A stretch of DNA of 64,000 bases from Albidovulum sediminis. GTDB taxonomy: Bacteria; Pseudomonadota; Alphaproteobacteria; Rhodobacterales; Rhodobacteraceae. Under the pieces are notes generated by a model that did no database searches, had not been told where the DNA came from, and saw nothing but the letters and a program-made list of their open reading frames with translations. Shown piece after piece: positions 1 through 64,000 of this stretch. A program made the translations under genes and the position numbers. The DNA lies in contig NZ_JAOCQF010000008.1 in assembly GCF_025380365.1 (NCBI RefSeq), forward strand, positions 1 to 64,000. The letters run 5' to 3'. How positions within the stretch are numbered: position 1 is the first letter of the stretch; each line of letters opens with the position of its first letter.

Positions 1-102
1 TCATTAACGACGTCGCTATGCACGTCTCTTAGGCCATCAGCCCGACCCAAGGCAGGCGGTAACAATCGGCCGGTTACCATCATTTCGACGTGGGGCTTGA
101 CT

Positions 103-1128
103 TCACCGCCCCAACCGCTTCGCCCTCTCAGCCATCCTGACCACCTGCGCGCTCGCGGTCGCCGCAGCGCTTCGTACGGCAGCAGGCGCTTGCACTGCCG
201 CCCGCCCGATCACCTCACCGGTGGTCAGCGCCCCGATCCGCGCTCTGCCCTGCACACCAGAGGTGTTCATCAGCCCCCGCAGCACCCCTGCAGACCCGCT
301 GACGATTGCAGGTGCTGCGGCGACCATCAGGTTCCCCGAGATACCCCGCACGATCAGGGGCGTCGCCGCAACGAAGCCCTTGGCCAGGAACACCATGACG
401 AAGAACGGCACCAGCGAGCCTATGTTGGTCGCGGAGTTCGGATCACCGAGCTGGGCCAAGAGCGAATTCGCCATGCCGACCACGGTCGAGAACATGGCGG
501 CGATGACGATGGGGTAGAAGGCGTAGCTGATCGTCGTCGAGACCCATCTGTGGAAGAAATCCTTGGTCGCATCGAAGAGCGACAGGGCGATCATGATCGG
601 CGCAAGACCGAGCATCAGTGTCAGCATCATCTTGGCGAAGATGAGGACAATGCCGGTCATGAAGCCAAGGAGGCTGAGCAGCACGAGGCCGATTCCGCCG
701 AGGATCGCGCCAGTCATCCAGTTCAGGTTGTTACCGATCGCGTTCAGGTATTGGCTGAACTCCGTGATGAGATCATCGAACTCGGCGGCAAAGTACGTGG
801 CCCCTGCCCCGCCGCCACCGACCGAGGAGATCAGGGCCCCGGCGACATAGTCGAGTCCGCCGATAACGGCATTGGCGACCGCGTTGAAGTTGGCCCAGTT
901 GAAGGCAAAGAGACCTATCAGCGTCAGCTTGATCAGGTACCAGAAGAAGCTGGCCCCATCCATGCTGCGGAACTGGAAGGCCATGTTGATACAGACGCCG
1001 ATCAGCGAGAGCGTGACCATCAGCAGGACGATCGTGCCGGTATTGCTGGCCACAGCCCCGAACTGGGACTCTGCCGCATCGGCAAGGAAGCCGTCGGCCG
1101 TTCCGACCATCCAGCTGACGATGCTCAT
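103..1128 (-). CDS. virB6: VirB6-type inner-membrane T4SS channel protein
   Basis: Predicted 341-residue polytopic membrane protein that would form part of the inner-membrane channel of a VirB-type type IV secretion system. Several long hydrophobic stretches are visible, including one near residues 27-50 and a block in the middle third. The N-terminus (MSIVSWMVGTADGFL) is a typical VirB6/TrbL start. The ATG at 1128 is chosen because it overlaps the stop of the upstream gene (TAATG), and because longer in-frame starts would run through that gene. It is the last recognisable gene of the virB operon in this window. The short alanine/arginine-rich C-terminal tail is poorly informative. Assignment as VirB6 rests on topology and operon position. 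Confidence 0.85.
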   Translation of the reverse strand: MSIVSWMVGTADGFLADAAESQFGAVASNTGTIVLLMVTLSLIGVCINMAFQFRSMDGASFFWYLIKLTLIGLFAFNWANFNAVANAVIGGLDYVAGALISSVGGGGAGATYFAAEFDDLITEFSQYLNAIGNNLNWMTGAILGGIGLVLLSLLGFMTGIVLIFAKMMLTLMLGLAPIMIALSLFDATKDFFHRWVSTTISYAFYPIVIAAMFSTVVGMANSLLAQLGDPNSATNIGSLVPFFVMVFLAKGFVAATPLIVRGISGNLMVAAAPAIVSGSAGVLRGLMNTSGVQGRARIGALTTGEVIGRAAVQAPAAVRSAAATASAQVVRMAERAKRLGR

Positions 1129-1547
1129 TACCAGTTGCCTTGCGTTTCGCAGATATCCTGGACGTCGCGGGCAATCTGGTTCTGCTCGTTCCGAATGGCC
1201 AGCCGAGCTTGAGTGTGCTCCGCTTGGGTGCTTGTCGCGAACCGTTCCTCGTACTCGGCGGAGGCGGCATCCCATGACGGGAAGCGCACATCACAGCCGC
1301 AGTCGCCAGCTTCCTTGATCGCCTCCCAGGACCGCAACTCATAGAGCCGCATCAACGTCAGCGCCTTGTAGGACTCGCGCGGGTGGACCTCGTCCATCCA
1401 GGTCGGCCGTGCGGGCCGGTCGTTGCAGATCCGGTACTGCTGGGGCGTGACCGTCACGGTGAGATCATTCGTGACCTGAGGCGAGGTCTGGGCCGCGAGG
1501 GGCGCGGCCAACAGGGTGACAGCTGCGGCGAGGGTGATCTTGCGCAT
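1128..1547 (-). CDS. Small secreted T4SS-associated protein of unknown function
   Basis: Encodes 139 residues with a clear Sec signal peptide (MRKITLAAAVTLLAAPLAAQ), so the product is probably periplasmic. The mature part is rich in charged residues and has five cysteines, including a CGC cluster. I do not recognise a domain. It lies between virB11 and virB6 in the same operon, so a role in pilus assembly, channel stability or entry exclusion is plausible but only inferred. The ATG at 1547 has an AAAGGA ribosome site at good spacing. An alternative ATG at 1568 would overlap the virB11 stop by 4 bp and add seven residues before the signal peptide. Confidence 0.7.
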   Translation of the reverse strand: MRKITLAAAVTLLAAPLAAQTSPQVTNDLTVTVTPQQYRICNDRPARPTWMDEVHPRESYKALTLMRLYELRSWEAIKEAGDCGCDVRFPSWDAASAEYEERFATSTQAEHTQARLAIRNEQNQIARDVQDICETQGNW

Positions 1548-1564
1548 GGGGTTTTCCTTTCGGT

Positions 1565-2599
1565 TCATTCGGCCGCGACCGCAGCACGCTCGGCGGCTCC
1601 GGTTCCGGCAGTGTTCTGATCTGGATGTCGCGCCTGCCCCGGCAGGAAGAACTCGGTGATGCCGCGGGCGCCGTCATGGCGACCGGCCTGGATGATCACG
1701 TCGATGGAGCCCTCGATGTAGTCTACCATGTCGGCATAGGTCATCGGCACATCGGTCTTGAGCGCGGCAATGGCGAGACGGCGGACGGCCAGTTGCGGGG
1801 TTTCGGCATGCAGGGTTGTGAGCGAGCCGCCATGGCCGGTGTTGATCGCCTCGAGGAAGGTCATGGCCTCGCGGCCACGGACCTCGCCCAGCACGATCCG
1901 GTCGGGCCGCATCCGCAGGGTGGAGGCCAGAAGCACATCCGCGCTGCGGGCTTCGGTGTCGCGATCAGCAATCAGCGTCACGGCGTTTGGCTGCTCGGGG
2001 CGCAGTTCTGCCGCCTCCTCGATGGTGATGATTCGCTCCTCGGGTGGGATCAGAGAGAGGATCTTGCGCGCCGCCACAGTCTTGCCGGTTGAGGTGCCCC
2101 CCGAGACGATCATGTTGAGCTTGTTCTCGACGCAGAACCGCAGGGCGGCGTCGATGTCGCCGGAGGCCACCACATCGCGCAGGGCGGCGTTTCGTTCGCG
2201 GCGCAGACCTTCGAGGCTGCGCTCCTTGCCATAGAGGAACCCAAGCCGGATTGCCTCCAGCGGCAGGGAGGAGAAGAACCGCAACGATATGGAAAACCCA
2301 CCCTCGACGGCCGGGGGCTGGATCACCTGCGCGCGGATAGGCCGGTCCCGATAGAGGATCGAGACCGATACGATGGGCTTCTTGGTGCTGAGCGTGGTCG
2401 AGGCGGCCGAGGCGATCTGGTTGCCGAGGTCCTTGATTTCGGTCTGGGTGAGCGGCGTGCCGAGGCCCCGCATGAAATGATCGCCCTGGAACTCGCCCCA
2501 GACCTGCCCATCGGGGTTGATGCAGATCTCGATCGTGTCGTCCCGTTGCACGGGCGTGCCGAGACGATCGAGCGAGGCTTCGAGATAGCTTGCTGCCAT
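1565..2599 (-). CDS. virB11: VirB11 secretion ATPase
   Basis: 344-residue hexameric traffic ATPase of the type IV secretion system, acting at the cytoplasmic face to power pilus assembly and substrate transfer. The Walker A motif GGTSTGKT is at about residues 167-174, followed by an Asp box region (IITIEEAAEL), a Walker B-like segment (RIVLGEVRGREA) and the His box (TGHGGSLTTLHA), in the order expected for VirB11. The length matches the family. The start at 2599 (MAASYLEASLD) is one base from the virB10 stop, in line with the close packing of the operon. Confidence 0.95.
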   Translation of the reverse strand: MAASYLEASLDRLGTPVQRDDTIEICINPDGQVWGEFQGDHFMRGLGTPLTQTEIKDLGNQIASAASTTLSTKKPIVSVSILYRDRPIRAQVIQPPAVEGGFSISLRFFSSLPLEAIRLGFLYGKERSLEGLRRERNAALRDVVASGDIDAALRFCVENKLNMIVSGGTSTGKTVAARKILSLIPPEERIITIEEAAELRPEQPNAVTLIADRDTEARSADVLLASTLRMRPDRIVLGEVRGREAMTFLEAINTGHGGSLTTLHAETPQLAVRRLAIAALKTDVPMTYADMVDYIEGSIDVIIQAGRHDGARGITEFFLPGQARHPDQNTAGTGAAERAAVAAE

Positions 2600-2600
2600 G

Positions 2601-3926
2601 TCAGAAGATCTCCAGATCGCGGTCGACCATGACCGTGATCCGGGTGCCTTGGTCGACATGGATCACGGGCCGGATCGCCAGATAGTCCTGCATCACGCTC
2701 TGGGTGCTGTCGCGCAGGTCGGTGCCCACGTCGCTCGCGATGTCGGCCGCAGCCTCATCCTCGATCTGTCCGGCCGCGGCTGCGGGCAAGGCCCCGATCA
2801 GCGAGATCAGCGCGGCCGATCCAAACCGCTGGGCGAAGCGGGTGTCGACAAAGCCGGTGGTGCCGGTGCGGCCGAGCTCGTCCCCGCCGAAGGCGCTGAT
2901 TTCCACGGTCTGGTTGTCGGGCAGGATGATGCGATCCCAGGCCACCATGACCCGAGACTGCGCGAGCGCCACATCGGAGCGATAGCGCCCTACGAGACGT
3001 GCGCCGCGCGGAATCAGGACGCGCGTGCCGTCGAAGGAATGAACGTCTTCGGAGACGATGGCGCGGATGGCACCAGGCAGCGTGCTGTCGAGCGCCGTCT
3101 CGGTCACGGCCTGGATCATCGTGCCCTGCACGACGGTGTTGCCAGGGTTCACGATCACCTCGGCCCGCGTCACCGGGGCGGGTCTGGCACCCGCGCGCAC
3201 GAAGGCTTCGTCTTCATTCAAGCGCGCGGCCTCGAGGCTGTTCTCTCGGTCGGTCCCTGCCCCCATCCCGGAAAACGCGATCATGGGCGACGCGATTCGT
3301 TCGGCCCGGGCCTCCGCTTCGGCGATGCGGCGGCGTTCAAGTTCCGCGAGCCGCAACTCCTCCTCGTTCGGGCCGAGGTCAGTCGGCTCAGGCGGGGTCA
3401 GCCGCGCGACCTCGAGGTCCATGCGCAGCTGGTCGAGCTCGCGATCGCGTTCGGTCAACTGCCGTTCGAGCGCGCGCTGCGCCTCGGTCGAGGCGGTCTG
3501 CAGTGCCGCGATTTGCGCTGTCAGATCAGCGATGGCCTGTTCTGCCCCGCTATCCGATGCCTCGACGGGCCGCGCGCGCAGGTCTTCGAGTTCCGCGCGC
3601 AGCGTCGCAAGGCTTTCCATCAGTGCCAGTTCCGACTCGGTTGGGCTGGTCTCGGCCGGCGGAGGCGGTGCAGGCTCGACCACGGGCATGGGCGCGAGGT
3701 CACCGAAGCCCGATCCTGTCGTCTGGAACTCTTCGGGGGCCGCCGTTGGAAGCGGTGCCTCCGGCGATGGCTGCAGGGCGGCCCAGGCCAGGCCGCCCAC
3801 GGCCACGATGCCGGCCACGCCGACGATTGCGGCCAGCGGGGAGTGCCGTGCACCACCGCGCTTCTTGTCGCCCGTCGCTTCGAGAGCCGCCAGGCGCGCG
3901 GCGAGATCTTCTGTGTCCTGGCTCAT
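2601..3926 (-). CDS. virB10: VirB10 T4SS scaffold protein
   Basis: 441-residue VirB10/TrbI protein linking inner and outer membranes in the secretion channel. It has a short cytoplasmic N-terminus, a single transmembrane helix at about residues 28-52, a proline-rich periplasmic stretch, a charged coiled-coil region (about 85-190), then the conserved C-terminal beta-barrel domain. Recognisable family motifs include GTVVQGTMIQAVTET-like sequence, RVLIPRGARLVGRY and WDRIILPDN. The start overlaps the end of virB9 by 4 bp (ATGA), indicating translational coupling. Confidence 0.95.
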   Translation of the reverse strand: MSQDTEDLAARLAALEATGDKKRGGARHSPLAAIVGVAGIVAVGGLAWAALQPSPEAPLPTAAPEEFQTTGSGFGDLAPMPVVEPAPPPPAETSPTESELALMESLATLRAELEDLRARPVEASDSGAEQAIADLTAQIAALQTASTEAQRALERQLTERDRELDQLRMDLEVARLTPPEPTDLGPNEEELRLAELERRRIAEAEARAERIASPMIAFSGMGAGTDRENSLEAARLNEDEAFVRAGARPAPVTRAEVIVNPGNTVVQGTMIQAVTETALDSTLPGAIRAIVSEDVHSFDGTRVLIPRGARLVGRYRSDVALAQSRVMVAWDRIILPDNQTVEISAFGGDELGRTGTTGFVDTRFAQRFGSAALISLIGALPAAAAGQIEDEAAADIASDVGTDLRDSTQSVMQDYLAIRPVIHVDQGTRITVMVDRDLEIF

Positions 3927-4636
3927 GATGTGGGCCCACCCATATCCTGAACACAGACCTCGTCTTCGCCGAGGCGCAGGACCCATTGCCGGTTCACGCC
4001 CGAGACCCGAATGACACCATCCTCGAGTGCTGTGCTGTTCACCGCCCGCTCGCCGCCGTTCGCGTAGCGGAAGATCGCGGGGACAGGAGCGTTCCGTGCA
4101 AAGCGGAAGTAGGTGAAGGTGCCATCATCCCAGACGGCCGTCGGTGTGAACTCCTCGCTTGCGCTGACCGCGTAGTTCGCATTCGGCGCATCAGCGGCAA
4201 CCGCCCGGGTTGGCTGTACGCGGCTCTCAGGATAGCGGAACTGTACGACGTAATGCGGGGTCTCGCGCGCCTCGACGACGTGGAAGTAGTAGGAACGGCG
4301 GTTCGTGTAGACCGTGATGTTGGTGGCCACACCCGAGGCTGCCGGCTTGATCGCGAAGGCGCGCCCGCCTGGCACACCGTCGAACTGGAAGCCCACCGTA
4401 TCGCCCGCGATGATCGAGCGGATGGTCTCGCCCTCGCCGAATTCGACGGTGGTGACCCGGGTCAGGGTGGTGACGATCCGGTAGACTTGGCCTTCGGTCC
4501 AGTTGGCAACCCGGACGCGGTTGTCATGGGCCCCCGGGCGCGGTGTGGTCTCAGCCAACGCTGTGGGCGCCATGAGGGCCAGCGCACCAGCGACCATAAT
4601 GGCGTGGACGGATGTGAGAACGGGAACAGAGGTCAT
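3923..4636 (-). CDS. virB9: VirB9 outer-membrane-complex protein
   Basis: 237-residue secreted VirB9/TrbG/CagX protein, part of the outer-membrane core complex with VirB7 and VirB10. A signal peptide covers about the first 29 residues (ending ALA-E). The mature domain holds family features: the beta-rich segment ending YYFHVV, a linker, and a C-terminal domain with TYFRF and PAIF motifs that bind VirB10/VirB7. The start at 4636 gives a signal peptide and overlaps the virB8 stop by 4 bp. Longer in-frame starts would read through virB8 and are rejected. Confidence 0.95.
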   Translation of the reverse strand: MTSVPVLTSVHAIMVAGALALMAPTALAETTPRPGAHDNRVRVANWTEGQVYRIVTTLTRVTTVEFGEGETIRSIIAGDTVGFQFDGVPGGRAFAIKPAASGVATNITVYTNRRSYYFHVVEARETPHYVVQFRYPESRVQPTRAVAADAPNANYAVSASEEFTPTAVWDDGTFTYFRFARNAPVPAIFRYANGGERAVNSTALEDGVIRVSGVNRQWVLRLGEDEVCVQDMGGPTS

Positions 4637-5310
4637 TCGGAACGGTCCGATCGGATGGCATATTGGGTGACGGTGAAGCCGAAGGGGTTTTGCCAGACGT
4701 CGTCGATCGAGCGGGTCCGTTCGGGTTGGAAGGCAAACATCAATGTTGCGGTGAATGACCCGTCCTGCGCCCCTTGCGGGCTGGTCAGGCGCTTCCTGAG
4801 GCGCACCTGCGCGCGGTTCTCGCCGATCAGCGTGATCGAGGCGATCTCGACAGCCATCTCTGCCGCGGGGCCATAGCGGGTCGGCGGATAGCTCTCCTGC
4901 CCCGAGGTCCACATGGCGCGCATGCTGGCCTCGGCCGCCCCGGTGGATTGCGCCAGCACCCGGCGCACGCGCAGATCGTTGTCGAGCTGGTTGTAGGCCT
5001 CGCGGTCGAGGATGTAGCGGTAGATCTGCGCCTCGATGATCGCAGGCCGCTCGGCTAGTCGCACCGTTTCGACCGTGGCATTGGGCAGGGCCAGACCCGT
5101 CGCGGGGTCATAAGGCACGACGACCGGTGGGGGCGTCTCGACCATCAGGGCAACGGCCGCAGCGGCAAGGCAGCCGATGACACCGAAGCCCGCCCCGCCA
5201 AGACCGATCATCCGCCAGAGCTGCTCCCGGCGCAGCGCGCCATGGATCAGTTCCTCTTCAACGAGTTCCCGCGCACTCATGCCTGCCGTCATGTCGGGTG
5301 TCTTGCTCAT
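4633..5310 (-). CDS. virB8: VirB8 T4SS assembly protein
   Basis: 225-residue bitopic inner-membrane protein of the VirB8 family, an assembly factor of the secretion channel. A cytoplasmic N-terminus of about 32 residues precedes one transmembrane helix (about 33-55) and a periplasmic NTF2-like domain with the conserved segment around YILDREAYN and the C-terminal NPFGFTVTQY motif. Length and layout are typical. Start overlaps the stop of the upstream virB5 gene by 4 bp. Confidence 0.95.
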   Translation of the reverse strand: MSKTPDMTAGMSARELVEEELIHGALRREQLWRMIGLGGAGFGVIGCLAAAAVALMVETPPPVVVPYDPATGLALPNATVETVRLAERPAIIEAQIYRYILDREAYNQLDNDLRVRRVLAQSTGAAEASMRAMWTSGQESYPPTRYGPAAEMAVEIASITLIGENRAQVRLRKRLTSPQGAQDGSFTATLMFAFQPERTRSIDDVWQNPFGFTVTQYAIRSDRSE

Positions 5311-6104
5311 GGCGCGAGGCTCGGCAGGGTAAAGTCCATGTAGCGGCGCTCTTCGGCGACGGTGGCCGCATCCACCACGCCCGCATTGCCCGCGCCGAGG
5401 GTCTGGATGGCTTCAAGTTCCCACATCCGAGTCATGGCGATGGCCAGTTCCGCCGTGACGCGGGTGTTGTGGTCCATCGATGCCTTCAGGTCCTCCATGT
5501 CGGGGATCATCGCGACGAGCTGTTCAACGCGTTCGAGTGATTGGGCGGCCTCGGCATGGCTGTTCTGGGCCGCCGCCGACATCACGGCGCCGGTCGTGGC
5601 GCGGGTGGCGACACCTTCTGCGCCCGGATTGCCACTGGTGGCGATCTCGCGCAGCGAGTCCTCGTCGAACCCGGCACTGGCAAGGGCCTGTTCCATCTGC
5701 GTGCGCAGAGGGCCCGCATTGGGGCCGATCAGGCTCGACCAGTCACCCGCCTGGATCCCCCTGATCAGTCCGGGGATGTCTTCGAAATTGGCCTGCAGGA
5801 GATTGTCGAGGTCACCGCCCATGGCGAGGCCGAGGATGCTGCGCGGCCCGGTCAGCGAGGCATACATCTCCTCGAGCTGATCGAACTGCTGCTGCAGGAG
5901 GTCGAGCTGTGCCAGCGCATTGTCCAGAAGATCGGTCTGGATCCCGAAATCCTGCAGCATCTGCTGAAGCTGACGAATTTCCTGGGCGATGTTCTGCGTG
6001 TCGACCGTGGGCACGCCCTGTGCGGCGACGGGGGCCGCGAGGGCAAGGCCAAGCGCGAGGGTCGCGGCGGTAGTGGTAAGGGAAATGCGCAATGGCCTTC
6101 TCAT
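5307..6104 (-). CDS. virB5: VirB5/TrbJ-like minor pilus protein
   Basis: 265-residue secreted protein with a signal peptide ending around AAPVAAQ, then a long helical, glutamine-rich coiled-coil region (about 35-90) typical of VirB5/TrbJ pilus-tip adhesins. The mature N-terminus (AQGVPTVDTQ) and C-terminus (EERRYMDFTLPSL) closely resemble the ends of the next gene upstream, pointing to a duplication of a VirB5-type module. The position directly before virB8 supports the assignment. Function at the pilus tip is inferred from the family. Confidence 0.8.
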   Translation of the reverse strand: MRRPLRISLTTTAATLALGLALAAPVAAQGVPTVDTQNIAQEIRQLQQMLQDFGIQTDLLDNALAQLDLLQQQFDQLEEMYASLTGPRSILGLAMGGDLDNLLQANFEDIPGLIRGIQAGDWSSLIGPNAGPLRTQMEQALASAGFDEDSLREIATSGNPGAEGVATRATTGAVMSAAAQNSHAEAAQSLERVEQLVAMIPDMEDLKASMDHNTRVTAELAIAMTRMWELEAIQTLGAGNAGVVDAATVAEERRYMDFTLPSLAP

Positions 6105-7279
6105 CGCAATGTCTCCTGGGTGAAATCCATATATTGCCGCTCGGCGGCTTGGGCGGCGGCCATGGCGAGTTGTTCCTCGCTCAGCGGTTGGGTGTAAGCG
6201 GCCTTGATCCGGGTCCGGATCGCGACCAATCGGGCCAGCTCGGCGCGCGCATAGGTGTTGAGCGCGATGGCCTCGTGCAGGTCCTCGGTCTCGCCGATGC
6301 GGGTGATGATGTCCTGCATACGCAGGGCGGCAGCGCGGACCGAGACCAGCGAGTAGTCGCCATAAACGCCTGCACCATGGGCCGAGAGGCTGAAACTTGC
6401 GTTGGCAAGGAGCACAGGGTCGATGGTGCCGAGCGCATCGATGCCGCCCACGGCGGCGAGGTAGCTGTTGTACTGCTGCGGGATCACCACAACGTAATGC
6501 TGGGTTTCCGCGAAGGGCGGGACGCCGCCGTAGTCCTGCACGCGTCCCGGGCCTGCGTTGTAAGCGGCAAGCGCATGGATGATGTTGCCATCGAACATGT
6601 TCAGCATCATCGCGAGGTAACGCGCACCGCCTGTGACCTGCAGGTACGGGTCGTCGTAATAGGCCGGGTTGATGCCAAGATCGCTAGCGGTAGCGGGCAT
6701 GATCTGCGTGAGCCCGAAAGCCCCAACGGGGGAGCGTGCCCCGATCTGGAACCGGCTTTCCTGCCAGATCAGCGCTTGCAGCAGGCAGCGCCACTGGACC
6801 AGCGACAGCCCCGCGCGGCTTACACCCGGTAGGCTATGCGTGTCGCGTGCGGCACGGATAATCAGCTCCTCGATCCCTTCCCGGGCATCGCCGAACATCC
6901 GGGCTGCGGCCGGGTTGTTGTCCTCGGGCGCGTAGAGGCTGGCCGCAGCACTCTCGACGTCCTCAACCGCCCCCTGCCCCGCTTCGAGCCCGGCCGCGGT
7001 GCCAGCCACATCGCCCGAGCCGAGGGACATGGCATCCATCAGCCCTTCGAGCGAGGCGAGTTGCTGGCGTTCGATCTCGGCCAGCTCCTCCTCGCGCGTC
7101 AGCCGGTCCTGCTGCAGCGCCAGATCCTGTTCGGTCTGATCGAGGATTGCCTGCCGCTCTGCGAAGAGGCGCAGGTCGAAGGTCGGCACACCCTGGGCAA
7201 CCGCTGGCCCCGCTGTGGGACCTGCAAGCGCGAGGCCGATCATCGAGAGGGGGAGCCAGCTCCGCATCCGCTCAGCCAC
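6101..7279 (-). CDS. VirB5-like protein with internal lytic transglycosylase domain
   Basis: 392-residue secreted protein with an unusual composite build. A signal peptide is followed by AQGVPTFDLR and a coiled-coil like that of VirB5. A soluble lytic transglycosylase (SLT) domain then lies at about residues 150-260, with the catalytic glutamate near residue 171 (IWQES) and the motifs GAFGLTQIMP and ALAAYNAGP. The C-terminus (AERQYMDFT) again matches the neighbouring VirB5-like protein. It would cut peptidoglycan while being part of, or targeted to, the pilus apparatus. A separate VirB1-type transglycosylase is encoded at the start of the operon, so this one is not simply virB1. Overlaps its neighbours by 4-8 bp. 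Confidence 0.85.
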   Translation of the reverse strand: MAERMRSWLPLSMIGLALAGPTAGPAVAQGVPTFDLRLFAERQAILDQTEQDLALQQDRLTREEELAEIERQQLASLEGLMDAMSLGSGDVAGTAAGLEAGQGAVEDVESAAASLYAPEDNNPAAARMFGDAREGIEELIIRAARDTHSLPGVSRAGLSLVQWRCLLQALIWQESRFQIGARSPVGAFGLTQIMPATASDLGINPAYYDDPYLQVTGGARYLAMMLNMFDGNIIHALAAYNAGPGRVQDYGGVPPFAETQHYVVVIPQQYNSYLAAVGGIDALGTIDPVLLANASFSLSAHGAGVYGDYSLVSVRAAALRMQDIITRIGETEDLHEAIALNTYARAELARLVAIRTRIKAAYTQPLSEEQLAMAAAQAAERQYMDFTQETLR

Positions 7280-7493
7280 CCGCCCCCAGCATCACGAATT
7301 CGCAGGCCGTATCGCGCCGCGTGACGTCCGCGCCCATGGTCGAGATCGTCGTCGTGGCGGTGGCAGTTCCCGCCTGTACAGGCGCGTCGCGGAAGTTGAA
7401 GCAGTTGGCCTGCGCGGGGTTATACTGCGCGCAGGCTGTCAGGCTCAGGCCAACGCCAAGCAGCACGGCGCTGCGCGTGATGGTACGGGTCAT
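7272..7493 (-). CDS. VirB7-like small lipoprotein
   Basis: 73-residue lipoprotein: hydrophobic signal followed by a lipobox (SLTAC) with the lipidated cysteine near residue 21. The short mature part contains two further cysteines (ANCFNF and TACEFV) that could form a disulfide. VirB7 proteins are small outer-membrane lipoproteins that pair with VirB9, and this gene sits inside the operon where no other VirB7 candidate exists. Sequence identity to VirB7 cannot be judged by eye, so the name is by size, lipobox and context. Confidence 0.7.
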   Translation of the reverse strand: MTRTITRSAVLLGVGLSLTACAQYNPAQANCFNFRDAPVQAGTATATTTISTMGADVTRRDTACEFVMLGAGG

Positions 7494-9886
7494 ATCACTC
7501 TCCAGAAATCAGGGCGGTCGCGGTAATCGGAGCCAACAAGAGCCTCGCCCTTCTCCATGCCGCCAAGGATGGTCACGAGGGGACCGAGGGCGCTGAGATC
7601 GGCGTCGATCACCACCGCGCCACGGTCATCGCGCACTAGCGCGAGGCGAGAGGCGGAGCCGACGCCCAGAAGCACGTCGAGTTCTTTCTCGCTGAGGCCG
7701 AGCATGGCGTAGTCGGCAGCCGAGGCGCGGATGTTGGGCAGGAGCACCTGGGTTGGCACGGCTTCGACGATGGTCTTGCCGGTCCGGGTGCGCTCGAGCT
7801 GGCTGGCATACTGGGTCATCATCACGACGACCGCGTTCTGTTTGCGGGCGGTCACCAGCCAGTTCGAGAGCCGCTCGGCGAAATACGCGTTGTCGAGCGC
7901 CTTCCAAGCCTCGTCGATCACGATGATCGTGGGCTTGCGGTCCTCGATCACCCGCTCGACCCGGCGAAAGAGGTAGGACAGAACCGCCATGCGTTCCCGC
8001 TCGCTCTCGGAATCGAGGATGCCGGTCAGGTCGAAGCCCGCGACGTCAGCGTCGGTGCTGCCCCCGATTTGGAACGTGTCGTTCGCGTTCGCCCCAAAGA
8101 TCCAGCCGTAGCGGCCATCGGCCGTCCATTCCTGCATCCGCTCGAAGAGATCGCCCTCGTCGTCGGTCGAGACGAGGAGTGAGGCGAAGTCGGACCAGTT
8201 GCGCAGCCCCGCGTTCCCCGCACTGGCGTTCTGGCGCACGACCTCCTGCAGGCGGTTAGTCTGCACCGGGGTCAGGGGCCGGTCCCGGCGCTCGAGGAGG
8301 CTTGCAAGCCAGTCGGCAAGCCAGGCCTGCCCGCGGGCGTCGATCTCGGTCTGGAGGGGATTGAGCCCCGTGGGTCGCCCTGCCCGCACGGTCGAATAGC
8401 TGCCGCCGAGCGCGCGGACCGCCATTTCCATGCCGACGCGATAGTCGAAGACGAAGACCCGCGCACCTGCCCGCCGTGCCATGGTCATGAGGAAAGCCGC
8501 CAGCACGGATTTGCCCGATCCGGGGCGGCCGAGGATCAACGTGTGGCCACCTGTGGGCTCACGGTCCGGCGCGCCCTGTTCGTGAAAGTTGAAGCGGAAC
8601 CCGCTGCGCTCAGGCGTCGGGAACAGCGTGATCGGCACGCCCCAGGGCACTTCCCTGCCAGTTTTGCCCAGTGGCGTGCGGTGGAAGGTGGCGAGATCGG
8701 CAAAGTTGTGGTTCGTGATCGCGGCCTTGCGGCTGCGCGCGCCAGTGTTTCCCGGATGCTGCGCCATGAAATGCGCCCGCGCGCCGAAGGCTTCCGAGAT
8801 CAGGTTGATGCCGGAGGTGGCGGAGATGTTGCGGATCTCGGCCGCGATGTCGTCGAGCGCGGTCTGGGATCGCGCGTAAACCGCCACCGTCATATGATGC
8901 TCGCCGAAGATCAAGCGTTTGGATTCCAGATCGTCCTGGGCGAGTTCCAACTCCTGCGCGAGGCTGACGGCCCCGTCATTGGCCGCCTGCATCAGTCGCA
9001 GCTGCCGCTTGATCCGGCCTGCCATGATGTTGGCGTTGATCGGCACGAAGGAGTGAGTGACCACCATGTCTACGGGCAGGTTCAGCTCGTCGAGCATCAG
9101 GCTGTCGGTCTTGGCGGGATAGTTCTTCACCGCGAAGATCGCGCCGAGCTTGTCGCCTACGGCACCGTCGGAGAGCGCAATGGTCGTGCCGCGGAAGGTG
9201 ACGCGGGTATTGGCGACATCCTCGGCGATGACGCCCAGGCGTGATCGCGGGAAGAGTGGGTGCTCTTCGCCCGTGTTCAGGGAGCCGAGGAAGCCCAGAA
9301 GCTCGCCGCTGCTGGCGGCCAAGAGGCGAGGCTTCAGCTCATCGAAGGACGACAGGAGAAACCCCACCACCTCGTCGAGCTTGCGCAAGCGCCGGGTCGT
9401 GTCCGCGGCATGCCGTGCGCGGGACGCGCCCAGACCGAAGGGCAAGCGGCTGCCGGTCTCTGGGCGCTTCAGCACGGTCAGGGTCAGGGTCTTGTCGCGC
9501 AGGCCTGCCCGACCCAGATGCGCGCGCCAGCGCTGATCGATGGCGGCAGCGAAGCCCTCGCCCGGGATGGGCGGCAGAGACACGTCGACCGCTTTCGAGA
9601 CCTTGTGCAGGTAGAAGGAGAACTCGGTCCCTACCTGCGCGACGATCCCGGCGAGAAGCCCGCCGATCCGGTCGAGATGGGCGTCTTCGCTCGTGGTGCT
9701 GTTCACCCCTTCGAGGCGGATACACTGCATCAATTCGTTGCCGCGGGTCCGGATCGTCCGGTCGGTCACGAGGCTGACGTAAGGCAGCATCGACGACAGC
9801 CGCTTCTCACCCTTGACCCATGCGGGCAGCGCGGTGAGAGGATCGAGACCCTCCGCCACGTCATCGACAAATCCATCACGGGGCAT
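7490..9886 (-). CDS. virB4: VirB4 secretion ATPase
   Basis: 798-residue VirB4/TrbE/CagE ATPase that energises pilus biogenesis and substrate transfer. The N-terminal CagE/TrbE domain is followed by a C-terminal RecA-like motor with Walker A GRPGSGKS (about residues 447-454) and Walker B IIVIDEAWKALDN (about 650-662), then the TQYASQLERTRTGKTIVE segment and PNIRA motif typical of the family. Full length for VirB4. Its start overlaps the end of virB3 by 11 bp. Confidence 0.97.
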   Translation of the reverse strand: MPRDGFVDDVAEGLDPLTALPAWVKGEKRLSSMLPYVSLVTDRTIRTRGNELMQCIRLEGVNSTTSEDAHLDRIGGLLAGIVAQVGTEFSFYLHKVSKAVDVSLPPIPGEGFAAAIDQRWRAHLGRAGLRDKTLTLTVLKRPETGSRLPFGLGASRARHAADTTRRLRKLDEVVGFLLSSFDELKPRLLAASSGELLGFLGSLNTGEEHPLFPRSRLGVIAEDVANTRVTFRGTTIALSDGAVGDKLGAIFAVKNYPAKTDSLMLDELNLPVDMVVTHSFVPINANIMAGRIKRQLRLMQAANDGAVSLAQELELAQDDLESKRLIFGEHHMTVAVYARSQTALDDIAAEIRNISATSGINLISEAFGARAHFMAQHPGNTGARSRKAAITNHNFADLATFHRTPLGKTGREVPWGVPITLFPTPERSGFRFNFHEQGAPDREPTGGHTLILGRPGSGKSVLAAFLMTMARRAGARVFVFDYRVGMEMAVRALGGSYSTVRAGRPTGLNPLQTEIDARGQAWLADWLASLLERRDRPLTPVQTNRLQEVVRQNASAGNAGLRNWSDFASLLVSTDDEGDLFERMQEWTADGRYGWIFGANANDTFQIGGSTDADVAGFDLTGILDSESERERMAVLSYLFRRVERVIEDRKPTIIVIDEAWKALDNAYFAERLSNWLVTARKQNAVVVMMTQYASQLERTRTGKTIVEAVPTQVLLPNIRASAADYAMLGLSEKELDVLLGVGSASRLALVRDDRGAVVIDADLSALGPLVTILGGMEKGEALVGSDYRDRPDFWRVI

Positions 9887-10154
9887 AGCTGTCGCCTCCG
9901 TGGAGCTTGCGGTTCGCCGTGGGTGGGGTTTCCTGCAAGGTGATCACCAGGACGTCGAGGAAGTTCGGATCCCAGTCCGCGGCTTTCCAAAGCGCCGGCC
10001 AAGCCAGCCCCGCGAAGACGGCCACCACCCAGCTCTGCACCCAGAGGAACAGGAGCGTCGAGCCGAAGAGCCAGACCATTGCGTACATGATCGGCAGGCC
10101 CATCAGCTTGGGCGGCCTGAGAAGGCCGATGAACACGCGGGACTGCTCCGACAT
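9876..10154 (-). CDS. virB3: VirB3 inner-membrane protein
   Basis: 92-residue protein with one long hydrophobic hairpin (about residues 17-50) and the common VirB3 pattern of a short basic N-terminus (GLLRPPKLMGLPIMY) before the membrane segment. It assists VirB4 and VirB5 in pilus assembly. Located between virB2 and virB4, overlapping virB4 by 11 bp and 9 bp after virB2. Confidence 0.9.
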   Translation of the reverse strand: MSEQSRVFIGLLRPPKLMGLPIMYAMVWLFGSTLLFLWVQSWVVAVFAGLAWPALWKAADWDPNFLDVLVITLQETPPTANRKLHGGDSYAP

Positions 10155-10163
10155 GGGTCTTGC

Positions 10164-10454
10164 TCAGGTCGTCCAGATGGCGGCGACGATGGTGGGCGCC
10201 GCGGCGATGCCCGCGATCGCGACCACGACCCAGAGCGCCTGACGGAAATCGAGGATGCCGAAGAGCCAGGAGAGGAACACGCCGATCAGCGCGAGCGTGC
10301 CGATCACGATGCCCAAGGGACCGGTGATCGCATCGACGATGCCCTGCAGCAGGGTCTGCACAGGTGACAGGTCAATGCTTTGGGCCAGAGCTGGGCCGGC
10401 CAGCACGATGAGGGCCATCGCGCCGAGCGCAATAATTGAAGTTTTGGACGTCAC
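10164..10454 (-). CDS. virB2: VirB2 pilin subunit
   Basis: 96-residue TrbC/VirB2-type major pilin. Signal peptide with cleavage after ALA-Q (about residue 25), followed by two hydrophobic helices separated by a short loop (LSWLFGILDFRQAL), the standard pilin hairpin. The mature pilin of about 71 residues is the expected size. Overlaps the stop of the upstream transglycosylase gene by 4 bp. Confidence 0.92.
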   Translation of the reverse strand: MTSKTSIIALGAMALIVLAGPALAQSIDLSPVQTLLQGIVDAITGPLGIVIGTLALIGVFLSWLFGILDFRQALWVVVAIAGIAAAPTIVAAIWTT

Positions 10455-11221
10455 GAAAGGTCTCCTCTCAACCGCTGGAACACGGCTGTCACACGGGCCA
10501 CATGGCCTTGGGTTTCTCGAAAGGGGGGAATGCCGCCATGGCGGGTGACCGCATGGGGGCCGGCATTGTAGGCCGCGAGCGCCAGCGCGGGATCGCCGAA
10601 CTGCTCGAGCATCATCAGAAGGTAACGGGCCGAGCCGTCGAGGTTCTGGGCGATGTCATGGGGATCGACGCCGAGATCGCGCGCGGTATCAGGCATCAGC
10701 TGGCCGAGTCCGATGGCGCCGACGGGGCTGCGCGCGCCGGGATTGTACGCGCTCTCGACCTCGATATTGGCGCGGTAGAACAGCGCCCAATCGGTGACCG
10801 ACAGGCCCGCCCGACGCAGGGCGTCATGGCTGCCGTAGCGCAGCGCCGTGGTCTCGATGGCGTGGAGGATTTCGGGTGAGGCGCGCACGGCGCGCGGGGC
10901 GACCGCTGCTGCAGCCGTCACATCGCTCAGGGGAGCATCATCCCCATGGGACTGCGGTGCGGCAAAGAGAAAGAGACGATCTGGAAGGGGCCCAGTCTGG
11001 GCATCTTCTTCGCCAGTGAACGAGCGCAAGGTGCTCGCAGTCTCGGCAGTGTCGATCAGTCGGCCATCGGGGCTGACTTGGAAGATGAAACCGTCGGCAA
11101 GGGCCGGGGGTGCTGAACAAACACCTGTACCCAATGCAACGACGAGCGCAAAAGCGCGGTCAGTTGTCCTTGACCAGAACCGGGCCGGTTCGTGGCTCGG
11201 GCGTGCGCCCGGGTGCTGCAT
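10451..11221 (-). CDS. virB1: VirB1-type lytic transglycosylase
   Basis: 256-residue secreted SLT-family peptidoglycan hydrolase that opens the wall for the secretion channel. The catalytic glutamate is in NIEVES (about residue 154) with the motifs GARSPVGAIGLGQLMP and ALAAYNAGP following. The ATG at 11221 gives a long n-region and a hydrophobic core (FALVVALGTGV) ending PALA-DG. This start lies inside the end of the upstream gene, with a 62-bp overlap in another frame. No strong ribosome site is visible for it, so translation may be coupled to that gene. Confidence 0.85.
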   Translation of the reverse strand: MQHPGARPSHEPARFWSRTTDRAFALVVALGTGVCSAPPALADGFIFQVSPDGRLIDTAETASTLRSFTGEEDAQTGPLPDRLFLFAAPQSHGDDAPLSDVTAAAAVAPRAVRASPEILHAIETTALRYGSHDALRRAGLSVTDWALFYRANIEVESAYNPGARSPVGAIGLGQLMPDTARDLGVDPHDIAQNLDGSARYLLMMLEQFGDPALALAAYNAGPHAVTRHGGIPPFRETQGHVARVTAVFQRLRGDLS

Positions 11222-11519
11222 GGCGCTCGCGGGCGCCTTCGATGAGCGGGATGCTGGCGGTCGTGCAGCCCATGTCGGCAAGGAAGCTGACAAGGCCGAC
11301 GATGGTCTTGAAATCGCGCAGCTTGAGGACGCTGCGGCTGGTGACGAGCATCTTGTCGTCGCGCCCATCCGGTGCAACCGCCCGAATGACCCAGGCGCCG
11401 TACCAGCTGTTGTGGCGCTTCTCGGCGCCTTCCTTGCAGACCACCTCGATGAGATAGCCCTCGGCAAGGAGGCCGCGCAGCCCGTCTTCTGTAACCACAT
11501 TCGGTGCTTCTTCTATCAT
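11160..11519 (-). CDS. First gene of the virB operon, unknown function
   Basis: 119 residues, no signal peptide or membrane segment, so probably cytoplasmic. The middle part (ISO-type beta/alpha pattern around WYGAWVIRAV and FLADMGC) does not match a family I know. The start MIEEAPN at 11519 follows an AAAGGACCG-like purine stretch. As the promoter-proximal gene of the virB operon it could be a transfer regulator, which is inference from position alone. Its 3' end overlaps virB1. Confidence 0.65.
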   Translation of the reverse strand: MIEEAPNVVTEDGLRGLLAEGYLIEVVCKEGAEKRHNSWYGAWVIRAVAPDGRDDKMLVTSRSVLKLRDFKTIVGLVSFLADMGCTTASIPLIEGARERHAAPGRTPEPRTGPVLVKDN

Positions 11520-11587
11520 GGCCTCCCGCTTTCGGTCCTTTCTCTGCCTGAGGTGCAGTATCGGTCCCACGGGGTCGCAACACCGCG

Positions 11588-11618
11588 GGCGATACAATAC
11601 AACATGAACGATAGCAAG
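11588..11618 (-). promoter_or_regulatory. Promoter/operator element of the virB operon
   Basis: A 31-bp segment on the minus strand, 68 bp before the first gene of the operon, matches 34162-34192 on the plus strand at 28 of 31 positions. It begins CTTGCTATCGTT and ends TTGTATCGCC. It contains TTGCTA and TTGTAT hexamers that could be part of a promoter, but the spacing is short (14 bp), so an operator is equally likely. The surrounding sequences of the two copies are not alike, so conservation appears specific to this segment. Confidence 0.6.
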
Positions 11619-11716
11619 ACAATTAAAACGACTTGACGCAGATTGCCTTGCTCCGATAACGGTGATAGCTGACAACATCGTGATCTTAAAGGCGGCAAAG
11701 GAGTTTTGCCCTGCAC

Positions 11717-11992
11717 ATGTCCTGTGCGTGCAACATCCCACTGGCGCTGCTGATCACCGTCCTAGTGGTGAGTAGTCCGGCCCATGCCTGCATCCCGCCC
11801 GAACGGCCGTTCCTGCCCGCGTCCCGAGAAGACATGCGCACCTATGCGGACCTGATCCGGGGGGATTTCGAGGCCTATATCGCCGACGTGCAGGAGTATT
11901 TCCGTTGCCTCGACGAGGAGCGCGCGCGGGCCTTTGTGGAAGCGAGGGAAGTGAGCGAGGAATACGGGCGGTTCATCGAGGCTGTCGAGTAG
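11717..11992 (+). CDS. Small secreted protein, unknown function
   Basis: 91 residues with a signal peptide (about 24 residues, ending AHA-C) followed by a short helical acidic domain (EDMRTYADLIRGDFEAYIADVQEYFRCLDEERARAF). Two cysteines in the mature part could pair. Divergent from the virB operon, with the shared promoter region between them. No family recognised. An exclusion or pilus accessory role is possible from location only. Confidence 0.65.
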   Translation: MSCACNIPLALLITVLVVSSPAHACIPPERPFLPASREDMRTYADLIRGDFEAYIADVQEYFRCLDEERARAFVEAREVSEEYGRFIEAVE

Positions 11993-12171
11993 CCCCCCTC
12001 CCGCTGGCACTGGGCGCCCCTGATCCTGTGCCGATGATACGTTGATGATTTTGTTGGAACATGTTCGGCCTTGATCCCGTCCAAGGCCGCACGCATCGGT
12101 TGCCTATGCGGCGGCCATGCGGTTCAATCAGAGTTCGTCTTCGGCCAATTTACTGAAAGGATTTACGCCCC

Positions 12172-13173
12172 GTGTCACTGCGTTTCTGGCAACGTATCCG
12201 TCCTGCGCCCGGGGTGACGCTGAACCTCTCGAAATCGACGGCATCTCTGTCGTTCGGTCCTCGTGGTGCCAAATACACCGTCAGCCCCCGGGGGAACCGC
12301 GCCACACTCGGCCTCCCGGGCTCGGGCCTCTTCTACACCATTCAGGACCGCAAGGGCGCGCGTGCAGCCACCCCAACACGGGACAAGCTTTCCCTCGGGT
12401 TTTTCCGAAGGCTCGTGACCCCACCCGAGGAAAAGGCCTTCATAGACGGGCTGCGTGCGCTGAACGACGGTGATGAGAATGCAGCACTCTCACAGCTGGA
12501 AGCCGCAAGCGAACTGCCCGACGCCGCCTGGATGGCTGGCATGATCCGCTTGAAGCGGGAGGCATTTGCGCAGGCGCGCGTGCATCTGGAAGGCGCGCTT
12601 GCGGCGGGTGACGGGCTCGGCGCGCTGTTCACGAAATATGATCTCTCGCCCCAAAGCAATCTGCCGATCGCCAAGGGCATTTATGCGCATATCTCCCCCA
12701 CCGAACGCGGCACACGGCTTGCGCTGGTGGAACTGTGCGAGGCGAGCGGGGACGCCGAAGGCGCGGCGCAGCATCTCGAGAGGCTGCTGGTCATCGCGCC
12801 GGAGGATCCCGTGGTGCTCTTGTCCTTCGTCCAGATCGGGCTCGACACACCTCAAGATCACGACCTGCTGGACAGGGTGATCGCCTTGACCGCCGCAACC
12901 CAGAACGAGACGCCCATCGACACGGGCATTCTGCTCTACCGGGCTCGAGCGCTCGCCGCCCGTGGCCTGCCCGACGCAGCCATCGAGGTGCTGACCCGCG
13001 CTGGCCGCCGCCGCAAGGACCGCCCCGATCGTCTCCTCCACCAGATCCGTCATGACCGCGCGGAGCTCTACGAACGCGTGGGTCGCAAGGCCCAGGCACG
13101 ACGTGAGTTCGAGAAGCTCTACGTGGAGGCACCGGAGTTTGAAGGGTTGGCTGAGCGACTGGGGTTGAGGTGA
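12172..13173 (+). CDS. DUF4236 protein with TPR-like repeats
   Basis: 333 residues starting at a GTG with AAAGGA about 9 bases upstream. The N-terminal 55 residues (SLRFWQRIRPAPGVTLNLSKS ... GSGLFYT) are a typical DUF4236 domain, a short glycine-rich beta module of unknown role. The remainder is alpha-helical with repeated A-x-L/A-x-x-L patterns (about 95-325) like tetratricopeptide repeats, suggesting a protein-binding scaffold. No membrane segment. Function unknown; neighbours give no clear clue. Confidence 0.75.
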   Translation: MSLRFWQRIRPAPGVTLNLSKSTASLSFGPRGAKYTVSPRGNRATLGLPGSGLFYTIQDRKGARAATPTRDKLSLGFFRRLVTPPEEKAFIDGLRALNDGDENAALSQLEAASELPDAAWMAGMIRLKREAFAQARVHLEGALAAGDGLGALFTKYDLSPQSNLPIAKGIYAHISPTERGTRLALVELCEASGDAEGAAQHLERLLVIAPEDPVVLLSFVQIGLDTPQDHDLLDRVIALTAATQNETPIDTGILLYRARALAARGLPDAAIEVLTRAGRRRKDRPDRLLHQIRHDRAELYERVGRKAQARREFEKLYVEAPEFEGLAERLGLR

Positions 13174-13767
13174 TGAGTTCGTCGCGATGGGCGGATTCCA
13201 GCCATCCGCTGCGGGTGCAAAGCGACCGAGCGATTTCAGCGGGAGCTGACATTGGGACGAGGTTGAACCGTTTCTTCTCGGCACTGCCGCAAGGCGGCTT
13301 GGGGCCCAACCTGTGGATTGGATTTTCGTGCTGCACGCGCGCACAACGCGAAAAATGCCGCGATAGTGAGAAAACTGGCTCCGTCGCTCAAAGAAAAGCC
13401 GCTTATTCGTGGGTGGCGCAATATGGGTCACGTGTTAAACCTACAAGTCGCGGGACAGAACCGCCGTTTACGACGGAGGCTAATGTCGGCCCTTGGGGTG
13501 ACCGCCCGCATATCAGGGCAAGTCAACATGGGCGCCTTGTGCGTGACTGGGTGACAACGATTGTCCTGTAACCCAGTGGATACGGGACACACTCGATGCG
13601 CCGAACCTAAGCTGCGGAGATTTGCCGACGAACGGGCAGCTATTGAAACTATGCCTGCGTTCTATTGGAAAAGACTGAGGCCTTTCCCTAGTCTAGTGGA
13701 GACCGCCCGGCACACCGGAAGTGGCCACTCTCGACATCCCCGGAACCACATTCTTGAAGTAGGCTTG
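13174..13767 (+). other. 594-bp gap without a supported gene
   Basis: This stretch separates the plasmid backbone from the stress island. It contains only short open frames without family resemblance or convincing ribosome sites. No tRNA, terminal repeat or integrase was seen, so the left edge of the island cannot be fixed precisely. A promoter for the downstream repair genes is expected in the last 150 bp but none is obvious. Confidence 0.4.
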
Positions 13768-14460
13768 ATGAGACCTTTCCGCGAAATTCTGTCGATGGCT
13801 GTGAAGAGACACGGCAGTCTTGAGGCCGTTGAGGCGCGCATTGAACACCCGGCACCCATCACAGACCTGCTTGCACGCAGTGACGATCGATGGCTCGCAG
13901 ATATGACACGACACGTCTTCAACGCGGGCTTCAGCCGTAAGGTGATCCGCGACAAATGGCCGGGATTCGAAGCAGCTTTCAAAGGGTTTGACCCAAGCGT
14001 TTGCGCAATAATGGATGACGACTGGTTCGATATGCTGCTCAAAGATCCGCGCATCGTGCGCAACGGGGCGCGGATCCGATCCGTTCAGCGCAACGCGATG
14101 TTCATTCTGGACGAGACAGAAAGACATGCCAGCTTTGGCGCTTTCATCGCCGCGTGGCAGCACAAGGATTTCGCCGACGTTCTTGATTATCTGCGCAAGC
14201 ATGGTGATCGACTGGGCGACAAGACCGCCCAGTATTTCCTGCGCGAAGCCGGTGTAGATTCCTATGTTTTGTCGTTTGATGTCTTGAAACGCCTGTCACT
14301 CGAAGGGGTTGCTGACACTCTGCCAGCGTCGTCGAAACAGCGGCGCGCCATACAGAACGCCTTTGACGGATGGAAAGAAGAGTCGGGCAAGTCGCTGACA
14401 TACATCAGCCGCGTGCTCGCCATGAGTGTCGAAAGCGACCGCCAGCCAAGATTTACATAA
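13768..14460 (+). CDS. DNA-3-methyladenine glycosylase I family protein
   Basis: 230-residue member of the Tag-like 3-methyladenine glycosylase I family, which removes alkylated bases in base excision repair. Family patterns are visible in the central part: NAGFSRKVIRDKWPGFEAAF, then DDDWFDMLLKDPRIVRNGARI, and a C-terminal helical domain ending near the YFLREAG segment. The ATG at 13768 (MRPFREIL) is preferred over upstream in-frame starts because homology-like sequence begins there. First gene of the stress island; the next gene follows after 23 bp. Confidence 0.8.
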   Translation: MRPFREILSMAVKRHGSLEAVEARIEHPAPITDLLARSDDRWLADMTRHVFNAGFSRKVIRDKWPGFEAAFKGFDPSVCAIMDDDWFDMLLKDPRIVRNGARIRSVQRNAMFILDETERHASFGAFIAAWQHKDFADVLDYLRKHGDRLGDKTAQYFLREAGVDSYVLSFDVLKRLSLEGVADTLPASSKQRRAIQNAFDGWKEESGKSLTYISRVLAMSVESDRQPRFT

Positions 14461-14483
14461 ACATTCCCAGAAAGGATCAATGA

Positions 14484-14951
14484 ATGGAACAACGCCAACC
14501 TCTCCCGCCCTTTACGCGTGAGACAGCAATTCAGAAGGTCCGCCTTGCCGAAGATGGCTGGAACGGTCGCAATCCAGAGGCAGTATCCAAAGCCTATACA
14601 GTAAACACCAAATGGCGCAACCGCGCGACATTTGTGAATGGTCGCGATGAGGTGGTAGCTTTCCTAGCGGACAAATGGGCCAAGGAATTGGACTACCGAC
14701 TGGTCAAGGAACTCTGGGCCTTCACGGATAACCGCATCGCGGTTCGATACGCGTATGAATACCACCATGCTGATGGAAACTGGTTCCGCGCCTATGGCAA
14801 CGAGAATTGGGAGTTTGACGAGAATGGCCTGATGACGAACCGGCACGCCAGCATCAATGATCTGCCGATCAAGGAAAGCGAGCGTCTGTTCCACTGGCCT
14901 TTGGGACGCCGTCCTGATGACACGTCAAGTCTTTCTGAATTGGGACTGTGA
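14484..14951 (+). CDS. DUF1348 / NTF2-like protein
   Basis: 155-residue SnoaL/NTF2-like fold protein of the DUF1348 group. Recognisable motifs are [27 protein letters not shown] and [21 protein letters not shown], which together define the family. No catalytic role is established for this group. Lies between a repair glycosylase and a flavin-split-barrel protein with 4-bp overlap to the latter, so it is probably cotranscribed with them. Confidence 0.85.
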
Positions 14952-15862
14952 GGATGAGCGGGGGCCCTTTTCACGATGGTGAACGCCTTGTCCAGAAAGC
15001 CACGGGGGAGGACGTGCTGGCCCTTCGGAACGGGCGTTTCATCAGCACGACACTGTCTGCAAACAGCGAACGGATGCTGGGTATCGCGACAACCCTGAAT
15101 ATCGCCGTAAGTGATGCTGAGGGGCGTGTCTGGTCATTTCTGGCCAACGGTCCAGAAGGGCTTGTTGCCCGAGCTGATGACAAGACAGTTTACCTGAATC
15201 GGACCGAAATGACCGTTCCGTCCGCGCTATGGACGATGGTCAGTGCCGGAGCGCCGATAGGCCTTGTTGCAATGGACCTGACCAGCGCGCGGCGGTTTCG
15301 CATCAATGGTTCGGTTAATGAGGTTACGCCTGAGCGGGTGACAATCGATGTTGCGCAGACCTGTCCGAATTGTCCGAAATACATCCAGCAAAGACTGCCT
15401 GTGGCAGACAATCGCTATCAGGGTGTTTCGCCCGCATCGGGCTCTGATCTGCCGGAAAATCTGGCGGACCTGATCCGGCAGGCCGACACGTTTTTCGTGG
15501 CCAGCAAAAACCCGGACGGAGATCATGATGCAAGCCATCGTGGTGGGTATCCGGGATTTGTAAACGTGAAGGGAAATCAGCTTATCGTTCCCGACTACTT
15601 CGGTAATTCGATGTTCATGACATTGGGCAATCTGGCGCTCGAGCCTCGAGCGGGCATTACCTTCGTCGATTTCGACACTGGCGCACAGCTGAACCTGACA
15701 GGTCACGCCACGCTCAACTTGGAAGGGCGCATGGCTCATGACGGTGCCGATGGCCGGTATTGGACCTTCGACATAGAGGCTTGGCAATTGACGCCGCATC
15801 GCCCTGAACCGGCTTGGAAACTGGGTGCATATTCTAGATTCAATCCACCTTTGGAAACATGA
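14948..15862 (+). CDS. Pyridoxamine 5'-phosphate oxidase-like flavoprotein
   Basis: 304 residues with an FMN-binding split-barrel (PNPOx-like) domain in the second half: [36 protein letters not shown] and AGITFVDF are typical. The N-terminal half appears to be a second, degenerate barrel. Such proteins bind FMN, F420 or haem and reduce oxidised substrates. The exact substrate is unknown. GTG at 14948 overlaps the upstream stop; an ATG lies two codons later. Overlaps the next gene by 4 bp. Confidence 0.75.
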
Positions 15863-16776
15863 CAAGGCTTGCCATTCCGCCCGATATCCGTTTCGGCGTT
15901 GGCGGTTTTCCTTTGGCATTCACTGAACGTCCGGAAGCCAAGGATCGGGGTGCCGTTTTCGCGTGGCTGCGCTCAGTCGGGCTCGACGCAATCGAATTGC
16001 AAATGACGTATGGGCCACGAATGACGGCTGAACAGGGGCGTCGCTACCGCGCGCTGGCAATAGCAGACGACATCAAGTTATCGATCCACGGGTCTTACTA
16101 CATCGTTCTTGCCAGCCCCGATCCGGCCAAGGTCCTGCGCTCTGTCGACACGCTTCTACGGACCTATGAGCAAGCCGACATTCTGGGCGCGCGCGAAATC
16201 GTGCTGCATCCCGGGTCGCTCTACGGCGCGCCCGAAGCCGATGTGTCTCGCCGGTTTGCCGAAAACCTTGAGCGATTCATGGCGCAATTGGGCAAGACTG
16301 ACATCAGCCTTATGATCGAAACCGCTGGCAAGGTCGGGCAGATGGGGTCTGTCGATATGATTCTTGATGTGGCCTCGACGGTCAAAGGGGTCGGGCCTTG
16401 CATTGATTTCGGGCATGTTCATGCGCGCTCGCTCGGCGAGCTTGAGACGCCCGACGCGATGGCGCAAGTGTTTGCAAGGATTGACGAGTTCCAGCGGTCC
16501 AACCCAGATACGCCGACACATTTTCACTACACACCGATCCATTTTGGCCCAAGAGGCGAGATCCAGCACCGGGCGCTCAGTGACATCGACGGCGTTTCGA
16601 ACAAACCGTTCCATCCGCGCCCGGAACCTGTCGCGGCCGGGCTTGCAGGCCTGCCCGGTCGTTTCACGATCATATCCGAAACCCACAACTCACAAGAGAT
16701 GGGCGCTATCAGGTTGAAAAACTTGATCAATTCAGGCACTTGTGGGCATAAGGAAGTCGGCTACCTTGTGGAGTGA
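15859..16776 (+). CDS. Endonuclease IV / xylose isomerase-like TIM-barrel protein
   Basis: 305-residue AP-endonuclease-family-2 TIM barrel, related to Nfo. Metal-ligand motifs of the family are visible: SIHGSYYI (His), EIVLHPGS (His), MIETAG (Glu), CIDFGHVHAR (Asp, His) and THFHYTPIHFG. These match the expected order for a three-metal active site. A role in repairing abasic or oxidised DNA fits the island, though some members are sugar isomerases. Starts within the stop of the previous gene and precedes the LysR regulator by 9 bp. Confidence 0.75.
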   Translation: MTRLAIPPDIRFGVGGFPLAFTERPEAKDRGAVFAWLRSVGLDAIELQMTYGPRMTAEQGRRYRALAIADDIKLSIHGSYYIVLASPDPAKVLRSVDTLLRTYEQADILGAREIVLHPGSLYGAPEADVSRRFAENLERFMAQLGKTDISLMIETAGKVGQMGSVDMILDVASTVKGVGPCIDFGHVHARSLGELETPDAMAQVFARIDEFQRSNPDTPTHFHYTPIHFGPRGEIQHRALSDIDGVSNKPFHPRPEPVAAGLAGLPGRFTIISETHNSQEMGAIRLKNLINSGTCGHKEVGYLVE

Positions 16777-16785
16777 CGCAGGCAA

Positions 16786-17658
16786 ATGGATCTTAATCAG
16801 GTCAGGTACTTCCTGAATCTCGCCGAATCCCTGAATTTCACGGAAGCGGCCCGGGTGAGTGGGATATCTCAGCCCAGTCTCACCAAGGCGATTCAACGTC
16901 TGGAAGATGAGTTTGGCGGTCCGGTGCTGTATCGCGACGGCAAGGACACGCGCCTGACGGCCTTGGGCCGTGATCTGATCGTAGAGTTCATGCGCATTCA
17001 ATCAGCGCTCGAAAACATCACCGAGCTTGCGGAAAACTCGGTCGCAGGGCGCAGCCGGAAGATCAATATTGGCGTCGCAAGCACCATTGCGCCGCGGGTC
17101 TTTGCCAAATTCTGGGCGCTCGTTCTGAAGGAATTGCCCGAGGTCGAGCTTCTTCTTCATCCTCTGAACCCCGGCGAAGCGGAGGCGGAGGTATTGTCGG
17201 GCAAGTATGACATGTGTCTGCTGACCAATCCGCCGGAACCGAATTTCAAACTGACGATCCAACCGCTGTTCCAAGAGCGGTTGCGCTTGGCCTTGGCAAG
17301 TCATCACCCGCTCGCCGGGACAGATGAAATCACGCCAGAGCAGATGATGGAGCAGCCCTATATCGACAGGATGCACTGCGAATTTCGCACCCAACTGATC
17401 AAGCATTTCATGGATCGGAACATTGTCATGCGGCCGCGTTTTCAGTCCGAGCGGGAAGACTGGGTGCAGCAGATGGTGGCGCAAGGTGCGGGTGTGTGTT
17501 CCTTGCCCGAACATTCAGCGATTGTTGATGGAATCGTCCTGCGCGCCGTAAAGGGCCTGACCCTGTCACGCAACATCAGCATGGTTGCTGTCTCTGGTTC
17601 TGCCAACCCGCGCGAAGTCCGAGTCATCCTTGGATTATCCAAAAATTTCAATTGGTAA
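16786..17658 (+). CDS. LysR-family transcriptional regulator
   Basis: 290-residue LTTR with the N-terminal winged helix-turn-helix (MDLNQVRYFLNLAESLNFTEAARVSGISQPSLTKAIQRLE) and a C-terminal effector-binding domain. Cysteines at several positions in the effector domain, including HCEFR and GVCSLP, could sense oxidants, as in OxyR and HypT, but this is inference. It lies directly upstream of msrB-msrA on the same strand and is the only obvious regulator in the island, so it is the best candidate for inducing the methionine sulfoxide reductase operon. Confidence 0.93.
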   Translation: MDLNQVRYFLNLAESLNFTEAARVSGISQPSLTKAIQRLEDEFGGPVLYRDGKDTRLTALGRDLIVEFMRIQSALENITELAENSVAGRSRKINIGVASTIAPRVFAKFWALVLKELPEVELLLHPLNPGEAEAEVLSGKYDMCLLTNPPEPNFKLTIQPLFQERLRLALASHHPLAGTDEITPEQMMEQPYIDRMHCEFRTQLIKHFMDRNIVMRPRFQSEREDWVQQMVAQGAGVCSLPEHSAIVDGIVLRAVKGLTLSRNISMVAVSGSANPREVRVILGLSKNFNW

Positions 17659-17759
17659 GCGGCACACGCGCGCAGCTATAAAAACTATTCCCGACAGGAA
17701 TTTCACAAACGGGTCGAAAGTCTCCATCTTCCTCTCAACGGAAGAAGAAGGAGATACAA

Positions 17760-18200
17760 ATGACTTACGAAAAATCTCAGGATGCGCTCTCCAAGCTGAC
17801 ACCCCAACAGTATCACGTCACGCAAGAGAGCGGGACCGAGCGCGCCTTTACGGGTGAGTATGACAAGCATTTCGAGCCGGGCATCTACGTCGATATCGTT
17901 TCCGGCGAGCCGCTTTTCGCATCCTCAGCGAAGTTCAACTCCGGTTGCGGTTGGCCCGCCTTCTCGAAACCCATCGATAACGTGACCGAGCATCGTGATG
18001 CCTCGTACGGCATGGTCCGGGTCGAAGTCCGCTCGAAACACGGCGACAGCCATTTGGGCCATGTCTTCAATGATGGTCCGCGCGAAATGGGCGGCCTGCG
18101 CTACTGCATCAACTCGGCCAGCCTGCGCTTTGTGCCGAAAGACCAAATGGAAGCCGAGGGGTATGGCGCATACCTCGATCAAGTGGAGGAAAACGTATGA
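17760..18200 (+). CDS. msrB: Methionine-R-sulfoxide reductase, zinc-free type
   Basis: 146-residue MsrB that reduces the R form of methionine sulfoxide in proteins. The catalytic cysteine is C116 in [11 protein letters not shown], and C63 in SGCGWPAF is a candidate resolving cysteine. The two CxxC zinc pairs of E. coli MsrB are absent ([10 protein letters not shown] where a cysteine would sit), as in zinc-less MsrB enzymes such as the PilB domain. AAGGAG precedes the ATG. The 4-bp overlap with msrA shows they form an operon. Confidence 0.96.
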
Positions 18201-18709
18201 CTGAACGTGCCGTATTGGCCGGAGGCTGCTTCTGGGGGATGCAAGACCTGATCCGCAAGCTGCCCGGCGTCGAAAGCACCCGCGTTGGGTACACTGGCGG
18301 TGACGTGAAATTTGCCACCTACCGCAACCACGGAACACATGCCGAAGGCATCGAGATCCTCTTTGACCCGGCGAAAACCAGCTATCGTGCGCTTCTGGAG
18401 TTCTTTTTCCAGATCCATGACCCGACAACGAAAGACCGCCAAGGTAACGACCGCGGAAGCAGTTATCGGTCCGCCATTTACTATGTGAATGACGAACAAA
18501 AAGCGATTGCCGAAGACACGATCGCGGACGTGAACGCATCTGGGATCTGGCCAGGCAAGGTCGTGACCGAAGTAGAACCGGCGAGCGATTTCTGGGAAGC
18601 TGAGCCAGAGCATCAGGACTACTTGGAGCGTATCCCGAATGGCTATACCTGCCACTTTCCGCGGTCCAATTGGGTTTTGCCCAAGCGCGCGGCGACGGCG
18701 GCTGAATAA
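18197..18709 (+). CDS. msrA: Methionine-S-sulfoxide reductase
   Basis: 170-residue MsrA reducing methionine-S-sulfoxide. The active site GGCFWG has the catalytic cysteine at residue 11. Other family motifs are [16 protein letters not shown] and YRSAIYY. The extended C-terminus carries only one cysteine (YTCHF), so recycling may differ from the two-resolving-cysteine enzymes. Coupled to msrB by 4-bp overlap. A second, divergent MsrA is encoded at 25678. Confidence 0.96.
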
Positions 18710-18712
18710 GCC

Positions 18713-20152
18713 ATGCGTGGGCCTCATCACCATCTGATTATTGGCGATGGGGCCAGCGCAGCGGCGCTTGCGGAAACATTGGTGCTTACGTCTGGTGACC
18801 AACTCACCATTCTTGGGGCCAACGCGGGTCAATTCGGCAAAGGGATGGCATATGCGGATCATCCGAGCGCCGCGCCTTGGCGATATGCCTATCTGTTGAA
18901 TTCGCCGTCAGGTGCCTTTGGTGAGAGTTTCGTCGAATGGTTCGAGGCAAACTGGGGTGATATTCGCTCAAGGATTGCCGCCTACCAACCACGCTGGTTG
19001 GACTTCGCGGCGGATCATCTGGATGCAGGCGATTTCGGCGCTGTCTTTGCCCCACGCGCGGTCTTTGGCGACTATCTCGCCGAGATCGGGCAGGGCATTC
19101 TGGCCATGCACGCCGAAGCAGGCGTGCGGGTGCAGCAGCGGACGGCTTTGGCCACCGATCTGGCCAAGGATGAACACGGGTTTCGGATCACGCTTGCCAC
19201 AGGCGAGGTGATCCGGGCGGACCGGGTGGACGTGGCCACCGGGGGGCCATCGCCTCAACGATTTGGGGCGGATAGCGGCCCCACGGCGTTCACGACGCTT
19301 TATGGCAACGAGCAAACGATTGCCGAGGTCCTGCGTCTTGGGCAGGAAGTGACCTGCCTAGGAGGCAACGCCGCGATGCTGGATGTCCTGCGGCTTATGC
19401 AGTCCGTCATGGACGAGCAGGATATCCGGCTTCGGGTGATCACCCGTGGGCCCAAGCCGGAGCCGCTGATCTGGGCGCGCCCGCGTAAAGAGCCTGTGAC
19501 GCCCAAACTGACTGGGCCCTACCGCGATGGCGAGGCGCTTCTCGCCGCAGTTGATGCCGAAATCGCCGCGTTCCGTGCCAAGGGCGCAAGCATGGCCGAA
19601 CTCAGACCAGGCTTTCTGGATTGGGCTGCCGAAACAGGGCTTGAAACCCTGCTGCCCTCCCTCTCGGAGCGCCGCAAGGTCATGCCGCAACTGGAGCGGC
19701 GATTCAGGCGCGGAACGCACGACAGCCTCGCTGACTATGCGCGGCTCCGAGCGGCAGGCCAGATCGTGGAGGAGCATGGCGAGATCACTTGGGTGTATGC
19801 CGAAACCGAGGGTAAAACCCGCATCCGCCTGAAACGGGCGGGCATGGGGACGAACGAAGAAATCACGACCTCAGTCGTAATCAACACATCCGGTCCGGGT
19901 CACCAGCTTGCGGTGGATCTGCTGACAAGCGGCCTGATCCGCAACGGCTTGTTACGGATGAACGAAACGAAGACGGGCCTGATCGTCGGGCCCGGACTTG
20001 AAACGGAGGTTGAGGGGCTTCGCTATCTCTCGCCCGCCGTCACCGAAATCGGCGCGGAGGTTCTGGCTTTTCCGCTCGAAGACGTCAGTGCGCTGGCGGC
20101 GCGGGCGAAAGCGGCGAACCAAATCGCCATATATGAAAGGTTTCAGTCATGA
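18713..20152 (+). CDS. FAD/NAD(P)-binding protein
   Basis: 479-residue flavoprotein with an N-terminal Rossmann motif (HHLIIGDGASAAALAETL) and a second nucleotide-binding segment around EVTCLGGNAAMLDVLRL. It belongs to the FAD-NAD(P)-binding group often found next to thiol and peroxide stress genes. No redox-active CxxC pair is seen. Probably an oxidoreductase feeding electrons to a partner in this operon; substrate unknown. Follows msrA by 3 bp and overlaps the next gene by 4 bp. Confidence 0.8.
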   Translation: MRGPHHHLIIGDGASAAALAETLVLTSGDQLTILGANAGQFGKGMAYADHPSAAPWRYAYLLNSPSGAFGESFVEWFEANWGDIRSRIAAYQPRWLDFAADHLDAGDFGAVFAPRAVFGDYLAEIGQGILAMHAEAGVRVQQRTALATDLAKDEHGFRITLATGEVIRADRVDVATGGPSPQRFGADSGPTAFTTLYGNEQTIAEVLRLGQEVTCLGGNAAMLDVLRLMQSVMDEQDIRLRVITRGPKPEPLIWARPRKEPVTPKLTGPYRDGEALLAAVDAEIAAFRAKGASMAELRPGFLDWAAETGLETLLPSLSERRKVMPQLERRFRRGTHDSLADYARLRAAGQIVEEHGEITWVYAETEGKTRIRLKRAGMGTNEEITTSVVINTSGPGHQLAVDLLTSGLIRNGLLRMNETKTGLIVGPGLETEVEGLRYLSPAVTEIGAEVLAFPLEDVSALAARAKAANQIAIYERFQS

Positions 20153-20649
20153 ACTTTGGACAACTTCGCAACACGGCGCCCGAACTGCGCGTCAACGATT
20201 GGATCGATGCGGATGGCAAGCCGATGGACAAGCCGCTTCGCCTTTCGGATATGAAAGACGGCTACAAGATCATTTATTGCTTCCAGCACTGGTGCCCTGG
20301 CTGTCATTCGCGCGGTTTTCCGACGCTGCGCTTTCTGCATGACAAACTGAAGGACAAAGGGTTCGATTTCGCCGTCATTCAGACCGTCTTCGAAGGTGCC
20401 GAGACAAACACCCGCGATAAGCTGCGCATCAATCAGGAGCAGTATGGGCTGAAAATGCCCTTTGGTCATGACACCACGCCCGCAGGTGAACGCTACCCGA
20501 CCTTCATGGAGGATTACCGTTCTGGCGGCACGCCGTGGTTCACCGTGATCGATCCGGAAGGGAACGTTGTCCACGCGGACTTTCGTCTCGATCCGCAGCG
20601 ATTTCTTGCCGCGCTCGGGGCCGACGATGTCGAGTTGAAGCGCGCCTGA
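20149..20649 (+). CDS. Thioredoxin-fold redoxin (CPGC motif)
   Basis: 166-residue cytoplasmic thioredoxin-like/AhpC-TSA fold protein. The active-site pair is C49 and C52 (HWCPGC), followed by the PTLRFLHDKL helix. The conserved cis-proline region is GGTPWFTVIDPEG. No signal peptide, so it acts in the cytoplasm, plausibly reducing MsrA, MsrB or peroxides. It could be fuelled by the upstream FAD protein, with which it overlaps by 4 bp. Confidence 0.85.
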   Translation: MNFGQLRNTAPELRVNDWIDADGKPMDKPLRLSDMKDGYKIIYCFQHWCPGCHSRGFPTLRFLHDKLKDKGFDFAVIQTVFEGAETNTRDKLRINQEQYGLKMPFGHDTTPAGERYPTFMEDYRSGGTPWFTVIDPEGNVVHADFRLDPQRFLAALGADDVELKRA

Positions 20650-20706
20650 CCATTGGCTCCGGCGGCCAGATCGCCGGAGCCAAACAATCAATAACGAGGG
20701 ACGAAA

Positions 20707-21159
20707 ATGGAACTGGTCGCAGAAATCACCCACTGGGTGCCAGCAATGAAACTTTTGTCACTGGCGCTTGCGGCAATCTTCGTTGCCTTCGGCATCGCCA
20801 AATTTGCCCGCTATGAACAGGACGCTGTCAAGACGCTGGTCGCGGGGCACCCGGCCTTGCGGTTCGGCCCGAAACTGATGACGCCGGCGGGCTTCAGCAT
20901 CTTTCTGGGGATTGTTGAGTTGAGCACCGCTTTGCTTTTGGTGCTTGGCATCCTCTTTCCCAGTTTTGGCCTTCTGGGCGGTTTGCTTGGCGTGCTGACC
21001 TTCTTGGTCACACTCAGCCTGTTCCCTTATGTTCAGTATTTCGAGGAAGAAGCAGGCCGTCTTTTCCTGTCCTCGCGTGGGCAATTCCTGATGAAGGATT
21101 TTGGCTTGCTCGCCGCTTGCCTTGCTATCGCACACCATCATGCGCTGGCCCTTGTTTAG
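20707..21159 (+). CDS. rclC: DUF417 membrane protein, RclC (YkgB)-like
   Basis: 150-residue inner-membrane protein with about four hydrophobic helices and the DUF417 pattern (AFGIAKF near the N-terminus, TPAGFSIFLGIVELSTALLL, TFLVTLSLF, and RFLLKD-like sequence FLMKDFGLL near the end). In E. coli the DUF417 protein RclC (YkgB) is part of the rclABC reactive-chlorine resistance operon. The presence of an RclA-like gene 2.1 kb downstream supports the link. GAGGG ribosome site precedes the ATG. The symbol is by family resemblance. Confidence 0.75.
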   Translation: MELVAEITHWVPAMKLLSLALAAIFVAFGIAKFARYEQDAVKTLVAGHPALRFGPKLMTPAGFSIFLGIVELSTALLLVLGILFPSFGLLGGLLGVLTFLVTLSLFPYVQYFEEEAGRLFLSSRGQFLMKDFGLLAACLAIAHHHALALV

Positions 21160-21182
21160 CCCATCGCACAAAGGAAACCACC

Positions 21183-22661
21183 ATGCTTGATGCCCTTTCG
21201 TTCCCCTTCAACAACAGCTTTGCCGACGAAATGGAGGGCTTCTTTGTCCCTTGGCAAGGCGACAAGGTTCCCGATCCGCAGATCGTCGTTCTGAACATCG
21301 CCTTGGCGGCAGAACTGGGGCTCGATCCCACCGTCTTGAAATCGGCCGCAGGCGCCGCCGCCCTGTCCGGCGCGATGGCGCCTGCAGGGGCATCCCCTTT
21401 GGCCATGGCCTATGCAGGCCATCAGTTTGGCGGTTATTCGGCGCAACTGGGCGATGGCCGCGCTATCCTCTTGGGCGAGTTGGTCGACACCGAAGGCCGC
21501 CGCCGCGATCTGCACCTCAAGGGCTCAGGCCGCACTCCGTTTTCGCGTGGTGGCGATGGCAAGGCCGTTCTGGGCCCCGTCTTGCGCGAATACCTGATGG
21601 GGGAGGCGATGCATGCCCTCGGCGTTCCGACAACGCGGGCCTTGGCAGCGGTCACGACGGGCGAAGAGATCGCGCGCAATGGGCTGGAGCAAGGCGCCGT
21701 GCTGGCGCGCATCGCGGCCTCGCATCTGCGGGTTGGAACATTCCAGTTTTATGCAGCGCGCGGCGAGACCGACAAGGTGCGCAAGCTGGCCGATTATGCC
21801 ATCGCCCGTCACTTTCCAGACATCGTCGGCCGTGAAGATCGATATCTGGAATTCTTCCGGGGCGTCCGGGATGCACAGGCATCGCTGGTCGCGAAATGGG
21901 TCAATATCGGCTTTGTCCATGGTGTGATGAACACTGACAACACAACGATTTCGGGCGAGACCATCGACTACGGTCCCTGCGCCTTCATCGACAGCTATGA
22001 CCCCAAAGCTGTGTTCAGTTCGATCGACGCACACGGGCGCTATGCCTATGGCAACCAGCCGGTGATCATGCAGTGGAACCTGTCGCGCTTTGCCGAGACG
22101 CTGATTGATCTGGTGAACGCCGAGGACAGCGATGACGCGATCCGACAGTTGACCAATGAGATCAACGCCTTTCCCGCGCACTACCAGCAGGAATGGCTGC
22201 GGGGCATGCAGGCCAAATTGGGTCTGCTGAAGGAACTGCCCGAAGATCTGGCCTTGGCAAATGATCTGCTCACGGCCTGTGAAGGGCAAGATGTTGACTT
22301 CACCAACCTGTTCCGCGCTTTGGCGGAGTCTGTCCGTGGCAATGACCAACTGGCGCGTGCCTGTTTCGATGATCCCGCGGCGTTTGACGCTTGGGCGGCC
22401 CGCTATCACACGCGGCTTGCGGCGGAAGATATTGCCGCGGAGTTGCGGGCGGAAGCGATGAACAGGATCAACCCGATCTACATCCCGCGCAACCATCTGG
22501 TTGAAGAGGCCCTGAAGGCCGCCGCGGGTGGCGATCTTGAGCCGTTTCACAAGCTTTTGGCTGTGCTGGCACATCCGTTCACCGAGCAAGACGGGGCAGA
22601 AACCTATGCGCTACCCGCCCCAGTCGACGCGCCCCGTCACGTCACGTTTTGCGGCACCTAA
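21183..22661 (+). CDS. selO: Protein adenylyltransferase SelO (YdiU)
   Basis: 492-residue pseudokinase of the SelO/UPF0061 family, which transfers AMP to protein serine, threonine or tyrosine and affects glutathionylation and redox stress responses. Family hallmarks are present: YAGHQFGGYSAQLGDGRA, LKGSGRTPFSRGGDGKA, EAMHALGVPTTRAL, HGVMNTDNTTISGETIDYGPCAF. The C-terminus has no cysteine equivalent to the selenocysteine of some members. The ATG at 21183 is selected because the family N-terminus (FPFNNSFADE) starts there. Confidence 0.95.
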   Translation: MLDALSFPFNNSFADEMEGFFVPWQGDKVPDPQIVVLNIALAAELGLDPTVLKSAAGAAALSGAMAPAGASPLAMAYAGHQFGGYSAQLGDGRAILLGELVDTEGRRRDLHLKGSGRTPFSRGGDGKAVLGPVLREYLMGEAMHALGVPTTRALAAVTTGEEIARNGLEQGAVLARIAASHLRVGTFQFYAARGETDKVRKLADYAIARHFPDIVGREDRYLEFFRGVRDAQASLVAKWVNIGFVHGVMNTDNTTISGETIDYGPCAFIDSYDPKAVFSSIDAHGRYAYGNQPVIMQWNLSRFAETLIDLVNAEDSDDAIRQLTNEINAFPAHYQQEWLRGMQAKLGLLKELPEDLALANDLLTACEGQDVDFTNLFRALAESVRGNDQLARACFDDPAAFDAWAARYHTRLAAEDIAAELRAEAMNRINPIYIPRNHLVEEALKAAAGGDLEPFHKLLAVLAHPFTEQDGAETYALPAPVDAPRHVTFCGT

Positions 22662-22689
22662 CCTTACCCAAATCCGAAGGGAACGACCC

Positions 22690-23259
22690 ATGAAAATTGA
22701 TGCAACTGATGCCGTGGCCGCTTTGTCGGAACTCGTAGACGCCGGGTTCACCCATGACTTCCGCATTCAGAACGGAAAACTCGTGGATGTAAGCGCAGGC
22801 CTCGCTGTAAATCCGGCGGAAGTGACGGTCCGGATGAAACTCCGCTTTGAGACCGAGCCGGGTTCGGGCGACGCCTCGAATATCTATGCGCTTGAGATCG
22901 CAGATACGGGCGTCAAAGGGTTTCTTGTCGATGCGCTTGATCTTGAGGGGGATGGTGCCCCGCAAGATCTGGTCAAGTCACTGAAAACTGCCGAACCGGA
23001 TACGCGCAGCGAGATGACCGAGGACGAGGATTACCGATACGGTGTCCGCAAGGTCCGCAAGAGCGAGTTCAACGCCGACCCCGGACGCTATGTTCTCAGG
23101 CTTGGGTTCCCTGACTTCCCGGAATGCCCCTTTGGTCAGGGTTTTACGATGCTTGGCTTCGATACGGCCAGGCAGGAATACGTTTGGCTGGTCACCAAGA
23201 TTATCGGGGATGAGCGCCTCCAACGGGTGCCTTTCCAAGGCGAAAACAGCGAAGCGTGA
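22690..23259 (+). CDS. Conserved protein of unknown function
   Basis: 189 residues, soluble. The first 90 residues (VAALSELVDAGFTHDFRIQNGKLV ... IYALEIADTGVKGFLVDA) resemble a short family often labelled phosphoribosylpyrophosphate synthetase in databases without evidence for that enzyme activity. The second half (YRYGVRKVRKSEFNADPGRYVLRLGFPDFPECPFGQGF) looks like an added domain with conserved aromatic residues. GAACGA-type spacing before ATG at 22690. Function not assignable. Confidence 0.7.
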   Translation: MKIDATDAVAALSELVDAGFTHDFRIQNGKLVDVSAGLAVNPAEVTVRMKLRFETEPGSGDASNIYALEIADTGVKGFLVDALDLEGDGAPQDLVKSLKTAEPDTRSEMTEDEDYRYGVRKVRKSEFNADPGRYVLRLGFPDFPECPFGQGFTMLGFDTARQEYVWLVTKIIGDERLQRVPFQGENSEA

Positions 23260-23279
23260 GAATGGCAGAGGACGAAGAC

Positions 23280-24692
23280 ATGAATCATTTTGACGCCGTA
23301 ATCATCGGTTCTGGCCAAGCGGCACCTTCGCTCGCGGTTGGGTTGGCCAATCGCGGGCAATCCGTTGCCCTGATCGAGGGCGACAAGCTGGGCGGGACAT
23401 GCGTCAATAGCGGCTGCACACCCACCAAGACGTTGCGCAAGTCGGCGCGCGTTGCGCATATGGTGCGGCGCGCGGCGGATTTTGGCGTCTCCACGGGCGC
23501 GGTTACTGTGGATTTTCCCGCCGCAATGGCGCGGATGCGCGAGCGTGTCGATACCGCCCGCCGGGGACTGACAGCATGGTTAAAGCGCACCAAAGGTGTC
23601 GAGGTGATCCACGGTTGGGGCAGTCTTGCCGGGTTCGATGAAAACGGCCGGTTCATCGTCTCTGTAGGCGAAAGCAAGTTCTCGGCTGACAAGGTCTTTC
23701 TGAATACCGGGACTCGTTCGTTTACCCCGCCAGTTCCCGGCCTTGAAAACATCGATGCGCTCGATAATGCATCACTTCTGGCGCTCGATGAATTGCCAGA
23801 TCACCTCATCATTGTGGGAGGTTCTTACATCGGCCTTGAGATGGGTCAGATTTTCCGCCGCCTCGGCAGCAAGGTCACGGTGGTACACCGTTCCGACCGT
23901 TTGGCCGAACGCGAGGATGAGGATGTCTCGGAAATCATCGCGAAGTTTTTTCAGGATGAGGGCGTGACGCTGCACCTGAACGCCAAGATCGCAGGTGTCG
24001 GGCGCAGCATGCGCGGCGTTCTGATGACGCTCGAGGATGGTACCGAGATCGCGGGAAGTCATGTCCTGTTTGCCACGGGGCGTGCCCCGAACACCGACAA
24101 GCTGAACCTTGCGGCGGTCGGGCTGGAGACCGATTCACGCGGTTACGTTCCGACCGATGCCAAGCTGCGCACCAAGGTGCCCAACCTCTGGGCGCTTGGC
24201 GATGTGAACCGGCGTGGTGCCTTTACCCATACCAGCTATCACGACCACGAAATCGTGCTGGCCGATCTCGATAAGATTAAAGACCTCTATCAATGGAAGG
24301 ACGCCGATCAGCGGCCAACGACCTATGCCATGTTCACCGACCCACCGCTGGGACGCGTCGGCCTGTCCCGCACCGAGGCGCGAAAACTTGCTGCCGAAGG
24401 GCGCAATATCCTAATCGCCGACATGAAGATGGCCGACATCAGCCGCGCCAAGGAAGAAAGCGAGACAACCGGCCTGATTCGCATCATCGTGGACGGCGAC
24501 AGCGAGGCTATTCTGGGTGCCACAGTGTTCGGCATCGCGGGCGATGAGATCATCGCGATCTTTTCGAACTTCATGGCCACGGGTGCCAGCTACAAGATCA
24601 TGCAACAGGCGCTGCCCGTTCACCCGACCGTCGCCGAGTTGATCCCGACGATCCTTGCAGGCTTGAAACCGCTGGCGGCCGCCAATGCATGA
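23280..24692 (+). CDS. rclA: RclA-like FAD/NAD(P)H disulfide oxidoreductase
   Basis: 470-residue flavoprotein disulfide reductase of the mercuric reductase/RclA group. FAD motif VIIGSGQAAPSLA at the N-terminus; redox pair C41 and C46 in GTCVNSGCTPTK; NAD(P) motif HLIIVGGSYIGLEMG; FAD motif LWALGDVN; dimerisation domain ending with HPTVAELIPT. No N-terminal HMA domain and no C-terminal vicinal cysteines, unlike true MerA. E. coli RclA protects against hypochlorous acid as a copper(II) reductase. The start at 23280 has AGAGGA upstream; an ATG at 23262 is an alternative. Confidence 0.85.
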   Translation: MNHFDAVIIGSGQAAPSLAVGLANRGQSVALIEGDKLGGTCVNSGCTPTKTLRKSARVAHMVRRAADFGVSTGAVTVDFPAAMARMRERVDTARRGLTAWLKRTKGVEVIHGWGSLAGFDENGRFIVSVGESKFSADKVFLNTGTRSFTPPVPGLENIDALDNASLLALDELPDHLIIVGGSYIGLEMGQIFRRLGSKVTVVHRSDRLAEREDEDVSEIIAKFFQDEGVTLHLNAKIAGVGRSMRGVLMTLEDGTEIAGSHVLFATGRAPNTDKLNLAAVGLETDSRGYVPTDAKLRTKVPNLWALGDVNRRGAFTHTSYHDHEIVLADLDKIKDLYQWKDADQRPTTYAMFTDPPLGRVGLSRTEARKLAAEGRNILIADMKMADISRAKEESETTGLIRIIVDGDSEAILGATVFGIAGDEIIAIFSNFMATGASYKIMQQALPVHPTVAELIPTILAGLKPLAAANA

Positions 24693-25212
24693 CATCACCC
24701 TGTTTGGCGAGGTCCGCTGCCACAAGACGCGGTTCTATCAGTCCGCCCTGGAAGAACGCGGGCTGGCCTATGAATTGGCCGAAGTTGATAAGGACCCGCG
24801 CGCGGCCGTGCGCCTGACCAAGTTGGCGGGCAGCGCAGATAAGTTCCCGACCTTCCAGATCAAGGGCCGCAAACTGCGCAACCCAAAGCTGCCTGAACTT
24901 GAAAAGGAACTAGCCCGCGCGGGTCTTTACGACCCCGGCCTTATTCACGAAGAACGGGCGCAACGTTTTGTCCGGCACATGGCCCCGTCTGACGCGTTCG
25001 TCAGCTATGTCTGGCAAGGCGACCGGATGATCCTGACGCATATCGAGGTCGATCCATCCTTTCGTGGCAGCGGCCTTGGCGCACGTTTTGCGGCCGAGGT
25101 CTTTGAAGAAATTGAAACCCGCTCCCATGAAATCCGTCTGACTTGCCCATTCCTGCGCAAGGTCGGTGGGACACGCGCAAACTGGCGCAAGAAATTCAAT
25201 CTGGGAGATTGA
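24685..25212 (+). CDS. Glutaredoxin-like / GNAT (YjdJ-type) fusion protein
   Basis: 175 residues in two parts. Residues 1-80 have a glutaredoxin fold pattern (ITLFGEVRCHKTRFYQSALEERGL, then DKFPTFQIKGRKLRNP with a cis-proline), but a single active-site cysteine at 12 (CHKT). Residues about 90-175 resemble the short Acetyltransf_CG/YjdJ GNAT domain (HIEVDPSFRGSGLGARFAAEVF and LTCPFLRKV). The start overlaps the upstream stop by 8 bp. Likely a stress-related thiol protein; the substrate is unknown. Confidence 0.75.
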   Translation: MHDITLFGEVRCHKTRFYQSALEERGLAYELAEVDKDPRAAVRLTKLAGSADKFPTFQIKGRKLRNPKLPELEKELARAGLYDPGLIHEERAQRFVRHMAPSDAFVSYVWQGDRMILTHIEVDPSFRGSGLGARFAAEVFEEIETRSHEIRLTCPFLRKVGGTRANWRKKFNLGD

Positions 25213-25214
25213 AA

Positions 25215-25673
25215 ATGCCTGTCACATTCGAGAATACCCGCTTTGATCCCGATTTGATCGAGTTTCACGGGATCGCTAAGCAAATGGCGGCCTCGGTTGG
25301 GTATACTGCCGATCTGTCGGTAGATGGACGTTTGGCCCAGCTTTTGCGCCTACGCGTCGCCCAGATGAACCCCTGTTCCTATTGCCTGATCCTGCACACC
25401 AAAGCGGCCCATGATCAGGGAATCGCGGTTGAAAAGGTCGCGCATCTGGCAAGCTGGCGCGAAAGCACGATGTTCACCCCGGCAGAACGCTGCGCGCTGG
25501 CTTATTGCGAGGCGCTCACGGCCTATGATCCGGCGGCCTTTGCAGCGCGGCATGAAAGCCTGACGTCACATTTCGACGAAAAAGCCATCGCCGAAATCGC
25601 GGCCATCGTCATCAACATGAACCTCTGGACCCGTCTGAAACTGGCCCAAGGTCAGGTTCCAGTGGCGGAGTGA
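25215..25673 (+). CDS. Carboxymuconolactone decarboxylase (AhpD-like) protein
   Basis: 152-residue member of the carboxymuconolactone decarboxylase family with the AhpD-type active site C54-S-Y-C57 followed by H61 (NPCSYCLILH). Such proteins have thiol-disulfide or alkylhydroperoxidase activity. GAAA-rich ribosome site precedes the ATG. It is 2 bp after the glutaredoxin-GNAT gene and 4 bp before the second msrA, so it is part of one operon. Confidence 0.9.
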   Translation: MPVTFENTRFDPDLIEFHGIAKQMAASVGYTADLSVDGRLAQLLRLRVAQMNPCSYCLILHTKAAHDQGIAVEKVAHLASWRESTMFTPAERCALAYCEALTAYDPAAFAARHESLTSHFDEKAIAEIAAIVINMNLWTRLKLAQGQVPVAE

Positions 25674-25677
25674 TCTT

Positions 25678-26175
25678 GTGGTAACCATCGGCTTTGGAGG
25701 CGGGTGCCATTGGTGCACCGAGGCAGTTTTCCAACCGCTTGAGGGCGTGTCAGAGGTGCGGCAAGGCTTTATCCGCTCCGACGGCCCTGACGAGGCGTGG
25801 TCCGAGGCGGTGGAAATCTCCTTTGATCCTGATCGCGTGAGCTTGCGAGACCTGATCGCGGTCCACCTGAGCACCCATGCCAGCGAGGCCGATCACAAGA
25901 TGCGTGGCAAGTATCGAAGCGCGGTCTACAGTATGACCGCGGAGCAGCAAAACGCCTGCGCGACGCATATACGGGACCTTGCCGCAGAGGCGGAGGTGCA
26001 TTTTGTTACGCGCAGCCTTATGCACCGGGGCTTCAAGCCTTCGGACAGCCGATTTCACGATTACTACAAATCCAACCCCGAACGGCCCTTTTGCCGCACC
26101 TATATCGCGCCGAAACTTGCCAAGCTTCGGGCCCGGCACAGTGCATTGCTCAAGAAGGAATACACAACGTCATGA
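25678..26175 (+). CDS. Second, divergent MsrA-family methionine sulfoxide reductase
   Basis: 165 residues from a GTG start. The active site is GGGCHWCTEAVF, with catalytic C10 and an extra C13, where classical MsrA has GCFWG. Other MsrA features remain: a substrate-side YRSAVYSMT segment and a FHDYY-like C-terminal motif (RFHDYYKSN). The altered motif marks a distinct MsrA subfamily. Substrate preference is unknown. Overlaps the downstream antiporter gene by 4 bp. Confidence 0.85.
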   Translation: MVTIGFGGGCHWCTEAVFQPLEGVSEVRQGFIRSDGPDEAWSEAVEISFDPDRVSLRDLIAVHLSTHASEADHKMRGKYRSAVYSMTAEQQNACATHIRDLAAEAEVHFVTRSLMHRGFKPSDSRFHDYYKSNPERPFCRTYIAPKLAKLRARHSALLKKEYTTS

Positions 26176-27362
26176 CCCCCGCAGTCCTTCTCGTGCTTGT
26201 GGCCTTTGCCATTTACTCGTTGCTCAGCAAAGCAATCTCGCGCAGCTTGCTTACCCTGCCAATCATCTTCACAGCGCTTGGCTTTGCATTGTCCGTGCCA
26301 TTGAGCGCCAGCTTGTCGCCGGATGTGATCCACGAAGGTAAAAAAATTCTGGCCGAGATCACGCTGATCCTTATCCTGTTCTCTGACGCTAGCCATGTGC
26401 GCTTTAAGAAACTGGTGATGGATTGGCAGATCCCGACACGGATGCTGGTGATCGGGCTGCCGCTGACGATCGCGCTTGGGACACTTGTCGCGCTTTGGCT
26501 CAACCCTACGTCTGGGTTTGCCGTTGCATTGCTGACCGCCGCAGTATTGACGCCGACGGATGCCGCGCTGGGGCAATCTGTCGTTTCGAACCCAGAGGTG
26601 CCAGACCACCTCAGCCAGACAATCAATGTGGAAAGCGGGCTGAACGATGGGCTGGTGCTACCCTTCGTTCTTTTGGGTGCAGTCCTTGCGTCGTCGGTTG
26701 GCGGCGCGCAGACCGATGGTTTGGCGCTGGAGGCCGCCACCGAGATTGTGCTCGGTCCGCTCGCTGGTATTGCCGTCGGTTGGGTGGCGGCCAAGGCGAT
26801 GGACTGGGCGCAAAACCGCGACTTGATGCAAGAGGCGTCGGGGGCGGTGGTCTTTCTCGTGACCGCCTTCGCAGCTTACGGGTTTGCTGTTGCCATCCAC
26901 GGAAACGGGTTCATTGCGGCCTTTGTTGCGGGCATGGTCTTTGGCAACACCTACCGTCATGACATCCACTTTATCAGCGAGTTCATGGAGGGGGCTGGCC
27001 AACTTTTGACGATGGCGGCGTTTCTGGTGTTCGGTGCGTTTCTGCTGCCCGACGGATTGGCGCACGCAGGGCCAAATACGATCATTCTTGCGTTGGTCTT
27101 CCTCACGCTGGTCCGTGTCTTGCCAATCTTCGTTTCTCTGACAAGAAGCGGGCTACCCGCGCGTGAGAAGCTCTTCCTTGGTTGGTTCGGTCCACGCGGT
27201 CTGGCCTCGATCCTCTTCACATTGCTGATGATGGATCAATTCGATTTCCCGAATGAAGAGGAACTGCTGGCTTGTGTCTCGCTGACTGTTGGCCTGTCCA
27301 TCCTGTTGCACGGCCTCAGTTCAACCCCCTTGGCGACCCGCATCGGGCGCATGAAATCTTGA
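26172..27362 (+). CDS. Cation:proton antiporter, CPA1 type
   Basis: 396-residue integral membrane protein with about 11-12 helices. Antiporter core motifs are visible: LTPTDAALGQSVVSNPEVP (TDAA region) and INVESGLNDGLVLPF (ESGLND), plus GWFGPRGLASILF near the end. It would exchange Na+ or K+ for protons in the inner membrane and could correct pH or ion balance after membrane oxidant damage. The start at 26172 overlaps the msrA stop. Confidence 0.92.
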   Translation: MTPAVLLVLVAFAIYSLLSKAISRSLLTLPIIFTALGFALSVPLSASLSPDVIHEGKKILAEITLILILFSDASHVRFKKLVMDWQIPTRMLVIGLPLTIALGTLVALWLNPTSGFAVALLTAAVLTPTDAALGQSVVSNPEVPDHLSQTINVESGLNDGLVLPFVLLGAVLASSVGGAQTDGLALEAATEIVLGPLAGIAVGWVAAKAMDWAQNRDLMQEASGAVVFLVTAFAAYGFAVAIHGNGFIAAFVAGMVFGNTYRHDIHFISEFMEGAGQLLTMAAFLVFGAFLLPDGLAHAGPNTIILALVFLTLVRVLPIFVSLTRSGLPAREKLFLGWFGPRGLASILFTLLMMDQFDFPNEEELLACVSLTVGLSILLHGLSSTPLATRIGRMKS

Positions 27363-27381
27363 ACCAGAAAAGGAGACTATA

Positions 27382-27696
27382 ATGGCAATGCATGTAGAGG
27401 TTTTTCGCCACCGGGTTGATCCCGACTTCCAAGGCGAGTTTGACGAGCTTTACGCCCGCATGGTGACCGTGGTGAAGGGGCTAAAGGGGTATATGAGCCA
27501 CAAGGTCTTTACCGCAGAGGACGGAGAAAAGGTGCTTATCGGTTACTTCGAAGATTTCGAGGCGATCGAGGAATGGGATGTCCACCCCGAGCACAAATAC
27601 GCCAAAGACCGCGGCAAGAACGGTGTCTTTTTGGAGTATGATGTGGTTGTTGCCGAGGTCGTTGAGCATCACGCGATGAACTTCACCGGCGCATGA
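27382..27696 (+). CDS. Antibiotic biosynthesis monooxygenase-like (ABM) protein
   Basis: 104-residue dimeric alpha-beta barrel-type protein (VEVFRHRVDPDFQGEFDELYARM ... GYMSHKVFTAEDGEKVLIGYFEDFEAIEEWDVHPEH). The pattern fits ABM/DUF-type small oxygenases or haem- and quinone-binding proteins. AAGGAG lies at good spacing before the ATG. Last gene of the forward-reading operon before two reversed genes. Precise role unknown. Confidence 0.75.
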   Translation: MAMHVEVFRHRVDPDFQGEFDELYARMVTVVKGLKGYMSHKVFTAEDGEKVLIGYFEDFEAIEEWDVHPEHKYAKDRGKNGVFLEYDVVVAEVVEHHAMNFTGA

Positions 27697-27716
27697 AAAT
27701 GCAGCCGCCACCTCCG

Positions 27717-28646
27717 TCAGAACCACTTTCGCCAGCGGAACAAGACCAGCATCCCTGCGACCAGAGCCAAACAGATCACCATCAGTATGGTGAAACCATT
27801 TGCATGCCCTTCGAAGGGAACCCCCATGAGGTTCACACCGAACGCGCTGACAATAAACCCAAGCGGAAGGAACAGCGTCGCCACGACCGAGAAGACAAAG
27901 GAGCTGCGCGTCAGTTGCCTGTCTTGAATGCGGGCAACCTGATCGTTGAGGATATCAACGCGGTCCCGCAGGTTTTGCAGGGTTTCAAGATACCGCAAAA
28001 GCTGATCGAGCCCGTCATCGATCCGCGTGCGCTCTCTTTCGCTCAAAAGGGAGTGCTTGCAGCGCGACAAGTGTTCCAGCACAGGTTTTTGTGGCCCGAG
28101 GTGGCGCAAGAAGCCGCTGATACGCGATTGGGTTTGTGCCATATTGGGGCAGGCAGCCTCGGTCTGATGAGTGCCCACAAGCCCTTCGATCCTGTTGACC
28201 GCGTCTTCCAGTTCCTCGATGTGGTCATCGACCTCATCGAGGTGTTCTTCGATAAGATCAGCCAGAAACTCACCCGGTGTGGTTGGGCCTGCACCTGCGG
28301 ACAACTTTTGATGAAGGGCCAGGATCGGGTCAACATCGGCCTCGCGTGTAGTAATGACGCGCGTCTTGTCGATCCAGATCCTGATCGACACCATGTCTTC
28401 AGGGCGTGCCATGTCCTGACCGATATGCATGGCCTTCAAAAGCACCATGATCCCGTCATCAAGAACGCGCACGCGCGAACGTGTGTCCTCTTCGATCATC
28501 GCATCGACAACCAGGTCGTCGAGCATGGCCACCTCCATGAGATAGGCGCTGGTCTCTCGATGCTTGATACACATATGGAGCCATTCCCCGCCCCCGTTCA
28601 GTGCGTGCAGGTGAAGAAACCCCGGCGATGTTTTGACGTCTGTCAT
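27717..28646 (-). CDS. ZntB/CorA-family metal ion transporter
   Basis: 309-residue CorA-superfamily channel. A large cytoplasmic N-terminal domain with a long coiled-coil (about 120-240) is followed by two C-terminal transmembrane helices. The loop motif is GVNLMGVP, resembling the GVNxGGxP signature of ZntB rather than the GMN of Mg2+ CorA. Likely moves Zn2+ or similar ions. Convergent with the upstream forward operon and followed by a membrane protein gene 3 bp upstream. Confidence 0.88.
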   Translation of the reverse strand: MTDVKTSPGFLHLHALNGGGEWLHMCIKHRETSAYLMEVAMLDDLVVDAMIEEDTRSRVRVLDDGIMVLLKAMHIGQDMARPEDMVSIRIWIDKTRVITTREADVDPILALHQKLSAGAGPTTPGEFLADLIEEHLDEVDDHIEELEDAVNRIEGLVGTHQTEAACPNMAQTQSRISGFLRHLGPQKPVLEHLSRCKHSLLSERERTRIDDGLDQLLRYLETLQNLRDRVDILNDQVARIQDRQLTRSSFVFSVVATLFLPLGFIVSAFGVNLMGVPFEGHANGFTILMVICLALVAGMLVLFRWRKWF

Positions 28647-28649
28647 GCC

Positions 28650-29330
28650 TCAGTGCGCTCCTGTATCTGGGGTCAATCCATGGGCGGCGGCAAACTTATG
28701 ATGGGACGCCCTTGGCCCCGCCAAGACCATGGCCGATCCTTCAGGCAACGGCGTTCCGTCCCACGGGTTTATCTCGGCATTGAAGGCGCTGCGCACACCG
28801 ATGAGGGTCAGGTCGCCGGGCCACTCCACATTGTTCGAAGGAGGTGCCTTCGCCAAACTATGTTGGGCAATCACCCTGTCCGCATCCAACTGGTACAAAA
28901 CCGTGAACGGAACATGCGCCATGTGTTTGATAAGCCACGCATGTGCCATGCCGCAAATGAACTCATCGACGACAGAGGAAAAGAGCACGTAGCGCACAAA
29001 GGCGATTGCCGTGATGATCGCCGTAAGCTGAAGCAACAACCCGCTGGCCGTTTCCTTGATCCCGAAGGCCCCAACCACAACAGTGGCAACCACCGAGGCC
29101 AGACCAACGGAACCGGTAATCATCAAGATCACAAGGATACGTCTGCGCTCCGGTGTTTGGAGGATCAGTTCGGATTCAGACGTGGTGAACCCCGTGCCGC
29201 TAAGTGCCGACATGGCCTGAACTCTGGCAACGTCGCGTGAAATGCCCGTGTGTTCTAGAAACACAGCCGCGACCCGCACGATCGTGGACGAGATCGTGAA
29301 CAGGATAACGATGGAAAGTGCTGCGCCCAA
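28650..29330 (-). CDS. Membrane protein with TrkA-C-like domain
   Basis: 226 residues: about three transmembrane helices (5-25, 65-88, 92-115), then a cytoplasmic C-terminal part (VEWPGDLTLIGVRSAFNAEINPWDGTPLPEGSAMVLAGP) resembling a TrkA-C/RCK_C regulatory domain. Likely a potassium- or ion-responsive membrane protein. The only start codon available is a TTG at 29330 and no strong ribosome site is seen, so the true N-terminus is uncertain. Probably cotranscribed with the downstream zntB-like gene. Confidence 0.7.
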   Translation of the reverse strand: MGAALSIVILFTISSTIVRVAAVFLEHTGISRDVARVQAMSALSGTGFTTSESELILQTPERRRILVILMITGSVGLASVVATVVVGAFGIKETASGLLLQLTAIITAIAFVRYVLFSSVVDEFICGMAHAWLIKHMAHVPFTVLYQLDADRVIAQHSLAKAPPSNNVEWPGDLTLIGVRSAFNAEINPWDGTPLPEGSAMVLAGPRASHHKFAAAHGLTPDTGAH

Positions 29331-29412
29331 ATCTTTTTCCCACGCTTGAGCGGGATCAGAAGCCCCGCAAAATCACCAACTTAACAACTCCAACTATCGT
29401 AAAGGAAAACCC

Positions 29413-29859
29413 ATGATCGACAAGAACCACTTGCGCAACACGATGCTGGCCCTGACAGAGGCCGAACTTGAGCAAGCCCATAAAACCTATGAGCGATTTC
29501 TCAGCGCCGCGCGGCTGGATCGCACGGAGCCGATTGAAAATGACGAACAGGGCCAAGCAGAAACCGCCGCCGATCTTGCTGAGGCGTTCGATGACCGCGA
29601 GCATCAAGTGGAAGCCAAAATCTCAGCGTTGAACGTGCTTGATTTCGGACCGAAAACCGAAGTGGCGCCGGGCGCAGCAGTGCGGATCGGGGATCGCTAT
29701 CTGGTCATTGGCGTCTCGACAGGAGAGTTTTCATGTCAGGGGCAGAAATTTATCGGTGTCTCACAAGCGGCGCCAATCTACGAGGCCCTGGAAGGCAAGA
29801 GAGCCGGTGAATTCTGTGAGTTCCGCGGCCGCAAGCTGAAGGTCACTGAGGTCTACTGA
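29413..29859 (+). CDS. GreA/GreB-type C-terminal domain protein
   Basis: 148 residues with an N-terminal helical part containing acidic residues (about 10-70) and a C-terminal FKBP-like domain as in GreA/GreB elongation factors (VAPGAAVRIGDRYLVIGVSTGEF ... EALEGKRAGEFCEFRGRKLKV). Proteins of this type bind RNA polymerase secondary channel or act like Rnk. Whether it cleaves backtracked RNA is unknown because the coiled-coil tip residues are not clear. Preceded by AAAGGAAAA. Confidence 0.75.
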   Translation: MIDKNHLRNTMLALTEAELEQAHKTYERFLSAARLDRTEPIENDEQGQAETAADLAEAFDDREHQVEAKISALNVLDFGPKTEVAPGAAVRIGDRYLVIGVSTGEFSCQGQKFIGVSQAAPIYEALEGKRAGEFCEFRGRKLKVTEVY

Positions 29860-29875
29860 CAATCGGGAGCTGACG

Positions 29876-30457
29876 ATGAGTACTCTTCGCCCAGATGGAC
29901 GCCCGCGCATTCCGCCCAATCAGGTGGTAACTCAGAAATTCCCGGTAATGACGGCGGGTACGCCCAAGACGGCCGACAAGGAAACATGGTCACTAACCCT
30001 CGACGGTGACGTCGAACAGGCGATCACACTGGATTGGGCGGGCTTTCAGGCCCTCCCACAGCGCGAATTCAGCGCCGATCTGCACTGCGTGACCAGATGG
30101 TCCAAACTGGGCACGCTCTGGCGCGGGGTGGCAGTTTCTGTACTGGCCGATCTCGTTCGCCCGATATCTGATCCAGTTTATGTTCAGGCGCGTGCGGACG
30201 GCAATTACACCGCGAACCTGCGTTTGGTCGATATGTTAGGTGACAAAGCCTTTGTGGCCACAGAATTCGACGGTAAACCGCTGAGCGTCGAACATGGTGG
30301 CCCGGCACGACTGGTGGTGCCGGACCTATATCTGTGGAAAAGCGCCAAGTGGCTTCGTGGCCTCCATTTCAGTCCCTATGACTACAAGGGCTTTTGGGAA
30401 AAGCTGGGGTATCACAACTACGGTGATCCCTGGAAGGAACAAAGGTTCAGAGGATGA
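29876..30457 (+). CDS. Sulfite oxidase-fold molybdopterin protein (YuiH-like)
   Basis: 193-residue protein with the oxidoreductase molybdopterin-binding fold. The molybdenum-ligating cysteine is expected at C71 (DLHCVTRWS), and DLYLWKSAKWLRGL and GYHNYGDPWKEQR are family motifs. It lacks a Tat signal and is much shorter than MsrP or sulfite oxidase, so it is cytoplasmic. Within a cluster of methionine sulfoxide reductases it may reduce sulfoxides, which is an inference. Overlaps the next gene by 4 bp. Confidence 0.85.
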   Translation: MSTLRPDGRPRIPPNQVVTQKFPVMTAGTPKTADKETWSLTLDGDVEQAITLDWAGFQALPQREFSADLHCVTRWSKLGTLWRGVAVSVLADLVRPISDPVYVQARADGNYTANLRLVDMLGDKAFVATEFDGKPLSVEHGGPARLVVPDLYLWKSAKWLRGLHFSPYDYKGFWEKLGYHNYGDPWKEQRFRG

Positions 30458-31068
30458 ATGGTGGCGAGCCGACAATAGCACGGGAAATACGGCCCTGCCG
30501 TCTGTGCGCAGCAGATTTCGCAGCCACTGCCACAAGGCACGAACCCCGGCCAGTCGTCTGGCTGCGGCAACGCACACGAATTCTGATTGTTGGGCAAGCG
30601 CCGGGCTTGCGCGTGCACGAATCCGGCATCCCCTTCGATGACCGCTCGGGCGACCGGTTGCGTGAGTGGTTGGGGGTTGCGCGCGATGAATTCTATGATC
30701 GCGACCGGATCAGTATCCTACCCATGGCGTTTTGCTTTCCCGGCTATGATGTGAATGGCAGCGACCTGCCACCACCACCACGCTGCGCGGCAACGTGGCG
30801 AAGCCGGGCGCTGGACGCGCTCAATCAGGTAAGGCTCACTATCTTGATCGGGGGTTATGCCCATGGTTAGCACCTGGGCGCAGACGCACGCAAGGCCGGC
30901 GTTACGGCCACCGTTGCGGACTGGCGCCGTTGGGCGCCGGCAATCCTGCCGCTGCCACACCCATCCTGGCGCAACAACGCGTTTCTGCGCCGCAATCCCT
31001 GGTTCGGGACAGAACTCCTTCCGGCACTCCGTCTGCGTGTCCGCGAGGTCATGGATCAGACAGACTGA
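30454..31068 (+). pseudogene. Uracil-DNA glycosylase-family gene with internal amber codon
   Basis: Translation gives a uracil-DNA glycosylase family protein of 204 codons. The Cys pair for an iron-sulfur cluster-like N-terminus (CRLC), VGQAPGLRVHESGIPF and LPMAFCFPGYD are visible. An in-frame TAG interrupts codon 139 (30868-30870), just after GGYAHG and before HLGADARKAG. The downstream frame remains intact and carries the conserved HPSWRN motif. In relatives a tryptophan commonly precedes HLG, so a single TGG to TAG change explains it. Probably inactive unless the codon is suppressed or a sequencing error. Confidence 0.8.
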
Positions 31069-31084
31069 CAAAAGGGGGCGCCAA

Positions 31085-31366
31085 ATGGTCAAGGCAATCT
31101 GGAACGGCAAAGTCATCGCAGAAAGCGACGCTACCGTTGTTGTCGAAGGCAATCACTACTTTCCGATCGAAAGTGTGCGGGCAGTGTACCTATCGCAAAG
31201 CACGCGCGAAACGGTTTGCCCCTGGAAGGGAACTGCATCGTACTACTCACTAGAGGTGGACGGAAAGACCAACCCTGATGCGGCTTGGTATTACCCATCT
31301 CCCAGGTCGGCGGCAGCGCAAATAAGGGGCATGGTCGCCTTTTGGCGCGGCGTACAGGTGAGCTGA
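31085..31366 (+). CDS. DUF427 family protein
   Basis: 93-residue DUF427 protein with the family pattern KAIWNGKVIAESDATVVVEGNHYFP, CPWKGTASYYSLEVDGK and AAWYYPSP. The fold is a small beta barrel with conserved tryptophans and a CPWKG motif. Its function is unknown. It follows the broken uracil-DNA glycosylase gene after 16 bp with a GGGGG-type ribosome site. Confidence 0.9.
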   Translation: MVKAIWNGKVIAESDATVVVEGNHYFPIESVRAVYLSQSTRETVCPWKGTASYYSLEVDGKTNPDAAWYYPSPRSAAAQIRGMVAFWRGVQVS

Positions 31367-31413
31367 GCCGGACCGGCCCAAATACGCATTGGAAATCAAG
31401 AAAGGACTTAACG

Positions 31414-32403
31414 ATGGAACTGGGATTTATCGGTCTCGGACGAATGGGCGGCAACATGGTCCGGCGGCTGTCGAAGGCCGGGCATCAATGTCACGTTCAC
31501 AGTGCAAACCAGACGACGAGGGAGGCGTTGGCAAAAGAAGTCGGCACAGTCAGCTATGCCGACATCGGGTCTTTGGTCGCAGCTTTGGCAGCGCCTCGTG
31601 TAGTCTGGCTGATGGTTCCCGCCGGTGAAGTAACCGAGCAGGTGTTGACCGAGCTGGGCCAACTTTGCACATCAGGCGACGTCATCATCGATGGAGGCAA
31701 TAGCCATTTCAAAGAGAGCGTTGCGCGCGCCCAGATGCTGGCCGCTAAAGGCATCCTGATGGTTGATTGCGGAACCAGCGGAGGTGTTTTTGGGTTGGCT
31801 CGTGGATACTCACTGATGCTAGGCGGGGCAAATGAGGCAATCGGGCGGATCGTGCCTATTCTTGACACGCTCGCACCGGGGATAGATGCGGCCGCAAGAA
31901 CACCTGCCCGCGATGGTGGACCTCAAGCTCCGGGTGAGGCTGGATGGCTCCATTGTGGCAAGCCCGGCTCCGGCCACTATGTGAAAATGATCCATAATGG
32001 GATCGAGTACGGTATGATGCAGGCCATGGCCGAAGGTTTCGCGCTGTTCGCCTCGGCAGGTCATGCAGTGGTGGAAGAAGATTGCCGCTATGACCTTGAC
32101 CTCGCCGCTATCGCAGAAGTCTGGCGGCGTGGCAGCGTAGTCAGTTCATGGCTGCTGGATCTTGGGGCCGACGCTCTGGCCAGCAATCCGACGCTGGATC
32201 AGTATTCTACCGAAGTCGCTGATAGTGGTGAAGGTCGGTGGACGATTGAAGCGGCCATCGACCAGCGCACCTCGGCGCAAGTGCTCGCCGCAGCGCTGTT
32301 TGCCCGTTTTTCGTCGCGCGAAAAAAATGAACTGGGCAATCGTTTCCTGTCGGCCCTGCGCAATAAATTCGGCGGCCACCCAAGCCTTTCTTCCAAGGGC
32401 TGA
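31414..32403 (+). CDS. 6-phosphogluconate dehydrogenase, short (GntZ/YqeC) type
   Basis: 329 residues, the length of short NAD(P)-dependent decarboxylating 6-phosphogluconate dehydrogenases. Rossmann motif GFIGLGRMGGNMVRRL at the N-terminus, substrate motifs DGGNSHFKES and DCGTSGGVFGLARGYSLMLGG, and catalytic region HYVKMIHNGIEYGMMQAMAEGF. It would make NADPH or NADH and ribulose-5-phosphate, helpful to supply reductant for the thiol systems of this island. AAGGAC ribosome site. It is the last gene before the relaxase remnant, about 23 bp away. Confidence 0.92.
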   Translation: MELGFIGLGRMGGNMVRRLSKAGHQCHVHSANQTTREALAKEVGTVSYADIGSLVAALAAPRVVWLMVPAGEVTEQVLTELGQLCTSGDVIIDGGNSHFKESVARAQMLAAKGILMVDCGTSGGVFGLARGYSLMLGGANEAIGRIVPILDTLAPGIDAAARTPARDGGPQAPGEAGWLHCGKPGSGHYVKMIHNGIEYGMMQAMAEGFALFASAGHAVVEEDCRYDLDLAAIAEVWRRGSVVSSWLLDLGADALASNPTLDQYSTEVADSGEGRWTIEAAIDQRTSAQVLAAALFARFSSREKNELGNRFLSALRNKFGGHPSLSSKG

Positions 32404-32425
32404 AGAGGGAATGGCGGTGAGGTAA

Positions 32426-33094
32426 CCCCGCCGCCTCCCAGGTCTTACAGGCCGCGTCCAGCATAGCGCTCTTCCCCGTCCCGGCATGGCCGATGATGAT
32501 CCCGAGACTACAGCCGTCGGTGACATGGGCAAGCGCCTCGGCCTGCTCGGCGGACAGGATCAGATCCTGCGCCTCGGCGCGGGCAAGGGCTGTATCGCGG
32601 TCGCGGACGTCATCGTCATCGCCGCGCGGTGTAGCCGCTGTTCGACCTCGAGCAAGTCGCGCGTGGTGAAGCGCTCGCCGCCGCGCACATCCTACCCCTG
32701 CGCCACCGGGTCGGGTGCCCTGCGCATGGCGCCCAGCACCGCGTTGAACTGGCCCGGACCTTCGCCGTAACGGTATACGCAAGCGGCCATGTCGCGGCGG
32801 GTGAAGGCCGCTTACTGCCGGGCGATCACGTCGAGCGCTAGGCTCGGGTCCGCGATGATCCGGGGGCCGTTCTCGCGCGCGATGGCGCGGTTCAACTCGG
32901 CGCGGTCGGCCTTTTCACCTGCTCGCACGATCCGCTGCGCGGGCGCGCCGATCTTGTCCTGCGGCTTCAGTAAGATGCTCTGCGCGTTGAGGCTGCAGTG
33001 ATCGATCCATGCGTCGATGTCGAGTCCGGCGAGCCGTGCATTGGCGAACTCCGCCCAGCCTTCCCACCAGTGTCCGAGCAGGTCCGTCCGTTTC
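32426..33094 (-). pseudogene. Remnant of a TraA-type conjugative relaxase/helicase
   Basis: The minus strand encodes pieces of a Ti-type TraA relaxase. From 33094 downward, WEGWAEFANARLAGLDI, IDHCSLNAQSILLKPQDKIG and AFTRRDMAA are readable. After two in-frame stops and a frameshift near 32640, the helicase part LSAEQAEALAHVTDG and Walker A GHAGTGKS follow. Recognisable sequence ends at TWEAAG (about 32426), next to the 6-phosphogluconate dehydrogenase gene. The N-terminal relaxase domain and most of the helicase are missing. Clearly non-functional. Confidence 0.8.
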
Positions 33095-33314
33095 TACGCG
33101 CGCCGCCTCGAAACAACTCTTGTGCCGCAACTGCGAGCAAATGCTTCGTCGGCAGCGTGGCTAAACAGGAATGTCGGCAAAATCCCGCGATCCAGTCATC
33201 TGCTTAGGTTTAGATTAAGCTTGTGCAGCGAATATCTCCTTCGATGGGCCGCATTGCAGCGATATCAGCTCTCGCCCAAAGGCAGCTTTGGGCCGGGCAG
33301 GTCAGTTGTGGCGC

Positions 33315-33914
33315 TTAGTCCAGATCCACGTCCCCCAAGCGCGGGGCACGGACATGCGTTCGGACCAGTAACGCAGCGGCCGCGCCGGCGATGGCACCGA
33401 AGAGGTGCGCTTCCCAAGACACGCCGGGTTGGCCCGGAAGAACGCCCCAGAGAATGGAACCATATAGGACCCCGACCACCAATGCCGCGCCTAGCGTGAT
33501 CAGCGAGCGATCCACGAGGCCGCGCACGACGAGGAAACCGAACCAGCCGAAGACGAGCCCCGACGCACCGATATGGATGGCCGAGGTGCCGAACAGCCAG
33601 ACGAGGCCTCCCCCGAGGCCGATCACCACGGCGTTCACCGGCAGCAAGGCCCGCGTGGTTGTTGCCACCAGCAGTCCACCCATCACCAGAAGTGGCGGCG
33701 TATTGGCCATCAGGTGCCCGAAACTTCCATGCAGGAGGGGCATTGCGATGATACCATCCAACCCACCGAGGTACCGTGGAATCAGTCCGAACGCCGGGTT
33801 CAGGCCGTAGCCGGTGATCCAGTTGACGACCTGGATCGCCCAGAGCAGGGCGATAAAGGCGACAAGCGCCGCGGCGCTGCGCAGGAAGGCGTGCATGTGA
33901 TCCCGGTTTGTCAT
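33315..33914 (-). CDS. Rhomboid-family intramembrane serine protease
   Basis: 199-residue membrane protein with about six helices. The catalytic serine motif GASGLVFGW and the catalytic histidine in [12 protein letters not shown] match the rhomboid Ser-His dyad; [10 protein letters not shown] at the second loop is the conserved HxxxxHxxxN-like motif. It cleaves membrane-anchored substrates. The ATG at 33914 gives a short cytoplasmic N-terminus; ATG at 33896 is possible. Isolated gene between the relaxase remnant and the secreted-protein gene. Confidence 0.92.
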
Positions 33915-34161
33915 CGCGGCGACAGTAGACGTCTCCGCAAGGCCTTCAACGGCTTTCGCGCACTATTGGGAAACGGCTAGGGGACCGAGGTTCAGGACGG
34001 CGAACCTCCCCACGGCCCAAACCAAGAGCGCCGCTGCCTACCGAAGGCTGTGACTAGGCATCAGAGCCTCATCTCCAAGAATGGTGAACGCCATTCCACC
34101 CATTGTCTCCGTCCGTCGAAGCAAGACCGAAGCGAACGCAGTTCGGCAGCGATCAAATCTG

Positions 34162-34192
34162 CTTGCTATCGTTAGTGTTGTTTTGTATCGCC
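34162..34192 (+). promoter_or_regulatory. Promoter/operator element shared with the virB operon
   Basis: Copy of the 31-bp element seen upstream of the virB operon (11588-11618, minus strand), with 28 of 31 bases identical. It lies 26 bp before the start of a secreted-protein gene. The rest of the 304-bp gap between 33914 and 34219 shows no gene. Two independent occurrences at gene starts suggest a common regulator or promoter. Confidence 0.6.
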
Positions 34193-34218
34193 GCACCATT
34201 ATAGATGGAGTCGGCGTC

Positions 34219-34875
34219 ATGAAACACAAGGTCCAGACCGCGGCAGCCGCCGCGGCCATCACCGTATCGAGCCTCGTCGGTTCGGTCGAGCCGGCGCAAG
34301 CCTACCAGGTCGACTGCGCCATTCTGCTCTGTCTCGCGGGCGGCTGGCCGGCATCGGCGCCCTGTGCCCATGCGCGTGCGGTCTTCATCCGCAGAATCAC
34401 ACCCTGGCCGATCGAGCCACCCTTGCAGATCTGGCGTTGCCCGATGGGGGCGTCGTTCAACGCCCCTGCCCCGCTCTCGCCGATGGAACGGCTTTACGAC
34501 ATCGCCTTCCGAGAGGTGCCTCAAGTCAGCGTGCCGCAAGCTCCTCTCCCTCTGGTCGAAGTCCAGTCAGACGAGCAGGCCGACATCGACATTTCGGGCG
34601 ACGCCTTCGACTTCGTCCGCAGCATCCGTGTCTTTCACATCCAGTTCAGCCAACGCGAAAACGGTGAAGGCGACTGCAACACCTACGACACCACGCGCCT
34701 CGGATCCTATGGTGTGCAGGGTGACTATCGATGGACACGGTCGAGTGTCGCCCAGGTCCCGCCCGCATCACAGCTGCCCGACACCGCGCACTGTAACTGG
34801 GTCAGTTACCGATCAGTCTTCGTGGACTGGCGGGATCATGAGGGGAACTACGGTTTCGAAGAGGTCCGCTACTGA
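34219..34875 (+). CDS. Secreted protein coregulated with the virB operon
   Basis: 218 residues with a Sec signal peptide (MKHKVQTAAAAAAITVSSLVGSVEPAQA, cleavage near residue 28). The mature protein has cysteines early (VDCAILLCLAGG, APCAHA) and again in the second half (GDCNTYD, AHCNW), so it is probably disulfide-stabilised in the periplasm or outside. No family recognised. The promoter element 26 bp upstream is shared with the T4SS operon, suggesting a role in conjugation. Confidence 0.75.
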   Translation: MKHKVQTAAAAAAITVSSLVGSVEPAQAYQVDCAILLCLAGGWPASAPCAHARAVFIRRITPWPIEPPLQIWRCPMGASFNAPAPLSPMERLYDIAFREVPQVSVPQAPLPLVEVQSDEQADIDISGDAFDFVRSIRVFHIQFSQRENGEGDCNTYDTTRLGSYGVQGDYRWTRSSVAQVPPASQLPDTAHCNWVSYRSVFVDWRDHEGNYGFEEVRY

Positions 34876-35113
34876 ACTTGCCCGGGCCTGCCCGGGGCAG
34901 GTCCGCACCCGATCATCTTGCACCTGTGACGGTGCACCGAACCCAAAAAGAGAAACGACGCCAGACCGAAAAGCCTGACGCCGCGCTAGAAGAACCCGTG
35001 AACAAGGATCTTCTAGCGCACTGTCCGAACCGCCGCAACCAGCAAAGTTGTTTTGCTGGCAAAAATGTTGTTTGCTCTCGGCATGGAGTCGTCTCTCACA
35101 GGAGACACCGACC

Positions 35114-35956
35114 ATGGAACCCACGACCGGCCTGATCCTGAGACGGATCACCCAGACAGAGCTGTCCGTTTCCGCCCACAAGCTGGCAACACTCATCCTC
35201 GACGCCATTGCGTGGAAAGATGGTTACAACGGGCTGCCGCGCGGGACGGCCGCCTTCACCCTCGCCGACCTGGCGTCGAAGATGGGCATCTCCCGCCAGT
35301 ACCTGACCGAGCTGCTGGCTGAACTCGAGGCGTCCGAGCTGGAGCTGAGACGCGAGAAGCCCAACGGCAAGTTCGCGCCTTGGCTCTTCCGCTTCACGGC
35401 CTTCGATACTGAAGGCAGCGATCAGGATGTTGCGTCAGGCACAGGCGACACATCACTATCTAAAGAAAGAAATAACAAAACTATTTTCTCGGGACAGATC
35501 ACTATTTCTGAAGCATCAAACGTCTTTCAGACGTGTTGGGCGGAGCTGATCAAGGCCGCGAAGAGAGCTCTGCCCTGCTGGAACGTCGACACGCGGGTGA
35601 TCTGGGACCGCTTTCTTGCCTTCAATCGGGCGCGCGGGAACGACAGGGTTCCTGCCGGCTACCTGCTCGGGTTCATGCGCCGATGGCGAACCTCACCCGG
35701 TTCGGAAAGTCGATCGGCGGAAACTCCAACCCCGCAGCAGGCGGCTGACCCACGGGACCGTGAGCTGAACGATCAGATCAAGGCCGCACCCAGCGGCAAC
35801 CGGCAGTTTCATGCGTCAGACCTGTGTCGCCTCATCGGGCAGGCGGCCTATGAGGCTCGCGTTCTCAACGTCATACGGCAGTTCGGCTGTCCAAGGTTCA
35901 CCGCGATGCTCGCCGTTCATGGGAGGGCCGTGATGGCTGGCGAGATTTCGCGATGA
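35114..35956 (+). CDS. Winged-helix DNA-binding protein
   Basis: 280 residues. Residues about 20-90 form a MarR-like winged helix (FTLADLASKMGISRQYLTELLAELEASELELRREKPNGKF). An AT-rich, low-complexity linker follows (about residues 112-140), then a second helical domain (FQTCWAELIKAAKRALPCWNVDTRVIWDRFLAFNRARG) and a C-terminal part. It could be a regulator or an accessory replication initiator. The stop is 4 bp before the inverted repeat of the IS5-family element. A dyad TTTTGC-TG-GCAAAA lies about 60 bp upstream. Confidence 0.65.
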   Translation: MEPTTGLILRRITQTELSVSAHKLATLILDAIAWKDGYNGLPRGTAAFTLADLASKMGISRQYLTELLAELEASELELRREKPNGKFAPWLFRFTAFDTEGSDQDVASGTGDTSLSKERNNKTIFSGQITISEASNVFQTCWAELIKAAKRALPCWNVDTRVIWDRFLAFNRARGNDRVPAGYLLGFMRRWRTSPGSESRSAETPTPQQAADPRDRELNDQIKAAPSGNRQFHASDLCRLIGQAAYEARVLNVIRQFGCPRFTAMLAVHGRAVMAGEISR

Positions 35957-35960
35957 CGTT

Positions 35961-37019
35961 GGGCTCTGTTGCACAAATCCGGTGACAAGCGGACGTCCCC
36001 CATCCCCGGACATACCTATCCTGCGGCTTCGGTTACGGGGATGCCAAGCGCGGTGAAGCCGTTCAGGACGGCCACACGGACCTGGAACTCGGCAACTTGA
36101 CGGTCGAAGTCCCGCGCCATGAGGCGCTGACCCAGCAGTTTCACACAGTGCATCTTGGTCTCGTCGCGGCTTCGGCGGTGGTATCCGCTCCATCGTCGCC
36201 AGAGCGCGCGGCCGAGGTATTTCGATGCTCTCAGGGCCTCGTCGCGCGCGACCGCGCCTGCCGTGACAGTCTTCCACGGCTTTGCATTCTTGCGGGGCGG
36301 GATGATTGCGGCGGCCCCGCGATCGGCGATGGCGTCATGGCATTTTCGGGTGTCGTAGGCGCCATCTGCTGTGACACTGGCAATGTCCTGATCGGCGGCG
36401 ATCTGGGCCAACAGTTCGGGCAGCATGGGGGCATCCCCGACGTCGCTGCTGGTGACCTCGACCGCCCTGATCTCCAACGTTTGTTCGTCGATCCCGAGAT
36501 GGACCTTGCGCCAGACTCGGCGTTTTGCCCCGCCGTGCTTGCGCGCGTTCCACTCACCTTCCCCTTCGACCTTGATCCCGGTGCTGTCGATCAAGAGATG
36601 CAGCGGACCCTGCGCGCCCCGATGCGGGATGCGGGATGTTCACGGCAAGGGTCTTTTGGCGACGGCTCAGTGTGCTTAAATCAGGCACATCCCAGTCTAG
36701 TCCTACAAGCTACAAGAGACTTTCGACGAACCCAGTCGTCTGCCTGAGCGCCATGCCGAAAAGGACCTTCATCGTCAGGCAGGTCTGGACGGAAGCGTCG
36801 CTGTAAACGGGCTGTCGCCCACGCTTGCTGGTTGGCTTCGCAGCCCACGCCATGCCAGGATCGAACCAGATCGTCAGCGACCCGCGGCGCTTGAGCGCCT
36901 TGTTGTACGCGGGCCAGTTCAGGGTCTTGTAAGTCGGTGTGTTCGGTTTGCTCATGCCTTCCAGCTATCACGCTGGATTCACAAGATGAATCCCTTACGC
37001 GATTTGTGCAACAGAGCCC
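35961..37019 (-). mobile_element. IS5-family insertion sequence, inactivated
   Basis: 1,059-bp element bounded by perfect 19-bp inverted repeats: GGGCTCTGTTGCACAAATC at 35961-35979 and its complement at 37001-37019. It holds one transposase gene in the minus direction, now broken. The repeat start GGGCTCTGTTGC and size of about 1.05 kb are typical of IS5-group elements. No clear target duplication was found at the flanks, so a rearrangement after insertion is possible. Confidence 0.9.
36016..36955 (-). pseudogene. IS5-family transposase, broken by a stop and a frameshift
   Basis: Reading from 36955, the N-terminus (MSKPNTPTYKTLNWPAYNKALKRRGSL) and DDE-type core (IDSTGIKVEGEGEWNARKHG, TADGAYDTRKCHDAIADRGA, RASKYLGRALWRRWSGYHRRSRDE) are typical of IS5-group transposases. 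An amber codon follows VESLL (about 36707-36709). A 7-bp tandem duplication (CCCGCAT twice, near 36625-36640) shifts the frame. Removing one copy restores the reading HRGAQGPLHLLIDSTG. Non-functional. Confidence 0.88.
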
Positions 37020-37102
37020 TCGCACGTCACTGTACTGCCACGCCCTGGAGGTCCTTAATCGGATCAACTGTCAGCTGGACCCCGGCTTATCTAGCGAACA
37101 AC

Positions 37103-38080
37103 CTATTGGCTCTTAGCCCGCCACATCCGATACCGCCCCTGCCCGGTCATTTCGCGGACCAGACCACGCGCTTCCATCCAAGCGAGGTTGCGCTGGACGG
37201 CGGCGCGGCTGGCAGCGGTCAGAGCTTCGGCCATCGCGGCGGAGACAAGGGGCCATTCGGTCAACACGGCGCGCAAGGCGCTAGGAGTCTTTCCCGAAAG
37301 TGAGGTCATCTCGGCTTCCGCCCGCACTGACCACGCTTCAATATCGTCGAGGTGCCGCATCGCGGTCAGGCACGCCGTCTCCATTCCGTCAAGCCAGCGG
37401 GCCAGACGTTCAGCGGGTGGACCACCGACGCGTAGCCCCCCTGCCCCGCCCATGGCCAGAGGTGCGAAGACTGCGCCCTTGCCCTCGCTCGCCGCAATCC
37501 GCGCGGCCGTGACGGCTGCCTCCATTCGGTCACCCTGCTGCCCGAGGCCCGCGAGGCTCCAGAGGTGAAAGCCCAAGCAAGCACGGGTGATCGGGTGCAA
37601 CTCGGAGGCTTGCGCCGTCAGGTCCAGCCAACCGCCTGCGCGATCCGCAAACGGTTCGGCCGCATCGGCGAGGTTCTCGGGGTCGCGGCGGTCAAGGAAG
37701 GCGGAAAGGTCTACCTCCGGTCCCGGCCCACCGGATAGCCGCCGCACCGCCCAACCGACACGCGCGAGCGCAGCAGTATCGTCCTGTACCCCTGACAGGC
37801 GCATGGAGATCCAGAGCGCCAGCCTATCGGGTCCAATGCGGTCGCCGTTGAGCCAACTCAGATCGGCAGCCTCGATCAGGGCCAACCGGTGCCGCCATCC
37901 TTCCGGGCCGCGCTTCAAACGGTCGTCCAGCGCGCCGACGCGACCGGCCACACGGGCAAGACGCGCGGCATGAGCCGCCTCTGCCATCCGCCAATCGTCG
38001 AGGACCTCGGCTTCACGCGGTTCGGCCCGTGGTCCGGGAGGCAGGTAATCCGGTTCCTCTTCCATTGGACCGGGCAGAAA
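37103..38080 (-). pseudogene. 3' part of a gene split by the Tni transposon (RHE_PE00001-like)
   Basis: 325 residues of a protein resembling the RHE_PE00001 group found on rhizobial and rhodobacterial plasmids, ending with a helix-turn-helix-like segment (AASRAAVQRNLAWMEARGLVREMTGQGRYRMWRAK). Its true 5' end lies beyond the transposon at 44645-44737. Joining the two parts and removing one CCACA copy gives one uninterrupted 356-residue frame. An ATG at 38084-38086 is created at the junction (transposon end plus target site), so a nearly full-length protein might still be made. Function unknown. Confidence 0.8.
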
Positions 38081-38085
38081 CCACA
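38081..38085 (+). repeat. Left target-site duplication (CCACA)
   Basis: The pentamer CCACA directly precedes the transposon end TGTCGC and recurs right after the opposite end at 44645-44649. Five-bp duplications are the rule for Tn5053/Tn402-type elements. Confidence 0.9.
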
Positions 38086-38109
38086 TGTCGCATTTTCTTC
38101 ACCATTTCA
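38086..38109 (+). repeat. Left terminal inverted repeat of the Tni transposon
   Basis: Begins TGTCGCATTTTC and ends CCATTTCA. It matches the right end (44621-44644, reverse strand) at 18 of 24 positions, including the outer TGTCGC and inner ATTTCA. Further TTTCAGC copies follow at about 38105, 38164 and 38194. Confidence 0.85.
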
Positions 38110-38253
38110 GCACATGATTATTACGTGATTTCTAGAAGATACGGCGATATCGCACATCATTTTTCAGCTTAAGGTTTCAATTTTGGTTCCGTATTTCAGC
38201 AAGTGGCCGCCCTGTTGGCGCACTGCCCAGCCGGTTTCGAAAGTTTCATATCG

Positions 38254-39888
38254 ATGACGTCCGGCGGAGCGCATGCCTCGGATGAAGCTTGGGCCAAGGC
38301 GACGCGGATCGCGCGCGAGTTGGACCGGATTCTTGACGGGGCGGCGCCCGTGCGTGAGGCCGTGATGCGCGCGGCATCCGAGCTGCGGCTTTCGACACGC
38401 CAAGTCTACAACTATCTGGCGCGGTATCGGGAAGAGCGCAGGGTATCGTCCCTGCTGCCGCGAACGAGTGAGACAAGGAAACCACGGGTCAGCCCCGCTG
38501 TCGAGAGCATCATCGCGATGACCCTGCAGGAGATGTGGCTTTGCCCTGAGCAGCCAGACCTTGCACCGATCGTTGAAGAGATCCGCGCCCGCTGCGCAGA
38601 GGAAGGGCACACTCCACCCGCCTATGTCACTGTCGCCCGGCGGATCCCCATTCTGTTCGCACCGGAAGAAATTGCCCGCCGCCGCCTGTCAGATAGTAAA
38701 CACCTGAACCGGCTGAAGCCGCGACCCGGCTACATCCGGGCTAACCACGCGCTCGACGTTGTCCAGATCGATCACACGCCGGCAGACATCCAGTTTGTCG
38801 AGGTGATTGATGACCACGGCGTCTTCGTTGGTCGCCCCTATCTGACCATCGCAGCAGATGTGGCCACGAGCGCGATCATCGGCTTCTGCCTGACCCTCGA
38901 GCGGCCGTCACGACTGTCTGTCGCGCTTTGTCTGGCGCACGCGATGTGCTGCAAGACTGCCTGGCTGGCAGAACGCGGCATCGATCATGCCTGGCCAATG
39001 CATGGTCGCCCGAAGCAGATCGTCGTCGATTCCGCCAAGGAGTTCCAAAGCAGCACCTTCAGCAGAGGATGCGCGGACTATGGCATCGCCATACGCATGC
39101 GGAACAAGGGCACCGTGCATCGGGGCGGAGTCGTCGAACGCCTGCTGGGGAAAGTGAACACGGCGCTGCGGGCTTTGCCGGGCAAGACGGGGCGTTCCAT
39201 CGCGGATCGGGGCGACTATGCCTCGGAAGCGCGGGCACGGCTCAGCTTCGCGGATCTTGAACGCTGCATCGCGCTCGCGATCATCGACCACAACCTGAGT
39301 CAGAATGCGCGCAAGCTGACCGTTCCGGCGAAAGAGTGGGAAGATCGGTTCCAGCCGAAAGACCAGCCGATCGATGCACCTGTCGATGTGCTGCTGAATT
39401 TCCTGCCGCGCAAGACGCGGAAGATTTCACCTCAGGGCATCAGTCTCTTCGCCATCGACTATTTCGAGCCCTGGCTGGGCCCGCTGGTCGCGCGTCGTGA
39501 CCGGCTGAACCCGCTCGATCTGTGCTATGATCCTCGCGACATCAGCCATGTCTACGTCAAGGATCCGGATACCCAGGCTTGGCGGCCGGTCAGGCGACGG
39601 GACGGACTGGCCGAGCCGATCACGCTCTGGCAGCACCAGACGGATCGACAGCGGCGGCGCGAAATCCAGCGGCGCCCTGTGCAGGAGGCATCAGCCATCC
39701 GACGCGAAATCGCCGCAACTGTTGCCGCCGCCAAAACCCCCAAAAGCCGGTTGAAGGAGATGACCCGCGCCCGGCATGCCACCGAGGCAAAGAAGCCTTA
39801 TGCCGACTTCGCTGCGCCTTCCGCCTCGGCCCAGGCAAAGCTCGACCCGGATCGTCCGCGGCGGGTCTTCCCTGTCGAGGATTGGTAA
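38254..39888 (+). CDS. tniA: TniA DDE transposase (Mu/Rve type)
   Basis: 544-residue transposase with an N-terminal helix-turn-helix region (REAVMRAASELRLSTRQVYNYLARY), an rve integrase catalytic core and a Mu-transposase C-terminal domain. The DDE triad is D173 (VQIDHTPAD), D259 (VVDSAKEF) and E295 (GVVERLLGK), giving exact D-35-E spacing. The length fits TniA/TnsB-like proteins. ATG 38254 is preferred; a GTG at 38203 would add 17 residues. Followed by tniB after one base. Confidence 0.95.
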   Translation: MTSGGAHASDEAWAKATRIARELDRILDGAAPVREAVMRAASELRLSTRQVYNYLARYREERRVSSLLPRTSETRKPRVSPAVESIIAMTLQEMWLCPEQPDLAPIVEEIRARCAEEGHTPPAYVTVARRIPILFAPEEIARRRLSDSKHLNRLKPRPGYIRANHALDVVQIDHTPADIQFVEVIDDHGVFVGRPYLTIAADVATSAIIGFCLTLERPSRLSVALCLAHAMCCKTAWLAERGIDHAWPMHGRPKQIVVDSAKEFQSSTFSRGCADYGIAIRMRNKGTVHRGGVVERLLGKVNTALRALPGKTGRSIADRGDYASEARARLSFADLERCIALAIIDHNLSQNARKLTVPAKEWEDRFQPKDQPIDAPVDVLLNFLPRKTRKISPQGISLFAIDYFEPWLGPLVARRDRLNPLDLCYDPRDISHVYVKDPDTQAWRPVRRRDGLAEPITLWQHQTDRQRRREIQRRPVQEASAIRREIAATVAAAKTPKSRLKEMTRARHATEAKKPYADFAAPSASAQAKLDPDRPRRVFPVEDW

Positions 39889-39889
39889 G

Positions 39890-40771
39890 GTGCCGGACCA
39901 CCTCATGCCCGCCATAGTGCCACTCTTGCAGGCCGATGACGCAGTGCGGATCGCCCATGTGCGCGCGCCGCGCTGGATCAGCCATCCGGCGGCCGGCGCG
40001 GCGCATGACGCGATGCGACTGCTGCTTGAGCGACCGCCATCGCTGCGCCCACGCGGTTTGCTGCTTGCCGGTCCCTACCATAACGGCAAGACAATGATCG
40101 CCGAACGCTTCGCCGTCGAACATCTGCGTGCCGCCGACCAGCAAAAGGTGTGGGTGATCCAGACCCGGGAAGGTGCGGGCCTGTCGCATTTCTACGCCAG
40201 CATCCTGTCCGGATTGCGCGCGCCACAAGCCGCGGGCTGGCGCAGCCTGTCCCGCGCCGGCGATCAGGTCGATCATCTTCTCGAGCGCCTGAAGCCGCGC
40301 CTTTTGATCTTCGACGAGTTCCACAGCGCGTTGCGTGGGCGGCGCCAGGATGTGAAGGCCATCTTCTCGTTCTTGCGGCGGATCGCACGGGTGCATGACA
40401 TCTCACCCGTCCTTGTCGGCGAGATCGCGATCTACGATGCGGTGCATGACACCGACGAAATGGGCTCACGTTTCGATACGATCCCCATTCCACGATGGGC
40501 GTATGACGAGGAGTTCGCGACGCTTCTCGACAGCCTGGAAGCCAGTCTGCCGCTCGCCGACACCTCCGATCTGTCGCGCGAACCCTTGGCGAAGATCATC
40601 CACGATCTGTCAGAGGGGCTGATCGGCGAGGTTGTCGAGATCGTCACCCGGGCCGCAGTTGCGGCCATCTCGCGCGGTGAGGACCGGATCACGGGCGCAA
40701 CCCTGTCGGACCTTGGCTATGTGCCTCTCTCGAGGCGCCGCAATTCGGCTTTGCGTCACGAGATGACATGA
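39890..40771 (+). CDS. tniB: TniB AAA+ ATPase
   Basis: 293-residue TniB/TnsC-like regulator ATPase that activates TniA and helps choose targets. Walker A is GPYHNGKT at about residues 61-68, Walker B LLIFDEFHSAL at about 137-147, sensor-like region SPVLVGEIAIYDA. The GTG start has GAGG upstream and lies one base after the tniA stop; an ATG at 39905 is an alternative. It overlaps tniQ by 4 bp. Confidence 0.93.
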   Translation: MPDHLMPAIVPLLQADDAVRIAHVRAPRWISHPAAGAAHDAMRLLLERPPSLRPRGLLLAGPYHNGKTMIAERFAVEHLRAADQQKVWVIQTREGAGLSHFYASILSGLRAPQAAGWRSLSRAGDQVDHLLERLKPRLLIFDEFHSALRGRRQDVKAIFSFLRRIARVHDISPVLVGEIAIYDAVHDTDEMGSRFDTIPIPRWAYDEEFATLLDSLEASLPLADTSDLSREPLAKIIHDLSEGLIGEVVEIVTRAAVAAISRGEDRITGATLSDLGYVPLSRRRNSALRHEMT

Positions 40772-41778
40772 GGTTTGGGCCGACCGGGATCTCCGTCACA
40801 CCTGCAGAGCGGTATGAAAGTGCGGCGGGAAACCGTTGGCCCATGAGCATTATGCCCGCACCAGGTGAACTTCTGTCGAGTTGGCTGCACCGCCTCGCTT
40901 ACGCAAACGGCATACCTCCGCACTATTTTGGTGCGCTTCTCGAAGCGCCGGGTGAGAACTGGTCGGCGCGGCTTGATCGGGCATTGCCCGGTCGCATCCT
41001 GCAGCTTTTGGAAGAGCATACCCACATACCTCTGGAAGACATAACGGCTCTGACTAATGCTCCCGACCCTTTGGCCGTGCTGCGTTTGCCCCTGCGGGCA
41101 TCGCCTCAGCAGAGTTGCGCACCAAAGACGCAGGCGACCTGGCTGCAATTCTGCCCGGCCTGTCTGGCGGAAGACGAAACGCCCTATTTTCGCCGAGACT
41201 GGCGCCTCGCGACACGCGTTTCTTGCTTTCGCCACGGCTGCCGACTTCGGGACAGGTGCCCATCCTGCGGACAAGGATTGGCTCCGTTCAGCCAGAAGCG
41301 TCTTGTGCCGCATCAGATCTGCGCCTGGTGCGGCGCGGCCCTCTGCAAACGCACCCGTCCTGCCACCAATGGGGTTCGGCGTCTTGAGCGTCTGATCGAC
41401 GATCTGCTTCGTCTGCAGGCATCAGGGCATCGAATGGCAGAGGGGCGATCACTCCCGGACCTTCTTGGATCAGCCTGCTTTCAATTTAGTCGACGGCCAA
41501 TGTCCATCGCGCGCCTCTCTCATCGGGATCGCTATCAGCTGTTTCGGCAATTGACGGACGGGCAATCGACGCCGTTCGGAACGCGAAGAAGTTCCGCGAT
41601 CATTTATTGGAAACGCGTCGCTCAGGTTGCGCCAGCTTGGGGCGGACTGGTCACATCTTTCAGCGATGCCGTCCTGCCTCGGCCCAAAGCTGGGCCTTGC
41701 TCTAACACCGCTGGCCCGAATTTGGCGGATCTCGTTCAGGCGGCCGCGCGGCTCGATCAGCAGCGGCAAGCGCTGTAA
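40768..41778 (+). CDS. tniQ: TniQ target-site/transposition protein
   Basis: 336-residue TniQ family protein. N-terminal signature PAPGELLSSWLHRLAYANGIPPHYF is diagnostic, followed by zinc-finger cysteines (FCPACL, CFRHGCRLRDRCPSC, ICAWC). TniQ/TnsD proteins guide transposition to specific targets. It overlaps the tniB stop by 4 bp. The convergent scpB gene ends 16 bp downstream, so no transposon end lies between them. Confidence 0.93.
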   Translation: MRFGPTGISVTPAERYESAAGNRWPMSIMPAPGELLSSWLHRLAYANGIPPHYFGALLEAPGENWSARLDRALPGRILQLLEEHTHIPLEDITALTNAPDPLAVLRLPLRASPQQSCAPKTQATWLQFCPACLAEDETPYFRRDWRLATRVSCFRHGCRLRDRCPSCGQGLAPFSQKRLVPHQICAWCGAALCKRTRPATNGVRRLERLIDDLLRLQASGHRMAEGRSLPDLLGSACFQFSRRPMSIARLSHRDRYQLFRQLTDGQSTPFGTRRSSAIIYWKRVAQVAPAWGGLVTSFSDAVLPRPKAGPCSNTAGPNLADLVQAAARLDQQRQAL

Positions 41779-41794
41779 AAATTCCCGGTGAGTT

Positions 41795-42391
41795 TCAGGC
41801 GCTCGCGGCCAGCCCGGCATCATTCAGCTGTTCAGGATCCGGCAGGTCCCGCAAGCTCTCCAACCCGAAGGCCGCGAGGAACGCGTCTGTGGTCACGAAG
41901 GTATAGGGGGCACCACGACGCGGCGCGCGCGGCCCAGTTCCAATCAGACCGTGTGCATGGAGCCGCCCGATCAGGTCCCGACCGATCTCCTTGCCGAAGA
42001 TGTCCTTCAGCCCATCGCGCGTGATTGGCTGATGGTAGGCGATGGCCGCCAAAATCGCGACGTCGAACTCGTTCAGGTCCAGCAACTGGTCCCCGACATC
42101 CGCTGCGGAGCGGATCGCAGGCGCGTAAACAGACCGCGTCCGGAACATCCACCCCCCTGCGACCATGGCAATCTCGAACGCCCGCCCTTCTAGATCGGCG
42201 GCAAGATCCTCGATCAGCAGATCAACCGAGGTCGCCTGCCCCACTATGCGCGCCAGATCCTCGCGCGGTACAGGCGAGGCAGAGGCAAACAGTACCGCCT
42301 CGATCCGCCGCATCCATTCGCGCCAGCGCAGCTCCGGCGGCAGGTCGGACAACTCGCGGTCAAATTCAGGCTCGGAGCGATCCTTGGCCAT
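41795..42391 (-). CDS. ScpB condensin subunit homologue carried on the transposon
   Basis: 198-residue ScpB-family protein with two winged-helix domains (EWMRRIEAVLFASASPVPREDLARIVG and LNEFDVAILAAIAYHQPITRDGLKDIFGKEI, then IGRLHAHGLIGTGPRAPRRGAPYTFVTTDAFLAAFGL). ScpB normally binds ScpA in the SMC condensin complex that organises chromosomes. No scpA or smc gene is nearby. The start at 42391 is 2 bp after the DUF1403 stop, so the two form an operon. Its job on a transposon is unknown. Confidence 0.9.
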   Translation of the reverse strand: MAKDRSEPEFDRELSDLPPELRWREWMRRIEAVLFASASPVPREDLARIVGQATSVDLLIEDLAADLEGRAFEIAMVAGGWMFRTRSVYAPAIRSAADVGDQLLDLNEFDVAILAAIAYHQPITRDGLKDIFGKEIGRDLIGRLHAHGLIGTGPRAPRRGAPYTFVTTDAFLAAFGLESLRDLPDPEQLNDAGLAASA

Positions 42392-42393
42392 CG

Positions 42394-43278
42394 TTACACC
42401 CCGTAGAGCCGGAAGGTGTCGCGGCCAGTCAGTTCGCGCACAGCGCCGAGATCGACCAGCCGGTCGCAGAGCCGCCGCGCCGCGCGGTCCGGCAAAGGCA
42501 AGACTGAGGGAGCGACCGCGTCCTGTTTCAGGAATATCTCGACGGCGTCGGCCGCCCCCTTGGCCCGAAGCTTTGGTGCGACCGCCTTCAGATGCGCCGC
42601 CCGACGCGCGAGGTTGGTGGAGAGACGCACGGCCTCGGCCGCCGATGACACGAGCGCCCGATGACAGGCGAGCTTCAATTCGTCGCCTTGCTTGCGCAGG
42701 TCGGCACGTTTCAGGCCAGCCGCCAGCAGCGGCACGACATGATCCCAACCAAGCGCCTGGGCGAGTGCAGCATCCGCGAGGATCAGCGCAGCTTCGTCAG
42801 CACGTGGCGCCTCGCGCAGAACAGCTTCCAGCACCAGTGCTGCTCGTTTGACCGGCGCCCCCACCCCCGCATCGAGCCACGTCGCGATCTGGCCCGGCTC
42901 GAAGGCCGACAAGGCTCGGCCCAGAGCCTTGACCGCCACCGGCCGCTCCACCGCGCGCCGCCAGATCAGATAGGTTTCACCTGCCGGTCCGGGTAGATCG
43001 CCGGGACGCAGAAGGTGCGCTGCATCGCGCAGTTCCCCTGCCCGCTCCCGTCGGCCAGAAAACGCAACACAAGCCTCAGCTGCGCACAGCGCGAGCCGCT
43101 CCCGCAACAAGGCTTGGGGCACCTCCGCGCATCCCAGCACAACATGCAAGTGGTTCAACGCAGCGCCCGACAAAAACGCCACATCTTCAAGGGTTTCAAC
43201 CCGTGCCGAGGTGACCCAGGCGGGCATCCGGGGTAGAGTGTCTGTGTCGATGGAGTGTTCCGGTCGGGCAAATGTCAT
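42394..43278 (-). CDS. DUF1403 family protein
   Basis: 294-residue DUF1403 protein. Typical motifs are PAWVTSARVETLEDVAFLSGAALNHLH at the N-terminus, ALILADAALAQALGWDHVVPLLAAGL in the middle, and a C-terminal winged-helix-like end DRAARRLCDRLVDLGAVRELTGRDTFRLYG. The same closing pattern occurs in the gene interrupted by the transposon, suggesting a shared DNA-binding end. Biochemical function is unknown. It is divergent from the tyrosine recombinase with a palindrome between them. Confidence 0.88.
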   Translation of the reverse strand: MTFARPEHSIDTDTLPRMPAWVTSARVETLEDVAFLSGAALNHLHVVLGCAEVPQALLRERLALCAAEACVAFSGRRERAGELRDAAHLLRPGDLPGPAGETYLIWRRAVERPVAVKALGRALSAFEPGQIATWLDAGVGAPVKRAALVLEAVLREAPRADEAALILADAALAQALGWDHVVPLLAAGLKRADLRKQGDELKLACHRALVSSAAEAVRLSTNLARRAAHLKAVAPKLRAKGAADAVEIFLKQDAVAPSVLPLPDRAARRLCDRLVDLGAVRELTGRDTFRLYGV

Positions 43279-43356
43279 GACTGAAGCCTAAACCATCGCG
43301 GCGCTTTTCTCCAGAAAATAGCACAGAAAACGCCTCACTCTATCTTTTGCCATAAT

Positions 43357-43381
43357 GTCCGATAACCTTGCGTTATCGGAC
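43357..43381 (+). promoter_or_regulatory. Palindromic dif-like candidate recombination core
   Basis: Perfect inverted repeat: arms GTCCGATAAC (43357-43366) and GTTATCGGAC (43372-43381) around CTTGC. The arrangement ATAA-7 bp-TTAT is like the core sites of XerCD, TnpI and Cre-type tyrosine recombinases. It lies 11 bp before the tyrosine recombinase start and between divergent genes. It could be the crossover site for cointegrate resolution, an operator for these genes, or both. Confidence 0.6.
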
Positions 43382-43392
43382 GTAAAACTGAT

Positions 43393-44544
43393 ATGCTCAA
43401 AAACATGGGTAGTCTCACAAATAGCAGCACCAAAATCGAGGGTTTGGGCGGGTCGGAGTCCGAGATTTCGAGCTCAGCGTCCTATGACTCGTTGAACAGT
43501 GACGAACACGACGAGAGAACCTCTCGGGATCGAGCCTCAATCGCCCTGCCCGCCAATGTGGCCGGCTCCGGCGCGCTCGACCGGCTGATCGATACCGCCC
43601 GGGACTACGCTGAGGCCTCGACTGCTGGGAACACGAACAAGGCCTACGCCGCCGACTGGAAACACTTCACCCGCTGGTGCCGACTGAAAGGCACAGAACC
43701 TCTGCCCCCCTCACCCGAGATGATTGGACTTTATGTGGCTGATCTGGCTGCACCAACCGGGAAGACCCCTGCCCTTTCGGTCTCCACGATCGAGCGTCGT
43801 CTCTCGGGGCTTTCCTGGAACTATAGGCAGCGCGGCTTCACTCTTGATCGCAAGGATCGCCACATCGCCACTGTTCTGGCTGGGATCAAACGCAAGCATG
43901 CGCGCCCGCCGGTTCAGAAGGAAGCTATCCTGCCTGAGGATATCCAGGCCATGGTGGCCACCCTGCCCTACGATCTCCGCGGGCTCCGAGATCGGGCGAT
44001 CTTGCTTCTGGGTTATGCAGGCGGCCTGCGCAGGTCGGAGGTGGTCAACCTCGACATACACAAGGATGATACACCGGACTCCGGCGGCTGGCTGGAGATC
44101 TTCGACAAAGGCGCGCTGCTCACGCTTAACGCCAAGACCGGGTGGCGCGAGGTCGAGGTCGGGCGCGGCTCAAGCGACCAGACCTGTCCCGTCCACGCGC
44201 TGGAGCAATGGCTACACTTTGCCAAGATCGGCTTTGGCCCAGTCTTCGTGCGCACCTCGCGGGACGGCAAAAGCGCCCTCGAGGCGCGCCTTTCCGACAA
44301 GCACGTCGCAAGACTGATCAAGGCAACCGTTCTTAAGAGTGGTGTCAGATCCGATTTGCCGGAAGCCAAACGGTTGGCAATGTTCTCAGGGCATTCCTTG
44401 CGTGCCGGGCTCGCCTCGTCGGCAGAGGTTGATGAGCGCTATGTTCAAAAGCACCTAGGACATGCGTCGGCCGAGATGACCCGGCGCTACCAGCGCAGGC
44501 GCGACAGGTTCAGGGTGAACCTGACCAAAGCCGCAGGGCTGTGA
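43393..44544 (+). CDS. Tyrosine recombinase of the transposon
   Basis: 383-residue site-specific recombinase. An N-terminal disordered stretch (about 45 residues) precedes the core-binding SAM-like domain (STAGNTNKAYAADWKHFTRWC) and the catalytic domain with R213 (GGLRRSE), H334 and R337 (HSLRAG), H357 (HLGHAS) and nucleophile Y366 (RRYQRR). All five catalytic residues are present. As no TniR is encoded, it is the likely resolvase of the element. Alternatively it mediates integration of a gene module. Confidence 0.93.
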   Translation: MLKNMGSLTNSSTKIEGLGGSESEISSSASYDSLNSDEHDERTSRDRASIALPANVAGSGALDRLIDTARDYAEASTAGNTNKAYAADWKHFTRWCRLKGTEPLPPSPEMIGLYVADLAAPTGKTPALSVSTIERRLSGLSWNYRQRGFTLDRKDRHIATVLAGIKRKHARPPVQKEAILPEDIQAMVATLPYDLRGLRDRAILLLGYAGGLRRSEVVNLDIHKDDTPDSGGWLEIFDKGALLTLNAKTGWREVEVGRGSSDQTCPVHALEQWLHFAKIGFGPVFVRTSRDGKSALEARLSDKHVARLIKATVLKSGVRSDLPEAKRLAMFSGHSLRAGLASSAEVDERYVQKHLGHASAEMTRRYQRRRDRFRVNLTKAAGL

Positions 44545-44620
44545 AGCTCAGGAATCTTGACGCGTTGGTGAAGCGCTAAGATGAAATTCCAGCGCTTCAG
44601 TTTCAGCTTACTGCTTCAAT

Positions 44621-44644
44621 TGAAATCAGGAACTAAACGCGACA
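44621..44644 (-). repeat. Right terminal inverted repeat of the Tni transposon
   Basis: Read on the minus strand it begins TGTCGCGTTTAG and continues to CTGATTTCA, pairing with the left end at 18 of 24 positions. A further inverted AAGCTGAAA motif follows within the element, equivalent to TTTCAGCTT at the left end. Confidence 0.85.
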
Positions 44645-44649
44645 CCACA
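44645..44649 (+). repeat. Right target-site duplication (CCACA)
   Basis: Second copy of the pentamer CCACA, immediately outside the right transposon end. Together with 38081-38085 it marks the insertion site. Confidence 0.9.
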
Positions 44650-44737
44650 GGTCGTCCTCGAGTGCCTGGTCGAGCTCCTCAGCATCGCCGGACGGATTAT
44701 TGAAGTCATCATGCTGTGAAGGGTGTTGCGACGTCAT
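44645..44737 (-). pseudogene. 5' part of the gene split by the Tni transposon
   Basis: Reads MTSQHPSQHDDFNNPSGD and then 13 more codons up to DDLW at the transposon edge, 31 codons in all. The frame continues exactly with FLPGPMEEEPDY at 38080 on the other side of the element. The upstream palindrome at 44741-44762 overlaps the likely promoter. The fragment alone is non-functional. Confidence 0.78.
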
Positions 44738-44740
44738 ATG

Positions 44741-44762
44741 TGCAAAATACGAGCATTTTGCA
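44741..44762. promoter_or_regulatory. Inverted repeat upstream of the interrupted gene
   Basis: Arms TGCAAAAT (44741-44748) and ATTTTGCA (44755-44762) around ACGAGC form a perfect dyad 3 bp before the start codon of the interrupted gene. Position suggests an operator. The rest of the gap up to the resolvase includes AAACG-GT-CGTTT at 44915-44926 and a similar motif at about 44948-44960, possible resolvase subsites. Confidence 0.5.
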
Positions 44763-44962
44763 AATTACCCAAGGGTTTTTGCCGAGGTGGTCCTGCTCTC
44801 TATATAGCACGCGCGCGCGATGGTCCGTGTGGTCTCTCCGATTGCAGTCGCGGTGCGGAAACCAAGGGGTTTCTGACGAGCAGCGCCACAGTGCACACCC
44901 TTGCATCTGTTTTCAAACGGTCGTTTATTAGTGGTATGTGAAACTGCAAACGGCCTGTTTTG

Positions 44963-45847
44963 ATGCCATTGATAGGCTACGCGCGCGTCTCGACCGAGGA
45001 TCAGACCCCCCTGCCCCAGTCGCAGGCCCTGAAATCCGCAGGCTGCGTCGAGATCCACGAGGAGCAGGCCTCGGGCGGGAACCGCGCGCGGCCCGTGCTG
45101 GCGCGGGTGCTGGAGCGGATCGGCAAGGGCGACACGCTGGTGGTGGTGCGCATCGACCGTCTGGCGCGGTCGCTCTCCCACCTCCTCGAGGTGATCGAAC
45201 GGCTGGAGGCCAAGAACGCCTTCTTCCGATCGCTCACCGATCCGATCGACACGTCCTCCCCGCAGGGTAAGTTCACCCTCCAGGTCCTCGGCGCCGCAGC
45301 TGAGTTTGAGCGCGCCCTAATCCGCGAACGCACCAAAGCCGGCCTGGCCAGCGCACGAACCAAAGGCCGGGTTGGCGGCAATCCGGGTCTGCGCGTCCGG
45401 GATCCGGCGGCGCTGCGCAAGGTGCGGCTGGCCCGGCAGGACGGCTATATGGAACGCCTGAACGAGACGGCGCAGGACTGGGTGCCCCAGGTCCGCCGCC
45501 TGCGGCCCGACTTAGCCTGGGAAGATGTGGTGCGCATCGTCAACGGCCCCCTGCCCCACGAGCGTCAATGGACGCAAAGCCGACTCCTGCGCGCGGTCAA
45601 CGCCTATGTCCGGGACGGCTTCCTGCCGCCCACGGTACTGGACCGCGCCGGCCGCCGCGAAATCGACGACCGCCTGCCCGCCATCGTCGCCGCCATCAAG
45701 GGCGCGGACCCCGAGATCACGCTTCAGGCAATCTGCACCAGACTGGAAGCGATGCGCGAGCGCACGCCCCGCGGGCGGACAAGCTGGCAGCCGTCGTCGG
45801 TGAAGATGCTGCTGGAGCGGGCGGAGAGGTTGGGTCTGCTTGAGTAG
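44963..45847 (+). CDS. Serine recombinase (resolvase family)
   Basis: 294-residue recombinase with a resolvase/invertase catalytic domain: S10 in IGYARVSTEDQ, RIDRLARSLSHLLEVIERLEAKNAFFRSL, and the helix segment GAAAEFERALIRERTKAGLASARTKGR. A long C-terminal extension (about 150-294) is richer than in Tn3 resolvases and contains a helix-turn-helix-like end. ATG 44963 is preceded by a TTG that could also start. It may keep the plasmid monomeric. It is outside the Tni transposon. Confidence 0.9.
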   Translation: MPLIGYARVSTEDQTPLPQSQALKSAGCVEIHEEQASGGNRARPVLARVLERIGKGDTLVVVRIDRLARSLSHLLEVIERLEAKNAFFRSLTDPIDTSSPQGKFTLQVLGAAAEFERALIRERTKAGLASARTKGRVGGNPGLRVRDPAALRKVRLARQDGYMERLNETAQDWVPQVRRLRPDLAWEDVVRIVNGPLPHERQWTQSRLLRAVNAYVRDGFLPPTVLDRAGRREIDDRLPAIVAAIKGADPEITLQAICTRLEAMRERTPRGRTSWQPSSVKMLLERAERLGLLE

Positions 45848-45910
45848 CCTAACAACCTTGCGAATCCTCCATGACATGGAAGGATTACAAGGCTTTGGCC
45901 AGCGCCAAGC

Positions 45911-46321
45911 TCAGAAACTGTCCGCTCGCGCAAAGGGGTTGATGATGCGAAGTTGGCCTTCGACCAGCAGGCCATCTTGCATGTCCTCGCTCCACAGCGT
46001 GGTGCAGCCCGCAACCAAAGCGCTGGCCACGATCATAGCGTCGTAGATCGAGAAGCCGTAGCGTTCCGCCAAGGCGCGGCCGACGTCGTGGGTCTGAAGG
46101 GTCAGGTCTTCGACGGGGCACAAGGCGCGAATGCCCTCAAGAAACGTCCCTGCTTCCTCCCAGCTCAGGCCAGCTTTGCGGCGGCAGTTGACCAGCGTCT
46201 CGTTCAGGACTTGGACGCTGATCCGGGGCCCCTGCCCCAGGATAACTTCGGCGCGATCGGCCTTCGGGCCGTCGTCGAGCAGGTACAGAACGACATTCGT
46301 GTCCGCGAATTCAGCGCTCAT
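45911..46321 (-). CDS. vapC: VapC-type PIN-domain toxin
   Basis: 136-residue PIN-domain ribonuclease of a type II toxin-antitoxin system. Acidic active-site residues are D7 (FADTNVVLYLLDD), the glutamate in VLNETLVNC, and the aspartate in FSIYDAMIVASA. Family length is normal. The gene overlaps the antitoxin by 11 bp, giving coupled translation. On a plasmid it would promote maintenance by killing or arresting plasmid-free cells. Confidence 0.92.
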   Translation of the reverse strand: MSAEFADTNVVLYLLDDGPKADRAEVILGQGPRISVQVLNETLVNCRRKAGLSWEEAGTFLEGIRALCPVEDLTLQTHDVGRALAERYGFSIYDAMIVASALVAGCTTLWSEDMQDGLLVEGQLRIINPFARADSF

Positions 46322-46538
46322 GCGCGTCTTCGCGGCTCAGGCGTTCCGCAGCGGGCAGCTTGCCCCGGAAGCGGCGCAGACCCGTCAGCACCTCATCCGC
46401 CCGCGCCAGACGACGGACTCTGACCTGACCGTCGTCCTTGACCAGGTCGATCCGATCGCCTTCCTTGAGGCCAAGTTCGCGGACAAGCTCAGCGGGCAAA
46501 CGGACGGCAAGCGAGTTGCCCCATTTTGCGATCTGCAT
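46311..46538 (-). CDS. vapB: VapB/AbrB-type antitoxin
   Basis: 75-residue SpoVT/AbrB-like swapped-hairpin DNA-binding antitoxin (MQIAKWGNSLAVRLPAELVRELGLKEGDRIDL), with a C-terminal toxin-binding tail (LTGLRRFRGKLPAAERLSREDAHER). The ATG 46538 has an AGGAGGTC ribosome site just upstream. It precedes and overlaps vapC, the standard order. It neutralises VapC and probably represses the pair. Confidence 0.92.
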   Translation of the reverse strand: MQIAKWGNSLAVRLPAELVRELGLKEGDRIDLVKDDGQVRVRRLARADEVLTGLRRFRGKLPAAERLSREDAHER

Positions 46539-46692
46539 CGTGACCTCCTGAGTGGATATACAGTCAGGAACGTATATCATGCTGGTTGCATGGGCAAGCC
46601 TGTCCACGAGCCCTGGCTACTCTTGTGCGTCACGCAGTGGCTGACACCAGATTTAGAAAGAGCTTGCACGAATCTGAGTCCTCCGGCAATAG

Positions 46693-46728
46693 TCACGGAA
46701 AAGGGCGACTAAACGCCAAATTCCGTGA
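46693..46728. promoter_or_regulatory. Inverted repeat before repABC
   Basis: Arms TCACGGAA (46693-46700) and TTCCGTGA (46721-46728) flank a 20-bp spacer, 26 bp before repA. RepA/RepB of this family repress their own promoter by binding upstream dyads, so an operator role is likely but unproven. Confidence 0.45.
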
Positions 46729-46753
46729 ACACGCCACGGGCGCGCGAGGGCAG

Positions 46754-47938
46754 ATGAGCAGAGCCGATACACAGGAAGACCTGAACGCTGTGATCCGTCA
46801 GCATTCCGAGGTGCTGGCGGCGCAACTGCATTCGCAGCGTGAGAGCCTTTTCCCGCCCGACGCATCCAAGTCTATGCGCAAATTCACCTCTGGGGAAGCT
46901 GCTGCTCTGCTGGGTGTCAACGACTCTTACCTCAGAAAGCTCCATCTTGATGGCAAGGGGCCGTCGCCAGAAGTTTCATCAGGGAACCGGCGGCACTACT
47001 CAGCTGAAGATATCCATAACTTACGAATTTTGTTGGAGAAAACGGCTCGAAAGCCTGGAGATTACCTGCCCGGTCGTCGCGCTGGTGACCATCTGCAGGT
47101 CATTGGCGTGATGAACTTCAAGGGTGGTTCGGGAAAGACGACCTCCTCGGCGCACCTCGCCCAACGGTTGGCCCTCAAGGGTTACCGTGTCCTGGCAATC
47201 GACCTCGATCCGCAGGCTTCTCTTACGGCGTTGCATGGGGTTCAGCCTGAGTTTGACCTGCTGGACGGCGGCACGCTCTACGATGCGATCCGTTATGAAG
47301 ACCCGGTTCCGATCGCCGCGGTGATCCGCAAGACATACATTCCGAATCTCGACCTGATTCCGGGGAATCTCGAACTGATGGAGTTCGAGCACGAGACGCC
47401 ACGGGCGCTTTCTCGCGGCAACGCGGGTTTGTTCTTTTTCCGTGTGAAGGAGGCGCTGGCGCAGGTCGATGAGCGGTATGACGTCGTCGTCATCGACTGT
47501 CCTCCGCAGTTGGGGTTCTTGACCATGTCCGCGCTGTCGGCCGCGACAGGCGTTCTCGTGACGATCCATCCCGAGATGCTCGACGTGATGTCGATGAGCC
47601 AGTTCCTCAGAATGACGGCCGACCTGATGGACGTCATTGCCGACAGTGGGGCTGACATGTCGCATGACTGGATGCGGTATCTCTTGACCCGGTATGAGCC
47701 GACAGACGCACCGCAGAACCGTATCGTCGCCTTCTTGCGAACGATGTACGGCGACAAGGTTTTGAACGCGCCGATGCTCAAGTCGACGGCCATCTCGGAT
47801 GCCGGTTTGACCAAGCAGACCCTTTACGAGGTCGAACGCAGCGCGTTCACCCGGACGACCTATGACCGGGCCATTGAAAGCCTGAATGCGGTCAACGACG
47901 AGATTGCCCAGCTCATTCAGAAGACTTGGGGGCGCTGA
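46754..47938 (+). CDS. repA: RepA (ParA-type) plasmid partition ATPase
   Basis: 394-residue ParA/MinD-family ATPase of the repABC system. An N-terminal MerR-like helix-turn-helix (FTSGEAAALLGVNDSYLRKLHLDGKG) is followed by the deviant Walker A KGGSGKTTSS, the A' motif DLDPQASLT and Walker B VVVIDCPPQLG. It moves plasmid copies and represses repABC transcription. The ATG at 46754 gives the usual RepA length. The stop overlaps the repB start (TGATG). Confidence 0.97.
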   Translation: MSRADTQEDLNAVIRQHSEVLAAQLHSQRESLFPPDASKSMRKFTSGEAAALLGVNDSYLRKLHLDGKGPSPEVSSGNRRHYSAEDIHNLRILLEKTARKPGDYLPGRRAGDHLQVIGVMNFKGGSGKTTSSAHLAQRLALKGYRVLAIDLDPQASLTALHGVQPEFDLLDGGTLYDAIRYEDPVPIAAVIRKTYIPNLDLIPGNLELMEFEHETPRALSRGNAGLFFFRVKEALAQVDERYDVVVIDCPPQLGFLTMSALSAATGVLVTIHPEMLDVMSMSQFLRMTADLMDVIADSGADMSHDWMRYLLTRYEPTDAPQNRIVAFLRTMYGDKVLNAPMLKSTAISDAGLTKQTLYEVERSAFTRTTYDRAIESLNAVNDEIAQLIQKTWGR

Positions 47939-48930
47939 TGACCGACAGCAAGAAGAAGCGCATGTCTATGCTGGATAGTCTTGCAGCGGCGGGGACGCCC
48001 CCTGCCCCCGGTAGCATGATGTCTAGCAATCGGGCCCTGCGGTCGGCGCGTGATGCTGTCGATGCTCACCATGTTTGGGAGCTCGATCCGGCTGAGATCC
48101 AAGACGAGCGATACTCGGATCGCCTCGACCCAAAGGATGTGCACGATCTTCGCGCGTCGATTGAACAAAACGGGCAGACTGTGCCCATCCTTGTTCGGCG
48201 CCATGCGACCGAACCCAATCGGTATCTCCTCGTCTATGGACGCCGCCGTCTTGAGGCCATTCGTGCCTCCGACAAAGTGAGCAAGGTTCGCGCCCTCATC
48301 GCTAACCTGGACGATACGGCGGCACTCCGCGCTCAGGTTTCAGAGAATACTGGTAGACGTGACCTGAGTTACATCGAGCGTGCCCTCTTCGCTCAGGAAC
48401 TGCTCGATAGTGGCTTTGGCTCGCAGGCACAGATTGCCGAAGTGCTCAACGTGACCCGTTCGGCGGTATCGATGTCGATCTCGGTTGCCAAGGCGATCGG
48501 AACTGCACTGGCCCATGCAATCGGACCGGCGCACGGCGTCGGCCGTCCCAGATGGGAAGCTTTGGCCAAGGAGCTTGCCGACAGCCGGATCGAGAACGAC
48601 GATCTTTCCCGAATTGCTCTTGATGTTCGCGCCAAGGCGGCCGCGAACGAACAGGCGGATGAGGATCCGCAGGTGGATCCTTCGGTGGCGGCTTTTGAGG
48701 CCGTTGCGCGGCACGTAAAAAAGAGTGTGAGCTCGACGCTCGGCAAGAAGCCGAGATCGAAGACCACTGCCCTTGTGATCGATGGCACGCCCGTGGGCGC
48801 TATCAAGAGATCTGGCCGGGCGCTTCGCCTGGACCTGACGGATGTGGATGATGCCTTTGCGGAGTGGCTTGATGCCCGCGCGCAGGACGTCCTCGAAGAG
48901 CTTCACGATCGCTGGAAAGGCGAGACATGA
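47938..48930 (+). CDS. repB: RepB (ParB-type) partition protein
   Basis: 330-residue ParB-family centromere-binding protein. ParB/Srx CTPase motifs appear in RASIEQNGQTVPILVRRH, YLLVYGRRRLEAIRA and LDDTAALRAQVSENTGRRDLSYIERA, followed by the helix-turn-helix AQIAEVLNVTRSAVSMSISVAKAI. It probably binds the two 16-bp palindromes after repC. Translation is coupled to repA by a 1-bp overlap. Confidence 0.97.
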   Translation: MTDSKKKRMSMLDSLAAAGTPPAPGSMMSSNRALRSARDAVDAHHVWELDPAEIQDERYSDRLDPKDVHDLRASIEQNGQTVPILVRRHATEPNRYLLVYGRRRLEAIRASDKVSKVRALIANLDDTAALRAQVSENTGRRDLSYIERALFAQELLDSGFGSQAQIAEVLNVTRSAVSMSISVAKAIGTALAHAIGPAHGVGRPRWEALAKELADSRIENDDLSRIALDVRAKAAANEQADEDPQVDPSVAAFEAVARHVKKSVSSTLGKKPRSKTTALVIDGTPVGAIKRSGRALRLDLTDVDDAFAEWLDARAQDVLEELHDRWKGET

Positions 48931-48972
48931 AGAGAGGCAGAGCAGCAACAAAAAGGAGGCACGGTACAGGCT

Positions 48973-49027
48973 AAAGAAAAGGTCCCGCAAAGCTTGCGCT
49001 CCACGAGACCCCAACTTTGATCTTAGC
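48973..49027 (-). ncRNA. repABC antisense counter-transcribed RNA (incompatibility RNA)
   Basis: In the repB-repC gap the minus strand has a promoter-like pair TTGCGG and TACCTT with 17-bp spacing (49057-49062 and 49034-49039). About 50 nt downstream comes a hairpin (48981-49010, inner arms CGCAA and TTGCG) followed by TTTTCTTT. This layout matches the small antisense RNAs that repress repC in repABC plasmids. The ends are estimates. Confidence 0.7.
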
Positions 49028-49112
49028 ACTTTCAAGGTAGTGGGCCGGCGCGCAAACCGCAAGTCATATGTGATTCGCGGAACAGCTTTTCTATGCCTTC
49101 GTGAACGACATC

Positions 49113-50324
49113 ATGGAGTACACACCGATTTCGCCGTTTATGCGGCCGATCTCGCATGCCCATCTGCGCGTGGTCGAGCGTCCTGAGGCGTCTGTTCCGG
49201 GCAAGCCCGTCAACAAGTGGGAGCTCCTTCGCGAGCTGTCCAAGGCGCAGGCGGCCTTTGGGGTTTCCGAACGCGATCTGACCGTTCTGCAGGGGCTTCT
49301 CAGCTTCTTTCCGGATGATGCACTTGGCGGGAATACCGAGATGGTCGTCTTCCCGTCGAACAAGGCAATCTGCGAGCGGCTGAACGGCATGCCCTGCTCC
49401 ACGATGCGCAGGCACATTGCCCGTCTGGTGGATGCTGGCTTGCTCATGCGCCGCGATAGTCCCAACGGCAAGAGGTATGTTCGCAAGCACGGCGAAGAGC
49501 GTGTGGCTTTTGGCTTCGACCTCTCGCCACTCTACTGCCAATCCGAAGAGGTTGCACGGGCCGCAGAGGCTGTGCGTGAGGCCGAGGACCGTGTCCGGAG
49601 ACTGCGGGAAATCGTGAGCCTCATGCGGCGCGATCTTGCTGCCCTGGCGGAGTTCGGAGAAGAGGTCCAGCCAGGCCTCGGCCTCTGGGATCAGTTTCGC
49701 GACAAGGCTGTTCTCACAGCGCGCGCCCTTCGCCGCAAGCTCACGCTCGAGGAGCTCTCAGCATTTCGCGCCGACCTTCAAGCCCTTCTCGACCACGCAC
49801 GCAACGTCATTGATGGTCCTGAAACAGAAGAAATGAACACCAATGGAGCCAATACTGAGCGCCACCATCATAATTCAAATAAAGAATCTATAGATCTTGA
49901 ACCTGCCTTAGAAAAAGGCGGGGCGGCGGCCGGCGCGCCAGATGTTGAAACGGATGCACCTAGTGCTGACGTGGAAGAAGCAGACACAAGACGCGTGCCA
50001 AAGATCCCGCTCCATCTGGTGATCGCGGGCTGCCCGTCGCTCAAAACTTTCTACCAGGGCGATATCCGCCACTGGCATCAGCTTTTCGACGCGGCTTGCC
50101 ATGTGCGACCGGCCATGGGGATCAGTGCTTCCGCTTGGGAAGAAGCGCAACGGTTCATGGGCCCCGAGCAGGCATCGATCGTTGTTGTCGCCATGCTGGA
50201 ACGCTTCGCCGACATCCGATCGCCCGGTGGCTATCTCCGTGCGCTGACATCGAAGGCGGCGGCGGGCGAGTTCTCCTGCGGGCCGATGGTCATGGCACTG
50301 ATGTCCCGGCGAAGCGCGGCGTGA
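49113..50324 (+). CDS. repC: RepC replication initiator
   Basis: 403-residue RepC initiator. The N-terminal winged-helix domain is in FGVSERDLTVLQGLLSFFPDD ... VVFPSNKAICERLNGMPCSTMRRHIARLVDAGLLMRRDSPNGKR. An AT-rich linker region is followed by the C-terminal domain ending YLRALTSKAAAGEFSCGPMVMAL. ATG at 49113 gives the common MEYTPISPF start; a GTG at 49101 is possible. Expression is controlled by the antisense RNA upstream. Confidence 0.96.
   Translation: MEYTPISPFMRPISHAHLRVVERPEASVPGKPVNKWELLRELSKAQAAFGVSERDLTVLQGLLSFFPDDALGGNTEMVVFPSNKAICERLNGMPCSTMRRHIARLVDAGLLMRRDSPNGKRYVRKHGEERVAFGFDLSPLYCQSEEVARAAEAVREAEDRVRRLREIVSLMRRDLAALAEFGEEVQPGLGLWDQFRDKAVLTARALRRKLTLEELSAFRADLQALLDHARNVIDGPETEEMNTNGANTERHHHNSNKESIDLEPALEKGGAAAGAPDVETDAPSADVEEADTRRVPKIPLHLVIAGCPSLKTFYQGDIRHWHQLFDAACHVRPAMGISASAWEEAQRFMGPEQASIVVVAMLERFADIRSPGGYLRALTSKAAAGEFSCGPMVMALMSRRSAA
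49867..49905. other. AT-rich stretch within repC, candidate replication origin
   Basis: A short very AT-rich segment (around AATTCAAATAAAGAATCTAT) stands out in the otherwise GC-rich repC gene. In repABC plasmids the origin has been mapped inside repC at an AT-rich site, so this is the likely oriV. Identified by composition only. Confidence 0.5.
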
Positions 50325-50325
50325 T

Positions 50326-50341
50326 GTTCACAGCTGTGAAC
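50326..50341. promoter_or_regulatory. parS-like palindrome 1
   Basis: Perfect 16-bp palindrome GTTCACAGCTGTGAAC, one base after the repC stop. An identical copy lies 29 bp downstream. It follows the pattern of alphaproteobacterial repABC centromeres, so it should bind RepB. Confidence 0.85.
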
Positions 50342-50370
50342 ATCACGCCGTCGGCGCCCCAATCGATGAA

Positions 50371-50386
50371 GTTCACAGCTGTGAAC
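50371..50386. promoter_or_regulatory. parS-like palindrome 2
   Basis: Second copy of GTTCACAGCTGTGAAC, identical to the first. The pair forms a candidate centromere next to repC. Start-to-start spacing is 45 bp, about four helical turns. Confidence 0.85.
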
Positions 50387-50501
50387 TCTCTGCGCGGTCT
50401 GATGAGCAACCAGCAGATAGAGGGAAAGGTTGGGGGTTTGAGGGGTGACGGGAAGTGAGATTGGGAGAGTGGCTTCCGACGCCCGTCGTGGAGAAGATCT
50501 G

Positions 50502-52673
50502 ATGGCGAAAGCAGCCCAGAACATCACCCTGTCCCCGTCGCGGGACATCCCTTTCAACAAGCTCGTGCTGAGCCAGTCCAACGTGCGGCGCATCAAGGCC
50601 GGCGTCTCGGTCGAAGAACTGGCCGAGGACATTGCCCGCCGCGGGCTCCTGCAGAGCCTGAACGTCCGGCCCGTGCTCGATGCCGATGGTGTCGAGACCG
50701 ACACGTTCGAGATCCCGGCCGGTGGTCGACGCTTCCAGGCACTGTCGCTCTTGGTGAAGCAGAAGAGGCTGGCGAAGGCCGCGCCGATCCCCTGCATCGT
50801 GCGGGATGCTGCGTCCGACATTCTGGCCGAGGACGACTCGCTGGCAGAGAACATGCAGCGCGTCGCTCTGCACCCGCTGGACCAATTCCGCGCCTTCGTG
50901 GCCTTGCGCGAGAAGGGTCAGAGTGAAGAAGCGATCGCCGCGGCCTTCTTCGTGACGCCGCAGATCGTTAAGCAGCGCCTGAAACTCGCGTCCGTGGCCC
51001 CTGCCCTGCTTGAGGTCTATGCCGAGGATGGCATGACGCTCGAACAGCTGATGGCGTTCACGGTGCACCCTGACCACGGGCGTCAAGTGCAGGTCTGGGA
51101 TGCGGTGAAGAACTCGTGGAACAAGGAGCCCTATGCCATCCGGCGCATGCTGACCGAGACCTCGGTCCGGGCCTCGGATCGCCGCGCGGTCTTCGTCGGT
51201 GTCGATGCCTATGAGGCGGCGGGCGGCGTCGTTCTGCGCGATCTGTTTCAGGGCGATGACGGTGGCTGGCTCGAGGACCCTGCCCTGCTCGACCGGCTGG
51301 TCTCGGAGAAGCTTCAGGCGGAAGCCGAGGCGCTGACCTCGGAGGGCTGGAAGTGGATCGAGGTGGCGACCGACCTGCCCTATGGCTACAGCCACGGCCT
51401 GCGGCGTCTGGCCGGTGATCCCGCGCCGATGACCGACGAGGAGAGCGCGTCCCACGCGACGCTCCTCGCAGAGTATCGCGGGCTGGAAGAGGAATACTCC
51501 GGCCAGGACGAATACCCCGAGGAGATCGATGCGCGGCTCGGTCAGCTCGAGATCGCGATGGAAGCGTTCGAACAGAGGTCGCTGATCTACGACCCGGCCG
51601 AGGTTGCGCGCGCGGGCGTCTTCGTCACACTGGATCGGGATGGCGGCCTTGCGATCTATCGCGGCTATGTCCGGCCTGAGGACGAGCCGCGCGAGGAGAC
51701 CGCGGTCCAGGATGGTGATGGCGCGGATGCTATGGGGCAGGGGGGTGATTTGGGTGTTTCCAACTGGAACCAGTCGGCGACCTCCGCCGTGGGTACCGTC
51801 ATCACCTCGGGCGGTCACCCGATCAGTGCGGATGCGTCCGACGAGGAAGATGACGGCGCGCTGAAGCCGTTGCCCGAACGGCTGGTTATGGAACTGACTG
51901 CCCACCGGACCCTCGCGCTGCGCGAGGCCATCGGGCGGTCGCCGGACGTGGCGCTGACGCTCCTGCTTCTGAAGCTGGTGACGGATACCTTCCGCACCTC
52001 CTCGGCCTCGGGCAGCTGTCTCGAGGCCACCGTGCGCCACGTCTACATGTCCGCTCAGGCGCCCGATCTGAAGAACAGCGTCGTCGCAAAGCTGGTCGAT
52101 GAGCGTCACGCGGCCTGGGAGGCTGATCTGCCTCTCGGCGATGATGCGGCACTCTGGGACTATTTGACCGTGCTCGACCAGGGCAGCCGTCTGGCGCTCC
52201 TCGCGCACTGCCTCAGCTTCGGGATCAATGCGCTCCATGAGAAGGTGAACCCATATGGTGCGGGCATCTCCGCCAGCGGCCTGACCCGCCGCATGGCCCA
52301 TGCTGATTTCGTGGCGCGAGCTGTCGATCTCGACATGGTCGAGGCGGGCTGGGAGCCGACGGTCGATGGCTATCTCAACCGCGTTCCCAAGGCCCGGATC
52401 CTCGAGGCCGTGCGCGAGGCGAAGGGTGAAGGGACCGCGCAGCTTCTCGATCATCTGAAGAAGGGCGAGATGGCCGCCGAGGCCGAGCGGCTCCTCAAAG
52501 GCAGCGGCTGGTTGCCCGAGGTCCTGCGCCGGGCCGATCTGGCGGCAAGCGACGGCGAGGGGATCGCAGAAGGGCAGGGGGAGGACGCGAGCGCGCCCGA
52601 AGACATCGATCTCCCGGCTTTCCTGACGGCCGATCTGCCGGACGGCGACGCGTCGATGATGGCCGCGGAATGA
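50502..52673 (+). CDS. Large ParB-like partition/regulatory protein
   Basis: 723-residue protein with an N-terminal ParB/Srx domain (FNKLVLSQSNVRRIKAGVSVEELAEDIARRGLLQSLNVRPV, AGGRRFQALSLL, SLAENMQRVALHPLDQFRAF) and a helix-turn-helix (IAAAFFVTPQIVKQRLKLASV). A long C-terminal part with acidic repeats follows, as in ParB-like proteins of large alphaproteobacterial plasmids. It is not the cognate RepB and may be a methylase-associated or nuclease-type accessory ParB. ATG 50502 has GAGAAG upstream. Confidence 0.85.
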   Translation: MAKAAQNITLSPSRDIPFNKLVLSQSNVRRIKAGVSVEELAEDIARRGLLQSLNVRPVLDADGVETDTFEIPAGGRRFQALSLLVKQKRLAKAAPIPCIVRDAASDILAEDDSLAENMQRVALHPLDQFRAFVALREKGQSEEAIAAAFFVTPQIVKQRLKLASVAPALLEVYAEDGMTLEQLMAFTVHPDHGRQVQVWDAVKNSWNKEPYAIRRMLTETSVRASDRRAVFVGVDAYEAAGGVVLRDLFQGDDGGWLEDPALLDRLVSEKLQAEAEALTSEGWKWIEVATDLPYGYSHGLRRLAGDPAPMTDEESASHATLLAEYRGLEEEYSGQDEYPEEIDARLGQLEIAMEAFEQRSLIYDPAEVARAGVFVTLDRDGGLAIYRGYVRPEDEPREETAVQDGDGADAMGQGGDLGVSNWNQSATSAVGTVITSGGHPISADASDEEDDGALKPLPERLVMELTAHRTLALREAIGRSPDVALTLLLLKLVTDTFRTSSASGSCLEATVRHVYMSAQAPDLKNSVVAKLVDERHAAWEADLPLGDDAALWDYLTVLDQGSRLALLAHCLSFGINALHEKVNPYGAGISASGLTRRMAHADFVARAVDLDMVEAGWEPTVDGYLNRVPKARILEAVREAKGEGTAQLLDHLKKGEMAAEAERLLKGSGWLPEVLRRADLAASDGEGIAEGQGEDASAPEDIDLPAFLTADLPDGDASMMAAE

Positions 52674-52773
52674 TCTGAGCCATCCGGGGGCGGGGTGACC
52701 CGCTCCTATCTCTCACAAAATACAGCAATATCAATATGTTGAATGCGTGTGCTCGCATTCGGGATGAGGAAAC

Positions 52774-53247
52774 ATGTCTGCAACGACCATCATCGACACA
52801 GCCCCCCTCGGGGCGCTGATCCGCTACACCGACGGCAGTCCAAAGCCACCGGCACGGTTCAGCAAGAAGCTTGCCGCCTGGGAGCGATCGAACGGCGTCG
52901 GCCGTCTCGTGAAGAAGGAACCGCCTCGGGTCTATCCGACCTGGACCGCTCCGGCCTCCTTCACGCTGCATGAGGGCAACTTCTCCTCGGACGGGGTCAT
53001 TCTCGTGACCATCATGCGCAGCCATTCGGCGGACAGCCGTCTGACTTTCGAGGTGGCCGAGGAACCGAAGCCCGGGCAGGTGCGCGTGCTGCTGGACTTC
53101 GGCGGGAATACCGAACTGCTGCATCTGGCGGAGTCCGTCACCGCGGCGGAGCTCTGGATCGCGCGGGAAGGTTATCGCAACGCGCGGCTTGAAATCGTCG
53201 GTGCCGAGGACGGCGATAGGGCAGGGGGCGCGGATCTAGCCGCCTGA
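52774..53247 (+). CDS. Conserved plasmid protein, unknown function
   Basis: 157 residues, soluble, no recognised domain. N-terminus ATTIIDTAPLGALIRYTDGSPKPPARFSKKLAAWERSNGVGRLV; the second half has beta-type patterns (VRVLLDFGGNTELLHLAESVTAAELWIAREGY). It follows the large ParB-like gene and is followed by a strong hairpin at 53249. An AT-rich stretch before it (52716-52745) could hold its promoter. Confidence 0.65.
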   Translation: MSATTIIDTAPLGALIRYTDGSPKPPARFSKKLAAWERSNGVGRLVKKEPPRVYPTWTAPASFTLHEGNFSSDGVILVTIMRSHSADSRLTFEVAEEPKPGQVRVLLDFGGNTELLHLAESVTAAELWIAREGYRNARLEIVGAEDGDRAGGADLAA

Positions 53248-53248
53248 G

Positions 53249-53267
53249 CCCTCACATGGCGTGAGGG
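53249..53267 (+). terminator. Hairpin after the 52774 gene
   Basis: CCCTCAC-ATGGC-GTGAGGG forms a perfect 7-bp stem directly after the stop codon. No run of T follows, so it may be a Rho-independent-like or processing hairpin. Confidence 0.55.
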
Positions 53268-53636
53268 GCCTGCCGACGGGCGGGCCTCTCACCGATCACA
53301 CTATCGTCCCGCGATGTCGCGGGGCGTCGAAGGTTCCATCCCCCAAGATGGAGGTCTTCAACCAAGAGCCTGCCCCGGGAGGCTCGCGGCGTTCCAAGCA
53401 TCAGCGGGACAGCCGGCTCCTGACGTTGGGGCACCATCTCCCGCTCGCCATTCCCTTCCTTGCCCCGAATCCTGTCTTCGAGATCAACCCGCAAGGGGTC
53501 GGACTACGGGCAAGCCCGTGCCGCCGGGTGGATTCGGGCGAGCCGAACGCACCCGGTGATGTCAGCCAGTCTTCGGGCCTGCAGGGTCCTGTCGCGCGGG
53601 GGATGGTCCCCCGCCTCCCAGACAGGAGCCAAACAG
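53268..53636 (+). other. 369-bp gap without a supported gene
   Basis: GC-rich stretch with several short inverted repeats and open frames of low-complexity composition. No family similarity, promoter or repeat array could be supported, apart from the ribosome site for the next small gene. Confidence 0.35.
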
Positions 53637-53801
53637 ATGTCCCGCAAAGATGCTCACGCTTTCGCCGCCTCTCTCGCCGCCACGCTCATGGTCTCGATCG
53701 TCGTCTTCCAGGCAGGGGATGGAACCTTCGGCGCCGTCCCCGCCGATGAAATCGACGGCGACGAGGTTCAAGTGGTCGCTGAGGTCGATCCGTGGGCATG
53801 A
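53637..53801 (+). CDS. Small membrane-associated protein
   Basis: 54 residues: a basic N-terminus (MSRKDAHAF), one hydrophobic segment (AASLAATLMVSIVVFQAG), and an acidic tail (DEIDGDEVQVVAEVDPWA). AGGAG lies about 9 bases before the ATG. Probably a single-pass inner-membrane or exported peptide. Unknown function. Confidence 0.5.
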   Translation: MSRKDAHAFAASLAATLMVSIVVFQAGDGTFGAVPADEIDGDEVQVVAEVDPWA

Positions 53802-53809
53802 AGCCCACG
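53791..53809 (+). terminator. Hairpin spanning the stop of the 53637 gene
   Basis: Arms CGTGGGC and GCCCACG around ATGAA form a perfect 7-bp stem with the stop codon in the loop. Candidate transcription terminator. Confidence 0.5.
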
Positions 53810-53986
53810 GCCCCAACGAGGGCTCGGCATCGGGGCAGTGGCCCCGAATTGGGCCTTTTGCCGGTAAACCGTTCCGGTCGACCGATCGGAGGAGCCGACA
53901 AATGGTCGGCGCGGCCTCCATGAAAGTCGCTTGATCATCGAAGGTGTTCATCGGAAGCTGATCAAGACGGTTCGGGGGCCGATAGG

Positions 53987-55039
53987 ATGCTCTATAAATC
54001 ATTGATTTCATTATACGGTTCGTCGCTCGCAGGTAAGTCGGCTCCCAAAGACGATTTGATCTGGCACTTCACACCGTCCGACGACCTGCGGCAGTTCCGA
54101 GTTTACGCGCTCGATGCGCTACAGCAGGCTAAGGTATTCCTGCTCGATCACCTGGCAGCCGCCTACACTGACACGCTTCACGATGCCGTCTCGAAACAGG
54201 CTGAGGAAGCTGGGGTGCCTGCCATGGCAATCCTCGGTGAAGTGAAGCTTCCTGCTCCCGTCGTTTGGGTCGAGTTCGACGATCGCGAACTGGGCGTTGC
54301 ACGATTTGAGCGCGCTTCACCTGTGACCAGGCACGACGAAAAGCCTTTGGGCACGGGACTACGCGGCTACCTTCTGGACGACCGCAACGAGGGCCATCTA
54401 CGCATTACGATGTTCCACCGTCGCGAGAACTCGCGTGTCGTCGATCCGATCTGCGCACTGCTCGTCAAGCGGACACCGACAGGACAGCTGAACTATGACG
54501 ACGTCGAGGTCGAGCTGAGCCGATCCGTGGTCGATTTCCGCGTGCGGAGCGGCGATACGATGGAAATGATCCAAGGCCGCCGCACGGTGCACCAGGTTGA
54601 AACCGGGTATGACCTGTTCATTCCCTACGCTCTGTTTGCAATGCTGGTCTCACCGGATCTTGGCGGGATCATCCCAACGGAAACCGAAACCTTCACCGCC
54701 AAGGACACCAAGACTGCCCGGAAGTTCGGTAAGTCGTGGATCCTTGGCGCCCAGAAATCACATCTGACGATCCGGATCGGCCCGCAGGCCGCCGCGCACA
54801 TGGCGGAAAGAACCGCTCGCCTCGAATTCGAGAGGCAAACACTCGAGGCACGGAACGGCCCCGTTCGTCATTGGGTGTCCGAGCATGAGCGACACTATCG
54901 AAGCGGCAAAGTCGTTCTGGTCAAAGGACATCACCGGGGCCAAGCACCTGACCCCAATCTGCCGACACGGGTGATGGGGCCGAAACTCGAGGAGTTCGAG
55001 TTTGACCTCCCCGAGGTCGTCCCATCAAAACCTGAATGA
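53987..55039 (+). CDS. Hypothetical protein with HW...YRSGK motif
   Basis: 350 residues, soluble. Two regions stand out: the central GLRGYLLDDRNEGHLRITMFHRRENSR and the C-terminal HWVSEHERHYRSGKVVLVKGHHRG, the latter common in plasmid and phage proteins of unknown function. The base composition is lower in GC than neighbouring genes by eye, suggesting later acquisition. Convergent with the H-NS-like gene 17 bp away. Confidence 0.65.
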   Translation: MLYKSLISLYGSSLAGKSAPKDDLIWHFTPSDDLRQFRVYALDALQQAKVFLLDHLAAAYTDTLHDAVSKQAEEAGVPAMAILGEVKLPAPVVWVEFDDRELGVARFERASPVTRHDEKPLGTGLRGYLLDDRNEGHLRITMFHRRENSRVVDPICALLVKRTPTGQLNYDDVEVELSRSVVDFRVRSGDTMEMIQGRRTVHQVETGYDLFIPYALFAMLVSPDLGGIIPTETETFTAKDTKTARKFGKSWILGAQKSHLTIRIGPQAAAHMAERTARLEFERQTLEARNGPVRHWVSEHERHYRSGKVVLVKGHHRGQAPDPNLPTRVMGPKLEEFEFDLPEVVPSKPE

Positions 55040-55056
55040 TCCAGTCGCCGGCAACT

Positions 55057-55374
55057 TCATACGGCTAGATCATCCTTTGAATTCCCAGCAGCCAGCGCGT
55101 CCACGAACCACTGCGGTTTGCGCCCCCGGCCCGACCAGGTGAGTGCCGGGTTCTCAGGGTGCCGGTATTTCGCCGCGACAGGCGCACGGGAGGATTTCGT
55201 CTCGGTGCCGACGAGTTCGGCCAGGGAGTAGCCGAGGTCCCGGGCGAAAGCTTCCACCTTGGTGCGGGCTTCCGCCTTCTGCCGATCCTCGAATGTGGCA
55301 ATCGCCTTGGCGACGTCCTTCTGCATTTTCTTCAGCTCGCCGAGCGACAGTGCCTCGAGATCGTAATCAGCCAT
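55057..55374 (-). CDS. H-NS-family nucleoid protein
   Basis: 105-residue H-NS/HvrA-type protein with an N-terminal oligomerisation coiled coil (LEALSLGELKKMQKDVAKAIATFEDRQ) and the C-terminal DNA-binding motif (KYRHPENPALTWSGRGRKPQWFVDAL). It binds AT-rich DNA in the nucleoid and silences foreign genes. A plasmid-borne copy probably lowers the cost of carrying the plasmid. ATG 55374 gives the family start. Confidence 0.93.
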   Translation of the reverse strand: MADYDLEALSLGELKKMQKDVAKAIATFEDRQKAEARTKVEAFARDLGYSLAELVGTETKSSRAPVAAKYRHPENPALTWSGRGRKPQWFVDALAAGNSKDDLAV

Positions 55375-55797
55375 TGATGCGGTCCGTGTTCTGAATGTCC
55401 CGGTATCGATAGCCCGTCGCGGCAGGGTGCCGCAACTCCCGCAAGGCAAGGGCAGGGGGGCAAAGGCTGTTGGTCGCGATATCGTCGCCAGTGGGCTGCT
55501 GAACTGAGGGGCAGGCTGTTCCGATTGGCAGAGTGACGAGTTCTGGCATGGGCTCCCCGCGCATCTCTGTCTTCTGGGCCATCCCTTCGACTGACAATCC
55601 CCTAATCCCGTTCGCTTGCCTGCGCGCAACCCCGCGTCAGACCGGGCCGTGTTGCCCCTTTGGGGCTGCCCGCTCCACCCCGTTCCTCTGGGGGTTTCCG
55701 GCGTCCGTGCCGTCCACCGTGCACGCGTCACCCGACGGGCTTTTTCCGGGTCTTGTCGAAGGGACGGTCCCGAAGACAGGAAACACAGGAGCTAACC
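55375..55797. other. 423-bp gap between divergent hns-like and ssb genes
   Basis: Should contain divergent promoters for both genes. A CCCC-TTT-GGGG hairpin lies at about 55657. No reliable promoter, origin of transfer or gene could be assigned. Confidence 0.35.
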
Positions 55798-56202
55798 ATG
55801 CAGAACATCGTCATCCTCGCCGGCAACATCGGTCAGACCCCCGAAGTCCGTACCACCCAGGGCGGCACCAAGATCACCAACTTCAGCCTCGCCACCTCCC
55901 GCCCCCGCCTCTCGGAAGGTCGCGTCCTGCGCGACGAGAACGGCTACCGGGTCATGGACACCGAATGGCACCGCATCACCTGCTTCAATGGTCTCGGCAA
56001 GACGGTCGCGGAGCATTGCGAAAAGGGGATGAAGGTCCTCGTCCACGGCCGCATCCACTACACCAAGTGGATCGACAGCATGGGCAACGACCGCTACGGC
56101 TGCGAGATCATCGCCGAGAAGGTCGACTTCCTGAGCCGCCCGAAGTCGGCCGAGAGCGAAAACCCCGAGCTGGTCGACCGCGACGACGAGATCCCGTTCT
56201 GA
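55798..56202 (+). CDS. ssb: Single-stranded DNA-binding protein
   Basis: 134-residue SSB with an OB fold (MQNIVILAGNIGQTPEVRTTQGGTKITNFSLATSR, WHRITCFNGLGKTVAEHCEKGMKVLVHGRIHYTKW, YGCEIIAEKVDFL). The C-terminus ends in an acidic DRDDEIPF tip typical of SSB partner-binding. It protects single-stranded plasmid DNA during replication and transfer. ACAGGAGC ribosome site precedes the ATG. A hairpin terminator follows. Confidence 0.96.
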   Translation: MQNIVILAGNIGQTPEVRTTQGGTKITNFSLATSRPRLSEGRVLRDENGYRVMDTEWHRITCFNGLGKTVAEHCEKGMKVLVHGRIHYTKWIDSMGNDRYGCEIIAEKVDFLSRPKSAESENPELVDRDDEIPF

Positions 56203-56226
56203 CGAACGGGGCCTCCCCCTCGGGCA

Positions 56227-56244
56227 CGGCGGGGAAACCCGCCG
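56227..56244 (+). terminator. Terminator hairpin after ssb
   Basis: CGGCGGG-GAAA-CCCGCCG: a perfect 7-bp stem closed by a GAAA tetraloop, 24 bp after the ssb stop. No T tract; likely limits transcription into the metal-resistance region. Confidence 0.55.
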
Positions 56245-56472
56245 GGTTCGGGCGATCTCGGCCGTAAGGCGACCATCATCACGCTCGGTCTCGCGCGCCC
56301 GAGACCGGGCATTCGTTCATGCCGCAGTATCCCGCGGCTCACTGTGTGATGGGAGCCTCTGGCTGAGAGCCTCGCCTCCGCTTCTCCATCCGGAGCCTCG
56401 GATTGTCGCAGGACAAGTCGGTCCGAAGAGGGGTGACGTTCGACCCTTGGCCAGTCTGGACAACGGAACCCC

Positions 56473-56805
56473 CTACGCCCTCGGCGCGAACAGGATGACG
56501 GCGGCACCGGCGAGGCAGATTGCGACGCCGGTCATGTCCCAAGTGTCCGGGCGTTGCTTCTCCACTGCCCAAAGCCAGACGAGCGACGCGGCAATGTACA
56601 CGCCACCGTAGGCCGCATAAGCGCGCCCTGCGAAATCGGAGGGGGCCAGGGTCAGGAGCCAAGCGAAAACGGCGAGGCTGAGGAGGCCCGGGACCAACCA
56701 AAGCGGGCTCGCCCCTTGCCGCATCCAGGCCCAGACGGCAAAGCAGCCCGCAATCTCGGCCAAAGCGGCACCGATGTAGATGGCGAGTGTGCCCGGCGCT
56801 GTCAT
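56473..56805 (-). CDS. YnfA/UPF0060 family membrane protein
   Basis: 110-residue protein with four transmembrane helices. Motifs are [59 protein letters not shown], characteristic of the YnfA family of SMR-like proteins. Overlaps the stop of the MerR-family gene by 4 bp, so it is in the same operon and may be metal-induced. Substrate unknown. Confidence 0.92.
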
Positions 56806-57242
56806 GACGGCACCTCGCTTTCCGGATGGCGGTGATCGGTTGCGCAAAGGGAATGGTCGCTCAATACCTCGATCACCGGGCAATCAGCGATGCTCCCGCC
56901 CGCACATTGCACGACCATGCGTTCCAGTTCGGCCTTGAGGGCGGTAAGGCGCGCGAGGCGGCTTTCGACCTCGGCAAGTTGCGCCTTGGCGATGGCATCG
57001 GCGGCGGCGCAGGATTGGTCAGGTCTGTCGGACAGGCTGAGCAGGTCGCGGATCGCCTCCAGCGTGAAACCCAGATCGCGGGCGTGGCGGATGAAGGCCA
57101 GCCGTTCCTGCGCCTTGTGGCCGTACAGCCGTTGATTGCCTGCGCTGCGCTCGGCTTCGGGCAAGAGGCCGATCTGCTCGTAGTAGCGGATCGTCGGAAC
57201 CTTCACCCCCGCCGCCTTGCCCAGTTTTCCGATGGTCAGCAT
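56802..57242 (-). CDS. MerR-family heavy-metal regulator (ZntR/CadR/PbrR-like)
   Basis: 146-residue MerR-type activator with an N-terminal winged helix ([39 protein letters not shown]) and a metal-binding C-terminus with cysteines in [30 protein letters not shown] and SLCATD. That cysteine spacing is typical of the Zn/Cd/Pb-sensing branch. It would twist the long-spaced promoter between 57242 and 57332 to induce the ATPase operon. Divergent from the ATPase gene. Confidence 0.93.
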
Positions 57243-57252
57243 CAGATTCCCC

Positions 57253-57283
57253 TTGAAGCTATAGTTGCTAGAGACATTAGGTT
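57253..57283 (+). promoter_or_regulatory. MerR-type promoter/operator of the metal ATPase operon
   Basis: TTGAAG (57253-57258) and TAGGTT (57278-57283) are separated by 19 bp containing an imperfect dyad centred on CTATAGTTGCTAGAG. A 19-20 bp spacer is the hallmark of MerR-activated promoters. It would serve the ATPase and the divergent regulator. Confidence 0.65.
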
Positions 57284-57331
57284 CCTGATTCGATGAAAAC
57301 AACTGCCCGCACTGCGGCAGGAGGAATGACG

Positions 57332-59617
57332 ATGTCGGAAGCTGCAAGCGAAACGTCCTGTGACTGGACCGTGACGGGCATGGACTGCGGGTCCTGCGCG
57401 ACCAAGATCAAGGATGCGGTGGCGCGTCTTCCGGGGGTGAGCGGCGTCGAGGTCGGGATCATGACAGAACGCCTGCGGCTGACGCTGGATGAGGCGCAGA
57501 CCGGGCGGGACAAGATCGAGAAGACCGTCCGGGCGCTTGGCTATCAGATTGCGCCGCGCGCTGCCGGTGCGAAGAAGGATTTTGTGCTGCCCGGCGCCCA
57601 TGACGGGCACGGCCATGACGATGCGGCACATGAGGGCCACGATCACGCCGAGCACGACCACGGCCCGAAGGCGACCGCCGCAAAGCGCGACGACAGCGGT
57701 CACGGCAGCCCCGGCCATGTCCATGACGACCCCGCCGACCGGGGCAAGCGCTGGTATCAGACGGCCAAGGGCAAGCTGGTCATCTTCACCGCGCTTCTGC
57801 TGGGTGCAGCCTGGGTCATCGAATATCTTGCGCCCGAGATCGGCAAATGGGCCTTTGTCGCGGCCTGTCTGATCGGCGTGGCCCCGGTGGCGCAGCGTGC
57901 CTTTGCGGCGCTCCGGTTGGGGCAGCCCTTTACCATCGAAAGCTTGATGACGATTGCCGCCATCGGCGCGCTGTTCATCAATGCGGCAGAAGAGGCGGCA
58001 CTGGTCGTATTCCTGTTCGCCGTGGGCGAGGTGCTGGAAGGCGTCGCGGCGGGCAAGGCGCGCGACGGGATCCGGGCGCTGGCCAATCTTGTGCCGAAGA
58101 CGGCGCAACTCGTTACAGGCGACACCACGCGTGAGGTGCCCGCCGCAAGCCTGACCATCGGCCAGACCGTTCTTGTCCGCCCCGGCGACCGCATTCCGGC
58201 GGATGGCGAAATCACCGAAGGCACTTCGGGCGTGGACGAAAGCCCGGTCACTGGCGAAAGCGTGCCCAAAACGCGCGGGCCGGGGGATGCGGTCTTCGCA
58301 GGCGCAATCAACACCGAGGCCGCGCTGCGGGTGAAGGTCACCAAGGGCGCGGAAGACAACACCATCGCGCGCATCATCCGTCTGGTTGAGGAAGCCGAGG
58401 AGGCGCGCGCCCCGACCGAACGCTTCATCGACCGCTTCAGCCGCTGGTATATGCCCGCCATCGTTGCTGTCGCGGCGCTGGTGGTGGTGGTGCCGCCGCT
58501 GGCTTTCGGCCAGCCCTGGGATACCTGGGTCTATCGCGGCCTCGCGCTCCTCCTGATCGGGTGCCCCTGCGCTCTGGTCATCTCGGTGCCTGCCTCCATC
58601 GCGTCGGCCATGTCCACCGGGGCGCGCCGCGGGCTTTTGATGAAGGGTGGTGCCGTGATCGAAGCGGCGGCGAAGGTCGATGTCGTGACCTTCGACAAGA
58701 CCGGAACGCTGACCCATGGCCGCCCACAGGTGACGGATGTGGTGCCGTTCGGGGCAACGACCGAGGCTGAGCTTCTGGCTGTTGCCGCGGGCGTCGAGAC
58801 GGGGTCGAGCCACCCGCTGGCGATTGCGGTCCTGAACAAGGCCAAGGACGCGGGCGTTTCCGCGCTGCCTTCGCAGGATGCCAAGGCACTGATGGGCAAG
58901 GGCGTTGTTGCAACCGTGGGCGGCGCTGTGGCCTACGTGTCCTCACCCCGTTACGCGATAGAAAACGGCGGGCTCGATGGCATCGGTCTTCGGCAGGCCA
59001 CCATCTTTGAAGAGGACGGCAAGACCGCCGTCGCCGTGTTTCGCGAAAAGACGCCACTCGGTCTGATTGCCATGCGGGACGAGCCGCGAGCTGATGCCAA
59101 GGACGCCGTGCGCCAGTTGACGGCGATGGGAGTGACCTCGGTGATCCTGACCGGGGACAACCCTCGAACGGCTGCCGCCATCGCCGGAAGCCTCGGGCTG
59201 AAGTTCGAAGCCGACATGATGCCCGAGGACAAGCTCGCCTACATCCGCGAGATCGGCACCCAAGGCGGCGTAATGATGATCGGCGACGGTATCAACGACG
59301 CCCCCGCGCTGAAACAGGCGAGTGTCGGCGTGGCGATGGGATCGGGCACCGACGTGGCGCTGGAAACCGCCGATGCGGCGATCCTGCGCGACCGGGTGAC
59401 GGACATTCCCGCAACGATCCGCCTGTCGCGCGCTGCGATGGCCAATATCCGCCAGAACGTCACTATCGCTTTGGGGCTGAAGGCGGTGTTCCTGGTGACC
59501 TCGGTCTTCGGCCTGACCGGCCTCTGGATCGCAATTCTGGCCGATACCGGCGCGACTGTGCTGGTGACGCTGAACGCCCTGCGCCTGCTGCGGTTCAATC
59601 CGGAACGGGAGGCGTAA
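57332..59617 (+). CDS. P1B-type heavy-metal translocating ATPase (Zn/Cd/Pb)
   Basis: 761-residue metal efflux ATPase. HMA domain with GMDCGSC (C19, C22), then a histidine-rich linker (about 85-130), transmembrane region, ion motif CPC (C410-P-C412), phosphorylation site DKTGT (D455), HP motif (SSHPLAIA), and hinge MIGDGINDAPALKQA. Fits ZntA/CadA-type P1B-2 ATPases exporting Zn2+, Cd2+ or Pb2+. ATG 57332 has AGGAGG 7 bases upstream and is preferred over 57293, which would lie almost on the transcription start. Confidence 0.93.
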   Translation: MSEAASETSCDWTVTGMDCGSCATKIKDAVARLPGVSGVEVGIMTERLRLTLDEAQTGRDKIEKTVRALGYQIAPRAAGAKKDFVLPGAHDGHGHDDAAHEGHDHAEHDHGPKATAAKRDDSGHGSPGHVHDDPADRGKRWYQTAKGKLVIFTALLLGAAWVIEYLAPEIGKWAFVAACLIGVAPVAQRAFAALRLGQPFTIESLMTIAAIGALFINAAEEAALVVFLFAVGEVLEGVAAGKARDGIRALANLVPKTAQLVTGDTTREVPAASLTIGQTVLVRPGDRIPADGEITEGTSGVDESPVTGESVPKTRGPGDAVFAGAINTEAALRVKVTKGAEDNTIARIIRLVEEAEEARAPTERFIDRFSRWYMPAIVAVAALVVVVPPLAFGQPWDTWVYRGLALLLIGCPCALVISVPASIASAMSTGARRGLLMKGGAVIEAAAKVDVVTFDKTGTLTHGRPQVTDVVPFGATTEAELLAVAAGVETGSSHPLAIAVLNKAKDAGVSALPSQDAKALMGKGVVATVGGAVAYVSSPRYAIENGGLDGIGLRQATIFEEDGKTAVAVFREKTPLGLIAMRDEPRADAKDAVRQLTAMGVTSVILTGDNPRTAAAIAGSLGLKFEADMMPEDKLAYIREIGTQGGVMMIGDGINDAPALKQASVGVAMGSGTDVALETADAAILRDRVTDIPATIRLSRAAMANIRQNVTIALGLKAVFLVTSVFGLTGLWIAILADTGATVLVTLNALRLLRFNPEREA

Positions 59618-59621
59618 GGCC

Positions 59622-60245
59622 ATGATCTCCGGTTTCGGCTGGGCCGCGCTGGCCCTTCTCTTCGGCTATCTGGCCCTGTTCTTCTGGGGCAGCGCGCTGG
59701 CCGCTCAAGCCGCCGGCCGGCCGGTCTGGCTCTTCGCCCGCGCCACAGGGCGCGACCGTCTGGCCGCCATCGGGTTCCGCGTGGCCTTTGCGCTCGCCTT
59801 CTTCGGGCCACTTCTCTGGCTCGCCGTGCCTATCCTGCACAAGATCGATCCGCTTTGGACCGAGGGGCGCGCCCTCCTCCTTGGTCTGGTCGGGGTCTTT
59901 GTCGCAGGTCTTGGCGGGATGGTCGCCTTTGCCGCGCAGATGTCGATGGGATCGTCATGGCGTGTCGGCGTGGTCGGCGGCGAAACCGGCGATCTGGTCT
60001 CGGGCGGGCTTTACCGCTTCAGCCGCAACCCGACCTTTGTGGGGCAAGCGGCGCTGCTGGCGGGTGTTGCCATGGCGGTTCCGGCAATCCCTACAGTCAT
60101 GGCCTCGCTCCTGTTCCTCTGGTCTGCCAGCACGCAGGTCCGGTCCGAAGAGGCCGCCCTGCGCATGGCAATCGGGCCGGACTATGACCGCTACACCGCA
60201 TCGGTCCCGCGCTGGATCGGCATGAAGGGCAAGACTGTTCAATGA
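59622..60245 (+). CDS. Isoprenylcysteine carboxyl methyltransferase-like membrane protein
   Basis: 207-residue membrane protein with about five helices and the PEMT/ICMT signature near the end ([16 protein letters not shown] ... [26 protein letters not shown]). Homologues often sit in Zn/Cd/Pb resistance operons beside lspA, though their substrate is unknown. Follows the ATPase by 4 bp and overlaps lspA by 4 bp. Confidence 0.88.
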
Positions 60246-60727
60246 CCAAGGCGATGCTGATTTCCCTGATCGCTGCCGCAGTGGTGGCAGACCAGTTGAC
60301 CAAGGCAGCGGCACTATCGCTGCTGTCGCAAGGGACGGCGGTCCCTGTCTTTCCGAGTTTCAACCTCTCCCTCGGGTTCAACACAGGCGCGAGCTTCGGC
60401 ATGATGGGCGGGATAATGGCGGGTAAGCCCCTTCTGATGGCCGCGCTGACGGGCGCACTGACCACCGCCTTCGCCGTCATGGCATTCCGGGCGCAGCACG
60501 CGCTGGAACGTGCCGGCTTTGCACTGGTCGTGGGCGGGGCGCTTGGCAACATCATCGACCGGCTGCGACAGGGTGCCGTGACTGATTTTCTCGATTTCTA
60601 TTGGCGTGACTGGCACTGGCCCACGTTCAACGTCGCCGATACCGCGATCACCCTGGGCGCGGTCCTGATCCTCGCCGCATCTCTTCCCGTTCGCCGCCGC
60701 AAGGAGCCGGTTCTTGACCAAAGCTGA
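60242..60727 (+). CDS. lspA: Lipoprotein signal peptidase
   Basis: 161-residue signal peptidase II with four membrane helices. The catalytic aspartates lie in [19 protein letters not shown] and [12 protein letters not shown]. Plasmid lspA copies in lead and cadmium operons are well known. Overlaps its neighbours by 4 and 14 bp. Probably processes lipoproteins made under metal stress. Confidence 0.95.
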
Positions 60728-61151
60728 CTCGGAAACCCTGTCGCGCGACGACCTTGCCTTGACTGCGGCCTTCCTGATTGCGCTGGCGGCCACACTTGGC
60801 GCGCTTTTCATCGGTGAGGTGCTGGGCCAGATGCCCTGCACGCTTTGCTGGTATCAGCGCATCGCCATGTTCCCCTTGGTGCCGATCCTTGGCTTGTCAC
60901 TCTGGCGGGGCGACGGCGTGGCGCGCGCCTACGGCTTGCCCCTGGCCCTCGCCGGGCTGGCGCTGGCGGCGTGGCATTCGGGCCTTTACGCTGGGTTTTT
61001 GCCCGCGCCAATCGTGCCCTGCACCGAAAATGGCCCCTCCTGCTCCGGTGAGGCGCAGATGATCCTCGGCCTGCCGATCCCCTATCTTTCTGCGGTCGCC
61101 TTCGCGGCGATCCTTGCCTGTCTCATCTTCCCGAAAGGACACCACCCATGA
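60714..61151 (+). CDS. dsbB: DsbB-type disulfide oxidoreductase
   Basis: 145-residue membrane protein with four helices and both redox pairs: C42/C45 ([10 protein letters not shown]) and C103/C110 (PCTENGPSC). It regenerates oxidised DsbA by passing electrons to quinones. TTG 60714 overlaps the lspA end; no better start is seen. Overlaps the DsbA-like gene by 4 bp, so the pair acts together. Confidence 0.92.
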
Positions 61152-61807
61152 ACCGCCGCACCCTTCTGATCGGGGCCTCTGCGCTCGGGCTTGCCGCCTT
61201 TGCGGGTGGCGCCTACGTGCTGAACCAGCGCCGCGCCGCCGAGGCGGAAGCGGCAACCGCCGCAGCGCCTACGGCCGACCTGGCGCTTCTGGTCCGGGAC
61301 TATTCTCCCAGCTTTGGCCCTGCCGATGCGCCCGTCACACTGGTCGAGTTCTTCGATCCGTCCTGCGAGGCCTGCCGCGCCTATCACCCCGTGGTGCAAG
61401 AGATCCGGCGGCAGTTCCCCACGCAGGTCCGCGTCGTGCTCCGCTACACCGTCTTCCACGAAGGATCGGACGAGGCCGTGCGCATCCTCGAGGCTGCGCG
61501 GATGCAGGACAAGTTCGAGCCGGTGCTGGATGCGCTGCTGGAACAGCAACCGGGCTGGGCCGTGCATGGTTCGCCGCAGCTGGACGTGGCTTGGGAAATC
61601 GCCGGGGCCGCGGGGCTCGATCTCGAAAGGGCGGAAAGCGACAAGCTCTTTCCGGGGATTACTGGCATCCTCAACCAGGACGCAGCCGACGTCGAAGCCT
61701 TGGCCATTCGACAGACGCCGACCTTCTTTCTGAACGGCAGGCGGCTGGAGAACTTCAGCGCAGACAGCCTGATCGCAGATGTGCGGTTTGCAGTCGAGAA
61801 CAGCTGA
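61148..61807 (+). CDS. DsbA-like periplasmic thioredoxin
   Basis: 219-residue exported thioredoxin-fold protein. N-terminal signal/anchor ([25 protein letters not shown]), active site C73-E-A-C76 (FFDPSCEACRAYHP), and a cis-proline region RQTPTFFLNG. DsbA-like enzymes form or isomerise disulfides in the periplasm. Paired with dsbB upstream. Ends 6 bp before the convergent mntR stop. Confidence 0.92.
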   Translation: MNRRTLLIGASALGLAAFAGGAYVLNQRRAAEAEAATAAAPTADLALLVRDYSPSFGPADAPVTLVEFFDPSCEACRAYHPVVQEIRRQFPTQVRVVLRYTVFHEGSDEAVRILEAARMQDKFEPVLDALLEQQPGWAVHGSPQLDVAWEIAGAAGLDLERAESDKLFPGITGILNQDAADVEALAIRQTPTFFLNGRRLENFSADSLIADVRFAVENS

Positions 61808-61813
61808 GGCCGA

Positions 61814-62266
61814 TCAGGACCGATTGGCGAAGGCCGCGAAGAGCGCCAGCGTTCGTTCGCTGACGTGATGCTCGATGCCTTCGGCGTCGCGCTCTGCCGT
61901 CTCGGGGTCAAGGCCAAGGCTGATCAGGAACCGCAGTACGATCTCGTGCCGCCGCCGGCATTCCTTGGCCAGCGCGCGGCCCGTGTCGGTCAGAAAGACC
62001 GACCGATACTTTGCGCGGGTGATCAGCCCGTCGCGCGCGAGACGGTCGAGGGTCTTGCTGACCGTCGGCACCTTCACACCAAGCCGCGCGGCAATGTCTA
62101 CAGGGCGCGCCTCGCCCTGTTCGTGGATTAGTTCGGCGATCAGCTCGACGTAATCCTCGGCCAGTTCATTCCGCCGTGCCTCGCGCACGCCCTGAAACGC
62201 TTCGGTGCGCGGGTCTGCGGGGCCGTCGTGCGGCGCGGTGCGGGCGGTCGGATCCAACTCTGTCAT
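61814..62266 (-). CDS. mntR: MntR/DtxR-family manganese regulator
   Basis: 150-residue metalloregulator. Winged helix-turn-helix DIAARLGVKVPTVSKTLDRLARDGLITRAKYRSVFLTDTGRALA, then the metal-binding/dimer domain with the expected acidic and His residues (RHEIVLRFLISLGLDPETAERDAEGIEHHVSERTL). It resembles MntR that represses mntH when Mn2+ is sufficient. Divergent from mntH, with a palindromic box in the shared region. Confidence 0.92.
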   Translation of the reverse strand: MTELDPTARTAPHDGPADPRTEAFQGVREARRNELAEDYVELIAELIHEQGEARPVDIAARLGVKVPTVSKTLDRLARDGLITRAKYRSVFLTDTGRALAKECRRRHEIVLRFLISLGLDPETAERDAEGIEHHVSERTLALFAAFANRS

Positions 62267-62290
62267 CCCGTTAGTGTCGCACAGGATGGA

Positions 62291-62333
62291 TTGACAAGTA
62301 AAGTCGCGGGGCAGATTGTTAGCACTGTCTAAC
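62291..62333 (+). promoter_or_regulatory. mntH promoter with overlapping MntR box
   Basis: A TTGACA hexamer (62291-62296) is followed about 17 bp later by a weak minus-10 region that overlaps GTTAGCACTGTCTAAC (62318-62333), an imperfect palindrome. Binding there would block transcription. A near copy lies before the SCO gene. Confidence 0.7.
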
Positions 62334-62387
62334 TTTATGCGCCACGTCTTGTTGGGATCGTGACGAAACCCGGGAGCGCCCTAAACC

Positions 62388-63713
62388 ATGTCCACCCCAG
62401 CCTGGCGACAAGAGCGCGAGACGCCCTCACTTTCCGAGGTCTTCCGCACCATTGCGGTCGGCAACGGCGGTACCAGCCGGTTCCGCCGGTTCCTCGCCTT
62501 CATCGGCCCCGGCTATCTGGTGGCCGTAGGCTACATGGACCCTGGTAACTGGGCGACCTCGCTCGCCGGCGGGGCGGCCTTTGGCTACACGCTGCTGTTC
62601 GTCGCCCTGCTGTCGAACATCATGGCGATCCTCCTGCAATCGCTCTGCGCGCGGCTGGCGGTCGCCTCGGGCCGCGATCTGGCGCAGGCCTGTCGAGATG
62701 CCTTTCCGAAATGGATGTCCGTGCCCCTCTGGGTCTTCGCCGAGCTGGCCATCATAGCCACCGACCTGGCCGAGGTGATCGGCACCGCCATCGGCCTGAA
62801 CCTGTTGTTCGGCATTCCTCTGGAGATTGGTATCTTCATCACCGCCGCCGATGTGTTCCTGATCCTGTGGCTGCAGAACAAGGGCTTTCGCTGGATCGAG
62901 GCGCTGATCATTTCGCTGATGGCGCTGATTGCTGCCTGTTTCGTCGTTCTGATCGCTCAGGCCGACCCGGTCTGGGGCGAGGTCATCGCCGGGTTCGCGC
63001 CCAGCAGCGAGATCGTCAGCAACCCGACGATGCTATACCTCGCGCTTGGCATCATCGGGGCGACGGTCATGCCGCATAACCTCTATCTGCATTCGGGCAT
63101 CGTGCAGACCCGAGCCTTTGGCATGGACCTGCCCGCCAAGCGCGAGGCCCTGCGGCTGGCGACTTGGGACAGCACCATCGCGCTGATGTTTGCCCTGACG
63201 ATCAATGCCTCGATCCTGATCCTCGCCGCGGCGGCCTTCTACACCGTCGGCGAAACCGACGTGGCCGAGATCGACAAGGCGCATCTGCTGCTGGAGCCGC
63301 TGCTGGGGTCATCACTAGCGCCGGTCCTGTTCGGGGTGGCGCTCTTGTGCGCGGGGCTGAATTCCACGGTTACCGCCACCATGGCCGGGCAGATCGTGAT
63401 GGAGGGCTTCATCAACCTGCGCATCGCGCCTTGGGCGCGGCGGCTGATCACCCGAGGGCTTGCCATCATCCCGGCAGTCTTCGTGATCCTGCTTTACGGC
63501 AGTCAGGGTGTGGGCGAGCTTCTGATCCTCAGCCAGGTCGTGCTGTCGTTCCAGTTGCCCTTTGCCATCGTGCCGCTGGTCATGTTCACCGCCAGCCGCG
63601 CCAAGATGGGCGACCTCGTCGCGCCGCGCTGGCTGACAGGGCTCTGCTGGCTTATCGCCGCCGTTATCATCGTGCTTAACGTGAACCTCTTGTCGACCGT
63701 GCTCATAGGCTGA
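62388..63713 (+). CDS. mntH: Nramp-family manganese transporter
   Basis: 441-residue divalent-metal/proton symporter with about 11 transmembrane helices. The helix-1 metal-binding motif is D51-P-G-N ([11 protein letters not shown]) and the helix-6 motif M228-P-H-N ([10 protein letters not shown]), as in MntH. It imports Mn2+ and protects against oxidative stress. ATG 62388 follows the promoter/MntR box. Confidence 0.95.
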
Positions 63714-63770
63714 CCCTTCACCCTTCGGTGACAACACGAAATCGGGCTTGAACCTCAAGCGGCTGGAGGT

Positions 63771-63786
63771 TCTAGACAGTGCTAAC
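63771..63786 (-). promoter_or_regulatory. Second MntR-like box, before the SCO gene
   Basis: TCTAGACAGTGCTAAC matches the reverse complement of the mntH box at 14 of 16 positions, with 14 consecutive identical bases. It lies 12 bp before the ATG of the SCO-family gene, so MntR probably controls that gene too. Confidence 0.65.
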
Positions 63787-63798
63787 GTGTGAGGCGGG

Positions 63799-64000
63799 AT
63801 GCGGATGCGGTTGACAAGGTTACAGAAAATCCTCTGGGCGGCGGCGGGACTGGCCACGCTGGCCTATGGGCTGCTCGTGCTGTTGCCAAACCGTGCGTCG
63901 GAGGCTGTCCCGCAAGCCGCTTTCCGACCGACCTTCACGCTGCCGGATGCCGAGGGTCGGGTGCGCACCCCTGCCGAGTTTGCGGGCCAGCATCTTCTGG
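63799..64000 (+). CDS. SCO1/SenC-family protein, 3' end beyond the window
   Basis: 67 codons are visible. An N-terminal signal anchor (TRLQKILWAAAGLATLAYGLLVLLP) is followed by the start of a thioredoxin-like domain, FTLPDAEGRVRTPAEFAGQHLL, matching the SCO1/SenC opening. These proteins deliver copper to cytochrome oxidase or act as thiol oxidoreductases. The CxxxC and His metal ligands lie outside the window. Confidence 0.75.
   Translation, partial: MRMRLTRLQKILWAAAGLATLAYGLLVLLPNRASEAVPQAAFRPTFTLPDAEGRVRTPAEFAGQHLL

Follow-up and report, generated by a model that had tools for sequence, protein, structure and literature searches.

The window, a stretch of 64,000 nucleotides from Albidovulum sediminis (NZ_JAOCQF010000008.1), contains a tniABQ transposon that splits a plasmid gene next to a serine recombinase gene. 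The following features were assigned, given with strand and basis:

37103-38080, minus strand: main part of the target gene, cut at codon 30/31 (Pfam, rejoining)
38081-38085, no strand: left 5-bp target duplication, CCACA (sequence)
38086-38109, plus strand: left terminal inverted repeat, TGTCGC... (18/24 against the right end; same end in relatives)
38203-39888, plus strand: tniA, DDE (D-35-E) transposase, TnsB-like (translation, Pfam, alignment with TnsB)
39890-40771, plus strand: tniB, AAA+ ATPase (Pfam; start chosen at 39890, longer open frame from 39776)
40768-41778, plus strand: tniQ, 336 aa, short form (translation, Pfam)
41795-42391, minus strand: scpB homologue, SMC_ScpB (Pfam; start chosen at 42391)
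42394-43278, minus strand: DUF1403 gene (Pfam)
43357-43381, no strand: palindrome GTCCGATAAC-cttgc-GTTATCGGAC, putative crossover site of the tyrosine recombinase (sequence exchange)
43393-44544, plus strand: tyrosine recombinase, nearest solved relatives Cre (Pfam)
44621-44644, minus strand: right terminal inverted repeat (sequence)
44645-44649, no strand: right 5-bp target duplication, CCACA (sequence)
44650-44737, minus strand: detached 5' part of the target gene (rejoining)
44740-44762, no strand: inverted repeat conserved where the target gene starts (sequence comparison)
44960-45847, plus strand: serine recombinase gene of the plasmid, not part of the element (Pfam)

The element at 38086-44644 comprises 6,559 bp, its ends start with TGTCGC and agree at 18 of 24 terminal positions, and CCACA is present on both sides, which are exactly the bounds that an earlier note had drawn from the sequence. 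The same ends are found again at many other loci, and relatives of the element are common on Rhodobacterales plasmids. Exact 5-bp duplications are present at 5 of the 16 distinct loci with both flanks (the window, L049, L071, L017 and L092), so that the recurrence at independent sites for which the note had suggested a search was indeed observed; at the remaining loci, exchange of the right half and adjacent deletion might explain the missing duplication. Uninterrupted target alleles exist in related plasmids. In L068, which is such an allele, the aligned DNA shows CCACA just once where the insertion would lie, the empty site that the note had proposed for comparison. Furthermore, the genome of the host itself harbors another target allele in which a divergent copy, flanked by a separate duplication (ACCAC), occupies the corresponding point. 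With the ends found again elsewhere and empty sites at hand, chance repeats were rejected as the origin of the ends, and the transposon is confirmed as real. That these genes are scattered backbone was ruled out for tniABQ and the ends; it is partly true for scpB, DUF1403 and the recombinase gene.

The proteins encoded by the element were assigned by Pfam to TniB (6e-44), TniQ (2.3e-25), Mu-transpos_C (2.3e-13), ScpB (4.6e-33), DUF1403 (1.7e-98) and phage integrase (2.6e-14). The triad of TniA, which aligns with TnsB, has the D-35-E spacing in the translation, and TniB and TniQ are intact, in agreement with the first description. In the translated tyrosine recombinase the catalytic residues of this family (R, H-x-x-R, H and Y) are present. 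No serine recombinase was found among the genes of 38086-44644 scanned with Pfam, which bears out the claim that a tyrosine recombinase is present in place of TniR/res, and no tnsA endonuclease gene was found among the scanned open reading frames of the element. Structure models were too poor for use (pLDDT of 51 for DUF1403 and 44 for TniQ). A homology of DUF1403 and the protein of the target gene is not claimed, since the C-terminal similarity is weak (hhalign probability 19%, E 0.0012).

The split target gene, a conserved gene of plasmids, reads open once rejoined, and its product weakly resembles RHE_PE00001 and HTH_13, both matches being below the curated cut-off. An in-frame start for this gene lies inside the transposon end at many loci, not at all of them. 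Long target alleles other than the window's own copies share 56-89% identity with the one in the window; for those that were hit by an insertion the range is 59-89%. Three genes whose alignments start at residue 31 (L080, L081, L084) were considered as interrupted and rejected, since they are intact with a variable N terminus.

The most striking feature, which is absent from the earlier note, is the repeated insertion into a single spot of this plasmid gene with the same orientation. Among 36 distinct left flanks of 60 bp, 30 are found at a distance of 3-7 or 14-18 bp from the same motif in a single orientation, forming two clusters about 11 bp apart within the target gene, and six fall outside of these. 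A single attachment site used in a single orientation, as known for TnsD-targeted Tn7-like transposons, is therefore seen in these 30 flanks, split over the two clusters. A single ancestral insertion passed down to all plasmids was rejected, since conservation is much stronger in TniA than in the target genes. In 16 loci of the close family, TniA is 91-100% identical and the target proteins are 79% identical on average (70% at the lowest); in L012 and L013, TniA is identical and the targets share 72%. Because the transposases are more alike than the target proteins in 119 of 120 pairs, the insertions were repeated and not inherited.

The 25-bp palindrome adjoins the tyrosine recombinase gene and lies between this gene and the DUF1403 gene. 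Sequence exchange between two families of the element breaks at the palindrome: in a comparison of 13 close and 5 distant elements the between-family identity is 0.55-0.83 to its left and 0.81-0.95 to its right, and distance correlates with family at 0.85 over the 75 bp that directly precede the centre on the left, against 0.00 over the 75 bp that directly follow it on the right. The distant family is diverse left of the palindrome (within-family identity 0.71-0.93), and the left arm does not strictly follow the family. Mantel tests yielded r 0.82 within the left half and r 0.09 (p 0.29) between left and right; because even between the two segments of the right half the correlation is weak (r 0.25, p 0.05), part of the missing left-right correlation reflects low signal. 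As the exchange between families breaks here, the palindrome behaves as a crossover site, and this would place the recombinase with Cre- and Xer-type systems, in which a tyrosine recombinase acts at an adjacent palindromic site. The palindrome is present in 63 of 371 genomes (reversed control: 0), and 73 of 89 sites are located 94-163 bp upstream of a DUF1403 gene; the window holds one, counting both strands, versus 0.01 expected. It can thus serve as a marker of the recombinase module across genomes. Int-mediated capture of cassettes at the palindrome was considered for a 2.5-kb insert in L021 and its relatives and rejected, as the junctions have no common spacer; the insert is presumably IS91-like.

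The block of recombinase gene, palindrome, DUF1403 and scpB also occurs near repABC without tniABQ (L045-L048, L075, L078). It is therefore a captured plasmid module, probably one for dimer resolution, and the assumption that this gene set is unique to the transposon has to be given up. The recombinase of the element would resolve cointegrates, with ScpB and DUF1403 as its putative partners, which suggests a role of DUF1403 in plasmid and cointegrate resolution; no paper on the DUF1403 family was found in the literature searched. Alternatively, scpB, DUF1403 and the recombinase gene might be passive plasmid-stability cargo without any part in transposition, as the module also occurs without tniABQ and an intact recombinase gene is missing from a few tniABQ copies (L042, L043, L032). 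We regard this as unlikely, since both families have the module at most of those loci where the sequence extends far enough, and the Pfam scan of the element's genes yielded no further recombinase.

How the insertion point is recognized can be read in two ways, neither of which reaches even odds. The somewhat better placed one is res-site hunting as in Tn5053/Tn402: the neighboring plasmid serine recombinase, bound to its res site, would draw in the transposon, TniQ not reading the target gene. Of the 18 loci that extend at least 1 kb past the recombinase gene, 16 have a serine recombinase match in that stretch, the matches being partial in several and absent in L032 and L039. Conserved inverted repeats lie between the target gene and the serine recombinase gene, and one such repeat is separated from the right junction by 92-95 or 84 bp. 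Also the orientation fits, since the end distal to tniA faces the serine recombinase as reported for res-site hunters in the available part of PMC7765201; the position is inside the gene neighboring it. On the other hand, the insertions are found at two sharp places in coding DNA, whereas the hunters described in that part of the paper sit at differing positions of their carriers, and the C16 copy with its intact duplication has no serine recombinase match within 3.5 kb, for which a later loss might account. A little less probable is a TnsD-type recognition, in which TniQ alone would read conserved coding DNA (a motif of approximately GGNCCNGGCAGRAACCA, plus strand) and set the offset. Across alleles that otherwise diverge, the insertions keep a nearly fixed offset and orientation with respect to conserved codons. 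However, TniQ has 336 aa, and a small TniQ is described in the accessible text of PMC10293859 as a hallmark of a further target selector. Moreover, filled loci vary little in either distance, the one to the motif or the one to the inverted repeat where the gene starts, so that the two are indistinguishable as reference.

A second tniABQ lineage is inserted 29-30 bp from the palindrome in 6 of 7 measurable cases. It is conceivable, though rather doubtful, that several tniABQ lineages home to the recombination loci of plasmid recombinases of either kind. On repABC plasmids the present lineage would seek the locus of the serine recombinase, and the second would seek the palindrome of the Cre-like enzyme. 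If so, a site bound by a recombinase, or the partners DUF1403 and ScpB, would be a target selector missed by surveys, and elements would be hunted via the module that they captured.

Taken together, we propose, at a probability of roughly 80%, a TniABQ family specialized for alphaproteobacterial plasmids with the following scheme. TniA, TniB and TniQ would insert a copy, most likely replicatively in view of the missing TnsA gene. Insertion would take place at an almost constant position within the 5' part of a conserved plasmid gene beside the serine recombinase gene and repABC, the target possibly being recognized via TniQ. Two identical copies of 6,547 bp on Gemmobacter fulvus NZ_CP076365.1 and NZ_CP076366.1, which have GCCGG in common crosswise, suggest replicative transposition by their crossed target duplications. 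The cointegrate would then be resolved at the palindrome by the Cre-like tyrosine recombinase. The block with DUF1403 and scpB would be a plasmid maintenance module, most likely for dimer resolution, which the transposon took up in place of TniR/res of Tn5053/Tn402. Overall, the interpretation of the earlier note is supported.

According to the part of PMC8649781 available, 20% of Tn7-like transposons reside in plasmids, some without a recognized plasmid selector; unknown plasmid target selectors are named there as one possible reason and left open. The element may help to show how such transposons find plasmids. It represents a family that goes to a single address on plasmids and for which exact ends, duplications and empty alleles are at hand, which makes it directly testable. 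No description of the plasmid homing and the captured module was found in the literature searched.

Compared with known systems, the element shares with Tn5053/Tn402 the genes tniA-tniB-tniQ in that order and, as far as the sections available of PMC7765201 describe them, 5-bp duplications, inverted repeats of about 25 bp and the vicinity of a plasmid resolvase gene, towards which the non-tniA end points. In contrast to these, it has a tyrosine recombinase with a palindromic site and not the serine TniR/res, carries scpB and DUF1403, and inserts at an almost constant position within the gene that neighbors the plasmid resolvase gene. The TnsA-less Tn7-like clades 2 and 3 (PMC8649781, in part) likewise lack tnsA, have a tyrosine recombinase and are predicted to transpose replicatively; scpB, DUF1403 and the target of the window are not mentioned in that part of the survey. 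Tyrosine resolvases were already reported there at survey level, which corrects the novelty that the earlier note saw in the gene combination. Tn6022 with TnsF also combines Tni/Tns genes and a short TniQ with a protein of tyrosine recombinase fold; there, going by the excerpt of PMC10293859, TnsF lacks a catalytic site and targets comM, whereas the recombinase of the window has the residues and a putative crossover site. Finally, the element resembles Cre/lox and Xer in its tyrosine recombinase, the short palindromic site beside the gene and the plasmid location near replication genes, with Cre as the nearest solved relative. Cre/lox serves in dimer resolution. The site in the window differs from those of both systems in its core sequence, and the genes for DUF1403 and ScpB are linked to it.

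For the window, a TniABQ transposon of 6,559 bp had been proposed in an earlier note, and re-measurement of the sequence bears out its extent, the CCACA flanking both ends and the match at 18 of 24 terminal positions. The genes tniA, tniB, tniQ, scpB, DUF1403 and the tyrosine recombinase gene are indeed all intact, as judged by translations and domain searches, and residues 52-518 (of 561) of TniA can be aligned to TnsB from CRISPR-associated transposons. The element splits a conserved plasmid gene beside a serine recombinase gene, here called the target gene, which regains a 356-codon open frame once the element and one CCACA are taken out in silico. The features concerned are:

36016-36594, partial DDE_Tnp_1 transposase, a short way left of the target gene
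37103-38080, minus strand, main part of the target gene
38086-44644, the element
43357-43381, palindrome within the element
49143-49655, RepC of the downstream repABC, which also comprises ParA-type and ParB/RepB-type proteins

The split target gene shows a weak likeness to NCBIfam RHE_PE00001 (E 9.3e-6; 25 bits, cut-off 250) and to Pfam HTH_13 (25.0 bits, cut-off 26.1). An element-free version of the same neighborhood, containing the target gene, serine recombinase, PIN and AbrB/MazE genes and repABC, is present on pPAN1 of Paracoccus pantotrophus and three other plasmids. The insertion point is spanned in the alignment by eight uninterrupted target alleles, seven of which read DLWFLPGP and one DLWFLPRS (L070; L-numbers denote compared loci, G-numbers sampled genomes). 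The empty site envisaged in the earlier note was found in a DNA comparison, where the L068 allele shows a single CCACA at the place of insertion. Past the insertion (37103-38086 in the window, and the corresponding part in relatives), none of the 29 long target alleles examined contains a stop, and an in-frame ATG is often provided by the transposon end, so that expression of the interrupted gene with a shorter N terminus may persist.

Pattern-based scanning across 84,980 species genomes yielded 35 loci. In a plasmid collection, TniA is at least 90% identical in 70 records, which include many near-identical plasmids of Pseudosulfitobacter, and 60-80% identical in another 19. Within a sample of the order Rhodobacterales, 13 of 390 genomes hold a TniA match at E <=1e-100. 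By identity to the TniA of the window, a close (about 92-100%) and a distant group (about 70-79%) are distinguished. The order tniABQ, scpB, DUF1403, recombinase is common to both where the sequence reaches, with exceptions including L032, L042 and L043.

Insertion offsets were counted from a conserved stretch of target-gene DNA, the motif, in the 60-bp flank adjoining the left end of each locus with a TniA match starting by residue 30; loci with a later start (L014-L016, L026, L044, L055 and others) lie outside this count, and seven loci with the contig ending at the element and two with the left end not found were dropped. At the motif lie 30 of 36 distinct left flanks, all 30 in identical orientation: 16 of 19 in the close group (offsets 3-7 bp) and 14 of 17 in the distant group, five at offset 4 and nine at 14-18. 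The six remaining are L002/L051, L019, L031/L061, L032/L065, L035 and L056. The long target alleles that were hit are 59-89% identical to that of the window. At the 16 close-group motif loci, TniA identity is 91-100%, with a mean of 79% and a minimum of 70% for the target proteins; TniA identity exceeds target identity in 119 of 120 pairs, the two being barely correlated (r 0.15), and L012 and L013 share an identical TniA with targets 72% identical. Because TniA is more alike than the targets, these comparisons indicate that the motif insertions are repeated events, not descent from one. The genome of the window itself contains a divergent copy at the same point of another target allele with its own duplication, ACCAC, and a third, truncated copy whose left end is also at that point.

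The palindrome, approximately GTCCRATAA-N7-TTATCGGRC, lies between DUF1403 and the recombinase gene. Its pattern occurs in 63 of 371 sampled genomes of the order (reversed control, 0), and 73 of 89 palindromes precede a DUF1403 match by 94-163 bp (median 103). Conversely, the exact pattern is found beside 68 of 101 long DUF1403 matches, a tally of matches above the cut-off from which ten short fragments were excluded. The 16 palindromes with no DUF1403 match within 250 bp, among them three G140 and two G335 contigs, may be lone recombination sites or decayed modules. DUF1403 above cut-off, present in 84 of 380 genomes, is far commoner than this TniA. The module of recombinase, palindrome, DUF1403 and scpB occurs without tniABQ near repABC on plasmids of Ruegeria, Mameliella, Paracoccus, Sulfitobacter, Sagittula (palindrome with one change) and Agrobacterium, and the exact pattern also in Xanthobacter, Agrobacterium, Sinorhizobium and Methylocystis loci. 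At the Bradyrhizobium locus L079 the pattern was looked for and not found, the interval containing a toxin-antitoxin pair. Among solved structures, Cre is closest to the recombinase (E about 1e-6). Because of the palindrome-DUF1403 linkage, the repABC-side modules and this likeness, the module would represent a Cre-like plasmid resolution system, with ScpB and DUF1403 as putative recombinase partners from their gene linkage.

The DUF1403-recombinase interval also carries a Tn3-family transposon in L085 (Actibacterium pNS6002, 2899-6532) and, in L021, an insert which we take to be IS91-like, and thus resembles an insertion hotspot. Separately, weak matches connect the last ~100 positions of DUF1403 (PF07183) with segments of numerous open frames ~340-370 residues long. 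These may be related to the target gene, which would point to a C-terminal domain in common.

In 18 aligned elements the position of the palindrome is constant, with a base change in some. To its left, identity in 60-bp steps is 0.55-0.83 between families, 0.82-0.92 among close-group and 0.71-0.93 among distant-group elements; on the right-hand side it is 0.81-0.95 between families, 0.84-0.95 (close) and 0.76-0.95 (distant). In 10-bp steps, between-family identity switches from 0.29 to 0.86 at the left edge, and the distance-family correlation drops from 0.85 to 0.00 across the center. Mantel r is 0.82 left-left, 0.09 left-right (p 0.29) and only 0.25 right-right (p 0.05); the right half thus has little signal of its own, as expected from repeated exchange or from low divergence. 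Among the aligned elements, the left arm reads GTCCGATAA in 12 of 13 from the close group and GTCCAATAA in 5 of 5 from the distant group, the A form being present also in the further close-group copies L008, L027 and L042. By sequence comparison, the boundaries, the targeting and the palindrome as proposed crossover site of the recombinase are well supported.

Furthermore, a second TniABQ lineage, its TniA 33-35% identical to that of the window and 45-92% among themselves, is inserted between palindrome and recombinase gene at five loci, which came to notice through this position. In each of the five, 29 or 30 bp separate the palindrome from the end of the element. The sites concerned, to which L110 is added, are:

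L006, 5332-5386
L008, 15156-15210
L027, 10218-10273
L092, 10983-11037
L077 (Methylocystis), 1876-1930

As a position-independent sample, the TniQ of one such element was searched against 380 genomes, giving copies in 7. Four of five measurable copies lie at 29 bp (its own genome, G067, G187 and one of G311) and the other G311 copy at 53 bp; no distance was obtainable for G192 (no end recognized), for L107, which has no palindrome, or for L104, which lies at a contig edge. Both samples combined place 6 of 7 distinct insertions, from two orders of Alphaproteobacteria, at 29-30 bp. Other tniABQ elements, about as divergent from that of the window, in L015, L026, L044 and L083 were not placed at the palindrome. 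Since the recombinase gene start is likewise at a near-fixed distance, the palindrome is a likely determinant of insertion, short of proof.

Exact duplications are present in 4 of 15 distinct two-flank loci (window, L049, L071, L017), or 5 of 16 when L092 is added. The right flanks of L002, L004, L009 and L010 lie at the target site but differ in sequence from their left flanks; those of L005, L011, L014, L019, L020, L023, L025, L032 and L044 map 99-607 bp further, toward or inside the serine recombinase gene, and that of L033 551 bp in the opposite direction, with no mapping position obtained for L072. The missing duplications could result from right halves exchanged at the palindrome and from adjacent deletion through intramolecular replicative transposition. 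For the latter, crossed flanks serve as a witness: Gemmobacter fulvus NZ_CP076365.1 and NZ_CP076366.1 carry two identical copies, and GCCGG ends the left flank of one and starts the right flank of the other, as if replicative transposition had split one plasmid into two. Replicative movement and resolution are likely.

In the literature searched, which misses most subscription journals, DUF1403 is not mentioned and no title or abstract describes this element. Term searches found neither Tni nor ScpB in the main text of a 2026 Sulfitobacter mobile-element survey (PMC13386836) and no match in PMC9025767. According to excerpts of the respective papers, insertion by res-site hunters takes place close to resolvase sites, shows an orientation preference and creates 5-bp duplications (PMC7765201; PMC12217951), TnsA-less Tn7-like transposons possess serine or tyrosine resolvases with replicative movement predicted (PMC8649781), and TnsF is a target-selecting tyrosine-recombinase relative without catalytic site (PMC10293859). 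The element would be a variant of the known TniABQ transposons that combines a captured Cre-like module for plasmid resolution with a single plasmid address.
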